From Escallonia rubra (lineage: Eukaryota > Streptophyta > Magnoliopsida > Escalloniales > Escalloniaceae), in the NCBI GenBank assembly GCA_033065855.1, contig JAVXUO010002923.1:252001-316000 (forward strand): a stretch of 64,000 bases of DNA, written 5' to 3'. The notes under the pieces are model-generated. The model did not search any database and was not told where the DNA came from. It was given only the letters and a program-made list of their open reading frames with translations. Below, one piece after another: positions 1 through 64,000 of this stretch; position 1 is the first letter of the stretch, and the number at the start of each line of letters is the position of its first letter. Made by a program: the position numbers and the translations under genes.

Positions 1-569
1 AAACATATCTTTCACTTCGATTTACATGTAATCATACCCATGGGAACAAGTCACAAAAACAGATAGCAAAGTTTCTTCCCAAAAACATAGAGCAGTGGAC
101 ATCCCATTTAGACCACAGCATATCCCAAATGATGGATTTGCATCGGACCAAGCCTGTCAGAAAACAAAAGAGCAGCCACATGACAATGAAAGGGATTTGC
201 AGGAAGCCTCTTTGTCCAACGGAAGTCACTGATGTTGCCCTTGTCGTGTGGCCCTCTGCTAAATGATTAGCCAGAATGGATTCCGTACTGGTGCTCGTGT
301 AAGATCGATACAGGTACTTTTCGACCAAAACTGTGTACTCCATGTAACATAGGGGAGTAAAAGAGGAAACTACTATAAAACATATTCAAGTCTGAGCTAG
401 CGAAATACAGTATAAAAGTACTTAAGCAAGCGGTTAAACCGATAAAGCTCGAGTGCTGGACTTGCACCAACCCAGCTGAATCTGTGTCTAGTCGATCTTT
501 GTTGGGTCAGAACAAAGAAACAAAAACCTCGTAGAATCTGTATTGCATTCAAGTTCAAGGTATCAAGTG

Positions 570-1440
570 CACCGGCAGTCTTCAAGCTTCAACAGTGGAA
601 GAAGCAACCCCAGTGATGAGGAAAGATGAAAAATGGTCACGTGAGTTGTATCATCAGAAATGACGCCAGCTAGGATAACAATAAAGTTTGCGAAGGGTGG
701 GAAGTTAGAATAAGGGAAGGGTGCAGCAAGGGATCACTTGCAATTACGAGTCAGTGACAATATGGGAGAGACTCTAGACAACAGCAAGAGGTGGGAAAAG
801 AGGGAAATTAATAATACTGATCATGTTATATAAGGAGCTTATCTGTTCAGTGAGTTGATACACAAAACATAAATATGGGGTGTATCGTAGTGATGAGTGA
901 TGGGAATCTAATTTGCATGAGTGCGTTGTTTAACAGAAAAAACGGCCCAAGGATTGAGGGTTGGAAGCAAATTGGAAATTTTAAGTATCAGCGTGTTGGA
1001 GAAAAGGAAATTCAAGGGGTTGAGGAGACCTGCCTCACACTCACCATGCAACAAGCATGAAGCTTCAATCGATGTGTGCAACCCAAGTGATGAGGACGAG
1101 GTGAGTTGTATCATATTGGTAATGCTCAAGTTGTATGAGGGGCTTATCTGTTCGGCGAGTTGAAACAGAAAACAGAAATATTGGGTGTATCGTAGTGACA
1201 AGTACTGGGGATCAGATTTGTACGAGTGGGTCCAATTTCTTCTTTTCACGATGAACAGTAGCTGCTTATTTTAACGATATATGTGTTGTTCAACAGAAGA
1301 CACGGCCTACGGTTAGAGGGTTGGAAGCAAACTTGAAAACATAAGTATCAGTGTACGTTAATGCAGAAAAGGAAATCCAAAAGGTCAAGGAGACCTGCCT
1401 CACACTTGCCATGCCACGAGCACGAAGCTTCAATGTGTGC
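570..1440. repeat. Diverged direct repeats, unit about 300 bp
   Basis: A block at about 830-1110 (TTATCTGTTC, then GGTGTATCGTAGTGA, then AGGGTTGGAAGCAAA, then GAGACCTGCCTCACACT) returns in the same order at about 1140-1430. The second copy has a roughly 65-bp insertion around 1230-1290. A shorter copy of the tail (AAGCTTCAA, CCCAGTGATGAGGA, GTGAGTTGTATCAT) also sits at 570-655 and at 1060-1110. No coding frame is conserved between the copies. Confidence 0.75.
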
Positions 1441-1905
1441 AGCTCTCAGTACCCAGCTAATGTAACCAGTGGCCTGACGGAATTACGTGAACCGGTCGAG
1501 GGGAACAAAACTCAGGTACAAGAGAACCTAGACTACTAAACACCAACAATGACATGGTGATGTAATTTGACTGATTTAACCGTGCATACTAATAAATCCC
1601 CACCAATAATAATAGTATTACGAGAAAATTAATCGTAACATTCATGTGAGTGAAATATTGATTTGACTTGCATTCCACATTGTGGGGACAGGGGGGTGAA
1701 CAACCAAGATCACAAAAGTACCATATTCCTCAACCACAAAACCTGCACCTCCGAGCCATGAATTTAGCAAATCATCAACAGTTCATCTTCAGTGAAAATT
1801 ATGCCATTCAAGAGAGGGGGGAATGGCTGAACAATAACCAAATAGGTGGTGGGATAAAGAGATGCAAAATCTACCCACCACAAAAGGCAAACATATGCTC
1901 AGGAG

Positions 1906-2251
1906 CTATGTTACATGGACTCGGTACGAGTGTCCGAGTCAAATACGTGTCCAAGTGTCGGATTCATCTATTTTTCAAAATCCAAGACATGGGGACACGG
2001 CAAAATATTCCCACTTATTCTTGTTTCTTAATTATTCCATAGTTTACATACTGTTTTATCGGATGCATATCGTTTTAATTGAGAACTGAGATCATCTCAA
2101 AGCAACAATGAACTAAAACAAACACTATAACATAGTGTTCCTAGTGGCATATCCTACGGGATGTGTCGGACACATATCCCATACCCATGTCCAAGTTTCG
2201 AGTGTCCGACACGGGTACTTCGCGCATTTTGAAAGAGTCCATGTAACATAG
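1906..2251. mobile_element. hAT-type MITE with 8-bp target duplication
   Basis: A 346-bp element with a perfect 17-bp terminal inverted repeat, CTATGTTACATGGACTC at 1906-1922 and its reverse complement at 2235-2251. It is flanked by a perfect 8-bp duplication CTCAGGAG (1898-1905 and 2252-2259). Length, non-coding content and 8-bp TSD fit a hAT-superfamily MITE. Internal motifs around GTGTCCGA/TCGGACAC recur. It lies in the large intron of the MYB-CC gene. Confidence 0.88.
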
Positions 2252-2341
2252 CTCAGGAGAAGTGAACATTTAAAGATTCGGCCAAATTTCAAAAGCACAT
2301 GGTTGTGAAGTTAGTTGATACATTCATTATAATTCGCATAC

Positions 2342-5300
2342 CTCAAGTTGTTCGTGAAGCTGCTTTTGAACTTCCATCTGCACTCTTAATGCTTCAGTGA
2401 TTCCCATACTCCTGTCATTAAAAAATCAAAGGCAGCAAAAGTTCAGTTATGGTGACATGAGGTAAGAGCAAGTAAATCCCACATACGAATTCCATCTTGC
2501 AAAATAAAGAAAATAAAACATTAAACTTAACTTCTGTGAGACAGAAGACGTTATAACTGTTAGAGATGTCAAAACTTTTAAACGGGGGTACGGGGGGGGT
2601 CTTAAGGGTGGGGGAGACAGCTTGTGCGTCTGAAATGGTGCTTGTAAGATTCTGCATCAGAGGGTGAGGAGGCAATTAATTTAATAACTATTCACTTCAT
2701 CACTAAAATCTGTTAAAGCATGGAGTACATTGTTGGGCCCATTCTGTGATGGATTATGATTTAAAAAAGATGGCAACTTTACTTTATATCAGAGCTTTGA
2801 CTTTACAAGGTCTTCCGTTCAAATCTTCCCACTTGCAGTTTGTCCTGCTTTATGTTGTGGTTTGTACTGCACTCTACCATGCTTCCGTTTTGTTTGAACC
2901 TTTCGTCTGTCTCTTTATGTGCTATGATTCGTTAATAGGGCTTAATTTCCACTAGCTTATGCCTTTAGAGAGATCGTAACTTAGTATGAGACCAGCATAA
3001 CCCCATATGGAAAAGAATTCATGAATAGCAAACACTGGTAACTTAATTACAAATAACAGGAAAAACGTAAACCAAGGAGGAAATTGCGTCTCACAAGGCC
3101 AACGGCTGCCTCGATATAACTTAAATTTGGGGAGAGAGAGAGAGAGACTAACGTTTTCACGTCTAGAGATGTCATCTCTTGACCAGGAGCCGACTTTTTC
3201 TCTGAAGTTCCTGCAATGAAAGAAATCAAGCCAGATTCTGCTTTATTCTTTCTGTTGTGGTTTCCTCGGCGTATTTCCGAGTGCATGTAAGCGAATTAGT
3301 AGTATATGACCCAAATGATTAGTTAAGGAAGCTATATTATGACAGAATATTGCTGCAATGTACTCCACTCTGGAATGCCGCTTTTGAACACAACGAAGAT
3401 AGCAAACCAAAAAGTAAGCACAGTTGCAAACACAAGGGGTGGAAACAAAAGAGGCAAACAATGCTACCTTCTGATGAGTCTGGTTTGTATCTGGCTGTCC
3501 TATATTTCTGGAAATAAAAAGACATAGAATAGAGTGAGATAGTGGATAATGGTAAAAGGTAACAACATCAACAGAAAATGTTTTTCATTACTTGCAGGTG
3601 ACTTTTCACATGATAGATGGTCAAGCCTTCAACATTCATAAGCTTTAAGACACCCTTTGGAGTAGCCCCTAGAGTTGCAAGTCAATACAATGAGAAACAC
3701 CACGAATCGTCATATCCTAACAAGAATAAAAATCTGACAATGCTGAGAGAAAAACTTACGATCACTACCACCAAGCTGATTGACGGCATCAACAAAGGCT
3801 TCATGAAGTTCTGGCGTCCACCGCATGCGAGGCTTCGTCAAAGGTTCAACAGATGATGGATAAGCAACAGGAAAAGTTTCAGTAGACGAAACCGAATGCT
3901 GATGATGAAGCTGGCGCTGGAACAGAGGGATGTCAGAAGATAGTCCAGCACTTGATACGCCTTACATAGTTTTACACATTAACAAGCTTAAAGGTGGAGA
4001 AAAATAGATGAACATGGTATGCAACATCGTGTTTCCTACAAAAGCGTCTTTGCTACAGGTGCAATTCTAAATACAGGAACTATCCATCAGATGCACCATA
4101 AAACATAAGCATTTGTATTGATCACCAAGTGTGGTGGAACAAATCCTGGCAGGCATGTCTAATAAAAGAGAGGTGTACTTTTGGGGTTTGCTAGATGTCT
4201 GAAAGACTAGTTAGAATCATTTACCAACTAAAGACCCCACATCAAGAATGTGTCACTAATTCCACAATTAAAAGAGAAGAAGAAAGGAACATGAGTAGAT
4301 TATAGTCGCATGCTATGCACTTGAAATAAACATAAATGCCACCAGACTGTCACGAGGTGGAGGGTAGCTTATGGTTTCTTTGTTTTCGGAAAAACTCATT
4401 AACTAATTTAAAAAAGAAGAAAGAGAGGATATAAGCTTTTTTCCCTTCCATCAGAAAAAGAAGAAAACAAAAAGAAAATGGGAGAACAAAATATAAGAGG
4501 AAGAAGATAGCAAGCTTGTAACCCTCTGCACCCAGCCCTGGCACCAGTACGCATAACTATCAATTTGGAGCAGAGACCTCATGAACATATAGGGAAATCA
4601 AAATAATAAATTAACCCCACTAACTAATACATCCACAACTAAAATTTTAAGAAAGCTAGAAGCAAAAGAATGCCCACGGGGTAATTTATCCTCAGGCCAT
4701 TGATAGAATCATACTTCTTATCAATGTAGGAGGAACTTCACATGCACAAATATGAGGAAGGCATCCATACATTAGACAAGGCCCATGTGTTCCTAATATG
4801 GAAAGTGAGATACACAAATACAATTTACATTCTAAGTCAAGGAACAAACCTTTGGTTCTGGATCTGGTTCATTGACATCAACAAGTAGCTCGCTCCAATT
4901 AGAGTCCAAAGCATCATCAACTGAAATTAATTGGTCCCATTCCCGCCAATCGGTTCTCCTTCCATTGTCTGCAGATACTATTAGGTCAGAACTGCTTTCT
5001 ACATGACCATTCTGGATATGTTCAGGAAAATCGAGGAAACCCTGAATTGAATCTGTTCCCCAGGAGACATCATTGTTTTCACTGGGGTAACTAACTAACG
5101 GTGGGGACTGCACATCTACATGAGAAGACTGGGTTGACTCTGAATGCAAAGATCTTCCAGCACCTGATGACTCTGAAATGAACGGATAATTTCGCGAGTG
5201 CACCTTTTGAGGTGAAACTGCAGGAAACTGAAGATCTCTGGGGTACTCAGAAGTTGAAGAAAACAGGTGCCCTACTGACCCGCTTTTAGAAACCAATGGA

Positions 5301-5494
5301 GTTGACCGATGGGACATTCGATTTGTCATCGGTTCCCTCTCTGTGTTAACTTGAAGGGAATCGGGTAGTTTGGGAAGTCTCTCTTCCAAAGTAAGCAAAA
5401 CTGGTAAAGCTGCAGCTGTGGATCCAGAGATTCCAACATTACTCAGCTTCTTCTCACCAGATCTCTGAATGCATAACGTAGGGCGCATGTCCAT
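2342..5494 (-). CDS. PHR1-like MYB-CC transcription factor (3' end outside window)
   Basis: DNA-binding regulator of the phosphate-starvation-response (PHR1/PHL) family, acting in the nucleus. Six coding exons join in frame with GT-AG borders: 5494-4850, 3916-3760, 3668-3592, 3507-3468, 3210-3153 and 2411-2342, giving 349 codons. Residues 1-215 are the serine-rich N-terminal region with the family opening [13 protein letters not shown]. The MYB domain is at about residues 245-303 and contains [32 protein letters not shown] and [14 protein letters not shown]. The MYB-CC coiled coil begins at about residue 326 ([20 protein letters not shown]) and is cut at LHEQLE. The rest of the coiled coil (LQLRIEEQ-type exon) and the C-terminus are not found between 1 and 2341, so they lie beyond the left edge. 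The first ATG is chosen because the following residues match the family N-terminus. Family assignment is firm; the exact paralogue is not resolved. Confidence 0.94.
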
Positions 5495-7290
5495 TTTTCT
5501 CCATCAATTGGGAATGTTGATTGCTCACTGTCGAAACCAAGTTAGAACACGTGTTACAGATTCTAACCCCAAATTCCTGCTTTTCAACAGATGTACTAGA
5601 CGACCTTTTTCACATGTAGGATTCAGCGGAAACCAGATAGATTCTGGAAAGATGAAAGGAACTTCTAGTTAAGAAAGCCAAACATTATTTCAAATAGCTG
5701 TTGCTTTCACTAAAAAAATTTGAACATCAAACTCTCATACGTAAGACAAATTACAAGGGAAATTTCTAACATAAATAGAGTTTGATAGTTTGGTAGGAAA
5801 GCATCCACCCCGGAAGAGAAAAGTATCAATTTAGTGGTGTTCCAAAGGCAAAATTTCTGAGTAAAACACCACATGTATTGGTGTAACACTCCTGAATGAC
5901 TAAATTTATGTGATCGTACCATGTTACTTCGCACAATGTGTTTGAAAATGTTGATCCTCTCCTTCAGCATTTTCATTAACCCGTCTTATCAGTCTCAGTT
6001 TTTTTTATTCTGCTGATCCATACTCTTGAAGCATACAAACTCCGACGAAATTGAAAACTTAAACCTATGATGGTGAGATATTTAAACTCGGAATACATGC
6101 TTCCTCTTCATGCTCAGTGTTACGCGCAAGGCGCAGCCCAACCCATGGAGCGCACCTCGCTTGGGCGCAAGGGGGGGGGAAGGGTTAATTTTAGTTCTTT
6201 CTTTGATAACATCATAAATCAATATCTAAAGTAAGAAAAACCTCAAATCCCCAATCAACTGATTCTCTTGCTGATGTTCACTGTGCTAGTGCCCCGTTGC
6301 CGACTGCTGCTCCCTTTCGAGTAGATCTACTCTTCCAGTGCACCTTGTAGACGAAGAAGATGAAGTTGAGTAGGAATCTCTACCTGATCATTTCCTTTAA
6401 AGAAGGCATTGTTACCTTGGCCTTTACCGATCATGAGGACGACGATGTCATGTTTACTTAGGATTAGCAAATTCAATTGAAGTTGAAACTTTTTTTAGTG
6501 TTGGAAGTTTGTTCGATTGCCACGGAACTTCTTTTACGTGATTTAATCCGTTTAATGCACTAATACGTAGTTTTTATTTTATTTTGTGCATCGCTTCGGA
6601 AAGGCGCGTGTGTGCGCCTTACGCCTAGGCTTCAGGACCCTTTGCGCCTTAATTTTTCTTGCGCTTTTAATAACAATAACAATGTTCAAGCTTGATCAAT
6701 CAACTCTACAATCCATAAAGTGTTTCCCATAAAAAATTCTCGTAACACTTAATTTTTCAAAACCAAATACACATATTCAGAGGAGGCTGCTGAGGCAGGA
6801 ACAAACCCCACCCCCTCACCCCCTATACACCCCCACCCCCAGCTGGAAGCTACAGTTTGCTGCGTTACGAGGAACTTTAACAGATGACCCAACAGACATT
6901 CTACAAAAATCCAACTAAAATCACATTCACATCAGCTTCATTAAGTTTTCTCTTTGACGTTTGCAAATTCCTAAAACATGTTCTCGAATCCAACTCATAA
7001 ATCAAATAAGTATTGCCCAGAAAGTCAATATCTACATGTACATAATTTATCCTAAAATTCGTAAAAATAGAAGCCAGGGAGCATCAAACAAAAGTAAGCT
7101 CAAGAACTCGAAGTGGGTGCTGGGAATATGCTCAAAACATACACAAAAATCTCAAAAGAGATCAGAATCCAACCTTAAGAAGCTCGAAACTGCAGCCGGG
7201 AGAGATGCGTGGATAGAATAGGCACCAGAACGGCAATATGCGTAGGAAAGCGAGATTTGACCCGCTCCTTCCAAGTTGAGTAACAATGAT
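5495..7290 (-). other. 5' leader and intron region of the MYB-CC gene
   Basis: Upstream of the chosen ATG there is AT-rich sequence with no MYB-CC coding match. Plant PHR/PHL genes commonly have intron-containing 5' leaders, so this is probably 5'UTR plus leader intron, with the promoter to the right. I cannot place the leader exon junctions. A GC-rich repeat (6118-6672) interrupts it. Short reading frames here show no domains. Confidence 0.4.
6118..6672. repeat. GC-rich-ended inverted-repeat element (possible MITE)
   Basis: The left end carries TTACGCGCAAGGCGCAGCCC and the right end carries AAGGCGCG, TGCGCCTTACGCCTAGGC and TTTGCGCCTTAA, i.e. GGCGC/GCGCC-rich ends facing each other around an AT-rich core of about 400 bp. 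I could not define a target duplication. It may be a MITE or an old repeat family with GCGCCTT termini. Confidence 0.4.
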
Positions 7291-7789
7291 GATGATGATT
7301 TCAGAGGCCCGTTTTTGGCTCCATCTGGCCCTTTTGTCCAATCATGCGAGGGGGCAGGATGTTCCGACTGCTCTGACGTGTATGTCCCTCTCAGCGCTCC
7401 GCCGTACGACCTTCGAACTGATGTTTTTGTGATTAAATTTGGACGTGCCTGATTGGATGCACGGTTTCAGAAATAAGAGAGTGGGGACAGGTTAGGTGGG
7501 GCCCGGTCTACGCAGCCGTGTTTGGAGTCTGATTGCTTTCTTGGTGGAGTCATGTACCGGCTGATTTCCATTATTGGTTGGTCGTCCGCTTAAGAAGCAT
7601 TAAAGGAAAGTGCTGACAGAGATGTGTGATGGCAGCAGTTTTGGAAGTCTTTAACAAAGGTAAGCCGCGCAACTGTTTAGTAACACTGCTCTCACATTCA
7701 TTCCCAAAGTAATTTTGTCTAACTACCGAAGCAGAGCGAAGAATTTTAAATCTACTTACTTGTTATAATGTGATTTATTTATAAATATT
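7291..7789. other. Non-coding flank, no feature recognised
   Basis: A moderately GC-rich stretch between the MYB-CC leader and the LINE remnant. It may include the MYB-CC promoter (minus strand), but I see no convincing TATA box or coding frame. Confidence 0.3.
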
Positions 7790-9912
7790 TTTCTAAAGTT
7801 TTACGTACTAGAACCAAGAAGATTCTTCCTAATCTCATTAATTAGAGGCAATCTGCCTTTATAGTCGGAAGAAATATTGCTGATAATATTCTTTTTATGC
7901 AAGAATTGGTGAAACAATATCACGAGACAAGGGGCAAGCCTAGGTGTGTTATGAAGATTGATTTACAAATGGCCTATGATTCTGTAAGGTGGGACTTTTG
8001 TAAGACAGTAACGGAGGGGATGCAGTTTCCCTCTCAATTTATTGTTTGGACAATGTAGTGTGTCACTCCAACAAGGTTCTGAATTAATCTTAATGGATGT
8101 ATGGAGGAATATTTTGCTAGTGCCAAGGGGCTTAGACAAGGGGGTCTCATGTCCCCTTTATCTTTTCCTTTTGGTCGTGGAGGCATTTTCAAGTCTTATG
8201 GATCATTATGCAGCTCTGTGCAACTTTAAGTTTTATTTCGAGTGCAAAGAGTCACATCTATGTGCTTTGCAAATGATCTATTCTTGCTTGCACAAGCTCA
8301 CCTCACAACAATGGTGATGATTAAGCAAGCTCCGACTGATTTTGAACAATTATGAGGTCTTTCGCCCTATAGAGAAAGAGTTACGTGTTTTTTTTTTTTG
8401 CTGGGGTTGATGAAAATAAGCCATGAACCTGTCCACGGTCATTGACATCTCTCTTGGCTCCCTACCAGTTACAATTTTGGGGTTCCTTTGATTAATACCA
8501 AATTACAGTATAACGATTGCAAAATTCTCATTGAGAGACTGACAGAAAAGATTTCCAGCTGGACAACCAATTCTTATCCTATATTGGAAGAGCACAGTTA
8601 GCTACTTCACTGCTGGTAAGTATGGATGTCTAATGGTGCACCATCTTTATACTGCCTAAAAAGATCATCAAGCAGCTTGAGGGTTGTCAGATCTTTCATT
8701 TGGCAAGGACAGGATGTTAACTGCACAGGGCCAAAAGTATCTTGGAAAGACCTTAATTTGTCTTCCTAAAAAGGAAGCAGGTCTGGGGCTTAAGAGAATT
8801 AAGCAATAGAACAAAGATGCAATGTGCAAACACCTGTGAAATTTGGCACATAAAAAAAATACCCTTTATGAGTTAAATGGTGTCATATGTACATAATCAA
8901 AGCCAAACATCTGTGGACCTTTGAATCTCATGTTACCAATTTTGGACTTGGTGCAAGATTATGAAAATCAGAAACCAATTCCAACAGTTCTTTATGTACA
9001 AGGAGGGGAATGGATAGAGCACTGGCATATGGTTGGATAGATGGATACCTAGGGATCCTATTATTACTAGATTTGGTCCAAAAATTGTCTATGTTTCTGG
9101 TTTGGCAATGAAAGTTAAAGTTTCTAATATAATAGATGAGCATTACTGGAGGTTACCTCCCAGTAGATCTCAAGCTCTTAGGGAGCTGAATACCACTCGT
9201 AGAGTTTTTCCTATGCCTAAAAATGATCAACCCGATAAAATGATGTGGGATTTGTACCCTTGTGGTAAATTTACTGTAGATACTGCTTTAAATGTTATTA
9301 GAACAAACAAAATTGCTACTGCTGCTTGGTGGAAGTTACTTTGCTTCAAGAGACACAACCCTATATGCTCTATGATACTTTGATGTTATGTAAATGGGGC
9401 TTGAGAACTAAAGATAAGCTGAAAATTTGGAATTTGTTTCAAGATGATAGTTGGTTGTCCCTTATGTTATGCTCAGCAAGAAGCCAGTGATCACTGTTTA
9501 TTCAGTGTGCTTATACTAAGGAAATATGGCATCCAGCAAATTAAACATTGCGATGCCTCTCAACTCTTGGAACCAATTCATTCAGTATGCTACTTAACAG
9601 TTTATAGGAAAGAGGGCCAAGGTTTGCAAACTAGTCATAACAACTGTAGTGTATGGCATTTGGTAAGAAAGAAATGTAAGAAGTTTAGCAGAAGCAAGCT
9701 ACTCCTCAGGGCTGCTTTCATCTGAAGCATTCCAATTTTATGTTAGCAGTTGGAATAAAACAACTGATATTGCCTTGAATAGAGCACTATACACAGCTTG
9801 GGGATTGGTCACCAAGTAATAAGAAAGTACGCAGCTCCTTGACTGTTTTGGAAGGCTTTTCGGAAGGATTATGGATGATTACTATATATAGTGATTGAAC
9901 TGTGTATAATTG
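7790..9912 (+). pseudogene. L1-type LINE remnant: reverse transcriptase and RT zinc-binding region
   Basis: Translated in shifting frames, the plus strand gives a non-LTR reverse transcriptase. At about 7845-8010 it reads QSAFIVGRNIADNILF then CVMKIDLQMAYDSVRWDF (fingers/palm, first catalytic Asp). Near 8125-8170 comes KGLRQGG followed by SPL. Near 8260-8300 comes CFANDLFLLAQA, where the Tyr of the usual YADD box region reads as FAND. A zf-RVT-like segment follows at about 9235-9500 (MMWDLYPCGKFTV, then WWKLLCF, then CPLC and a DHCLF box). Stops and frameshifts are frequent, so it is dead. The 5' end is not located. Its 3' end is interrupted by the solo LTR at 9913 and resumes at 12287. Confidence 0.85.
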
Positions 9913-10229
9913 TGTTCCCAACCCATTCTGGTCGCACCTAAAGGCCCACTACGGTCCCACTTTGCATGACACGTCCGCACAAGCAACATACATTTTCAAC
10001 GCTCACAACCGGTCAAAGCATGCACGCTCAAGTAACGTGACCAAGCCTCATGACACTTCGACCGTCGCACTTCGCCCGTCGCCCAACGACGCGCCATGAC
10101 ACTTGCCCAAGGAAGTTGGCCTTGGCCTCCCCCTTGGGGTCGGCCTCGGCCTTGGCCTCCCCCTTGTGGCTTAGCACCTTCACTTCTCTTCAAGAGACCT
10201 TGCATCCTTCGCGACGCCCTTCGCCCATC

Positions 10230-10500
10230 ATCCGGACATCAACCTCGCGACGTCCGTCGTGCATCACCTTACGGACGTTCGTACATCAACCTCGCGACGT
10301 CCGTCCTGCAACAACCTCCCGACATCCGTTCGTACATCAACTTCACGACGTCCGTCGTCCATCAACTCCGCGACCCCCGTCGCCCGGACACAACTCCGCG
10401 ACCCCCGTCGCCCGGACACAACTCCGCGACCCCCGTCGCCCGGACACAACTCCGCGACTCCACGACGCTCATCATCCGTCGCCCGGACGTCGTCTTCATG
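10230..10500. repeat. Tandem repeats in solo LTR, set 1 (28-bp core)
   Basis: The unit CGCCCGGACACAACTCCGCG plus GACCCCCGT recurs with an exact 28-bp period at 10381, 10409 and 10437. It is preceded by looser copies of CGCGACGTCCGTCGT with CATCAAC spacing (10230-10370). Confidence 0.88.
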
Positions 10501-10559
10501 ACCCCCGTCACCGACGTCCGGGCGTCACACTCCAACACTTCGCCGCGCCGCTGATACAG

Positions 10560-10860
10560 CCGTGCCCCCAGGCTCTCTGTCACACTACCGTGCCCCCGGC
10601 ACTATACGCACTCTGTCGCGCCCATGCGCCACCATTGACACCAACGTGCCCCCGGCACCTTATGCACTCTGTCGCGCCCATGCGCTACCATTGACACAAA
10701 CATGCCCCCGGCACCTTACGCACTCCGTCGCGCCCATGCGCCGTGCCATTGACATAGACGTGCTCCCGGCACCTTACTCACTTCATCGCGCCCATGCGCC
10801 ACAATCATGTCATCATGCCCCCGGGCACCACACTCATTCATCACACCATGCGCACCTTGC
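10560..10860. repeat. Tandem repeats in solo LTR, set 2 (56-58 bp)
   Basis: TGCCCCCGGCAC followed by an ACTCTGTCGCGCCCATGCG stretch recurs starting at 10591, 10647, 10703 and 10761 (periods 56, 56 and 58 bp), with a decayed copy near 10816. Confidence 0.85.
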
Positions 10861-10899
10861 CTTGGTCATGGAACATGCTTCAACCCACTCTCCGGAGTG

Positions 10900-11570
10900 T
10901 ACATCATCCGCGGGGATAGGCGACTCCTCCGGGACACTATCTCTGCCAGGGAACTCTTCAACTCCCCTTCCGCCAGGTAGACGGCTCCTCCGGGATGCTA
11001 CCTCGGCCAGTCGGGTAGACGGCTCCTCCGGGATGCTACCTCGGCCAGTCGGGTAGACGGCTCCTCCGGGATGCTACCTTGACATGCTCCGAGTGCTCCG
11101 GCACAAGGACTCACCCGCGGGGATAGGCGACTCCTCCGGGACACTATCTCTGCCAGGGAGCTCTTCAACTCCCCTTCCGCCAGGTAGACGGCTCCTCCGG
11201 GATGCTACCTTGGCCGGCCGGGTAGACGGCTCCTCCGGGATGCTACCTTGACATGCTCCGAGTGCTCCGGCACAAGGACTCACCCGCGGGGATAGGCGAC
11301 TCCTCCGGGACACTATCTCTGCCAGGGAGCTCTTCAACTCCCCTTCTGCCAGGTAGACGGCTCCTCCGGGATGCTACCTTGACTCGCTCCAAGTGCTCCG
11401 GCATAAGGACTCACCCGCAGGGATAGGCGACTCCTCCGGGACACTATCTCTGCCAGGGAGCTCTTCAACTCCCCTTCCGCCAGGTAGACGGCTCCTCCGG
11501 GATGCTACCTTGGCCTGCGGAATAGACGACTCCTCCGGGACACTATCTCCGTCAGGGTGCCTGCGTGACT
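10900..11570. repeat. Tandem repeats in solo LTR, set 3 (131-207 bp higher-order units)
   Basis: Large units start at GGGGATAGGCGACTCCTCC near 10912, 11119, 11288 and 11419. The spacing differs (about 207, 169 and 131 bp) because the inner 38-bp subrepeat GTAGACGGCTCCTCCGGGAT occurs three, two and one times. This is a higher-order repeat with copy-number steps of one subunit. Confidence 0.88.
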
Positions 11571-11889
11571 GGCCTACGTGCTCCAGCACTGGGGGCTTGC
11601 GTCGGCACCCTTAGGGACTATGACCCCCGGGTCACTCCAAGACGGGAGTAGGTCTTCGGAGGGCATCGCGCCTAGTTCACCTGGCAGTTGGGCGTCGGGT
11701 CTTCCCCACCGCTGCCAGGCCTGTGGGACTCCGCAAGGGCTTGGATTGGAGGCTAGATCGAGGGGGTTCTCTGGCCACACCGATGCGGTGGGAGCCAGTC
11801 TTTCCAGACAGACAGAGCGACGCTGTGAGGAGCAGGCCGGGTGAATATGCGATCTGACAGTCCGTGGAGCACCGGCACCCGTGGACCCC

Positions 11890-11965
11890 CCGGTGACGTG
11901 TCACTCTCGGGGAGCGCCACGTGTCAGTTAATGACATCATCATCTCAATCTCTATAAATAGAGGT
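11890..11965 (+). promoter_or_regulatory. LTR promoter: ACGT elements and TATA box
   Basis: GGTGACGTGTCA (about 11892), GCCACGTGTCAG (about 11916) and TGACATCATC (about 11932) are ACGT-core/bZIP-like sites. They are followed by TCTATAAATAGA at 11951, a strong plant TATA box. Position in the 3' part of the LTR is as expected for the U3/R boundary. Factor binding is inferred from sequence only. Confidence 0.65.
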
Positions 11966-12286
11966 CTTGAGAATTCATTAGAGGGAGGAGAACATTTGGA
12001 CATTTTCAGAACATTTTCACTTTCTCACTCTAGAATTCTAGAGAGAGAAACATACAGCACCCTGACTCTGGACCTAAGCATCGGACTGTGACTGTCGTCG
12101 TGTATTCATCCTGCGCTATCGCCCTCGCAGCACTGCCACCCTCAAGCTCTGTCTGGGAAGCCCTTGGTCTCTGCCCTTGTTCCACCCTTGTTGTCTCTCA
12201 CTTTACATACTTGGAAGCTGACTCGAACTGCAGCCTTTGTGGCACCTCCACGTAAGTACGAACCCACTTTCCTTGGCATCAAATTG

Positions 12287-12350
12287 TTTTGAGCTTTCAT
12301 ATAAAACAAGAAAATTTCATCAAAGAGAAAAAAACAAAGACATCTTTGGT
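12287..12350 (+). pseudogene. 3' tail of the LINE displaced by the solo LTR
   Basis: Directly after the LTR target duplication the sequence TTTTGAGCTTTCATATAAAA continues with A-rich DNA. Read across the insertion (…GTGTATAATTG then TTTTGAGC…), this looks like the AT-rich 3' end of a plant L1 element. The end point is approximate. Confidence 0.5.
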
Positions 12351-13130
12351 GGATTCTCCGATTAATGGAAATCTAAAATAGATGTGATACATGCATTTGA
12401 AATAATAGTGACAAATTCGGTATTCAGAAATTATTTAGATAGACCATAATTCAGAATTTATGAATTATTGGGAGAATTTGTAGTGTAATTACTATGAAAA
12501 TAACAAAAAAGTAATAATTCTTCCACTCTTTTAAGTGACTAGTAAGGATCACGTGCTTTGCACGTTATATAGTAATTTGAAATAAAAATATTATGAACCT
12601 CGGTGAAAAACACAATTGAAATTAATTATTATGACTATTATAAGTAAATTATAACAAGAAATTAGTTGTTAACTGCTAATCAAAGACTCGAAATATGAAA
12701 AGTTAATTGCGCAAACATGGTCTTACTTTCAAACCCGAATTTTTCACGCCAATTATCACCGATATTTTTACTATTTATCATACTTATTTCTTTCATCACA
12801 TCAAGTTGTCGCAAAAGAGAAAATTGATTGTTTCATATTATATCTTGTCATCGAAGGTACGCTGACATTGTAATTAGTCTCAAGCATCTTACACAAATAT
12901 ATAACTCTCACAAAATACTACAAGATTGACTGTACAGTAATAAAAGTGAAAAAAATGTTTAGAGATAATTAATGCCATTGGAGTTGTCTAATTTCCTGTA
13001 ATATTTTTGATGGCATATATATAAGTTTAGGAAGTGAATTGAGAAGAAGTTTGAATTATAGTTAATTGATACTAACGAAAGTTCAAAAATTAACCCGAAA
13101 AGGATTGTCGAAAGTAAAGTGTCTAACGGA
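12351..13130. other. AT-rich intergenic DNA, no gene seen
   Basis: All frames are closed by frequent stops and there are no recognisable motifs. Confidence 0.6.
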
Positions 13131-13286
13131 AGAAGTTATGACTATAACAAAGTTTGTAAGACGAAATACGTTAGGAGCTTAAATATTGCATCTTTAAAAC
13201 CAAGAATCGGAAGTTATAACTATAACAAAGTTTGTAAGACGAAATGCATTAGGAGCTTAAATGTTGCATCTTTAAAACCAAGAATC
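13131..13286. repeat. 78-bp tandem duplication
   Basis: Two adjacent copies (13131-13208 and 13209-13286) with the same order: AAGTTAT(G/A)ACTATAAC, AAAGTTTGTAAGACGAAAT, TTAGGAGCTTAAAT and TTTAAAACCAAGAATC. They differ at only a few positions, so the duplication is fairly recent. Confidence 0.9.
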
Positions 13287-13590
13287 ATGTGAACTCAAGA
13301 GATCTAGGAGGACACATATAGAAACTGAAGTACTTAGGCAACAAACTAGTAGTCCTAGCCTTCAATGATCTTTCCATATTTTTTTTATCTTCACATTTAG
13401 AATTTTGACACTTTTTCCTACAAGCTTCGTCACTAAAGTTCAAAATATCATCATTTAAGATTTTCAGTATCATTAATTATCCATCTTGGTTCTTTCTGTA
13501 CAGTGATAGTCATTTCTTGTAGCGATGATTATTAGGGGTCAAAATATACCCTACAATTTATTTGCTTTTGGTAATGATCTAGTATATATA

Positions 13591-13740
13591 TGCCTCTGTC
13601 CCAAATTTTTTTTATCATATTTTCTTTTTAGATTGTCCACAAAATTAATCGGTTTTCAAGTCAAGAAAGATTCTATAGGTGTTTTTACATGTTTACCCTT
13701 TGTACACTTTTTATGGTCAAATAATTTGGGACGAAAGGAG
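13591..13740. mobile_element. Stowaway-like MITE (Tc1/mariner type)
   Basis: The ends are TGCCTCTGTCCCAAATTT and, at the right, AATTTGGGACGAAAGGAG. These are diverged forms of the Stowaway terminus CTCCCTCCGTCCCAAAT. The element is 150 bp and flanked by TA on both sides (13589-13590, 13741-13742). It is AT-rich and non-coding. Confidence 0.72.
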
Positions 13741-13742
13741 TA

Positions 13743-14345
13743 TAATTTTTATGTATCTCTTATTTTAAGATTAAAATACATAGCAAGTCTTTTTTCAACT
13801 TTTTCTATCTTAAGTTCCAATGTCCGAGTACAATTTGTCTAAAACTACGCTTAATCTTAATTATTATTTTTCCTACTTTTTCAATTGAAAAATCTATAGT
13901 TTACTCTAAATTTCTCTTGATAGTATACTCTAAAGCTCTCTTTTATTTTTATCTAGCATGGCATTTTTCATCTTTGTAATAAAATATATAATGACTTTTA
14001 TTTTTAGCACAAACTTATATTAATACCAAACCTACTCATTTAAAAAGTTTATATACATGTGTGCCTATGTGTGTCATTTTGAAATATGTACTACGAAATA
14101 AATGTGTAAAGTTGATATCTGATAATGGTAATAAACTACGTAATTTCAGTAATCTTCACAAACCTATGTTTTTCACCCTATATTTATATATACGCATTAC
14201 ATGTTTAATATAAATACCAACTCAAAAAAAAAGTTTATCAAGAGTACTTTCAGATCATTCATCAAATAAATACATGTATCATCAAAATAAAAAGGAAAAA
14301 AAAAATTACCTGTGGCATAAGGTTTTGAGAGTTAAAAAAATTATA
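13743..14345. other. AT-rich intergenic DNA, no gene seen
   Basis: Poly-A/T tracts and closed frames only. Confidence 0.6.
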
Positions 14346-15532
14346 GGCTTAATTGCACTCATGACCTTGAGATTAGTGTAAAATTACATGTGTGTCAAAC
14401 AATAGTTCTTATGTCATTTGACTGAAGGAAAGTACTGAAAGATGAAAAGACCAGAATGCCCATCACTTAGGAATGTAATTCTCCAAATATCATTCATCCT
14501 CCCTCCATCTTTCCTACAACCCCACTACTATCACCATTTTACAATTCTTCAGCTTCCACACACGCGCGCGCGCACACACAGACACACAAAGAGAGAACAT
14601 ACACACATGCACACACTCCCACACACACACATACCCACAACATACCGGCCACTACCAAAATTGTGTCCCACCATCATCGTGTTCTTCAGCTTTCTCACAT
14701 TTTTTCAGCCTTCTTACCCTAATAAATTGTCACAGCTTTTTCACTCCAATCACTTGCAGCAAACCATCACGATTCAACAAACCAAATGAACAAAAATGAA
14801 AATTTGAATTTGGGGTTCAAAATCTTGAAGAAGATGTATAAAATTATTGTTTGCTCAAACTACTACCCAACACCATGGCAGCCTTTGCCATTAACCACCG
14901 CTAGAGCAGCCTTTCACCACCACTAATCAGCCTACAACTACGTCCAATCAGCCCACCACCTGTCCAATTCACCCACTGCCACCAAACGACCCACCACCGC
15001 CTCAAATCGACCTCCACAAACCACAATCACCATTAATAATCCTTATACGACCCACCACACATCTAGTTAACACGCCTACAGACACACACTCAACTAATAT
15101 TACAGACTTATGACTGATTTGGCTGCTTTGAAATTTTCATGTTTGTGCTACTGCCGAGGATCGTTTACGGTGGTGAAGGCGCCCGGATGGGGTGGGATAA
15201 CGTGAAGGCCGACATTTGTCGGTGCTGGGATTAGGCGGGTGTGCTGAGCCAGTGTGCCAACTTTCAGGTTAGGTGCTTGCCGAGGAAAGTGCGGCGCTGC
15301 AAGGTGGGGGGAGAATTTGGGTTGAAACCTAATTAGCAAAATTAGGATTTGTAAAATTTTAGATTGCATATACCTTATAGATTAAAATAAGGGCAATATT
15401 GACATTTAAAAAATATGTATTGATGAGATAAGCAAAAAAATATTTTTTTAAACTGATTAGTATGACTGAAACTTAGTGTCGTTGATTGTAATTTCACCAT
15501 AATCGTAGGGACATGGGTTATTTTGATGTTGA
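14346..15532. mobile_element. Decayed MULE-like non-autonomous element
   Basis: The left end GGCTTAATTGCACTCATGAC (then CTTGAG, AAAATTACA, GTGTC) and the reverse complement of the right end (AATAACCCATGTCCCTACG, then GTGAAATTACAATC, ACGACAC) align over about 50 bp with gaps. Both resemble the TIR of the Pack-MULE at 39274-40271. An AT-rich frame surrounds a GC-rich patch at about 15150-15310, as in a Pack-MULE, but I do not recognise the captured sequence. No clear target duplication was found. Confidence 0.45.
14560..14650. repeat. CA-rich microsatellite
   Basis: An imperfect run of CACACA, CGCGCGCG and CATACACACA. It produces a meaningless His/Thr/Arg-rich open frame. Confidence 0.85.
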
Positions 15533-15559
15533 TAATTTTTAAGGTTATGTTTTGATAGG

Positions 15560-17990
15560 ATTTTCTTTAAAGGTGAACAAAGTCTTAGCATCATATTTAT
15601 AAGAATAGGCTAGGTCCACTCCCACATTTTTGTCACATAAAAAAGCATTAGTGAACTTTTAATATCTTTAACAGCAAATTATTTATATTTAGTAAAAAAT
15701 ATTGTAGTTTAGTCTCACCTTCTTAAAAGTAAAAAATACACTTATTTTTGCAAACATTTTATTTCTAAAACGGTATTTTTAATGAAAAAATGTTTAGCCA
15801 TTTTAATCCCTTGAGTTTATTTTATACGCTGGGGCCAGATCCTTACCCGTTTTGGTTATATTCATAGTCTTTTTTCACTAAAAGATGTATTAATGTACCT
15901 CTTTAGCGTCAAAATGTTTAAAGTTAGCCAAAACGGTAGTAATTTAGCCTCACCTTTTAAAAAGTCAAAATATATAGAAAACTTTTAAACTTGAAAAGAA
16001 TAGTTTAAGAATTTATTATTATTATTATTATTTAACCCCTTGTGTATCAAAACTTAGAGTTTACAAGCTCAAAAAAAAATTATTAATCATTTGAGCCGAA
16101 ATAAATTGGATCTTTATCAATTGGATTTTATTTAATTCTATCACTTACAAGAGTAAAATATATACAAAGACAATAGTTATATGAATAATATATAATCATG
16201 TAAATATATGATATTTTGGGATACAGTAGATGATAGAAAGTAAATAACCATATGAAGGACTTGTTGTCATGTAAATAAGGGTATTCCAATAACTCTAATA
16301 CGAATGTAGAATTATGTATTTGTCACGAACTCAAGCTATAATTAAGAATAGAGTTGTATGATCTAGCGATTCATATGCATTTAAATTTTCAAAAGCTCCG
16401 ATTTTACGATAACTTTCTTACACCAATATGTGTCCGCAATTGAAATCTAGAATAAAATTTCAGTTATATGATAGTTTCAACGTATGCATTGAAATATATA
16501 TACATGCAAAGTTATTGAAATTTGTAGTATACACATCAACATACAATTATGTTTTACAAAATTAGAAAAGGATTGGGTTTCTAACGAAATATTCGATTTA
16601 GCGTAAGTATATTATGTTTATTCTTAAAGGCTATAGAAAATACTGTTATCTGCAAGTTGTTTTCATTAATCGAAATTGATGGAGAAGATGCAGTAGCTCT
16701 GATGTATTTAGCTTAACGTGAATGGAAGCGGTAGGGTGATTTTATAGGTTTTCATAATTTGTTTCCGTAATCAAAGAACATGCAGAAGCTTAAGGGTGAT
16801 TTTATAGGTTTTTATATTTTTTTTAACTAAAAGACAAAATAATCCTTAACTCTAACTAAAGCATAGATTCCTATAAGGGTATTATAAGTAAAGATGTTTG
16901 ATATCCTAAGAGAAGTCAAATATGCCCTTATTTTTTTTCAACAACACTCTAGTTTAAAAGGTTATTTGATGGGGAAAAAAATTCAAGTAAAAAACACTTC
17001 TAATCAACACTACTTTTGTATGAAAACTTCAGTTTAAAAATGGCATCTTAAGGAAAAAAAAAGATTAGCCATTTAACTCCAGTCAGGATTACATATGCAT
17101 TTAGAAAATTCTAAAAAAACTCTAGTTTTACAACTGCTTCCTTATACAAATACGTCTGTATTCAAAATTTAGAATTAAACCTCAAATTTACGATAGTTTC
17201 AATGTACTAATATGTTTGCATTAATCTATATATATGCAAAATAATTCAAATCTGTAACATATGCATCAACATACAAATATGAAATAAAAAAATTAAAAAG
17301 GATTGAGTTTCTGATAAAATATTCAATTTTGTTTAGGTGTATTACATTTCTTGAAAAAGCCTATAGAAAACTATGTTATCTACAAGTTATTTTCTTTAAT
17401 CATATATGATGGAAAACATATAATAACTCTAAGGTAATTTAGTTTTAATGTGAATGAAGGCGGTAGGGTTCGATAAGATTTTTTTCAATAATTAGAGAGC
17501 ATGCAGGAGTTCAAGGGTGATTTTATAGAATTTTCATAGAGTTTCTTTTCTTTTCTTTTTTTCAATAAAAATCAAAACAACCCTTTACTCTAACAAAAAC
17601 ATATATTCCAATAAATATAGTTTAACAAATGAGACTTGTTACCATATGAGAAATCAAAAATACCCTTATTTTTTAGTCACGCTCTTACTAAAAATAGGTA
17701 TTTAATGGTAAAAAAAGTTGTAAGTCAAAAGTCAAAACAATCCTTAACTATAACCAAAACATATATCCCAATAAGGGTATTTTAAGGAAAGAGGCTTTAT
17801 ATACTATGAGAAGTAAAAAATACCCTCAATTTTAAATAACACTTTAACTTAAAAAGGGTATATAATGGAAAAAAAAATGTTATAAGTCATAAACACCCTT
17901 ACTCACCATTAACCTTTTATGAAAATATCAATTAGAAAATGATACTTTAAGGAAATAAAAAATTAACCATTTAAGCCCATACGTGCTTTT
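15560..17990. repeat. Diverged long tandem repeat block
   Basis: A segment at about 16370-16850 (CATATGCATTTA, GATAGTTTCAA, CATCAACATACAA, AGGATTG, GCTATAGAAAA, TTATCTGCAAGTTG, GGCGGTAGGGT-type end) recurs in the same order at about 17090-17540. A second module recurs at about 16810-17070, 17570-17700 and 17730-17970, and in decayed form near 15700-15990. Its sign is AAAACAATCCTTAACT, CCAATAAGGGTATTTTAAG, then an AAGGAAAAA run before TTA(A/G)CCATTTAA. No reading frame survives. This is an AT-rich non-coding repeat of unknown class. Confidence 0.7.
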
Positions 17991-20174
17991 ATATATGTAT
18001 AGATGAGTAAAAAAACAATGGGAGAGAATATATATATAGTGGTTGTGCTATATAATCATGTGTTGGGCAGTTGATTATGTACTTATTCGTGTATAAAATT
18101 GAACAAGATTCACATGGTAGCATGATAGTGCATAACTGTGCTAACTCAAATGACATGAATTTATTCATAAAAATTCCAGTAATTACTACCATTTTTCAAG
18201 AAAAAAGGAAGATCGAAAATACTGCAATAAATTCAAATTTTTTGCCATAAATAGTTTAACATGTGAAATTCAAGACTCATTCGGGAATGCTTTAACTTAT
18301 CGTGATGAATTTGCTTTTTAAATTTTTCATCGATTTATCACGATAAATTCACGAATATCGCCAATGACTCACAAATATTGTTACCATATTTGATATTTTA
18401 GATTATTTTTGGCATTACTTTGCAAATAGATACGTGTGTTGGTCAATTTTGAAACTAGCAAATGTGATAGCCATATTTTGAAAGATTATCTCCAGAATTG
18501 GACAGTTTCGTCTTATATCGACCCCCATTGTTGGCCAGTACAGGATTAGACTGGCTTAAACAACCATTCATGGAATACCCACGCAAAGAGTTCCAGGAAT
18601 ATTTGCTTACAGTCCCCTTTGGTTTGAGGTTTTTTTTTTCTTGGCTAAATTGCACGATATACCGCTCGTTCATAAATCCGGAAGTCAATTTGGACGGTCA
18701 CGAGTATGTGTGTCAATTGCTTTGACATACCAAAGATAAGGAAGCCTTTATGTATTATGGTTCTTTTTGCGTCTTCGAAAAACAAAGGATTTATGTTATT
18801 ACCTCGAGTTATTGGGCAGAGTAAAAAAGTGTGTGTTTGTGTGTGTTGAGATCAGATTTTGATCCTTTGCTTAAGAAAGATAAAACATATAACCATAACA
18901 ACAAATGTTATGGTTATATATATGAATTGCAGTTCTCACAAATTTCTCAATTGAGAAATTTTTAAAAAAAAAAAAAAAACAACAACAAATGAATAAGCTT
19001 GATTATTAAGCATGCATATATCAACTATTAATATGACATGTATGATTAAGAAAAATAAGACACTTGACAAAGATAAGCGTGAATGCAAAATAAGCATGAT
19101 AAAGCTGAAAAACTAGCATGGCATTGAGGATGAGTCTAATCCTTCATATCTCCAAGAGAGTTGCCACAGTGACAACCTGCAACTGAAGGTTAAAAACTGC
19201 GGCTTTAGCCGACAAAAAAGTCACCTCCTAATTTTCATGAGTAGGGAGAAAACTAGAAAACCTTGAGTTTAACTCTGTAAAGTCAAATAGCTGATACGAC
19301 TTACTAAAATCCTGTATTTGAACTGAAGGATTAATTTATGTTATAAAAAGGTACAATGCACCGTATCATATTTTAACGTTCTCATATTTCCTAGTCAGTT
19401 TATCATCGTGCTTCCAGAGGAAATGACAGAAGCAAATAACTAATATAAGAAAAGCTAAAACAATTTAGCGAGTATTAAAAAACATACTAGAATACATAAA
19501 AACTGGATTTTGAATCCAAGAGGGAGCATGGATTGCCTACACATTTGGCAAACTATGGCAATCAAATCTTACGCGTTCTACACGACTAGAGTGGTGGATC
19601 AAAATTTGTCTCTGGATTTGATCTCAAAGAACCCATAAAATGTTTTGTGTAATTATTGAGTATTTGATCAAGTAAATTGAAAATAATGATATTGTTCTGA
19701 GTTATTCAGAAGTTTATGAGAACATCGTTGTGTTTAAAAATGGTGTTTAGAAACTTAGATGTTTGATAAAATCAATTCACAAAAAATAACATACTATGTG
19801 CCTTATTGAAAAAGATTGGAGAAAATCAATGTATTGTGTAAAAACAGAGTTGAATGAGACCAAATCGTAGACACAACCTCAAAACCAGGGGTGGGGGTTG
19901 AAAAAGTATAGCCAATTAATCATCGTCTTAAAATTATCATATTAACCCAATCACATATATAACATGCTCAATATCTATCTCAGATGTAAACCCTATAATC
20001 ATCAAAATATCAATTCAATCACATAATAGGTTCATGAACAATAACCAATCGCATGCACTAGAGTGGTTATATGTTACAATTAGCAGCAAAATTTTGTTAT
20101 GTTACTCTGAGTGGATCCTTGACAAGATTGATCTTCAATTAATATATATAAAAAAAATTGATTGCTTTGATCAT

Positions 20175-20245
<71 letters not shown>

Positions 20246-20331
20246 ATTGATTGAACGTGTTTCGGATAACTAGGTTTATGATAAACTGATATCTAGTTGT
20301 ATCACCCAACTTGAATGGTATTAACTTACAC
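17991..20331. other. AT-rich intergenic DNA, no gene seen
   Basis: Contains a small palindrome near 18885-18922 (ACCATAACA…TGTTATGGT), an A-run near 18962-18980 and a (TA)n tract (20180-20243). The two short opposite frames around 18455-18725 overlap each other and have no domains. Confidence 0.6.
20180..20243. repeat. (TA)n microsatellite
   Basis: About 31 consecutive TA units. The apparent Ile-Tyr repeat protein across it is an artefact. Confidence 0.97.
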
Positions 20332-20339
20332 CACTACAA

Positions 20340-20620
20340 GAAAATCAACCTTTACCGACGGACTTTTAGGGACGGATCAAAATCCGTCGGTAAAAGTAGC
20401 TTTTAGCGACTGATTTTTCAGTTGGTAAAAATCCGTAACTAAAGGTTTTTACTGACATAATATCCGTTGGTAAAAACTTTTTGCGACGGACTTTTCCTGA
20501 TTTTATATTTTCGATCGAATTTTTTTAGATTTGAAAAAAATAATTTGAAAATTATTAGCGGCGGACTTTCAGCGACGGATATCAGTCTGTCGCTAAAAAG
20601 TTCATTAATAAGAAACCCTA
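20340..20620. repeat. CACTA left subterminal repeats
   Basis: Repeated GACGGA…TCCGTCG(G/C)TAAAA motifs in both orientations, matching those at the right end of the same element. They are known in this superfamily as transposase-binding sites; binding here is inferred. Confidence 0.85.
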
Positions 20621-22484
20621 CCTCCTCATTCTTTTCTTCTCTGCGCCGCTTTCTACTCTCTCTCTCTTCCACGGCCCCACCCCTGCTACACCACCGTAAC
20701 CTCGCCACAGCCCCGCCGTAAACATGGGCAGGTTCCTCTTTCTCTGGGTCGATCTTTCTCTCTTTCAGATACTCGATATCTACATGCCTTCTCACTCAAT
20801 TTTTCTTCCTTTCCACTCAATTTGTCTATTGCATCTGATCTTCATCTCACTTTTTCTCTTTCTTTTGCTTAACAGATTCTAACACTTGCGGTAGGCAAGC
20901 TTTATATTGGGTATTTCGACCAAGTCAAGTAAGTGGCTATCTCTACCCTTTCTCAATTAACGATTTTAACGGCATATACCACTAATTCATTGTATGTGAT
21001 TTTATAAATTTTGGTTTTCTATTCTCAAATTTGCTTTGGTTTTATTTGGTTAGGGTTCATGATTATCTCTTTTCGGGAATTTGTTTTGATTTCGATGGTC
21101 TATTTTAATTGTATATTGCATTGAAATTATGCAGTGGAATTGAAAGCAAAAGTTTCCCCATGAAATTCAAACTCTTTAAAAGACAATGTTCTAACTTTTT
21201 TTTTCATGGGATGTGCGTAACATCTAAGAACATGTAATTATGAGAGATTAGTTAAGTATTGCTTTTCATATGAAGTTCAATCATTCACTGACTTTCACCC
21301 GGTGGTGGTCAAGGGCATAATACCATTATCTCTAAGATTCCCTCTTACAACAAACGACTTTAGAAGGTTGGAGCTCAATATTCAATTGGCTTATCCAGTG
21401 GTAAATGGCTTTGCACACCAGTGTACTCAAAATCTTGACATGCCATGATACTTCTTATTGAGCAAGATTTTCAGTGAATTCGACCACTTGTTTGCATACT
21501 CTTGTAGTACTTGGCATATAATTTCTTGAGTTCCAAATCACAGACAAAATCATTTCGAGAACTATGTCCACATTTGTATGACCTTTTATGAAAAAAATTC
21601 TATTTAACCACTGTAGGTGCAAAAGATTGTGATGGGCAGTTTTTTGTTTTCCCCTTTTGTTTTGTATGTAATAGTGAAACTTTTTCAAGAAACTCCAAGC
21701 TAACACAGTCAGCAAATAGTCAGAGTGGGCTATCTTGGCTGACTATAACAAAGGGGCAATGATATGGATGGATGTAGTTCTTTCTAGTGGTCGTTTAATT
21801 TGGATATCTTACACAAAAACAAAGTGATTAGTGTACTTAGTAGTTATGATTATACATGTATCTATGTTTATCACTATTCTAGTCTACTAACTAATCTTGA
21901 TGGACAGCCACACTTCTCTTTATGTGGATGCCAATTGCACAAATGGTAATCTATTATATGCACCCAGAGTTGAAAAAGGTGATATTTGAAATGCTTGTTT
22001 GATATTGTTCTATGACTATGACCTTGGTTCATGTCCAGTGAACGAATTTCCTGAATCCTGATAACATTAAAGGTTTTCGGCCGTCTCAATGTTGCTTGCT
22101 ATGGTTGGTAATGGGCTCATGATCCCACATGCGCTCTTTATTAGGGATCTAATATGGTATGTTTAATTCTTACCGAACAGTTTAAATTATCCCTCTTTAC
22201 ATAAGATATATAGCCCTTATAAGTGCTAAAAATATCTTTGTTCTTTTAGAACCTCTATTTCTTTGTTCTTTTAGAAGAATTTATAAGTGTTTTGTAATTC
22301 AAATTATATAGCTAAGGCATTTAATTATATACCCATATTACGTGTTATGCAAATGTCAATACTCATATTACTAAGAAAAGCTCCATATTAAAGGTGGTTC
22401 AACTATTTGCTTTTATTTTTGTTTAATATTGGATTGGAGTGTCTATTGTGGAGGCTTTGGAGCAAAGTTTTTGCTTTGTATTTT

Positions 22485-22725
22485 ATTCATTTCCATGAAA
22501 CTTGTAATTTTGTTTTGGAATTTGTGATGTGATGTATTATATTTAGTAAACATGTAATTTTTGTGGTTGATGTATGACTTAATTTCATTTCCATGAAATT
22601 TCATTTAGTAAACTTGTAATTTCATTTCCATGAAACATGTAATTTTATTCATTTCCATGAAACTTGTAATTTTGTTTTGGAATTTGTGATGTGATGTATT
22701 ACATTTAGTAAACTTGTAATTTTTG
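22485..22725. repeat. Direct repeat of about 78 bp inside the CACTA element
   Basis: ATTCATTTCCATGAAACTTG, continuing through TTTTGGAATTTGTGATGTGA to TTTAGTAAAC, occurs at about 22485 and again at about 22647 (period about 162 bp). Partial copies of TTTCCATGAAA lie between. Confidence 0.85.
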
Positions 22726-22805
22726 GAGCAAAGTTTTTGCTTTAAATTTGGTAAAGCACGTATGTTAGTCTAACGAATGAAATTGTTGATAGATTGGTTG
22801 ATTAA

Positions 22806-23486
22806 GAGGGTGTTTGGGGTTGATTTTGGGATGGTCAAACCTGATTTAATCTAGATTAAATCAGGTGTGTGAGTGTTTGGCAAACGAGATTATGAGATTT
22901 AATCTAGCTAAAAAAGCTAAAAACTGATTAAATCCATAATCCTGGAAAGTGAGGATTATGAAATAATCACTTTTTTCATAATCAGGTTTGACCTTTTAAT
23001 TTACCATCATATCCCCATGTTTTTCACAAAAAGACATTTCATACCCTTTTAACTAATTATTGGGTGTGACTTTTAAGATAGACTTTATTTATAATTTGAG
23101 AAAGTTATCATACTATAAGTACTAATGCAAGATTGTTGGTATTTTTAATTCAGAATAAGAAGTAACAACTTTTGTAGATGGTTGAAAATAGATTCTTCAA
23201 TAATTTTTTTCGTATATTGTAGTTATTTTCAATTGAAAGGTTAATATTACTTCACTAAATGGATATTATAAACTTTATTTATGTACTGTCCTTTATGGTC
23301 ATTTTGTTATGTCAAAACTGATTTAATCACTTTCTATCCAAACACTTTTTGTAACTTTAAACTAGTTCACAGCTAATTTTGCCAAACAACAAACTGATTC
23401 TGCTTAAAGTAGATTAAATCTGATTTTGAAAACTGATTCAGATTTAAGCTGAAATCTGCTTTTCATAATCAATCCCAAACGGCCTC
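22806..23486. mobile_element. Tourist-like (PIF/Harbinger) MITE nested in CACTA
   Basis: The left end GAGGGTGTTTGGGGTTGATT pairs with the right end, whose reverse complement is GAGGCCGTTTGGGATTGATT. Both are flanked by the 3-bp duplication TAA (22803-22805, 23487-23489). At 681 bp, non-coding and AT-rich, with TIR and TSD typical of Tourist/PIF-Harbinger MITEs, it inserted after the CACTA element. Confidence 0.8.
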
Positions 23487-23609
23487 TAAGTTAATTGTCG
23501 ATAGATTAGTTGATTTAATTGTTCGTGTGAATTGAATTATTGAAAACAAGTTAGGATTCTTAAAAAAGAAGAAAAAACTTGAAAAACAACGCTTTTTAAA
23601 TTTGTACCG

Positions 23610-24065
23610 ATGGACTTTTAGCAACGAAATTATGTCGCTAAAAGGTTTTCAATTTTATCAATGGACTTTTAGCGACGGATTTTCCATCTCTAAAAGGCTC
23701 CCCCTTTTAAGCAAATAGACATATAGCGACAGATTCTTATGGGAGATTTGTCACATTTTTAGCGACGGAAATTCCGTCGCCAAAAGTCTTTTTTTATATT
23801 TTTTGCAAAAAATCACAAAAATTTAAAAATTATGAAAAATACTTTTACCGACGGATTATTCCGTCGGTAAAAGTGCTTTATTTCCGTCGGTAAAAGTAAA
23901 CTTTTGACCGACGGACAACTAATTTCCGTCTCCAATCTTTTAGCAACGGCCTTTATCCCAACGGACTTTTAGCGACGGACAGTCCGTCGCTAAAAGTCTT
24001 TACCGACGGAAAAGGGGTTTTAGCGACGGAAAAATCCGTCGCTAAAAGTTCCCTTTCTTGTGGTG
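23610..24065. repeat. CACTA right subterminal repeats
   Basis: More than ten copies of the TTTAGCGACGG / CCGTCG(G/C)TAAAAG motif in both orientations, running up to the right terminus. Confidence 0.88.
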
Positions 24066-25669
24066 CACGTTTTCATCCTATGTCATATATTCACTTTTTC
24101 TTTCATAATAGGGAAGTTGGATATAGGATTTTGGTAAAATTCACAAGATGAACACAAGAGATGAAGAATAAAAAAGTTGACTGATACACTTAAAAAAGAA
24201 AAAATGAAGATTTAGGAAAGAAGAATCATGGAACGAATGTAGAGGACAAAGGCGAGGTGAAACACATATTTCTTGCAAAATTCGAAGATAGTACCTCAAT
24301 AGACCAGCTTGACCACATCATCAAGGGAGAAAACAGAGCTAGAACCTAAGCAAGAGCCATATATAAGCAAATTGACCCTTAACTATTTTTTGTTTGGAAT
24401 AACACAAACGAAGACAGAGAAAAAAAAAGGAACAAGAAATGGAAGTGGGCAAAGGTAAGGAGGAGCATGAGGGTGATTTGCGAGAGCTCACATGACATCA
24501 GTTGACCATCTCAAAGATTCATGGAAAGGAAGCTAACTGGGCAAACATGGTTGACCAAGTCAAACCTCGAACACTTATTGACAATTGACTAAATAATCAA
24601 ATGAATAAAAGGAAGATGGCTTTTGGTACGGCAATCAGACAAACTAATTCTGGCCGGCAATAGCCCTAAGGCCTTGCCTTTAACCTTAAATTTCAATTCA
24701 TGAGACCCACCCCCGAGGGGATGGGGCAAAACTCGTATCGACGTGACACGAGGTTGTCTCTTGTCCCTCGAAGCTGAGGCTCCTTACTCTCTAGCGAGAC
24801 AAATGGTCAGGCGGCCGAGAACAAGGAAGTGTTATGGTGGCTAGACCTCATTTTGAAACGTGCTATAACATACGAAGAACCTCGCAGCCTTTAGCAGTGT
24901 ACTACTACCTATCCCTGTGATGACAAGTGGTTCTCGCAGGGGTCAAAAGAGCATTTGCGTACATTGATCGTCCTTTGGGGGGACCATTACTCATCCCTCC
25001 ATTTTGACTAGGGGCAGACAAGGTACGCTCGAGCATGTTCCTCCTTCTTGTTCATACTAGTTGACTATGATTAAGTGGAGGCATTGAGGCTATACTTCAA
25101 TGTCATTACTCGCCTAAATAGCATGTGATTTCTCACGTGGTCTTACTTCCACTATTAGTACTAAATAAATACATCGCCTGAGCGCAAGAAAAAACAAAAA
25201 AACCTTTAACAGTGGCATAGCTATGCCAAAAAAACTTCACTTAAGAAATATTTATTTACCCATTTAAGCATAATCATTCTTGTTCAAAGATGACGTAAGA
25301 ATTAGATTGGCCAACTTATGGAGCGTGAAACAAAGCTAGAATTTGGACAAGGGCCAGAGGAGCCAAATTGGCACATGTCTCACTCTTAATGCAATGTTTG
25401 ACATTTTAACTAAGTGCAACCTCATGCTCATGCCACTTTATGCTTGCCCACACCTCGTCGTGCTATTTAGGTCCCATTTGTCACTCCTTATGCAATATAT
25501 TTGACATTTTACCTCAGTGGCACCTCATGCTTATGTCACTTTATGCCTGCCCATACCTTATCATGGTATTTAGGTGTCATTATCCTGCGGAAAACTGTTG
25601 TGGTTTTTCATGAGTCAGCTGGTTATTTTTTGTTTCAGTGATGCCTCGTGTTTACGCGAGCACTATTGT
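24066..25669. other. Intergenic DNA, no gene seen
   Basis: Mixed composition with a slightly GC-richer part at 24640-25000. Frames are closed and no TIR or LTR border was found. It contains one tandem duplication (25381-25590). Confidence 0.5.
25381..25590. repeat. About 101-bp tandem duplication
   Basis: CACTCTTAATGCAATGTTTG followed by CCTCATGCTCATGCCACTTT and ATTTAGGT at 25381-25475 is repeated as CACTCCTTATGCAATATATT… at 25482-25590, with scattered mismatches. Confidence 0.8.
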
Positions 25670-27428
25670 TAGAGATGTCAAACGGGCAAGGCGGCCCGCG
25701 CCCAGCCCGACCCGGCCCAAAAAAAGCCTGGGCCGGCCCGGCCCTATTATGAACAGTGTAGGCCCGAAATTTTAGGGACTTGGACTTGGGCTTGGACCAG
25801 GCCAAGGTTTCAGAAAAATGGCCCGCCCAAGCCCGGCCTTAAAAAAGCCCTAAAAAAGCCTAGCCCCGAAACAGGCCCAAAATTGGCCCAAACTCGGCTA
25901 TATTCCCCACTAATTCAAAAAATTCCACTTTTAACCCCCAACAACTATATAACGGCTAGTTTGGGGGGTATTTTGGTCCAAGTTAATTTCTTAAAATCTT
26001 TTAAGGTTTTTTACACTTTTACCCTCCCAACAACTATAAACGGCTAGTTGTTAGGGGTATTTTGGTCTTTTGTGAACTTTGAACTATCTAAAAATTCACA
26101 CCCTTCCTTTCTAATTTTTCACACAAATCTTCTTACTCTCTCTTATCTAAACATTCTACATTTCTACAAGCTTTGCTACTATTTTCCTCTCCAAATACTA
26201 CTCTTGCTAATTACTACTCTTGTTTATTAATTAGTACTTTTGCTAATTACTACTCATGTTTACTAATTACTGCTCGTGTTAAATTCTAATTACTAACTAT
26301 TCCTCTTATTCATTTGTTACTCTCTAATTATTTTGTTTACTAATTAGTAATTAGTGAATTCTTATTTATTAATTACTATTACAAAGTTATTTTTAATTAC
26401 TAACTCCGGCCAATTTTGAATTACTAATTACTCTTATTCCCTAGTTACTCTTCAATTCTTTTTAATTGTTATTTCTAATTACTTATTACTGCTCTAGTTT
26501 TATTTTTTCAATCTAGTAAAAAAGTTTAGCGTCAAATATGTCTGGACTACTAAAGAAATTCAGGCGTGGATCATCATCACGAAAAACACCACCACCAGGT
26601 CAAGCACCACCACCAGCACAAACACCACCACCACGGCCATCACGAACACCAATCCAAGCACCACCACAACCATTCGTTCCTGGACGAATGAGCTATAAAC
26701 TTTTATTGGCGCCATGTAGCAAAATCTGGAACATTTATTTAATGATGAAAGTGAGTTCAAGTATATCTTCCCCTTCCCCTTGTCTATATGTTTTGCCAAA
26801 TTAAAATCCTAGTTGCGGCCATGATTTGAAAAGAGGCTCCGTTTGACAAATGACAATGGCTCGATGACTAGACAAAATGTTAGTGATCAGAAAAATAAAA
26901 AAACATGATGTTAATATTGTAGATAATAATGTTTCGAGATTTTTAATATGAGTTAATGATTCCGACGATTGCAACCTCTTTGCAGTGGTCATGGTTTTAC
27001 AATAAAGATAAGGATGTGTATAGAAAAGGAGGAAGTAGACAAACTAATGAGAGAGTCACCCATGTTTAACTGCTAGTGCCCCTCTTGTGTAACGGGAACT
27101 GTATTACAACGTCAGTGGGGAACCTCTTACACTAGTTTCATTTGGCGATTGAGGCTTTTGATGTTGCTCCAAGTCTCCAACCATTTAATTTATAAATGTG
27201 AATAACAAGGAGTTAAGAATAGAGAAAAAACCACAAAAAAAATTGCGGCTGGAGCGGCCCAAGCCCGGCCCTAAAATATTGGGCCTAGGGCTAGGGCTTG
27301 GACTGGGCCCAAGTATACCAGTTTTCAGGCCCGGCCCGGCCCGGTTTTCACTTCTTTTGGCCCAATTTCGTTGGAGGCCCGTTGGGCTTGGGCTGGGCCG
27401 GCCCAAGCCCGGCCCATTGACATCTCTA
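25670..27428 (+). mobile_element. hAT element, internally deleted (copy 1)
   Basis: The ends are TAGAGATGTCAAACGGGC at 25670 and CCCATTGACATCTCTA at 27428, followed inward by GGCCCGGCCC-rich subterminal sequence in opposite orientation. The 8-bp target duplication is ACTATTGT (25662-25669) versus TCTATTGT (27429-27436), one mismatch. It encodes the start of the same hAT protein as the copy at 41925-44233 but lacks the BED finger and the transposase core. It is therefore a deletion derivative. Confidence 0.85.
26538..26804 (+). pseudogene. N-terminal fragment of a BED-type hAT transposase
   Basis: The frame starts MSGLLKKFRRGSSSRKT, followed by a Pro-rich stretch and PFVPGRM. This is nearly identical to the start of the hAT gene at 43131 (minus strand). 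After PFVPGRM the two sequences diverge and the frame soon stops. The BED zinc finger, catalytic core and dimerisation domain are absent, so no active transposase is made. The leader upstream (26040-26530) also matches the other copy. Confidence 0.75.
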
Positions 27429-27674
27429 TCTATTGTATTGTCAAAGTTTGACTCGCACCACCTCATGCTCGACAAAAAAATAAGTTGTTTTAGAAGATTT
27501 GTAGGAAGGGTATGTGTTTCTAGTTGAGGTTATGACCCATTAAATCTTTCCAAAAAGAAGATCGTCACTAGGTAGGAGTGACATCATTAAAATACTGAAA
27601 ACTTGGTACGACATCTTTAGTGACAAAAATATTTTGTCCTATTTTGAGTCATTTACATAATCATGCTATTGTCG

Positions 27675-28892
27675 CAGTGGCGGAGCCAGGATTTCACCCC
27701 AGGAGGTGCTAAAAATATATCGAAGTCAGTAAATTTTTTTATAAGTAAAATAGCACACAAAAAGTACAAATTTCGATAATACACAAAAAAACACATACTT
27801 AAAAGCATCCAAAAGGTCTTATTAAGTTTCATGAGAGCCACTAAATACTCTTTACAGCACAAAAGAAGCGAATACAATTAACAACCTAAAATTTTTGCTC
27901 TCTTTCTTTCTCTTCCCTTTGAATAGAGTTAGAGACACAATTGAAAATAGAGATGAAAAGAAACAGTACATCAAAAGAAGCAGTCATATAGATAGGCCAC
28001 ATGCCCGCATCCTATATCAAATTTAGCAGATATTTGTCACATAAGCAAAAACACATGGGGTGAAACAATTGTCCAACTTGTATGCTTAATGGCCAAGAAA
28101 GAAGTGCAGTTGGACTCCAATATACAATCAAGCATGTATAATCAAGTCTCTTTTACTGCACAAGACAAACACTAAACAAGCAAAAGTGCAAAACAATGCT
28201 ACTAACTTTCTTGCAAAAATGTTTACAGACTTACAGTGCGTCAGTATAATCAGACACACTTCACCATGCTTGCTCACATACTTTACCAGGTCTTTCCTAA
28301 TTGAAAATTTGCAAAAGTGAAGACACTAGACTGACAATTAAGGTAGCTTTAGCTATTCCAACCCCTCCTGCAAAGTTTTACCTATGCATATTTACAAGAA
28401 ACTGACCAACTATTGCTAAATCTGAAAGCAGGGTGGGTATCAGTTCAGCAGCCGGTATCAACTTGCTAGCCTCTCTCATATGCATTTAGGTAGGCTTAGT
28501 TTTTTTTCCCCCAAATAAGCGAGGTGGGGTCGATAGAATTACAAAGGGCTAATGCAATTTCCAGTTTTCAATTCGAAGTTCGAACCTTACCGGAGTTGTA
28601 GATCTACGTAGACTAGGCTAGATCTGGCCAGAGTTTGTGAGGTCGTGAGGGCCGCTGATCGCCGTCCGTGACCGGTGACTGAGGCTCAGGTGCCGTGCCC
28701 GGTGAGGTTCGTCACTTCGTCCGTCGGCTCGTAGATCTAGGCTAGATCTGGCCAGAGTTGGTGAGGGCCTTCAGGTTTCGACCGACGGACTGAGGCGCCC
28801 CGATGGTGAGGTGAGGCGCCGACCGCCGTGGCCGTGAGACACTGAGACGGTGAGAGGTCCACGGTCGTGAACTGAGAGAGTGAGAGGAGAAG

Positions 28893-28952
<60 letters not shown>

Positions 28953-29041
28953 GCGAGAGAAAAAAAATTATATATATATATTATTTCAAAATCTGAGGGG
29001 GTACATTAGCCCCCCCTCGTACAAGTGTGGCTCCACCCCTG
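27675..29041. mobile_element. Non-autonomous hAT-like element with GGAGCC termini
   Basis: The left end CAGTGGCGGAGCCAGGATTT pairs with the right end, whose reverse complement is CAGGGGTGGAGCCACACTTG. The flanks carry ATTGTCG on both sides (27668-27674, 29042-29048), i.e. a 7-8 bp duplication. It is 1367 bp with no transposase. It contains a GC-rich block at 28560-28860 (CTAGATCTGGCCAGAGT repeated at 28618 and 28743) and a (GA)n tract. Termini and TSD fit the hAT superfamily. Confidence 0.72.
28868..28950. repeat. (GA)n microsatellite
   Basis: A purine tract of GAGAGA with a few interruptions, inside the hAT-like element. Confidence 0.95.
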
Positions 29042-29048
29042 ATTGTCG

Positions 29049-31538
29049 GTGGTTCAGGATTGATGGTTTTAAGGAAAGTTCAAATATAGGTTTTCTTATA
29101 ATTATATGTCCTTTTATGGTTAATGGTAGTTGGGATTCTTGAGAAGACGTGTTGAAGCTATAGAAAAGGAAAAATATTTTTTTGTAAGACTTATCAAAAG
29201 TGTACATGAGTTACTCATGACATATACCTTCAGCGACAAATAACATGGATAAATTTTTGCAGTTTTATGTATTACCAAATACCATAGCCCATTATAGATT
29301 TGTAAGACGATCACATACTTGGGTTCCTATTGAAAGAAATAAGTGGCATGCAAACTATTCCTTTTCTTTTCGTTGTAGTCCCTGTACTTGATGAGCCACT
29401 CATAGTTTAGAGAGTAAGGGTACAAAGTAGAGCCATGGATCCTTGATCTAGGTCGGCTGGCCGAAGTAGGTGTGACATCAGTAGAGGGGTAGTATTGTGA
29501 GATACTGGAAAAGGAGAAAATTAGTGAGCTGGGGTTATTTGGTGAAGAGGTATAGTGTCAATTTTTATTTCAATCACATGCGAGTGAATTCTATGCTATC
29601 AGGTAGGGTTTAATCACGCATTTACCCCATCTAAACTATAATTATCGATCCTTTTGTGACTTGAAATTTAAATTTTGATAATATGTTAGTTACATCATGT
29701 CATGTTTTGTCAATCGTAATTGTATTTATCTTCTCTTTTCTACTTCGGATCAATCATAATGATTAGACTTATTTGATTAAGGGTCTGATTGTCACGTCTG
29801 AATTACTTTAGCCTCAGTTGATTTACTGTTTTTAAGGGACTTGTTGATGCTTCAAGACCCTAATTACATTCTTCAGCATTATGAGTAATTGAATATACAG
29901 TTCTCTGCGATTTTAAAATATTGCGTTAATTCACAATCTTTTTATTTCTAATTTTTACAATAACTTCAAGAGTTCGTATCTTCTTTGTTCTTTGTCTTGC
30001 TTCTATGCTCCTACACACATTGAAAATCCCAAACCGTTTCTTTGTAGTTTTGAGTTTTCTCAAAATTCTATCGATAAATATTCAAAAATAGCTTTGAACA
30101 ATTCTATGCTTATGCTTTTGACAATTCAAGTGAGCCAACTTCGATTTGCTTTATCTTTTTCGTCTCTCGTTGGCTTTTCAGTAATTACAAACTATTAGAA
30201 ATCCTTAAAGAGTCTTATTTAACTTTATACTTTTATGTTTTATAAGATTATTCTATTTTCTTCGTCGAAATTGAGTTTGCAAATTATTGGTCAGTGCAGA
30301 AGTTGTTGCTTTTGACACTACAAATCAGCCAATTTGATTTGCTTAATCTTATTCATTTCGTATTATTTTTTATGATCATGCACATTATGCAAGCTGGAAG
30401 AAGTCCTTTTTAACTTAATGTTTTGAGTTTTCTTAAACTCTGTACATTTCTTTGTTGAAGTTGCCCTTGATTAAGACTATTTATGTATCATCATGTGAAC
30501 GAGAATGACTTTGTTGACTTAAATTTAGTGGACATGTGTATCTATATCCTAGTTAGCCATATCACAGTATATGTGACTTATCTGTTTTCGATTTACTCAT
30601 CTAGATTGGAATGTGGCTTAGCTGAGCGGAATGAGATAGAGATCGTGAACTTATTTTCTGAATCTTGTCCAACCCACGTGTGAGTGATGGCACGTGTGAC
30701 ATTTTTTAACGGCTCCCTAGGTTATGTCTCTATACTAATTGATATTAAGTATCTGATATATTTGAAAACATTTCGAAGTTATCTGAACTATTACTCAATC
30801 TATTGGAGTCCTTTTGAAAGTATTAAATATTGTTATTTGAAGTATAAAATTATTTTGAACTTAATTTCGTATCGATTCGAACGCATTAAAACCTTTTGAC
30901 CCTGTGAAAATGCAGTTATGGGAATTCGTTACTTTGACGTTGTATTGTCCACTGGTACAATCTATTTGATTTTGTTTGTTAATCTGTTTTTTATTTAAAA
31001 GTTGTTAATGCATTGATTTTTGTATTCCCCATTCACCTTGATATCGTATTTTATCAACTCCAAGTACTATTATTGATATAACGTGCTTTTTTAAAAAAAA
31101 AAATCTTCTTTGATAGATTGTAAGAGTTGACTAAAATAGCTTTTTTTGTATTTTGAAAGATTATACAGATGCCAGTTACTAAAGAATATGGAAGTGATAT
31201 TAGATCGAAAGTTTTACGGTGTATAAAACATTACGCTATATCTTTAAAGGTATTTATGGTGTTTGAATGATTAAGATTTTGTAAGTAGCTTGTCCGGATC
31301 TCTTCGAAGATTCGAGTCATCACAATTAGTTGTTTGACTTATACCTCGTGCTTGATAGATGTCTTGTTTTAGCCTCAACACATCGAATTATGAGCCTTGC
31401 CACCCTTCTTAGGTGGCTCATTTGATTTCTTTACACGTCATTGACTATATAACTAGCCCTATGAGTTCCTTTAAAAACATTCCAAGTGAGCTTTGACGTG
31501 AGAGAGAGAGAGAGAGAGAGAGAAACTATACTTCGTAA
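29049..31538. other. AT-rich intergenic DNA, no gene seen
   Basis: Several 60-70-codon frames occur on both strands but none has a domain or splice support. A (GA)n run sits at 31499-31523, just left of MULE1. Confidence 0.55.
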
Positions 31539-31547
31539 AAAGAAAAA

Positions 31548-31657
31548 GGGAAAATTGCGTAAAATATCCTTGTGGTTTGGGGTAGTTGCAAAAAGACCCA
31601 TCCCGTTACAAAAATTGCAAGAAGACACCTAAGGTTTAAAAAGTGTTACATCCGTCA
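31548..31657 (+). repeat. MULE1 left terminal inverted repeat
   Basis: 110 bp from GGGAAAATTGCG to ACATCCGTCA, matching the right TIR over its whole length with few differences. Confidence 0.95.
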
Positions 31658-31984
31658 ATAAATCCGTCTGTTTTAACCGCGTTTGTGGTAAACCCGCCTG
31701 AGTGGCAAGTGTCACTGCTAAATAATTTTTTAAATGTCGTTTTTGCCCCTGGATACCTCTTTGGACCAATATAACCGTTGCAAGCAAGAACCCTACGCAG
31801 GAAAAGATGCTCACAGAAAAATTGGTGCCAAAGAACTTTGTTCAGCTTGATTTTTAAGCTCAAATTGAGGAAATTGAAGGTATGAGACCCTGTTTTGTGT
31901 TCAAAGTAATTGTTTTCTTTTAATGTTCTTCTAGTGTTGTTTTTGCACACCAAGTGTTTGATGAAATGACACAATGGCTAGGTA

Positions 31985-32359
31985 ATGTCTTCTTCAAGCT
32001 CATCTGTTCAACGTGGGCATATGGTTGACATAAGATATTCATGGAAGCTTTGTCCTTGTGGTAAGAGAGCTAAGATAAAAGTTGTTGAAGATGAGAAGAA
32101 AGCAAGCTGTGGGAAGCTTTTTTATGTATGTGACAAAGGAGAATGCAACTTCTGGGCTTGGTGTCAACCCTATAATGCAAGCCAAGATGATAAGAGAGGA
32201 AGCATTAGGAGAAACTCTATGGGTTTAGGTGCTCAAATTTGTGGTTGTAGGTGTAATGAATTGGCTACCAAACTTGAAGGAATTGAAGCTATTGTGAAGT
32301 TTATGAAGTTGTTTATTATTGGGGGATTTATGTGTACCTTTCTTATGTTGTTTAAATGA
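31985..32359 (+). CDS. MULE1 second gene: GRF-type zinc finger protein with C-terminal membrane segment
   Basis: An intact 124-residue frame in a single exon. Residues 20-60 form a GRF-type zinc finger: CPCG (Cys23, Cys25), LFYVC (Cys49), then ECNFWAW (Cys54 and the aromatic box). Residues about 88-104 could form a short amphipathic helix, and residues about 105-122 (FMKLFIIGGFMCTFLML) are a strong hydrophobic, probably membrane-spanning, segment. It starts about 330 bp inside the left TIR, faces the transposase gene, and is probably driven by the left TIR. GRF fingers are known as single-stranded nucleic-acid-binding modules in some proteins; any role for this protein in transposition is inference. 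Plant genomes contain many GRF-finger genes annotated as hypothetical. Confidence 0.8.
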   Translation: MSSSSSSVQRGHMVDIRYSWKLCPCGKRAKIKVVEDEKKASCGKLFYVCDKGECNFWAWCQPYNASQDDKRGSIRRNSMGLGAQICGCRCNELATKLEGIEAIVKFMKLFIIGGFMCTFLMLFK

Positions 32360-32754
32360 ATATTTACAATGATCAATTACTTGAGGCATTGTTATGAAGA
32401 TTTAATGTTTATGCATAATGGTTATGCTTGTGTAATGTTTAGGCTGCAAAAGTATACAACATTTTTAACTGCACTCACAAAACTAATCAAATTTCTAAAG
32501 TTAAATGTATTCCAAAATGCTATCCACAATATTCCAAAGCATAGTTTACATGTTAATTTCCAAATGCTATACACAATGGACAATGGCCAATGCTACAAAA
32601 TGAATGGCCAATGCTACAAAATGGCCAACGCTACATTCTGCCCCAAGGTTTTTGCTACAAAATGGATAATGCTGTTGTTTTACAAAATGGTCCTATATAT
32701 ACCACATTCTGCCCCTATCAAAATAGTCCAAAAACACTATCATCACTCTTGTAC

Positions 32755-35700
32755 TCACTTATGCCCCTTGTCTCTTGCAGCCTGTTCTTTACTCATGTTC
32801 TTAGTAGCTTTGGCTATTGATGTAGTGCCTTTGGCTGCTTTTGATCCCCTTCCCAAAGCAGCAGCTGACATGGACCTTCCTCTGGTTGTGTCAGCCATGA
32901 CAACTCCTCCAGTGCTACCTTGGGGCCTTAGATTGGTTGGAGCTGTTGGGGGCCTCTGACTTACAGCTCCAGGTGGAACCCAGGTAGCTCTTGTCTATGG
33001 CAACAAAATAGAAAGACATATATTCTCAGAAACCATTTTTCAAACACCAAATCATAATCAATCTTTGCAGGAGTTGATCTGTACCTGTGAACCAGTTGTT
33101 TGTGGTCTTGGTGGAGGAGTTGGCTGTGAAACAGCTGGCCCTGGTGGAGGAGTGGGCTGTGAAATAGGTTGTGGCCTAGGTGGAGGAATGGGCTGTGAAA
33201 TATGTTGTGGCCTAGGTGGAGGAGTGGGCTGTGAAATATGTTGTGGGCTAGGTGGATGAGTTGGCTGTGAGACAGCATGTGGCCTTGATGGGGGAGTGGG
33301 CTGTGGAGGAGTAGGCTGTGGAGTGGGCTGTGGAGGAGTTGGTTGTGGCTGTGGAGAAGTTGGCTGTGCTACTGATGGATTGGGAAGTCTTCTTCCCTAA
33401 AGAGTTAACATTAAAAAAAAACCATATGAATACATGATCCAAATTATTAAGAAACTTGATCCAAATTAAACTTGAGAGGGCTTTTTGAAACATTAACAAA
33501 ATATCATATGGCTTGTTGAGACATTAGTAAAACGTCAGGTGCCTCTTTGCAACACAATACATTATCAAGGTGTTGATTTGCAACCACAGAAGGTGTTTAT
33601 TTGCAATAATGTTTTAACAGTGGGTGCCTTTCTAATGTAGACTCTCAGTCCCCTAAACATAACAGCACAACAAAAAAACACAGGCTTTGCATTACCAAAT
33701 TGCACATGTGATTAAGAAATTACCCTTTTCCTTTTGGCTGGAGTGACAGTACTGTCCACTGTCTTTTCTTTTCCTTTGCTTGTGTTGGACTGTAAGAAAA
33801 AGAAAACATGGCCCACATTAAGCAAATCACAAGAGTTTTATTTGGCCCAGAGAATGTTAAAAGAGTAAGATAACAAAAATTTGACTGGGCCACACCTGAT
33901 GAGGTTCTCTTATAAGTCTAGACTGTGGATGGGCTGGTCCTTTGCATGACCTTTTGTTGTGACCCCTCTCCAAGCATCTTGCACATGTGACATACTTCTG
34001 GCTCCTGCTCACTGTAGCAGGATCTCTAGGCTCATCATCACCTTTTCTCCTAAGCTTTTTGGGCCTGCCTGGTGGTTTTCTGTAGCTAGGTGGAGCCAAA
34101 GCATCCAAACCAGTGACCACCCATGCATTCTCACTTGGAACATGATGTATCATACTGCCATAAGCTCCCAAATAAACATCCTTGCTATAGCAATTGTCTA
34201 CATATGCTTCAGGCCTCTCTCTGTTCACAAATATGGCAGCCACAGCATGACAGCAGGGTATCCCAGTGAGATCCCACATCCTACAATTACAAGTCCTTGC
34301 AGCCAAGTTCACAATCCTAGTTTTATTAAAATGCTCCACCTCAAACTCCAGCTGACCAGACCAACTTGCAAAACAGTTCCTAGCTTCTGCCACATTACAC
34401 TCCAACTTCCTAACAATATTAGGACATATTGCACCCTCATATTTCTCCATCCCTTTCTTCTTTATCTGCAATCTGTTCATCAAATTTTTTCTTATCCATT
34501 CAAGCATGCTAACAATTGGCAAGTCCCTTGCTTCCATAATGTATGCATTAAATGACTCACTTAGATTATTCACAAGTGAATCACACTTGGCATGGGTACT
34601 GAAGTGGGATCTTGACCATTGACTGGGATGTAATGGTTCTAAATAATTCATAATTTCTCCATCTTTATCTAAATTCCTTAGCTTCCCAATCCAGTAATTG
34701 AAATCATTAACTGTTCCTACCCTGACAGCATTCCACAGATAGTCCTTCACCTCTTTACCACCTCATTTCTTTTAAAAATTTGCATACAAGTGTCTCATAC
34801 AAAATCTATGCTCTGTGGTAGGTAAGAGATCCTTAAATGACTCCACCAAACCTTTCTGTCTGTCAGAAATAAATACCAAGCTCTCACTACCCCCAAGATC
34901 ATCAATCAGTTCTGTCAAAAACCAAGACCAATTATCCCTGGTTTCTGCCTCAACAACAGCTACAGCAACTGGGAACATGTTGTCATTCCCATCCCTAGCC
35001 ACAGCAGACAACAATTAACCACAATAAAGGCCCTTTAGATGACAACCATCCAGTCCAATAAAGGGCCTGCAGCCTGCCAAAAATCCAGTTTTGTATGCCT
35101 CAAATCTAACATACACCCTCTTGAAAATAGGTGCCAGATCTGGACTTAGCCTAACTGTCTCAACTTTGAAACATGTGCCAGGGTTGTGCTTCTGCAATGT
35201 TGCCCCATAATCCCACAGTCTTGCAAATTGTGCCTTGGTGTCCCCCTTTAGTTGTTCTCTAGCTAACCTTTTTTCCCTATATATCTTATGCTTGCTTACA
35301 TTAGCAAACATGTCTCTATAAAATTCTTTTTTCATAGCCCCTACCTTCTAGTTGGGGTCATCTCTTAACTTATCCTTATACCTCTGTGCAAGATACTTAA
35401 CACTAATCAAATGGTTATTGTAGTCCCTCCCACACTGTGATCTGGTATAAAGGTCTTAATTTTCCATGTAGTGGTTCCCTGCATGGGAGAAGCATGAACC
35501 CTAAAGTCACAGTTCTCATATTTACAAACACATGTAATCATTTTGCTATCATTGTGCTGGTAGTCAAAGTCATACCCCTGTCTAATGCTCCAATCCTTAA
35601 CAGTAGCTTTAAGCACTTCCCTATTTGGAAACATCAAGCCAACCTGCAATGTTGGCCCATCCCTATGGTTCAAGTCATCAGCAAAAAAATCTGGCCACCT

Positions 35701-36905
35701 ATTTCCATCTTGATCTTCATCTGAGTCATGAACACTCATCAAATCATCTTCTTCCTCACCCTCAAAATACCAGTCTTCAGGGGGATCATTGCTATGACCC
35801 CTCTGCTTAGGGTTAGTGGTAAATATGTCATCATCTCCTGGCCCCTCTAAATCTTCACCCAACTCAGGAATTGTAGGGTCATCAGGCTCTGCACCATCAT
35901 CATCAGCATTCACACCACCACCATCAGTCCCTTCACCCTCAACATTTCCTTCACCCTCAGCATTCACACCACCCTCAGCTGTCAAACCACCATCAGTTGT
36001 CTGTTCACCAACAACACCAGTGTCTAACACACTCTCAGTGACACCGGCATTAGTATTCACACCACCATCAGTTGTGTGTTCACCAACACCAGTGTCCAAC
36101 ACACTCTCAGTGACACCAGCCTCAGTATTCACACCACGATCAGTTGTTTGTTCACCAACACTAGTGTCCAACACACTCTTAGTGACATCAGCCTCAGTAT
36201 TCACACCACCATCAGCATTTTGTTCACCCACCCCAGTGTTCAACACACCCTCAATCACACCACCAACATTTTGTTCACCAACCCCAATGTTCAACACATT
36301 CTCAGTCACACCACTTTGAGTACCTTGACCAGCCTCAGTAGCTACACCCTGAGTAGCTTCACCCTGAGTACCTTCACCACCCTGAGTAGCTTCACCCTGA
36401 GTACCTTGACCAAGATCAGGTGCTTCACCCTGAGTACCTTATCCTTGAATACTTTGCCCAACATGAGTAACTTCAACACCCTGAGTACCTTGCCCAGCAT
36501 CAATAACATCCCCATCCCCTATTTCCACATCACCATCACCTACTGGTGTAGACCCATCTCTTATTACAAGGTGGGGATGATTATTATCTACAACTGTTAT
36601 GGGATCCATGCCCCTTATGACATATATGACTACATTGTGACCATGATAATGGTACAATGCATCATTTAAACCCTTATCATCAAGTATTAACATCAACCCA
36701 TTGTTAAATGTCTTTCCAGGTATCCTATAAGTCATGGTGCTAGTAGCAGGTAATCCTAAACTCAAGCACATATCTAGAAGCTCCCAGTATGAAAGGTAGT
36801 CAGGGTCACATTCAAACTGTTCTACTTTGTCTCCAGTCCAAGACCTATTGGGTGGATCTGTAAAAACCCCCCATGATGAATTTCAATGGTGATTTTGCCT
36901 GACAT
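32755..36905 (-). pseudogene. MULE1 transposase (MuDR family), broken
   Basis: The start MSGKITIEIHHGG at 36905 opens a PB1-like N-terminal domain. An indel in a G-run near 36870 breaks the frame, which resumes at DPDYLSYWELLDMC. An acidic Val/Thr/Glu repeat region follows (about 35870-36430). Then come the MuDR DNA-binding domain (LMFPNREVLKATVKDWSIRQ, about 35640), the MULE transposase core with GLDGCHLKG (about 35055) and FISDRQKGL (about 34870), a SWIM finger (CNCRMWDLTGIPCCHAV, about 34260) and a zinc knuckle (CARCLERGHNKRSC, about 33950). Pro/Gln-rich C-terminal exons (33065-33400) follow, ending at a stop at 32755. Damage: a frameshift near 35420, and stops at about 35347, 35014, 34769 and 34760. 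It cannot encode a full transposase. Confidence 0.92.
33065..33400 (-). repeat. Repeated Pro/Gln-coding segment of MULE1 transposase C-terminus
   Basis: On the minus strand the units read SQPTPPPRPQHI with small variations. On the plus strand the repeat is GGTGGAGGAGTGGGCTGTGA, six to eight imperfect copies. The stretch forms a low-complexity C-terminal tail of the transposase. Confidence 0.75.
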
Positions 36906-37615
36906 TCTGCCAATTGAAAAACAAAGGAATAATTTAATAGAGTACTTGTCTAACCTAAAGCAACCTTTTTAACACGTGAAATCATTAAGAAACAATAGGG
37001 TTCAATATGGTGGGGTAAGGTTCAATATGGTGGGGGACAGAGGGACCACAAGCAATCAACAACACAACAAACTGAATAACTTTGTAATACAGAATAGGAC
37101 AATCGGTTGCATGCATGTGAATTGACAGAAACATATAATACACAAAATCCCTAGGCAAGGCCGAAACCTTAGATTACATAGAAACCCTAGAAATTTAAAA
37201 ATTCGTAAATTAACACAGAAACCCTAGATTGCACAGAAACATTTCCCAATATCACAAATTAAATATACTTTCGTTTGTCAAAATCACGAGTTCAACATAA
37301 AAGCATTTCTCAAAATAATAAAATTACCTGGAATTGCACTTAGTTTTGTGTTCGACTTCGTTTTTTATTTCCACCAGTTCCAAATCCTTCAGTTTATGAC
37401 ACCAATGTTCGATTTCGTTCCTGATTTGTGTCTTCCTTGTAGATTATTCACATTCTTTCAATTCGGTTTATGGGATCTTGTTAGAAAGTGACGGGTTGAG
37501 GAGAGAGATGGTGAGAATTCGAGTCAAAGGTCTTGAGTATGGTGTTTGACAAACGAGACCGATGTGGTTCTATACAGGGGTAGTTTAGGAAATTCCTTAA
37601 TTCCGTAACGGGAGT

Positions 37616-37725
37616 TGACGGATGTAACACTTTTTAAACCTTAGATGTCTTCTTGCAATTTTTGTAACGGGAGGGGTCTTTTTGCAACTACCCCAAACCA
37701 CAGGAGTATTTTACGCAATTTTCCC
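37616..37725 (-). repeat. MULE1 right terminal inverted repeat
   Basis: Mirror copy of the left TIR. The transposase leader lies immediately inside (36906-37615), so this TIR is probably its promoter, as in MuDR. Confidence 0.95.
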
Positions 37726-37734
37726 AAAGAAAAA

Positions 37735-38310
37735 AGGTGAATAGGTTTTTCAAATTGGGGATTAAACAATTGATGGTTGTACTCCACTCCCGTCACAAAA
37801 AGACCTAAAGAAGACAGTGTTACTTCTCTTGTGTAGTAGAGTATGTGCTTTTTTTTTGTCTCATACAAGAAGAGATTGATATTCGCACTCAACCTTTGAT
37901 TACATAAGTTCGCTTTGGCGCGAAAGATACAAGAGTGTCAGAAAAGGGCATGGAAAAATGTCTCTAAAGATTTTATTAACAAAAATAGATCGCGTATGGT
38001 GAAAAGTGTAGTGCGGTTATTAATTGCCTTCAATAATAGAAAAAGCATAAGCGTAACAGTGATAGAGATGACGTGGTGAAATAAAAACCTTTACCGCTTT
38101 CATCTAGTTTAACCCACCTCCCTGTTACACCAAATTATCTCTATCACCGTTCGAGTGAATTTTTTGCTTAATTAAGGTAGACATTGCTCAATGCTAGCTT
38201 TTAAAATTAAATCATATCGGAACACGCGAGTCAATACTAGAGAAAGTATATGAATTAAGAATCGGGAGTAAGGAATAATGATAAGTTAGATTCATATATT
38301 AGGACATCAT
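37735..38310. other. Short intergenic spacer with a possible small MITE
   Basis: No coding sequence. AACAGTGATAGAGATGACGT (about 38057) and TTATCTCTATCACCGTT (about 38135) form an imperfect inverted repeat spanning roughly 100 bp, possibly a small MITE. No target duplication was established. Confidence 0.35.
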
Positions 38311-39213
38311 TGTACACACAAAATTCGTGTCTAAACTGCGAGACAAGAAATAATCGCACAAAAATTTAATTTAATGATTTTTAAAGTAAAGGTTACACCA
38401 CTCTGTGATTTTTACACAATAAATGCAAATCCTCTAATTCGATCTCCGATTTGGACACGATCCAAGGGCTGAAATAGCTTGATCTTGAAACATGAATTTT
38501 GGCTTCTTCAATCTTCACGGTTGAAAGATCGTCGAAGCGGCGCTTGCTCGAAGGCTTCAAAGCTTTATCCCGAACAAGTATGTTGATCCTTGACTTGTAG
38601 AATCACTGATGTTGAAGGCGAATTCTTCTTCAATTTGAGGCGAAAGAGAAACTGATCTTTGTGACTTGAAAGTGCTCGATTGAAGAACGGCACTACGTTA
38701 GTGCGTATTGTTCTTCAAATGAAGCACAACCTGTGAGAAGACAACGTTTCGGTGGAGCTTAGGCCTTGATCGCGGAGACCATGTGTGTCCTGCTTTCCTG
38801 CCCCAAGCTCTCTATTTATAGGCAAGGTAGTGGGCTTAATTTCGGAAGGCCCATGACTTGAGGTTTCAATTTGTAATTAAAGAAATTTTGTCTCCCTTTA
38901 ATTCAATCAGGATTTCTTGATTAAATGGATCTTTATTTCCATTTAATTTAGAGTTTCTTTCTTTAAGTCAAAGTTGACTTATTTGAGTTTTATGGTAGCA
39001 AGACCACTTTTGGGCTAGACCAAATAATTTTATTTGGACTAGTTACTCTAATCAACTTTGGTTTGAGTCAATTATTTTATCTGATCCCAAGTCAGCACTT
39101 TGAACCCGCTTTTTCGCAACGTTGAATATTTAATCAGTCAATAAACTTTTAAATTATTGACTAAGCACAAATTTTCGTTGTCTACGATCATATTCATATT
39201 GTATTGCTCATCA
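38311..39213 (-). mobile_element. Probable solo LTR, 0.9 kb, minus orientation
   Basis: The plus strand reads TGTACACACAAAATTC at the left and TATTGCTCATCA at the right, giving TG...CA ends. Flanks ATCAT (left) and ATTAT (right) match at 4 of 5 bases. On the minus strand a TATA box (CCTATAAATAGAGAG, about 38820) precedes a plausible R/U5. There is no internal region or second LTR. Boundaries are my best guess; the LTR nature rests on the promoter and termini. Confidence 0.5.
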
Positions 39214-39273
39214 ATTATCATCATTCATAAAAGTCCTAAGTACTAAGTTGTATTCAATCAATTAAATTTTATT

Positions 39274-40271
39274 GGGCTAATTACACCTATGTCGCTGAGG
39301 TTATGGGGTAATTACAGTCAAGGACACAAAGTTTCAAAATTGTAACATTCCGTGACCAAAAGTGTTTCAAATGTATCACCCGTATCCATCCATCAGGGTT
39401 TCGTCCAAAAAGTGTACTTTTTTATGATGTCATCAATATATATTTTTAAAATGACGATACTACCCCTTATACTTTATTATGGTAAATACCCAATTTTCTC
39501 TCTCCACAATTTAAACCGTAGATCTGAAGTCACCGTCGACAGCCCCCCTCCGCCGCCCCACGCCGCCAGCAGCCCCCCTCGCCCACCATCCGGTAGAACC
39601 ACCCCACCATGCGGCAAGCCACGGCGCGGAAGTGCTCCTGGCCGGCGGTGTCCCAAATCTGGGCCCTGAACTCCTTGCCGCCGATCTCCATGCTCTGGGT
39701 CTGGAACTCCACACCGATGATGGCCTTGGAGTGCGGGTTAAACTCATCCTGGGCGTACCGAGACAGCAGGTTCGACGGATCATGTTCTGCCTCCAATGGG
39801 TCTGGTGCGACGAGTGTAGGGAGTGGCCGCCGCTGCCAGAGAAGGAGGAGGGGGGCGGCAGGCGTCGAAGACGATGCCGCAACGCTGAAGGTACTCGATG
39901 ACCATGTTCGGCAAGTTGCGCTATGGTGTACTCGTCGATTGCGGAGTCCTAGATGAACATTGAGGTTCGGCTTCCATCTAGTTCTACGGATACCAAGTCA
40001 GCGGCAATTCTGCCGGCGGCGTGGGGTGAGGTTGATTCCATGATTCCAAATTAGGGTTCCAAACTAGTAAAGTCTTTCTTTAAAAAAAAATTGAAGTAAT
40101 GGCATTGGAAAAGAAATAAGGTTCCAACTTAGGGGCAATACAGTATTTTCATTAAAACTGTTAGAGTTTTTAGGGTTCCGTTTGGTCAATGGACACAAGT
40201 GTAATTTGTCGAAATTATTGTCTTTGACTGTAATTACCCCCTAACCTCAGGGACATAGGTGTAATTAGCCC
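39274..40271. mobile_element. Pack-MULE carrying a captured Rab GTPase exon
   Basis: The termini are GGGCTAATTACACCTATGTC on both sides as inverted repeats. The TIRs extend about 50 bp with good similarity, and the perfect 9-bp target duplication AATTTTATT is at 39265-39273 and 40272-40280. It is a 998-bp element with AT-rich ends and a GC-rich interior (39530-40030). The interior includes a Rab GTPase fragment and no transposase, which defines a Pack-MULE. It ends 45 bp before MULE2 begins. Confidence 0.92.
39620..39796 (-). pseudogene. Captured RABA5-like Rab GTPase fragment
   Basis: The minus-strand translation gives [40 protein letters not shown] and [12 protein letters not shown]. This is the Rab region from just after the P-loop through switch I (with the G2 Thr replaced by Ile in KAIIGVEF) to switch II (the WDTAGQE G3 box). 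The EFNPHSKA…QSMEI wording is closest to plant RABA5 proteins. The P-loop, NKxD and SAK boxes and the prenylated tail are missing, and the frame runs into unrelated sequence on both sides. A further stretch at 39800-40045 may be a second captured piece; I do not recognise it. Confidence 0.85.
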
Positions 40272-40621
40272 AATTTTATTCTATGTTTCTAGTTTTGTAT
40301 TTTACATTATGTTTTAGGGTCAAATACACGTAGGTACCCTGGAACTACCACAAAGTCTCACTTAAGGGTCCCAAAGTTTAATTTTTACACATAAAGACCT
40401 GAAACTACAAATTGTCAATAAGTGAGTACATCCGTCCACTTTCTTAACGATTGAGGCTTTTCTGTCAGGGGCATTTTTGGGTTTCCATATTTGGGTGTTT
40501 CTCGCCTTTCACTGTTGACACTCTTCTTTCCCTCTCTTTCCATCTATTTTTCCCACATTTGCCTATCTTTACATACATGTTTCTATATATATACATACTG
40601 AGCTTTCTACAAAGGAGGGAG

Positions 40622-41042
40622 ATGGAAAATAATGAAGTGTATTGCTACTGCGGTAGGAGGGCCAGATCTGTGACCTCCTGGACAGCCAAAAACCCGGGAA
40701 GAAGATTTTGGGTGTGCTTGAAACCGAAGGTAAGATCCCAAAATTTGAATGATTTTGACTTATTTAAACTGGATGATAGGTAAGACCAGATCTGAATGCA
40801 TGTTTCAAGGTAAAGATTGTGGCTTTTTTGGATGGCGTGATCCATAGATGTGTGCAAGATTGAAGGAGGTTATACCTGGACTGCTGCGCAAGCTCAATTC
40901 GTTGGAGAGGAAGCAAAAAGCAGAAAGAAGGGCCTTCATAGTTGGGATATTGGTTTCTTGGTTTGTATATTGGTTCATGTATGCAAACTCAGGGAGTACA
41001 ACTAGGAAAGGGAAAGGGAATTTAGAGCTGATGCAGCTGTAG
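40622..41042 (+). pseudogene. MULE2 second gene: GRF-type zinc finger plus membrane segment, disrupted
   Basis: Exon 1 (40622-40729) encodes MENNEVYCYCGRRARS…RRFWVC, the first half of a GRF finger, and ends at a good donor (AAG then GTAAGA). The second half is at about 40810-40850 (KDCGFFGWRDP), followed by an in-frame TAG and then MCARLKEVIPGLLRKLNSLE, a Lys/Glu-rich helix and a membrane segment (FIVGILVSWFVYWFMYA). The visible splice acceptors do not put the second half in the GRF frame, and the TAG also interrupts it, so this copy looks inactivated. Architecture and position match the MULE1 gene at 31985: left TIR-proximal, facing the transposase. Sequence identity between the two proteins outside the finger is low. 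Confidence 0.72.
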
Positions 41043-41259
41043 GTGTTAGGATTAAGTTAGGTATGTAATGTATTAGGGTCTTGTGTATGCACCTTGAAAA
41101 TTTAGAATTTTGTGTATGCATTTTGAAAATGAATGAAAAAAGGTTTGCCCTATATGCTGTGAAATGACAAAAGCATGTGTGGTATGGTCAATTTAAGAAA
41201 CAGGGGAACAAAACATAGGACCACCCCTGCTCCTCTGTTTTATAAATGCACACTTCCTA

Positions 41260-41540
41260 ACACAAAATGCAAATGCAAAAAGAGATATGCCAAATGCAAA
41301 ACCATGCTTGCCAAATGCAAATGCAAATGCAAAACCTAAACTCACATGCAAAACCTAAACAACTCTACCAAATGTTGAACCAAACATCAATGCCAAACAT
41401 CAATGCTAAACCAAAACCCAAATCCAAATCCAATGCACATCCTGACAGTGGCTTAAATGAACCCTACCAAACATCACCAACCCTTTCAACTCACAAACAC
41501 AAGCCTCACAAATGCAATACCAAACAATCCAATTCCTGTC
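41260..41540. repeat. ATGCAA/CCAAA-rich simple repeat region
   Basis: Short degenerate repeats of AATGCAA and AAACCTAAAC, in the spacer 3' of the MULE2 GRF gene. No gene is seen. Confidence 0.6.
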
Positions 41541-41924
41541 AATGACAGACAAATAAATGGAAAAGAGAGCATTCTGTTTCCCAACCAAAATGTACAATTT
41601 ACAAAATAAAAAATTACATTGCATTAAGTCACAATATCTGTTACAGAAGATGCCAACATCACATGACTTAAAGCAAAAGTGCACACCAGAAAGCTTCACA
41701 ATTGTCTGAGCTTTAACAGGCATTACTGGACAACAACTTGCCTCCGCTGATCAAAAGCTGTACATTTATCTTCAAAAAGTGCTACACCTAACACAAACCC
41801 CTAAAAGATTGCTACACTACTAATTCTAACTTCACTTCTTCCCATTCCCTCTGCTTCTTGTTGTTACTCCATCCCTGGTAGCAGCTTGTAGAGGTGATAA
41901 AAAGGCATATTTCTTCCCCCTGCC

Positions 41925-44233
41925 TAGTGGTGTCAAAGGGCCAGGGTTGGGCCGGCCCAGCCCGGGCCCAGTGGGCCAAAAGAGAAAAAGGGCTGGGGCC
42001 GGGCCAGAGAGAATGGAAACCGGGCCGGGCCAGATTAATGGGGTATCTAAGCCCAGTCCAAGCCCTGGCCCTAGGCCCTATATTTAGGGTCGGGCTTGGG
42101 CCGGGCCCGGGCCCAATCCCTTTTTTTTTTATAAAAAATTTCTTGTTATTCAAATTAAATACTTTAATTGACATAATTTCTTGTTATTATGTAAGCAAAT
42201 TATAATTTAATAATTAGCGTATATATATTACCACATATATGTGTATACAAGCAAATAAAACAACTAAAAATCCCTAGGCACGCACACATATATGTAGTAA
42301 TATGTGTGTATACAATAAATATTTATAGCATTCAAATATTCAAACTGATGGAGTTAAATTGAAGATAAATTTATTCATAGGCCCTCCTCCTTTTATTCGG
42401 GCTTGAGACCGGCTGCTTGTAAATAGACAGGCAAAGTTACTTATTTTTTATTATATATATGAAAAAATATATATCTTGCTTGTAAAAACCTATTCGATAT
42501 ATATATATATAATAACAAATTCAACGAGACCGTCTCTTTGTTCTTGCTGATTATAAACAAATAACTTACCGTTAAAGGATAACTGCGTTTGGCTAGGTTC
42601 GATGTGGCCGCTTCGAGGTGCACACATAGGGTAGTGCCTGTTAAGATGTCCATTACCAGAACCAGTGGTAAAAAATTTAGTACAATACTTACATCGAGCT
42701 TTTCGGGCGCCGTCCACCGTAATTTCATCAAAATGATTCCAACACTCGGTTTTTTTTTTCACCTTTTGGACTTCTGGCTGACTACTGGAAGTATTGCTCG
42801 GCCCTTCTCCATCACGACTGCCCATCGGGTTAACATTATGCCACGGAGTAGTAGCTTCGCCAACCGAGCTGCGTCCTTGACTATAATGCGGGGGGTCTTG
42901 TGAAGGCGTGTATTCAAAATCTGGAATATTTTGATTGAACTCCCAATTGGCTTGGGTATCTATCATACAACCTGTACTCATTCGTCCAGGAACGAATGGT
43001 TGTGGTGGTGCTTGGATTGGTGTTTGTGATGACCGTGGCGGTGGAGCTTGTGCTGGTGGTGGTATTTGTGATGATGATGATGTTTTTCGTGATGATGATC
43101 CACGCCTGAATTTCTTTAGTATTCCAGACATATTTGACGCTAAATTTTTTTACTAGATTGGAAAATAAAATTAGTAATATTAAACTAAATGCAGGAATAA
43201 GAGCAGTAATTACTAATTAGAAATAACAATTAAAAAGAATTAAAGAGTAACTAACGAATAAGAGTAATTAGTAACTCAAAATTGGAGAAAGTTAATAATT
43301 AAAAAGAATTTGGTAATAGTAATAAATAAATAAGAATGCGCTAATTACTAATTAGTAAACAAAAGAATTAGAGAGTAACAAATTAATGAAAGAAGTAGGT
43401 TAGTAATCAGAATATAGGAAAAGTAGTAATTAGTAAACGAGAGTAGTAATTAGCAAGAGTACAAATTAGTGAGTAATAATTAGCAAGAGTAGTAGTTGGA
43501 GAGGAAAATAGTAGCAAAACTTGTAGAAATGTAGAATGTTGAGATAAGAGAGAGTAAGATGATTGGTGTGAAAAATTAGAAAGAAAGGGTGTGAATTTAT
43601 AGATTTTTGAAAGTTCACAAAAGACCAAAATGCCCCTTAAAACTATCCGTTTATAGTTGTTGGGGAGGGTAAGAGTGTAAAAAACCTTTAAAGAGTTGAA
43701 AAAATTAAGTTGGATCAAAATACCCCCCAAACTAGTCGTTATATTGCTGTTGGGAGGATAAAAGTGGAATTTAAGGAAATAATGGAGAATATGGCCGTTG
43801 GGGGAGAGGGGGGGGGAATCTGATTTGAAATTTTATTGAAGCCAGCAAGAGAATGGCCTAGAAAGGGCTAGAGAAAGGGCCTAAAATGGGCTAGAAAAAG
43901 AGCCGAAAAAGGGCCTAAAAATCGGGCCTGATTTAGGGCCGAAAAGGGGCTGATTTCGGGGCCAAAATCGGGTCAAACCCGGGCCAGCCCTAAAAACGGG
44001 TCAGGGCCTAAAAAACGGGCCGGTTTCGGGCCAGCCCGTTTTTTAGGGCTTGACTCGGGCTTTTTAGGGCCGGGCCGGGCCTGGCCTGGATAATTTTTTG
44101 GGATTATGTGGCCTGGTCCAGAGCCCTAAAGAAGTGGGCCGTCACTGTTCACGTGAAGGGCCGGGCCAACCCAGGCAAAAAATGGGCCGGGTCGGGCCAG
44201 CCCGCGGGCCGCCCGACCTTTTTGACACCTCTA
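41925..44233 (-). mobile_element. hAT element nested in MULE2 (copy 2, internally deleted)
   Basis: The ends are TAGTGGTGTCAAAGGGCC and, at the right, GACCTTTTTGACACCTCTA, with GGGCCGGGCC-rich subterminal repeats. Flanks CCCCTGCC and CCCTTGCT look like a decayed 8-bp duplication (two mismatches). It carries the first exon of a BED-finger transposase on the minus strand with a leader matching the hAT copy at 25670-27428. The catalytic region is absent, so it is a deletion derivative. Confidence 0.85.
42571..43131 (-). CDS. BED-type zinc finger exon of a truncated hAT transposase
   Basis: The start MSGILKKFRRGSSSRKT at 43131 is followed by a Pro/Ser-rich linker and then, at about residues 128-175, a BED finger (WNHFDEITV, ARCKYCTKFF, HLNRHYPMC). 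The exon then reads QTQLSFNG up to a donor-like GTAAGT near 42570. In intact hAT elements this exon precedes the RNase-H-like catalytic region and the C-terminal dimerisation domain. Neither is found between 42570 and the element's end, only AT-rich sequence. If expressed it could yield a DNA-binding-only protein; this is inference. Confidence 0.75.
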
Positions 44234-46351
44234 CCCTTGCTTCTGTGCAATGGTTGAGGGCACTGCACAAAGGCTGGATGTGCATCAGTAGCAGTTTCTC
44301 TGGGGTGCTTGACTATGTAGGTCCATAAGAGCCTGCAAATGTGTGGACCTGCACAGGGTGTGTTCAGTGGTTAAAAATGTGTTTCAAGTAAAAACTACAC
44401 TGTGGTTGGGCTTGTAGGGTTTACCTGAGGTGCATTGGAAGATGCAGTTGGATTTTAAGTGGAGCTCCTGAGTGTATTTCTTTGAACCTATATTAGTGAA
44501 CAAAAGGAAATTATGCATACTAATGATGGTCAAGTATTGAAAAAAATTAGGATATGCAAAGTCTCACTTGAAGCTTTTTTCTTCTCATGTGCCTAGCTGC
44601 TCTGTCACTATCATGTGTTGCATCTGTATCTTCATCAATTGGTGGTGGCTGGCTTAGGTATACTGTGGTTGGTTCTTCTGTCACTGGTGCTGCTCCTGGT
44701 GGTTCTGGTGCTGCTCCTGGTGCTGCTGCTGGGACTGAACCTCCTACTACTGCTACTGCATCTCTTCATGGTTCTGCTTGGCTTGATCTATGTACACTCC
44801 TGCTGCAACTTCTTCTGTTGTGCCCCCCTTTCCCACAGAGTGTACACTTATAATGTCTATTAGATCTAGGGATTTTGTTTGGGTGTGAAGGCTCATCTGC
44901 ACTCCTTCTTCTAAGTTTTCTAGGCCTGCCTGGTTGTTTGTGGAAGTCTGGTGGCAAGATTGAGGGCAAGCCACATTTTGGCCACATATCAAGAGAATCC
45001 ATGGGGCTTATGATGTGTTCATATGCTTTCTTGAAGGTTGATACCCTGTAGCAAGCATTGACATAATTCTCTGGCAACTCCCCTTTGAAATGTAAACAGG
45101 AAATGACATGGATGTAGGGTATACCACTCAAGTCCCACTTTCTACATGTGCAACTGTGGTCCACAATATCAACCCTATACCTTTCACCCCCTACACAATT
45201 CACCTCAAACTTGCCACTCACAGAATGTGATGGAATACAGCTTCCACTATCCACATTTCTATCAAGTTCTGTATCCTTGGACATATATCTCAGGTCCATT
45301 TTTCAGCCAACTCCATTTGTTTCTGCAGCCTATTCATTAACTGAACCCTAACACTTTCTAGCATTGTCAATATTGGTTGATCCCTTGATTCAAGACTTCT
45401 GCTATTAAATGACTCACACATGTTGTTGCATACCATATAACACTTGGGGAATGTGTTGAAATGGGATCTTGACCACTGATGAGGTGGCGTCTCAATTAAC
45501 CACCTGTATGCCTCTTGACTAACCTTCTTAAGTTCTTCCATCCAATGCTCAAACTTAGGAATTTGACTAGCCTTAGCAGCTTTCACCAACAAATCATGCA
45601 AGTTCTTCCCTTTATGTCCAGCTCTCTTGTAATTCCCAAGCAGATGTATCACACAGAACCTGTGGTCTGAGTTTGGGACTGTGGATTCTAATGCAGTCAC
45701 TAATCCTTTTTGCTTATCACTCATAAATGTCCATGCACTCTGGTTTACCATGCCTATATCATCTTTCAATAGCTGTAAGAACCACTCCCATGAATCCTTG
45801 CACTCTGACTCAACCACATCATATGCTAAAGGGTACATTTGGTTGTTAGGATCCACCCCTACAGCACACAACATCTGCATATGGTTGGGCCCTTTAAGGC
45901 GGCAGCCATTAAGCCCAATAAGAGGCTTACATGCAGCCTTGAAACCAGCTTTTAATGGCCCTAGGCAGCAATAAAATCTCTCAAACTTTGGATTTCCTTT
46001 AGATATGCTACCCTCAACACATTTGACTACACATGTGGTCCCAGGGTTCAATCTTTTTAACTCTGCAGCATAGTCCCACAGCCTTGAAAACTGCTCAACT
46101 ATTGTCCCCTCAACAAGTTTCATAGCCTTTTTCCTTGTTTTGTATACCTGAGCCCTAGAAATATTCATCACCACATCTTTCATCACAGTTGACTTGAAGG
46201 CAGTTACAAGCAACTTAGGGTTTGTCCTAAAAACATCAATGTATCTCTTGGACATCCATCTAGAAGTCACATGCTTACTTTTGAATGATCTGTTGCATGT
46301 ATGCTTGTTAACTAAGGTTTTTACTTGTAGACTGTCATGTCCTCTAAACCT

Positions 46352-46352
<1 letters not shown>

Positions 46353-46419
<67 letters not shown>
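46353..46419. repeat. (AT)n microsatellite inside the MULE2 transposase frame
   Basis: About 33 AT units. On the minus strand it reads as alternating Ile-Tyr and keeps the transposase frame open between ATCTWL and SRFRGHD in the MuDR DNA-binding domain. Confidence 0.97.
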
Positions 46420-46420
<1 letters not shown>

Positions 46421-46959
46421 CCATGTACAAGTTGCACCTTCAGGGTTCTCGGGTTTACAACATGCTCTAAGTTTCCATTTACTATTCTTTACAAATTTAA
46501 TTGGTCTTCCCTCCCTAATGGCATACATCTTGATGGCATCTCTTGCCTGTGTATGGTTACTAAAAATCACTCCCAACTCAAATTTTGGATGCTCCATGGA
46601 ACTCTCAGCATTAAACTCTGCAAAACCCAATCCATTGTTTACTTCATCATCAGATGAACTTAATGCAGGTTGTATATGTCCACCAGAGAAACAATCATCA
46701 TCAGATGCAGCATCCCTCCTCATAACACTTTTCCCCTTCTCATTCCCCTTCTCAAGTAGGGTACCAGCAAACTCTGCAGCTCTGCTATGTTTGTATCAAA
46801 TAAAAGGTCATCACACTCAGACCCAAACTCACTGTCATCCATTTCTTCATAAGACCTGTCACTTTGACTGTCACTGTCAGCTTCCATGATTGGTCCACCA
46901 TGAACACCCACCTCAGTTTCCATGTTTACATTTTCCCCCTCATCACCACTGTCTCCCTC

Positions 46960-47540
46960 AGTTTCCATGCCTAAAGGCATGTTGACATCCCCCCTCATCA
47001 CCATTATCCCCCTCTGTTTCCATGCCTAAAGGCCTCTCAGCATTTCCTCCCCCATCACCATTGCCCCCCTCTGTTTCCAGGCCTAAAGGCCTCTCAGTAT
47101 TCCCTCCACCATCAACATTGTCACCCCTTGTTTCCAGGCCTAAAGGCATGTTGACATTCCCCCCTCATCACCATTGCCACCCTCTGTTTCCAGGCCTAAA
47201 GGCCTCTCAGCATTCCCTCCCACATCAACATTGCCACCCTCTGTTTCCAGGTCTAAAGGCCTCTCAGCATTCCCTCCCACATTAACATTGTGACCCTCTG
47301 TTTCCAGGCTTAAAGGCCTCTCAGCATTCCCTCCCACATCAACATTGTCACCCCCTATTGGCCTCTCAACATTCCCTCCCCTATCAGCCTTGTCACCCAC
47401 TGTTTCTAGGCCTAAAGACCTCTCAGCATTCCCTCCCCCATCAGCCCTGTCACCCACTGTTTCACTGCATGGAGGCATGTCAGCACTCCCTCCCAAGTCA
47501 GCCTTGTCACCCACTGTTTCACTGCCTGAAGGCATCTCAT
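46960..47540 (-). repeat. 57-bp coding minisatellite in MULE2 transposase
   Basis: CTGTTTCCAGGCCTAAAGGC recurs with a 57-bp period (for example 47013, 47070, 47184, 47241). Each unit codes for 19 residues of the type GGNAERPLGLETEGGNVDV. About ten units are present, and some are altered to a PSGSETVGDKAD-like version near the left border of the PB1-like domain. Period slips and frame changes occur at the distal units. Confidence 0.88.
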
Positions 47541-48409
47541 TATTCCCTCCACCCAAATAAAAACCAACTCTCATGTCATTAGGAATAACTCTACCATCAT
47601 CATCTAACTCTTCTATGACCACTGAAGTTCTTCCATGTACATCTTCTAACCCTTCAAGATGAGTTTCATAATACTCATAAAACATATCCTCCTCAGACAC
47701 TTCTTCCAAATACATTTCAATCTCTCTGTGTTCAGGTATAAAGGGGCACATTTGAACTAATTCACTATCAGTTTCAACTCTAACTAACCCAGACTCTAAG
47801 TCCTTCCCACATATTTTGTAATAAAATTTGGTATAGCCTTCCAACCCAATTTCTTCACACATTTTTCCTAACTCAATCATTGACATGCACTCCTCATCAC
47901 AGTAGTCAATGTATCTAACATGGCAAGGGTCATACACTTTGTGAGGTCTCATGTAAAAATGACCCCCAAACATCAATTTTATAGTAAAGAAGGTGGAGCC
48001 TTTCCCTGCATAAAATAATTGCACACATGGGACCACCATTAACACCTATATCACATCCTAGCACGTTTTTACATAGAACACAATATTACATGTATCCATT
48101 ACTCGTTACATACATCACATTTTTCATATCACATGCATATACATTACTGGTATACGTAAAATCGTACTCTACTATCATCAATTAAGGTTAAGAGACAAAT
48201 GACACTTACTGTATAATGGTTGCCCATGGTCGTAATCCTCAACGATCCTTATCTCCCAAGACATTGTATGATTCTAGTTCGAAACTAGGGTTTGGATTGC
48301 GATTTGGGGTTTCTGGTACGAGATTAGGGTTCAACGAAATTCTTTTAGGGATTTTAGGTTAAGTGAAAAGGTTTTGGCAATTAAAGCTCCATTTTTGCAC
48401 ACGGCTTTT

Positions 48410-48554
48410 GAAACACCCAATTATGGAAACCCAAAAATGCTCCTGTCGGAAAAGCCTCAATCGTTAAGAAAGTGGACGGATGTGTAAAAATTAAATTTTG
48501 AAACCCTTAAATGAAACTTTGTGGTAATTTCAGGGTACCTACATGTATTTGACC
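48410..48554 (-). repeat. MULE2 right terminal inverted repeat
   Basis: Reads GGTCAAATACATGTAGGTAC inward on the minus strand and matches the left TIR (40317-40501) apart from a 36-bp gap. It should hold the transposase promoter and now forms the upstream flank of PEX12. Confidence 0.92.
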
Positions 48555-48564
48555 TTATGTTTTA

Positions 48565-48776
48565 TCACCGGTGTGTTATGATTTTCTGACAACTGAATTT
48601 GCCATTTGGCTACCCCAAAAAACACTTCCCTATAAAAATCAGAGAACACAAATCCATCCACATCCGATTTCCCGATTCCATTGATTGCTTGGTACTTGGT
48701 AGAGTAGCTCTCTGTACGTTCTTCCTTACTCCTCGAACGGAGAACGAAGAACCCAGACACAGCAAGACAGAGAGAG
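48565..48776 (+). promoter_or_regulatory. PEX12 core promoter and 5' leader
   Basis: Only 212 bp separate the MULE2 target duplication from the PEX12 ATG. A TATA-like CCCTATAAAAAT at about 48628-48640 would place transcription start near 48660-48670, giving a leader of about 110 nt. Everything further upstream is transposon. Transcription start is inferred. Confidence 0.5.
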
Positions 48777-51700
48777 ATGTTGTTCCAGGTGGGAGGGCAA
48801 GGGACTCGTCCCACTTTCTTCGAGATGGCCGCCGCACAGCAGCTCCCTTCCAGTCTCCGAGCCGCCCTCACCTACTCCCTCGGCGTAATGTTTCGATTAG
48901 GGCTCGGATTTTCATTTCATTTGCTTGACAATCCTTGCATTTAAACAGTTAGACTGATTGTTCAGAAAATTTCACTTGCAGGTGTTGGCGTTAAGAAGGC
49001 CGTTCCTCCACAGAGTGTTGGACTACGAAGACGAGTTTTTCGCACTGCTCATGCTTGTCCTTGAAACCCATAGCTTACGAACTACAGGTAGAAAGAATCA
49101 ACGACACGCATACACTACACGCACTCGCAGGTGTTTGTGTTGTGAGTGCGTGAGTGTTCTTTTATTATCTATCTTGGAAAGAGGAATTTACTGTTGCAGT
49201 TGCTGTATCTTCTTTTGATTTCAGTTTGACTGTTTGCGAAGTCCTATGATAGATTTTGGTTTATGTGAACGATGAATTGAACTCATAGCTCGATCCTAGA
49301 TTGAGCGAGTACAGTTTGGCAAGTCAAGCTAGGGTAAAAAAACATGAGTAAAGCCGCTATAGGAACTCGCAGAAAGTCATATGGGAAAATATAATGGGAT
49401 GGAGGGATTGAGGGAGTACTTGTTGGAATTGGGTTTATTTCCAAAGCATACAGTTTATTTTCGTCTGTGCAACTAACTTACTGAAATACTAAGCACCGTT
49501 TTTATCTTGATATTTTAAACTTACAGTGACCAGCTGCCGAGTATTTGCAGCTTGATTAATAATTAAACCTTCAGTAAGGTCTTAGGTTATAAAACAATCA
49601 TAGTGTAGGGCGTCTGCGTAATTCTCTCAAAGAATCTGGAAAAGAAAAATCTCACCTTCCAGAAGTTGACCATCTATGTTCACCATCTTCATTGTCTGAA
49701 TATTTGGGACTCTACCAATGGAATCTGAAAAGACTTCTGTTTGACCATTGTGGTGACTATATGGCTCGAAGATGGTTGATTATGACAGGTGTAGCTGTCG
49801 GTTAAAGGAAGAGAGTTAAGAGGGAAGTAGAAACAGGGCTCTAGGAGAAACAGAGAGATGGTGGTTTAGGGAGGGAGAAAATCAAGGACTTACGCATATA
49901 TTTAAATGTGTTAGTGCATGCCTGTATGTGCAGGTGCCTGTTTGAGCTTGTGCATTTCCACGTATGTAAACATTAAACAAGAGAATTGGAGCAGCACAGC
50001 GTATGAGGCTCTGACTACTGCTGGGTGTTGGGATGGTTTGATAATTAGATAAATGCAACCTTACATGTGCCACTGCACATAGGATTTTTCGGCTTTCCTG
50101 AGTCGAGCAACCTTACCCCTTGCTAAGTGTTGCCCTCAGAATTGAGTTTGTGTTCAGCTTGAATTGTTGTCACAACCTAGGCTGCATTGTCATCATCCAT
50201 GTTATTTGCGCTAATCACTAGCAAAATAACAACCTCAGCTGTTTAACTATCCACGACGGCCCTCCCTTGTAGTTTACTGAACTCAACTAGTGCCTTTGCT
50301 ACAATCTTGTTTGGTTGGCTACATGAGTCCTTTTTTTCCGGCTTCTTAGTTAAAAAACAGTGTTTCTCGCTACTTCTCTTAATGTTATACTCCTACCCCA
50401 TCAAATTGACGCAAATCACTTTTTTGTCTCTGGGAAACAAAAGCCCACTTTGGAATATAACCAAATTATCGTGGCAGAGCAGTTGTCAGTTTTTGCCTAG
50501 CATTAAATTTATTTTGTTGTTTGCATGTTTTATAGACAGGTCTCCAAGCAGAGACTTGGTTTCTTTTTTGTGATAGTATACCTTGTATTACATGGGTTCC
50601 GCCCGCTATTGGGTGATCAAATAAATGTAGTTGCTGTACTAGCGGGACGGTTAAAGCTCTCAAGTTTTAAATTCTCAAATAGGATTGATCTGTTGTTCAA
50701 GAATAGAGGGAGTGATGGAAAAATCAGTTCACGATAAATATCTTCTTCTAAACTTCTTTTGCGACGAAATAGGTGAAGCCTCAAGAAAGGTTTTTTTTCC
50801 AAAGTGATAGCTATAATTTGCAATCATCGAACACGTTGAATGAACGTAATTTGACAAATACTTAATGCAGTCTTAAGCTCTACAATGGTTTGTAAAACAG
50901 TCCCCAAGTTAGCCACCCAGAAATTTGGCCGAACAAAAAGTTCTGCTAAGTAATGGAGCACTTTTGCCTTCTTCCTAATCAAAATATTAACAATATTTTC
51001 TATTGAGCTCAAATTGCTGGGTCTTCATATGTAGACTCATTGCTTAACTCATTCTCTTGTATTCATGCAGATGCTTCTTTCTCAGAGTCTTTATATGGTT
51101 TACGAAGGAGAGCAGTTACAATAAGAATAAAGAAGGAAAATAGTCGTTCAGGTGCGGGCGACAAAATTCATCACTCTGGATTGGAGAAGCACCAAAAAGT
51201 TCTCTCAGTTGTATTTTTGGTAGGATTTCTTCTATCAGTCAGCAATGAAATTCAAAAAAAGAAGAAAAAGGACAAATAAAGAATCAAAATCTGTTATTTG
51301 GGAGACCTCTATGTTTGTCGTGAGAAAAGTCAACTCTGAAGCTTAGTATCTCTCTTTTAAATGGATGAATGACCAATGTGATGTTTTCGAACTTCCACTC
51401 TTTTTACATGGGTAAAACAAATCATACTTTTTTCAATCTTTGACAGTAGATGAGATCTACCCTGTTCGTCAGTGGAGTTGATTGAACTATTTCAACACGT
51501 GTAGTGGAATACCATATTGGTTGATCTTATTTCCCTCAATCAAGAATATGAACTTACTGTTGTTCAGTACGTATTTTGATTTTGCAGCTTGTCTCATTCC
51601 TGCATACATCTGTTTGATTTATTAGGCGTTTACTTAATAGAACGAACTGGAGGAAATCCAAGTAACTGGGCCATATAAGGCAAAAAACTCTGAGACACGG

Positions 51701-54700
51701 ACACCTCATGTAGGAAAGGTCTCAGTGTTGGACTCCTACCGTCACCCCAACACCTCTCCGAAGCCTCCTGACACGTGTCACACACCTCTGTAAGGTATCC
51801 GATTTCTTTTTCTTTGTTTTTCAATTTTGGGACACGTATCGGACACCTCTGGAAAGGTTTTGGACGCGTATGGGGCTTATTTTGAAGGTCATTCTGGAAA
51901 CTATTGTCTACTTTCTTCTTCCTTCTGTTACTTCTTTCCTTCCTCTCTCTTCTTCTTTCTGCTACTTCGTCCTTTCCTTTGCTACTCATTTTTCATGCTT
52001 CTTCAACAGTTAGTAGTTTGGTAACTATAATGTGTCTCCTTAGATTGCTATAAATTCATCGCAATTGGGTTGATGTGACTATTTACACCTTAAATGCATA
52101 AAAGAACATATATCTGTAACTTAGCAACATCCCCTGGTGTCCAAATTTTTTTTTTTTTAGTTTTGAAATTTGCCGTGTCCCCATCGGTGTCGATGTTGGA
52201 CACGGTGTGTGTGCTACTTTGCGGAAAAACTGAAAAGCACATGTTAGTTTTATTTATCATAAGTACATCTTTTCTCCTTGTGGTGATGGAATTCTGAATT
52301 TAAGCCCCATATCCTGAAGGTTTCAGGTGGGTTTGCGGTGATCACTTGGTGTCTGATTGAACCGATGCTTTATGAGCATACTATTACCCCCCTAGGTTTT
52401 AGACTGGAGATTAAAGTTGTTAGAGAGGGGAATAATGCTAGGTTTTAGTCTTGTATACATGTTTTGTCTCGCATTCGTGGAAGGCATTTGATAGTGAACT
52501 GCTGGCTTTGGTCTTGTAACAGAGTCAGGGGAAATGGTTTGGTCCGAATGTTCCTATTTGCTCATGGAATTGTGCAGCGGGCTTTATGATATATATGTAG
52601 ATTGCTGTTTGTATCTTAGTTGCACAAAGCATGGGTGAGAGCAAGAGGTAGCAGGAGCAGGTGCGAGTTCTGGAGCAGGGCGAGTCACTAGTTTAGTGAG
52701 TTTTGGGGTGGCAGCGGGACCAGATGCAAGGTTTTGGAGCAGAGTGTCGGTGAATCCTGCAACTAAGGTTGGCATTATGGTGTATGGGGTTGGTATAAAG
52801 TCTTTCAGTTTATATTTAATGTAATATCTTAGCTGACGCTTCTCCCAATTCTTGCTTCAAAGTAGCAGAAAAAGGTTAGAGTCTCTTTCTTTTAGCTAAC
52901 TTGTAAAGCTCTTTTGTCGACTCTTTCTTTCTATTCTATCGAGATTGTTTTCGTGTTCCGGGGAAGGAAGGAAGCGATGGATTTAATATAGGAAAGAGTT
53001 CGGCCTAGGGAGCTTACATACAAAAAATCTCTCATGGAAGCAATGTAACCTAGTCCGAAACTCATATCTGTTACGGTTCTGCAAGCAAGTTATACAGGAG
53101 ACAGCTAGAGGAGCAGCAACAGGCAGTATGGTGAAGGTTTTTGTAACAGAGGTTGTGTTTGATGGTTGTTGACGACTGTGGATGATGAAGAAGGACAACA
53201 GTAAAAGTATATTATAACCCGGTAAAGGGACTTAACCTAAGAACACATGTAGTGTACGAATACAGCCCGAAAAAAAGAACACCGAAGCTTGAAAGAAACC
53301 AACGAAAATCATCTAAAAAATATGAGAAAGAATTCATAGATATGATTCTTAAACCCATGAACCAGGAACAAACAGTTCTCAAAAACCGAAGCTTCACATC
53401 TAAAATGGAGGAAATTGAGCCTTCAAAAGTACTATTGTTCCGTCCAGTTGAATTGAGAAATAGTGAATTATAGAAGCACTCATCAACTCCCAAATGATGG
53501 AGTTGTAGTTTTATATATGTTAGTCTATGAGATCACAAATGTATAAGATTACATTTGGGTATTTTGAGTTTGAAACTAGCTAACTCACCTAGAGATATTT
53601 ACAATTTAAAAAACATAATTAACTTGTCTCAAAAAAACCGATGATGAGTATGCAGCAGTCCCTTCGTGAAATAATTAGCGAGTTGGTCCTGCGTGGAGAT
53701 GAATTGAACTTGCAAGTCTCGATGAGCAACCTTGTCACGGAAAAAATGAAAGTCAAACGTCAACATGTTTCGTCCGGGCATGAAAGACAGGATTAGCTGA
53801 AAGATATATAGCTCAATATTGTCGCACCAAGGAGTTGGGGGTTGGTGAATCCGAATATCGAGTTCTGTTAAAAGGGATTGAATCCAAGTGATTTCAGTAG
53901 AAGCATCAGCTAAGGCTTTATGTTCCGCTTCAGTAGACGACCAGGCTACTGTTCCTTGTTTCTTGGAAGACCATTCTATGAGATTGTTGCTTAAGAAAAT
54001 TGCAAAACCACCTGTGTATTTTCGGTCATCTGAACAAACGGTCCAATCAGCAAGTGAAGGCTTGTCTAGAACGAGGAGAGGCCTCAGTAAGTAAGAGACC
54101 AAATGAGTCAATGTATTTGAGATAGCGGAGTATGCGCTTAACTTGGACCGATGAGCCTCCATAGGATTGTGCATGTATTGACACACTTTGTTAACAGCAA
54201 ATGCAAGATCTGGACGAGTGAGGCTGGGATACTGTAATGCACCAACAAGATAATGAAATTTGGTAGGATCACAGAATGGAATACCCCCTTCTTTTGACAA
54301 ATGGGTGGAGGTAGAAACAGGGGTATGGACTGGTTTAGCATAAAAAACCCCAGTTTTATGTAATAAGTCAGTGATGTACCTTTGCTGCGACCAAACAAGA
54401 CCTGAAGGATGGGGATCCGGTTCAATGCCGAGAAAGTAACGTAAGGATCCAAGATCTTTTATCTAAAATTCCTTGGCAAGAGTAGGAATGAGACGAGAAA
54501 TGGCGGGAGGAGAGTTGCTGGTGACAAGTATGTCATCAACATACACAAGAATATAAATAACGAGGCCATGCAAATTATATACAAAAAGGGAGGGGTTGGT
54601 TTTGGAAGCTGTGAAGCCTTGAGTGAGAATGAACTGCGATAGACGAGTGAACCAGGCACACCAGCCTGCTTTAAACCATAGAGGGAACAATGCAGATGAC

Positions 54701-57700
54701 GTGCATGATTCGGGTGAGATGAATCTGTAAAACCTGGAGGTTGAAGCATGAAGACTTTTTTGTGGAGGAAACCATGCAAGAGTGCGTTGTTGACATCGAG
54801 TTGATTAATGTGCCAACTGCTAGACAATCCGATTAAAAGAATGATGCGGATCGTGGTGTGCGTGACAACAGGACTAAATGTTTCACTAAAGTCTATGGCT
54901 GCTGTTAATAAAAACCTTAGCAGCGAGTTGGGCTTTGTGACGTTCAAGATAGCTGCCGGCTTTCCTTTTGATGCGAAAAACCCACTTGCATCCAACAAGA
55001 TTCATACTCTGATGATGGGGAATCGGTGACCATGTACCATTGCAAATCAATGCATGGAATTCATCAGACATGGCACGTCGCTGTTTGAGATGCTTTTGAG
55101 CTTGGGCAAAACATGTGGGTTCGGGCACAAGGTTATGTTCACACGTAAAGGCAGATGATGAGTAAGGTTTAGAAGGTTTAGGCTTGAGACTTAGAACCAT
55201 GGGATGGCTACGAAGGCAGATGATGAGTAAGGTTTAGAAGGTTTAGGCTTGAGACTTAGAACCATGGGATGGCTACGGTTCGGTTGTTATGTAGGGGGGT
55301 TGGTAGGTGCGGGAGGTACCACAGAATTATTTGGATAAGAGGGGAAAAGAGAGCTGTAGGAGAGGATGTGGGTGAAAGAGGGTGAAGAGGCGGCATGGAA
55401 GAGGATAAAGGTTGGGTAATTGGAATGGGTGAAGATTGGGTAGCTTGAAAATGGGCATTTAAATTGTGTTGAGATAATGAATGGGTGCGGCTTTGTAATG
55501 TGGCCGTAGGATGGGAGTGGGTAGAATGACGAAAGAAGAAAGAAGAATTTGATGAGGAGTAGAATTGCAGGCGTGACATTTAGTGTGATTTGGTGGAAAG
55601 GGAAGTTGTTTAGATTTGGTTGAAAGTTGGTGAGCTCGTTGTGGAAGGTGGATAAGGGGAGGAATTTGGAGTGACACATGAAAGGGAAGAAATATTTGGG
55701 TGGGACCCATTTGAAGGAGGGCTGAAACTAGTTAAAGGAAAAGAGGAGAAAATGGAAGATATGAGAGTAGGAACAACAGCCCAAGGAGATGTTTGGCTGT
55801 GTACCTAGCAGAGAAGGGCCAGTGAAGCGGTAAGAAAATTTGTCAAAAGTAAGCGGAGGGCAATATAAATATGTTGGCTTTTAAGGTCCATGCAACGATA
55901 GCCCAAGTGAGACAAACTATATCCAAGAAATGCACACGGAGCAGACTGAAATCCATTTTGTGATGATTATAGGGACATAGGTAATGGAAACAGAGAGAAG
56001 CAAATACTTTCAAAAGATGGTATTTTGGACAGAGTGAAAGATATTCAAAAAGGAATTTGTTGTTAATGACTTTGGACGACATTCAATTTATTAGAAAACA
56101 GCTGTTTCAAAGCAAATTGCCTGAACTTTTGCAGAACGGAAGCATGAGCCATTAAGGCAAGTCCTGTGTCGACAATGTGGCGATGACGTAGCTCGATGGA
56201 CACTTGTGGCTTGTGAGTATGGTGACACGAGAGGTGGTGAATTATGACAAGATCAAGGATGAGTTTGTGTAGTTCACGATATTCACCGCCCCAATATGTT
56301 TGGGTAGCCTTTATTTTGCTATCAAATTGACGTTTGACAAGGGCTTGAAATTGTTTGAAAACTGAGAACAGATTGGTTTTACGAACCATTGGATAATACC
56401 ACAGAATTTTAGAATAATCATCAAGGAAGATTGCAAAGTTTATGTCCATTTTATGAAGAAATCGGAGCAGGACCCCGGATAGCGCTATAGGCTGAATCTA
56501 AAACAGCAGAATTATGAGTGTCGGTAAGCGGAGTACTTAGGGAAGCTTTCCCAAGTTGACAGGAGCAAACATTCGGGAGCTTGGACGAAGTACAAGGTAG
56601 ATTATTCTGAGCAATTATTTAGCGAAGAACTCTTCACAAGGATGACCAAGTCTGCAATGCCAGCCATCTGAAGAGGTTCGTTCAGCAGAAAATGCGAAGG
56701 GAGATTTGCAAATGGCCACATTGAGGGAATACAGACCATTACTGCTCGGACCTTTGAGGAAGTATACGCCTTGTTACCTGGTCCTTAATCAATAAATAAG
56801 AAGGATGAAACTCAGAGAGTGCACCACAGTCTCGAGTAAACTTTTGAACAGAGAGAATAGGTTTAGATAAAGATGGAGCACATAAAACATCGGACAATGT
56901 AAAATTGGAATTAGAAGTACGAAGAACAGATTTGCCAACATGAGTACTCGGAAGTCCCTTATCATTTCCAACATGGTGTTGATCATTTCGGTGTATTCTT
57001 CGGAGTGATTAGAGCATCGAGGTTAGGGGTAGAGTGATGGGTTGCACCCGTGTCAGGAAACCATTGATAATTGGGTACAGGGACAGGCGAATAAGGAGTT
57101 TAATGAGCAGAGGGTGAAGGAAAGGATGGTCCAGCGGAAGGAGCATAAGTGGCTAATGGGTTGTTGGTGGGGAAAAGGAATGAAAGGGAGGTGGGTTTGG
57201 ACGAAAGGCCCAATTTGCAGAATTGTGGTTCTTTGCATTACACTTATAGCAGTATAAATAAGATGAGTGTCAAGGTTGTTCCATGGCCACAATGATGGCC
57301 TCGACCACGACCACTTGATTGGTGCCAGCGACTACCGTAACTACCATGGCGACCACCATTACCACCGTGCCTGCCATGACGAGCAGCATGACTTACTTGA
57401 CCACGACCACGACCACGAGAAGCTGAATTGGAAGGGTTGCTGTGGTATAAATGAGGAGGAGTGGGTTTGAGTTAAGAAGAGTTTGTGGGATGTAATTTGA
57501 AGGTTGGACAATAAATCAGAGTGGAGAAATTCATGGCTCAAAAGGAGCGAGTGCAACTCTGTAAGGATACGGGTTCTGCGCCTAGTTGAAATAGAGGGAA
57601 AAAAGATGTTTGAAATCGGATTTCAGCCCACGAACAACTAAAATGTTAAAATCCTCTAAGAGGGGGGACGACCTGCCGCAACAATTTCATCTGACACAGA

Positions 57701-60700
57701 TTAGGCGCGGTGTAAATACTTGGTAACAGATTCATTATCTTGTTGGCTGAGCTCATGGAGAGTGCGATATAAGCTGAAAATGCTTGTGTTTGAGGTGAAG
57801 CTAGTGCAGCTTCAAGTACAGGCCAAATTTCGTGGTTTGTGTCGCAACCAATGACGATAGGCAAGATTTAATCACTCAGAGAAGATACCAGCAAAACTGA
57901 CCAGACGAGAATCTTGTAGTTACCGTAGAGCTAGGGCTGGATTTGGTTGAGTTGTAGTGTTTTCCGCAACAAGAATTTCAGCAGCAGGAGGAGTTGATCC
58001 ATTTATGAAACCAAGCAGATTTTCGCCTTCGGGATATGGCTGAACTTGCATTTTGCAGTATAAGTAATTTTTGGTGGTTAAACATGACCGATGGAAAATG
58101 ATGGTCTTGGGAAAGGGTGGTAAGAATGGAAGAAGAAGAGGTACCAGAAAAGGAGGAGCTAGAGGCCTTGGCCATTGGTAAGCTCTGACACCTAGTTGAA
58201 ATGAGAAACAGAGATCTGTAGAAGCACTCATCAACTCCAAAATGGCGGTGTTGTGGTTGTATATATATATATTAGTGTAGGAGACTACAAGCTGGATAAG
58301 ATTACATTTGGGTATTTTGAATTTGAAACTAGCTAACTCACTTACGGATATTTACAAATCTGAAAACTAACTTAAAGATCAGAAATATTATCTTGTTCAT
58401 CACGTTCCAACCAGATGCACTACAAAAGACAGAGAGGGGCCAACAATGATTCGAATCTTTCTGGATACAGCCGAGCAACCAGATACAGAATACTTCTATG
58501 ATCCATCTAGGCGTAACTTACTGAAAACCAACTAAAGGGGAAAAAAAAAAAGCACCAGATTTCTTGGGAAAAAGAGCAGTGTTAAAGAGGGTGGTCTACG
58601 GTCTCTTCTGCTGCAAGGCACATGGGGCAGTCATTTACAATGATCAGGTTTCTTCTCTCAAGTTATCTTGCGTCCCCGTATATAGAGAAGTACATGCAGG
58701 ACATTGGTTAAGCCTGGAGGTGATCAAAAGAGAGATGGTCGTGGTTTCTCCGATACCTCGTGATGTCATACCAACATGGCATCAGACGGAACGTAGAATA
58801 AAAGTTTGATGGGATTTCTCAATCTCATCCCAAACGAATTCAATGTACTCTCTAATAACCTCAATGGAATGTTTAATTTATTTGGATCCTGTAATAAAAT
58901 CTAAATGAATAACAATCAGTCAGGTATGCATGAGCAGTTTAGAAGGCCTACCAATTCCTTCAATTATGCCATCATGTAGTGCATTTTAACTATGTAAAAT
59001 TTGCTGTGTCACATGATATTTCATTTATGCCATCATAATTGAAGGCCTGCCAATTTCTTCAATTATCACATGATATTTCAGCAAGAAGTATTCGGTTTTT
59101 GCTGTGCCAATCAAATTTATTTGAGCATTAGTTACAAAAAGAAAGAACCCCTAATTTAAGTGTTGCCCACATCCTTTTTTGGGCAAGTCTTTGTTTCTAC
59201 TTCTGTATATTTTGTCTTTTATCTCTTTTTTTGAGTATGCTACATGAAATTCTTTTCACCAAATTTTGGATCTTTGCATGGCCATAGTGATCTATCAAAT
59301 CAGTTGCACGTGCGAAGGTTCTCAAAATCAACCTTGTTCAAGCCTGTGCCTGTTGGCATACTTGAGATTTCCAGCTGTTCTATATTCTGCTTAGCAAATA
59401 AATTGGTGACTGTTGTCTTCGTGGAAGTTCAGAGAAACTTTTGATGTGCATTACAAAAATTCTTCTCTAATCCTGCTCTCATCAGTAAGAGGAGATTGTG
59501 ATGTTTGAAATGATATGCTTTGTAGGTTGTCTTGCCGTATTTCAAATCAAAATTGCACACGATATATAATAAAGAAAGAGAAGCTACTCTTCAAGCAAGT
59601 TTGTGGGGCAATAGTGATGAAAGATTTGATGACACTGACTACTCTGGTGGAGGTGATAATTCATTTCTTTCAACCAGTGGCTCGGATAGAGAAGCATCAA
59701 CAAGAACCCCTTTAACAAAAAGAGTCCAGAAGATTGTAGGTGCTTGCTACCCATGGCTACATGCCGGACATGAAGGTATATGCAGCTTAATATAACATGC
59801 AGTCTTTTCTTCCTACAAGCCACAGTTCAATTGGATATTAATACAATGGGTTGAAGAGTGTCGTGTTTTTTAATCACAGTTAACAGATTATAACTCAAGT
59901 GTTCTCTCATGTCCTTACTTTACTTGTGTCCTTAGGATTCTTTATGTCTGTTACTATGGTGAAAGATTGTATTCTATTGAAAGCACATGGAGACCACAAA
60001 TCCATGAATTAAAGATTAATCAAATATGCTACTTCCACCCCCTTATATGCTTTTTCACCCCCTTTTTGTAGCTAAAAATGTACTAAAGTGACAAGTGTTG
60101 ACCTTTCACCAACAAACAAGGGGGTGGATTAGCATATTAAATGGTGAAAATAGACTCTCTCTAATCAGTATCATTCACTTATATGTTATTTTTCTATCTC
60201 TAAACCTCACCTACATGCAGAACTTGAGTGTGTTTCTATTCCTCCTCTGTGGATGAAATTGATAGCTTGAAAAGCTGAGCATAGATTTCTTGCCCCTTTA
60301 GTACTTCTTAATTTACTAACTTTAACTATTATTTCGAATGGCAAACTGCCTAGTGAGAGTTAAATTAATGGTACAGTGTCTAATAATGTCGTATATGCTA
60401 TGGCAAATTTGAGAGAAATACGACACAGTGGTAAGTCATCTCAGTTTTAGTTCTTTCTGTAATTTAGTCCCTAGGATCTCCCCACCTCCACCCCTAATGT
60501 GCAGGTAGAATTGGGGTCCCCACCATTCATAAGTTGTACTGTTACACATCAATGAAAACTTTTGAAGCCCCAGTATAAATTAACTAAGTCCAAGATAACT
60601 TAAGCTAAAACAGTTTTCACATATCTCATCTGCATTGTTGTTTCTAACAAGAACCTCTTATCCGTGTTGATTTATGACCTTGCAGGTTTAGCGTTTGCTT

Positions 60701-63700
60701 ATCAGCTGTTATATCTGTTGGATGCTGCCGGGTTTTATTCCCTAGGACTACATGCACTAGGGATTCATGTCTGTCGAGCTACAGGACAAGAGCTGGTAAA
60801 AATTATGAAAGAACTTCTAGAACTTCTCTAGAAATTGCACTTAAACATTCATATCGTCTAAATATGATACTTCTATTCATTTGGTTGTTAACTGCAATAG
60901 GTAGGATCACTATGCATATTTGTGTAATTTCTAATCAACCGCTTATGCCAGTTTGTGCCATATTTCTAATGTCAGCTCTGCCTACATGATTTCATAAATA
61001 AACTTCATTACTTTCTGATGTCAAGGCAGATGGATACTTCTTCCAGGATTTCTACAATAAGAAGCCGTGAACGTGAAAGGCTCCGTGGTCCTCCTTGGTT
61101 GAAGGTATGTATCACCTTTTCTTTTTCCATCTAGTATCTACTTTGTCAACAGAAAAAGAGAGGGGTACTATTCTAATTTGCTAAATGGGTTGAAGTTTTG
61201 AATCATCATTTTACGTTGGCTCTCACAATTTAGAACATTTATACAGGTTTATCATTATGGTTACTTGCATGAGGTTGTGTAATTAGACTATATAGCGTCT
61301 TCAGAAATTAAGAATTGCCTTTTCTCATCTCTCATGGATATTTTCCGTCATAGTATCATGGAATTAGCGTAGTGTACAGTACCAAAGAACAATACGATTT
61401 AAACTTCTCGTGACTATTTCAGAAAGTAGAATGTGATTTTCTTTGATCTATACAATACCTGCATTGAGTAATCTACATGTGTGAAGTTCATTGATAATGT
61501 AACCATCATCATAACTTTATTAGGTTTAACTCGTGCGCTTACCATAGTTGCTGCAATTTTCTTTTCTGATGGAATATATGTACCAGAGTGATATTCTAAC
61601 CTGTTTGCCGAATTGTTCCATCGCTCAATCTTGCATCATAAACCACTCTGCTAATTCAAATCAAAACCAGAGCAAGTGGAACGGTGTGAAAGCCTTTTGG
61701 CACCAATTAAGTGCACATTGTGCCAATGGTAATGATTATGCTATGGTGCAAAAGATTGACAAGCTGATTATGAAAGATTAGGTGGTGATGATCAATGTTG
61801 CTTAAAAATTCAGAACTTACCATTGTCCTGTACCTTTCTCAGTTAACCTCTCAAGGACTTGTGCTATGTATAACAGTTATTGGGTTGGTTTGTATTTTGT
61901 AGATATTCTTATGATGTTCTGAAGCAAATAGATATGATATTTTTTCGCGTTTGATGGTATCAAAGATGTTTGATGTTCGTTACATTTCAGACAGTGCAAG
62001 GAGCTTTGCTCAGCTGTGCGTATGCAGTTCTGGACTATGCACAAACTGGTCTAATTGCTGCAGTATTCTTCTTTAAAGTATGTTCCGACTTCTTACTATG
62101 CTTGGGTCTGATATAATTGCTGTTCCTTTCACCTTCTTTCCTTATTGTTTATTGAATAGCTTGTCTCGTGGTTTTGTGTTTACTGTCTATAAGTAAGAGG
62201 GTGGGAGGTGGTTGATAGCTGAGGAGAATAAGAGAGTCAAATCGTAAGCATAAGTCTAAAATGCAGTTCAAGGAATCAACATATATTTTCTGGATAGACA
62301 AATCCCATGCATTCTAGTGGAATTTTGTAATTGGCTGTGTCCAGACTATTTCCTCCTGCAATTTCGATATGTTTCAGTAAAATGTCTTATCTTATCTAGT
62401 TTAATCAACCAATTTTGTCAGAACCATTTCTTAAAACTTTTTTCTAAATGTTACAATAAATGTATATAAACTTCCATCTACATGTCACCGGGTTACATTG
62501 GTTTTGTAACATTTTGATGTCGACATACTGCCTATAGCATAAATAATCATCTTATATGATGCCCTCATCTTTCTTTGATGGCCTTTACTTGTAGATGATG
62601 GAATGGTGGTACCAATCTGCTGAAGAGAGAATGTCAGCTCCAACTGTGTATCCCCCACCTCCTCCTCCACCACCACCGAAGGTGAGTGACCTTTTGTATC
62701 TGGTATGAAGTGAGTCTCCACGTAGCTGACAATTGTTTTGAACACATTTGGGTATGTATCCAGCACATCGTTCCCTATAACTCATCCTCGTACATGGTCA
62801 GATTCAGACAAAAGATACTTATGTGCGTGTAGTTGCTATACTGTTGCAGTCAGAGAGTGAGATCTATACTTGACACCTCATTTAGTAACATGAACCATGC
62901 CCATTTTAACTTCCAACCCCTCACACTCCTACACGGGTGTGCTCGGGTAGCTACAACTAGCGGTCATACTTACACACTGAATGAGATAACAATTAAAAAA
63001 ATACAGCCTTTCTTCAAGTTAAAAGAATTGGCGGCCCCAACACAAGTTTCCCCGCCCATTATGTCCTAGATTGATGTACACGCTTAACCCCACTATTAGA
63101 CCGTTTCTGTACTGAACCCATGATGCCCAGGTCATTCTGAAGAGGAAGAAATTATTTGTACACGACACAAATTTTTCTAAAGATTAGATATCATCTCTTG
63201 ATTATATACAGTATATAAGTTCCATGTTTAGATGCTTAATCGATTTGAAATTGAAGTCAAGATAGTCTCAAATTCTTTTGTTTTGTTGGTTTAGATAGAT
63301 GTTATGTTCGTAAATAAATCATATATATTATCATAAAACAGGTTGCCAAAGAGGGGATTCCATTGCCGGCTGATAGAACAATTTGCCCCTTGTGTTCCCA
63401 GAAGCGTGCAAATCCATCTGTTGTTGCAGTTTCAGGCTTTGTCTACTGTTATGCTTGCGTGTTCAAATATGTTTCGCAGGTGAGGCCTCCGGACTCTCAC
63501 TGCTCGTTATGGACTGTAAGGCTAGTAACCCTTTGTTGGAAAAACTCTATAAAAAGACCTTGATGATTAAATTCTTTTAGGATAACATTAGGTGAGTAGC
63601 CTTAGGCTGGCCTCCAAAATGACTTTGGAATTAGTTTCGGAAGAAAATTACAACCATTTTATCAATGATTTAAGAGAATCACGAGAATACCATAATTGAT

Positions 63701-64000
63701 AATGTCAAAATGATCGCTTATTTATGCTTTTTGGAATAGATTAGAGATTACCCCCCATGTTTTGCGTCCAAAGAGGAATCTTTTGCCCAAATGTGGGAGC
63801 ATTTGTTCGTTATGCTTATTCTTTCTCTTTTTCTAATTTGTATCATGACATAACAGGGGCAAAGCTTTTTAAAAATAAAAATAAAAATTGTTGTAGATAA
63901 TTGCAGTGATGATGACTCTTGGTAGTTTTCCACCCAGGTCTTTCTATGCGTGCATATTTAATCATGGTTTTGCATGTATTACAGTATAAGCGCTGCCCAG
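48777..64000 (+). CDS. PEX12: Peroxisome biogenesis protein 12 (PEX12), 3' end outside window
   Basis: RING peroxin of the peroxisomal membrane. With PEX2 and PEX10 it forms the ligase complex that ubiquitinates the import receptor PEX5 for recycling; the Arabidopsis orthologue is PEX12/APM4. Exons: 48777-48884, 48982-49087, 51071-51219, 59526-59775, 60686-60795, 61030-61104, 61991-62077, 62595-62681, 63342-63479, and 63985 onward. All have GT-AG borders and agreeing phases. The first nine give 370 codons; Arabidopsis PEX12 is about 390, so only about 20 residues are missing. Diagnostic stretches: MLFQVGGQGTRPTFFEMAAA start, LDYEDEFFALLMLVLETHSL, LPYFKSKLHTIYNKEREA, RERERLRGPPWLK, MMEWWYQSAEER, a run of nine prolines, and the C-terminal RING-like CPLC…CYAC…CP, which in this family lacks several zinc ligands. 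No stops or shifts are seen, so it appears functional. Intron 3 is 8.3 kb because of a retrotransposon. Confidence 0.97.
49088..51070 (+). other. PEX12 intron 2
   Basis: A 2.0-kb intron with GTAGAA donor and TGCAG acceptor. I see no separate gene or complete element in it. Confidence 0.85.
51680..52215. repeat. Diverged repeat with GACACGGACACC / GGACACGGTG ends
   Basis: TGAGACACGGACACCTCATG near 51690 and GTGTCGATGTTGGACACGGT near 52186, with internal GTATCGGACACCTCTGGAAA, resemble the interior of the hAT-type MITE at 1906-2251. No exact TIR or target duplication was found, so it is probably an old related copy. Confidence 0.4.
53449..53625 (-). repeat. Copia 3' LTR (left copy)
   Basis: About 177 bp, aligning with the right copy at 58197-58373 with substitutions and small indels throughout, which indicates an old insertion. 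Confidence 0.75.
55148..55277. repeat. 65-bp tandem duplication within the copia element
   Basis: AAGGCAGATGATGAGTAAGG through CCATGGGATGGCTACG occurs twice in succession, starting at 55148 and 55213, with no mismatches seen. It is a recent duplication that further breaks the pol frame. Confidence 0.95.
58197..58373 (-). repeat. Copia 5' LTR (right copy)
   Basis: Lies immediately upstream, on the minus strand, of the primer-binding-site remnant at 58193-58182. Confidence 0.75.
58374..59525. other. Remainder of PEX12 intron 3, no gene seen
   Basis: AT-rich with a short repeat: GCCTRCCAATT…CTTCAATTAT occurs at about 58946-58968 and 59043-59065. No coding frame or element border is recognised. 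Confidence 0.6.

Follow-up and report, generated by a model that had tools for sequence, protein, structure and literature searches.

A GRF zinc-finger gene facing the transposase recurs as a conserved second gene, probably with a helper role, in a lineage of MuDR-type MULEs of Escallonia rubra

The transposase genes of a broad lineage of MuDR-type MULEs in Escallonia rubra are accompanied by a second, oppositely oriented gene which encodes a GRF zinc finger followed by a C-terminal hydrophobic segment. The best explanation overall, to which we give a probability of roughly 0.6, is that this is a conserved second gene of the lineage and that its product has a helper role. That it is a conserved accessory gene encoded by the element is close to certain; that the protein is a membrane-tethered helper binding single-stranded DNA is offered only as a tentative proposal. 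Since the gene has been kept across very diverged families, it is probably a transposon helper and not an accident of two copies. The two elements described below lie in a window of 64,000 nt (the whole stretch of DNA analysed; assembly GCA_033065855.1, contig JAVXUO010002923.1, positions 252,001-316,000 of the forward strand), and the survey covered the 566 Mb genome of this one species, in which other copies carry labels of the form L0xx and MULE1 appears in pairs as M1. No paper connecting GRF with MULEs was found in the literature searched.

The first element, MULE1 (31548..37725), is bounded by TIRs of 111 bp which are 95% complementary (left, 31548..31658, plus strand; right, 37615..37725, minus strand) and is flanked on both sides by the 9-bp TSD AAAGAAAAA. 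Its GRF gene, GRF1 (31985..32359, plus strand), is intronless and encodes 124 aa, arranged as a GRF finger (Cys 23, 25, 49 and 54), a linker and a C-terminal hydrophobic segment at residues 107-123; it matches Pfam GRF (PF06839) at E 3e-8 and 34.1 bits, above the gathering cut-off of 25.9. The transposase on the minus strand (33857..36771) is decayed, its pieces being separated by stops and a frame change, but all three domains of the MuDR-type transposases of the Mutator superfamily score above their cut-offs: the DBD (PF03108, 4.9e-11; 35407-36309), the MULE domain (PF10551, 2.4e-14; 34772-35014) and SWIM (PF04434, 2.7e-9; 33857-34750). The earlier note had seen in an intact GRF1 beside a broken transposase a hint of separate maintenance, an idea which finds no support, as several relatives have open transposase frames of at least 900 residues and the decay belongs to this copy.

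The second element, MULE2, extends from 40317 to 48554, well beyond position 41042 at which the earlier note had ended its range, and bears the TSD TTATGTTTTA at these ends. Its TIRs (left, 40315..40501, plus strand; right, 48410..48557, minus strand) pair at 72% over 187 gapped columns, with two blocks at 88% and 95%. The minus-strand transposase (44766..48045) comprises a core with the MULE domain (45290-46723), into whose frame an (AT)n run falls, together with a C-terminal piece (44766-45299) and an N-terminal piece (47140-48045); scans for two of the three domains matched PF10551 at 5.3e-16 and PF03108 at 0.0041, the latter under its cut-off. The GRF gene of this element is split on the plus strand into exon 1 (40622..40729), which holds the first three finger cysteines and ends in a GT donor, a presumed intron of 80 bp (40730..40809), placed as in L075 and L076, and exon 2 (40809..41042) with the fourth Cys, a W-x-D-P motif, a coil-like stretch and the hydrophobic tail. 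GRF2 is probably a broken copy, because an 80-bp intron as in its relatives would shift the frame of exon 2 by one base and a TAG stands in the frame of that exon at 40845-40847. Exon 1 has 18 counterparts at 83% identity or more among the 149 other genome matches listed. The window also contains another, small MULE (39274-40271), which carries a fragment of a Ras-type GTPase.

Both elements thus have TIRs, a TSD within the 8-11 bp expected of MULEs, a MuDR-type transposase on the minus strand and a GRF gene facing it, which confirms the facing arrangement first described. The divergence claimed for the pair is borne out too: the transposase cores are 37% identical, and no blastn match joins the two TIR pairs, which have in common a GGG start and an A/T-rich stretch. 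The statement that both proteins combine a GRF finger with a C-terminal hydrophobic segment holds for each of them, with the qualification that GRF2 is intron-split and probably broken.

The survey showed the GRF gene to be a recurring feature of this lineage. Two sets of 150 transposase domains, related to MULE1 (T1) and to MULE2 (T2) and together comprising 244, were compared with GRF lists built from the MULE1/MULE2 lineage and Pfam; all counts apply among the matches listed. Second fragments of sites already counted were left out of the merged list, as were six weak separate rows, which lay on contigs without any transposase match. A GRF site was taken as facing when it lay within 8 kb of a transposase domain and was oriented against it. 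Among the matches listed, such a site accompanied 128 of 150 T1 domains, 96 of 150 T2 domains and 181 of the 244 in the union, so that the majority of relatives possess the gene which the idea of a chance pair would have most copies lacking. No domain (0/244, among the GRF matches listed) had a non-facing site only, and six had one within 8 kb in addition to the facing one. In a control set of MULEs from the same genome no GRF site was found (0/150, among matches listed), although with lists drawn from the MULE1/MULE2 lineage and Pfam a highly diverged gene could escape; the difference gives a Fisher value of 4.7e-58 when the copies, which are related, are treated as independent, and with 530 GRF sites about 0.6 of 150 domains would be expected to have one by chance.

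The remaining 63 of the 244 transposase matches had no detected GRF, and the single one of these that was read, L077, has the gene. One locus was sampled from each of three groups without detected GRF (L075, L076 and L077), and all three carry GRF with a hydrophobic tail. A GRF-free group at 60-73%, first suggested by a count of 3/47 from two lists, was ruled out by fuller lists (40-41/47); it had seemed so because introns and divergence hid the gene. When sampling started from GRF instead, a facing transposase inside a TIR pair was found at five of six loci, the sixth, L039, having a TIR pair and GRF and no transposase match. For L040 the longest inverted repeat (1-413/6144-6553) was rejected as the TIR, and the element was placed at ~700-9749 with an insertion inside. 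The start of the GRF gene lies close to one TIR (in seven copies, at a distance of about 305 to 730 bp from the end of the element) and that of the transposase gene towards the opposite one, the two standing tail to tail in the convergent layout of two-gene MuDR (mudrA/mudrB).

The protein itself is conserved in plan more than in sequence, GRF proteins of different families being only ~16-45% identical. Its architecture is a GRF finger, a variable linker and the C-terminal hydrophobic segment; four cysteines, the zinc ligands, and also a tryptophan and a proline (C, C, C, C, W, P) are invariant in nine aligned sequences. All seven other loci and L077 pass the Pfam GRF cut-off, and the exon-1 ORF of GRF2, taken alone, falls slightly below it (23.8 bits against 25.9). 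Against the PDB, the finger profile found the GRF domain of NEIL3 (7jl5 at 2.9e-14; 7omk at 1.2e-13), and a phmmer search with GRF1 as a single sequence returned no match there. The similarity to NEIL3 lends weight to the suggestion that the protein binds nucleic acid, a property predicted here by homology. Among the 149 finger matches listed, 139 have no stop in the matched stretch of ~30-45 codons. Where the gene is split, the intron falls at a matching place (80 and 81 bp in L075 and L076; by eye in L077), many genome exon matches break there, and its place agrees among the split copies examined; other copies, GRF1 among them, have no intron.

In all nine proteins the strongest hydrophobic stretch, judged by hydropathy, lies 0-18 residues from the C-terminus, as a single segment at the extreme end in the manner of tail anchors. 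Shuffled residues equalled the hydropathy of the tail in 0 to 113 of 2000 trials over the proteins (GRF1 62, GRF2 33, L043 113), so the segment of GRF1 or GRF2 taken alone is suggestive and the evidence rests on its recurrence in 9/9. A membrane anchor is therefore a prediction from hydropathy. An alternative, which we regard as rather unlikely, is that the protein is a soluble nuclear cofactor whose hydrophobic C-terminal helix, instead of anchoring it in a membrane, would pack against a second copy in a dimer or against the transposase; the shortness of the segment, the shuffles for GRF1 and L043 and the C-terminal helix at residues 93-122 in the AlphaFold model would all agree with this, but a near-terminal position and high hydropathy kept in 9/9 while the residues vary are typical of anchors. 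That model, made from the single sequence of GRF1, was too poor for a fold search (pLDDT 54.6).

Purifying selection on the GRF gene is visible in pooled pairs and is mostly weak or not significant pair by pair. Over three independent pairs synonymous change exceeded non-synonymous change (Fisher 0.0034), which speaks against the neutral evolution that would have undermined the original proposal, but less clearly than the survey counts do, since significance is reached by just one pair on its own and some young copies differ at non-synonymous sites only. The significant pair is L040-L044 (dN/dS 0.41, Fisher 0.0036); M1-L043 (0.77) and L041-L039 (0.67) are not. The pN/pS ratio of GRF is 0.36 within MULE1's subfamily and 0.69 between the two MULE1 subfamilies; four young copies of the second subfamily show 12 non-synonymous and 0 synonymous differences (sum of 6 pairs), as does L040-L017 (12 versus 0). 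Between MULE1 and L043 the coding stretch is 89% identical, against 75% for the 5' flank and 59-66% for the 3' flank and spacer. The transposase ratios are 0.13-0.20 for M1-L043 and, on the largest piece of L040-L044, 0.97, where changes are few and no constraint is visible. GRF and transposase identities, compared in seven elements only, correlate by Pearson (0.91, exact 16/5040) and not significantly by Spearman (0.28, p 0.22); in trees of the same seven, L041 is placed differently, and both GRF halves and transposase halves have been exchanged between related elements.

A second alternative, on which we would also bet against, is an anti-silencing factor, a functional counterpart of VANC whose finger would bind RNA or DNA derived from the element at membranes and dampen methylation or the production of small RNAs. 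VANDAL MULEs do bear an extra gene of this kind, vanC, in the available text of PMC6446971; the M1-L043 ratio is higher in GRF than in the transposase, as expected under conflict with host defence, and elements swap GRF halves, but a high ratio also fits weak constraint. The weakest alternative, a host GRF fragment captured in the manner of Pack-MULEs and spread as a passenger without a role, can draw on the frequency of capture in MULEs (the Ras-type GTPase fragment at 39274-40271 is one example), on L039, which retains GRF without a detected transposase, and on selection that is not significant in two pairs and absent among some young copies, but it is very improbable given the identical place and orientation in the 181 relatives (among matches listed), the persistence of the gene in families whose GRF is so little alike, the stop-free state of most listed finger matches, the retention of the entire protein, with its intron in several families, and a coding stretch that differs less than its flanks.

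Returning to the conserved helper gene, we infer that the element would supply the GRF protein for its own propagation. The tail may insert the protein into the nuclear envelope or ER, the linker could oligomerise it, and the finger might grip DNA that is single-stranded, either in the excised element or in the gap left at the donor site. The outcome would be an aid to reinsertion or repair, a role like that of MURB for MuDR achieved via another protein, MURB being one which we take to be different from GRF. To our knowledge, no membrane-tethered accessory protein of a DNA transposon has been known before, and GRF would be the first. A wider proposal, more doubtful still than the membrane-tethered helper, is that a major branch of plant MuDR-type MULEs has had a tail-anchored GRF as its helper gene from its ancestor on, that this gene is the same as the ORFR of Abermu elements, and that its protein, at the nuclear envelope or ER, retains intermediates of ssDNA (or RNA of the element).

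What the second gene does in two-gene MULEs has so far gone unexplained, the available texts giving MURB an unknown function and ORFR none assigned (PMC6446971, PMC9168764). Now that a domain can be recognised whose structural relatives have been solved, function becomes testable, and of the several hundred GRF sites in a plant genome many would seem to belong to transposons and not to the host. In peanut, as far as the available text goes, twelve differentially methylated GRF zinc finger genes are listed among ordinary genes (PMC6293580); if the ancestral-helper proposal were true, genes such as these would often be transposon genes.

Among known systems, the cellular proteins NEIL3 and APE2 share the GRF finger, the MULE finger profile matching NEIL3 at 3e-14. 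TOP3A is a further cellular GRF protein; such proteins are enzymes with catalytic domains, whereas in the MULE protein the finger occurs by itself, followed by a hydrophobic tail. Pack-MULEs likewise have a non-transposase gene between MULE TIRs, but what they carry are copy-specific pieces of host genes, and their transposase is lost, whereas the GRF gene is common to families, alike in place and has the transposase alongside, L039 being the exception. VANDAL/Hiun elements (vanB, vanC) are plant MULEs with extra genes too, and differ in TIRs that are absent or short and degenerate, in the anti-silencing role of VANC and in the lack of any mention of GRF in the available text (PMC6446971). Maize MuDR (mudrA/mudrB), described in part in the available texts (PMC6446971, PMC9168764), likewise has a convergent gene pair, TIRs, a 9-bp TSD and a transposase of this kind. 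The closest published counterpart is, on the available account, the uncharacterised ORFR of the Abermu MULEs, elements known from barley and other plants, which have a MuDR-type transposase, TIRs and an ORFR transcribed against the transposase, lying in type II between the transposase and the 3' TIR (PMC9168764). There, ORFR shows faster divergence than the transposase and a Ka/Ks <1, and the authors of that study argued from rice elements without ORFR that it may matter little to transposition (PMC9168764). Compared by description, ORFR lacks an assigned domain and shows no likeness between distant species in the available text (PMC9168764), whereas here GRF is recognisable in every family examined.

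Two Mutator-like elements lie in the same orientation in the window: MULE1 (31548-37725), with 111-bp TIRs that are 95% complementary and a 9-bp duplication AAAGAAAAA, and MULE2 (40317-48554), with TIRs agreeing at 72% over 187 gapped columns and a duplication TTATGTTTTA. Both have a transposase with a MULE domain on the minus strand, 37% identical in the core, and that of MULE1 is disrupted by stops and one frame change. It had been claimed in an earlier note that a GRF zinc-finger gene faces the transposase in both elements; a real, plus-strand gene is present in each, GRF1 of MULE1 being a single 124-aa open frame (GRF E 3e-8), but GRF2 of MULE2, the finger of which is interrupted by an intron, is probably a dead copy, because an 80-bp intron (the length expected from relatives) puts exon 2 one base off frame and a TAG lies at 40845-40847.

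The small element immediately before MULE2 (39274-40271, 9-bp duplication AATTTTATT) is a Pack-MULE, with a fragment of a Ras/Rab-type GTPase encoded on the minus strand (Ras E 1.7e-14). Inside MULE2, 41925-44233 forms an inverted repeat pair with 25670-27428 (parts 84-92% identical, outer parts 68-77%); as part of a BED finger is recognisable in this inner copy (E 0.00098, slightly under the cut-off), it is probably a hAT-like insertion. An (AT)n run of ~65 bp (46354-46418) in the MULE2 transposase frame leaves the frame open as an Ile-Tyr repeat. A PEX12-like peroxin gene, with its opening exons at 48777-49070 (Pex2_Pex12 E 8.7e-7, exons joined by eye), begins ~220 bp past the right end of MULE2, which lies within the promoter region of that gene. 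Elsewhere, 10001-12000 has 62% GC (26-45% in the rest of the window) with internal repeats at 10904-11560, and open frames at 53629-54998 resemble, by eye, Copia-type polymerase pieces.

The distribution of GRF sites in the Escallonia rubra genome (566 Mb, 3222 contigs) was obtained with the Pfam family query (149 matches; best 150 of 345 candidates scored), GRF1 (150; best 150 of 296), the GRF of another locus, L042 (at least 160; best 150 of 568), exon 2 of loci L075 (at least 151; best 150 of 325) and L076 (92; 134/134 scored) and exon 1 of GRF2 (150; best 150 of 440), merging to at least 566 distinct sites. These were paired by coordinates, within 8 kb, with transposases matching the MULE1 or MULE2 domain. 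A facing GRF site was found for 128/150 in the MULE1 list (best 150 of 1454 candidates) and 96/150 in the MULE2 list (best 150 of 1692), and of the 17 listed matches nearest to MULE2, 15 have a GRF site within 8 kb. The proposed recurrence of the gene opposite the transposase in other copies is borne out in the union, where 181/244 transposases have a GRF site within 8 kb and every one of these has a facing site, among the matches listed; an additional non-facing site occurs in 6/244, the median gap to the MULE domain is 2474 bp, and chance would give ~0.6 per 150 transposases (530 GRF sites). The odds we attach to our readings rest on this genome-wide layout.

A control set from the Pfam MULE family search (best 150 of 3309 candidates), in which open frames of 777-783 aa are frequent, overlaps neither list; by the same GRF lists it has a facing GRF in 0/150 and the other orientation in 2/150 (Fisher 4.7e-58 against the MULE1/MULE2 relatives, treating related copies as independent). 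This zero comes from a list join, and the GRF lists consist of the best matches to queries from the MULE1/MULE2 lineage and Pfam, so that a very diverged gene could escape. Three apparent negatives from different groups were read: L075 and L076, with MULE domains 71% and 54% identical to MULE1, and L077, from a near-identical 958-aa group in the MULE2 list. All three have a GRF gene, split a few residues past the third finger cysteine (L077 splice by eye). L075 and L076 became queries and their groups are counted as positive; the L077 group stays in the negative count. The remaining 62 are negative by list join, a few being too close to a contig end for a partner, e.g., C1289:1218 (minus). Starting instead from the GRF side, with six loci drawn from different score groups, a facing transposase within a TIR pair was found at 5/6; at the sixth (L039:1114-5036), a shorter TIR element, the GRF is kept with one stop and no transposase match was found. 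At L009 and L011 two GRF exons adjoin a CCHC knuckle, presumably an arrangement like TOP3A, and some GRF sites are therefore not MULE genes.

Across nine aligned proteins, 16-79% identical to GRF1, residues C23, C25, C49, C54, W59 and P62 (GRF1 numbering) are invariant. The finger profile matches the NEIL3 GRF domains (2.9e-14 and 1.2e-13), as well as ZCCHC4 (0.0022) and an AP-lyase entry (0.031). As the NEIL3 GRF binds ssDNA (PMC9266487), binding to nucleic acid, and most likely to ssDNA, is expected of this finger as well. The suggested C-terminal hydrophobic segment holds up: 9/9 proteins have, 0-18 residues from the C-terminus, a stretch of 17 residues with a mean Kyte-Doolittle value between 1.88 and 2.82, equalled by 0 to 113/2000 same-residue shuffles of the single proteins, and the tail would thus be expected to be membrane-inserted. 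By eye, some linkers resemble coils; the VAMP2 match of the coil-and-tail profile (0.2) is at chance level.

MULE1 and its relative L043 are 88.8% identical in GRF coding sequence and 87-92% in transposase domains, against 75% in the 5' flank and 59-66% in the 3' flank and spacer. GRF pN/pS is 0.36 inside the MULE1 subfamily (45 non-independent pairs, 10 copies) and 0.69 between subfamilies. The dN/dS check suggested earlier gave a divided answer: three independent pairs pool to p 0.0034, but only L040-L044 is significant (0.41, p 0.0036; MULE1-L043 0.77 and L041-L039 0.67 are not), and some young copies differ by non-synonymous changes only (12 versus 0 synonymous in L040-L017, and 12 versus 0 summed over the six pairs among four copies of a second subfamily). 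The transposase ratio is 0.13-0.20 for MULE1-L043 and 0.97 on the largest piece for the young pair L040-L044. These comparisons support a constraint on the GRF that is seen at greater age and invisible in some young pairs. Of seven other L042-type copies, six lack amino-acid changes and the seventh differs at ten codons, non-synonymously at six of them; such near-identity points to recent spread.

The intron position agrees between the GRF2 donor, L075, L076 and, by eye, L077, and many exon matches end or begin there (query 32-35); the intron is absent from GRF1 and L040-L044. Among seven elements, GRF and transposase identities correlate by Pearson (0.91, exact permutation 16/5040) but not significantly by rank (0.28, p 0.22), and L041 takes different positions in the two trees. 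L040 and L044 are 97.7% identical in the transposase half and 73% in the GRF half (synonymous contrast 6e-11), a MULE with halves of different age, recombinant or gene-converted; MULE1-L043 has fewer synonymous changes in the GRF than in the transposase (p 0.003). Judged from these sequence contrasts, parts have been swapped between related elements, which fits a GRF that would be needed but exchangeable.

Two-gene MULEs are already known, and it is the conserved second gene with a GRF and hydrophobic tail that appears to be new. No paper connecting GRF fingers with MULEs was found in the literature searched, which included few subscription papers and did not extend to Repbase; 'GRF' is absent from a MULE review (PMC6446971). 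Among papers with both kinds of term, a legume NLR survey gives the two domains in rows that have nothing to do with each other (PMC11734081), a peanut study counts as genes twelve GRF zinc finger loci that are differentially methylated (PMC6293580), and in a wheat study miR1135 has a family of GRF zinc fingers entered under it (PMC5413045). The GRF protein may be a helper encoded by the element itself, its tail inserted in the nuclear envelope or ER and its finger bound to single-stranded stretches in the donor gap or the excised element, which would favour successful reinsertion or gap repair. The main rival, by analogy, is an anti-silencing function such as that of VANC in VANDAL MULEs (PMC6446971). 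For the helper reading the closest parallel is MuDR, which without mudrB makes no new insertions (PMC9168764); the GRF protein would share with MURB a like role in reinsertion or gap repair, although the protein itself is different.
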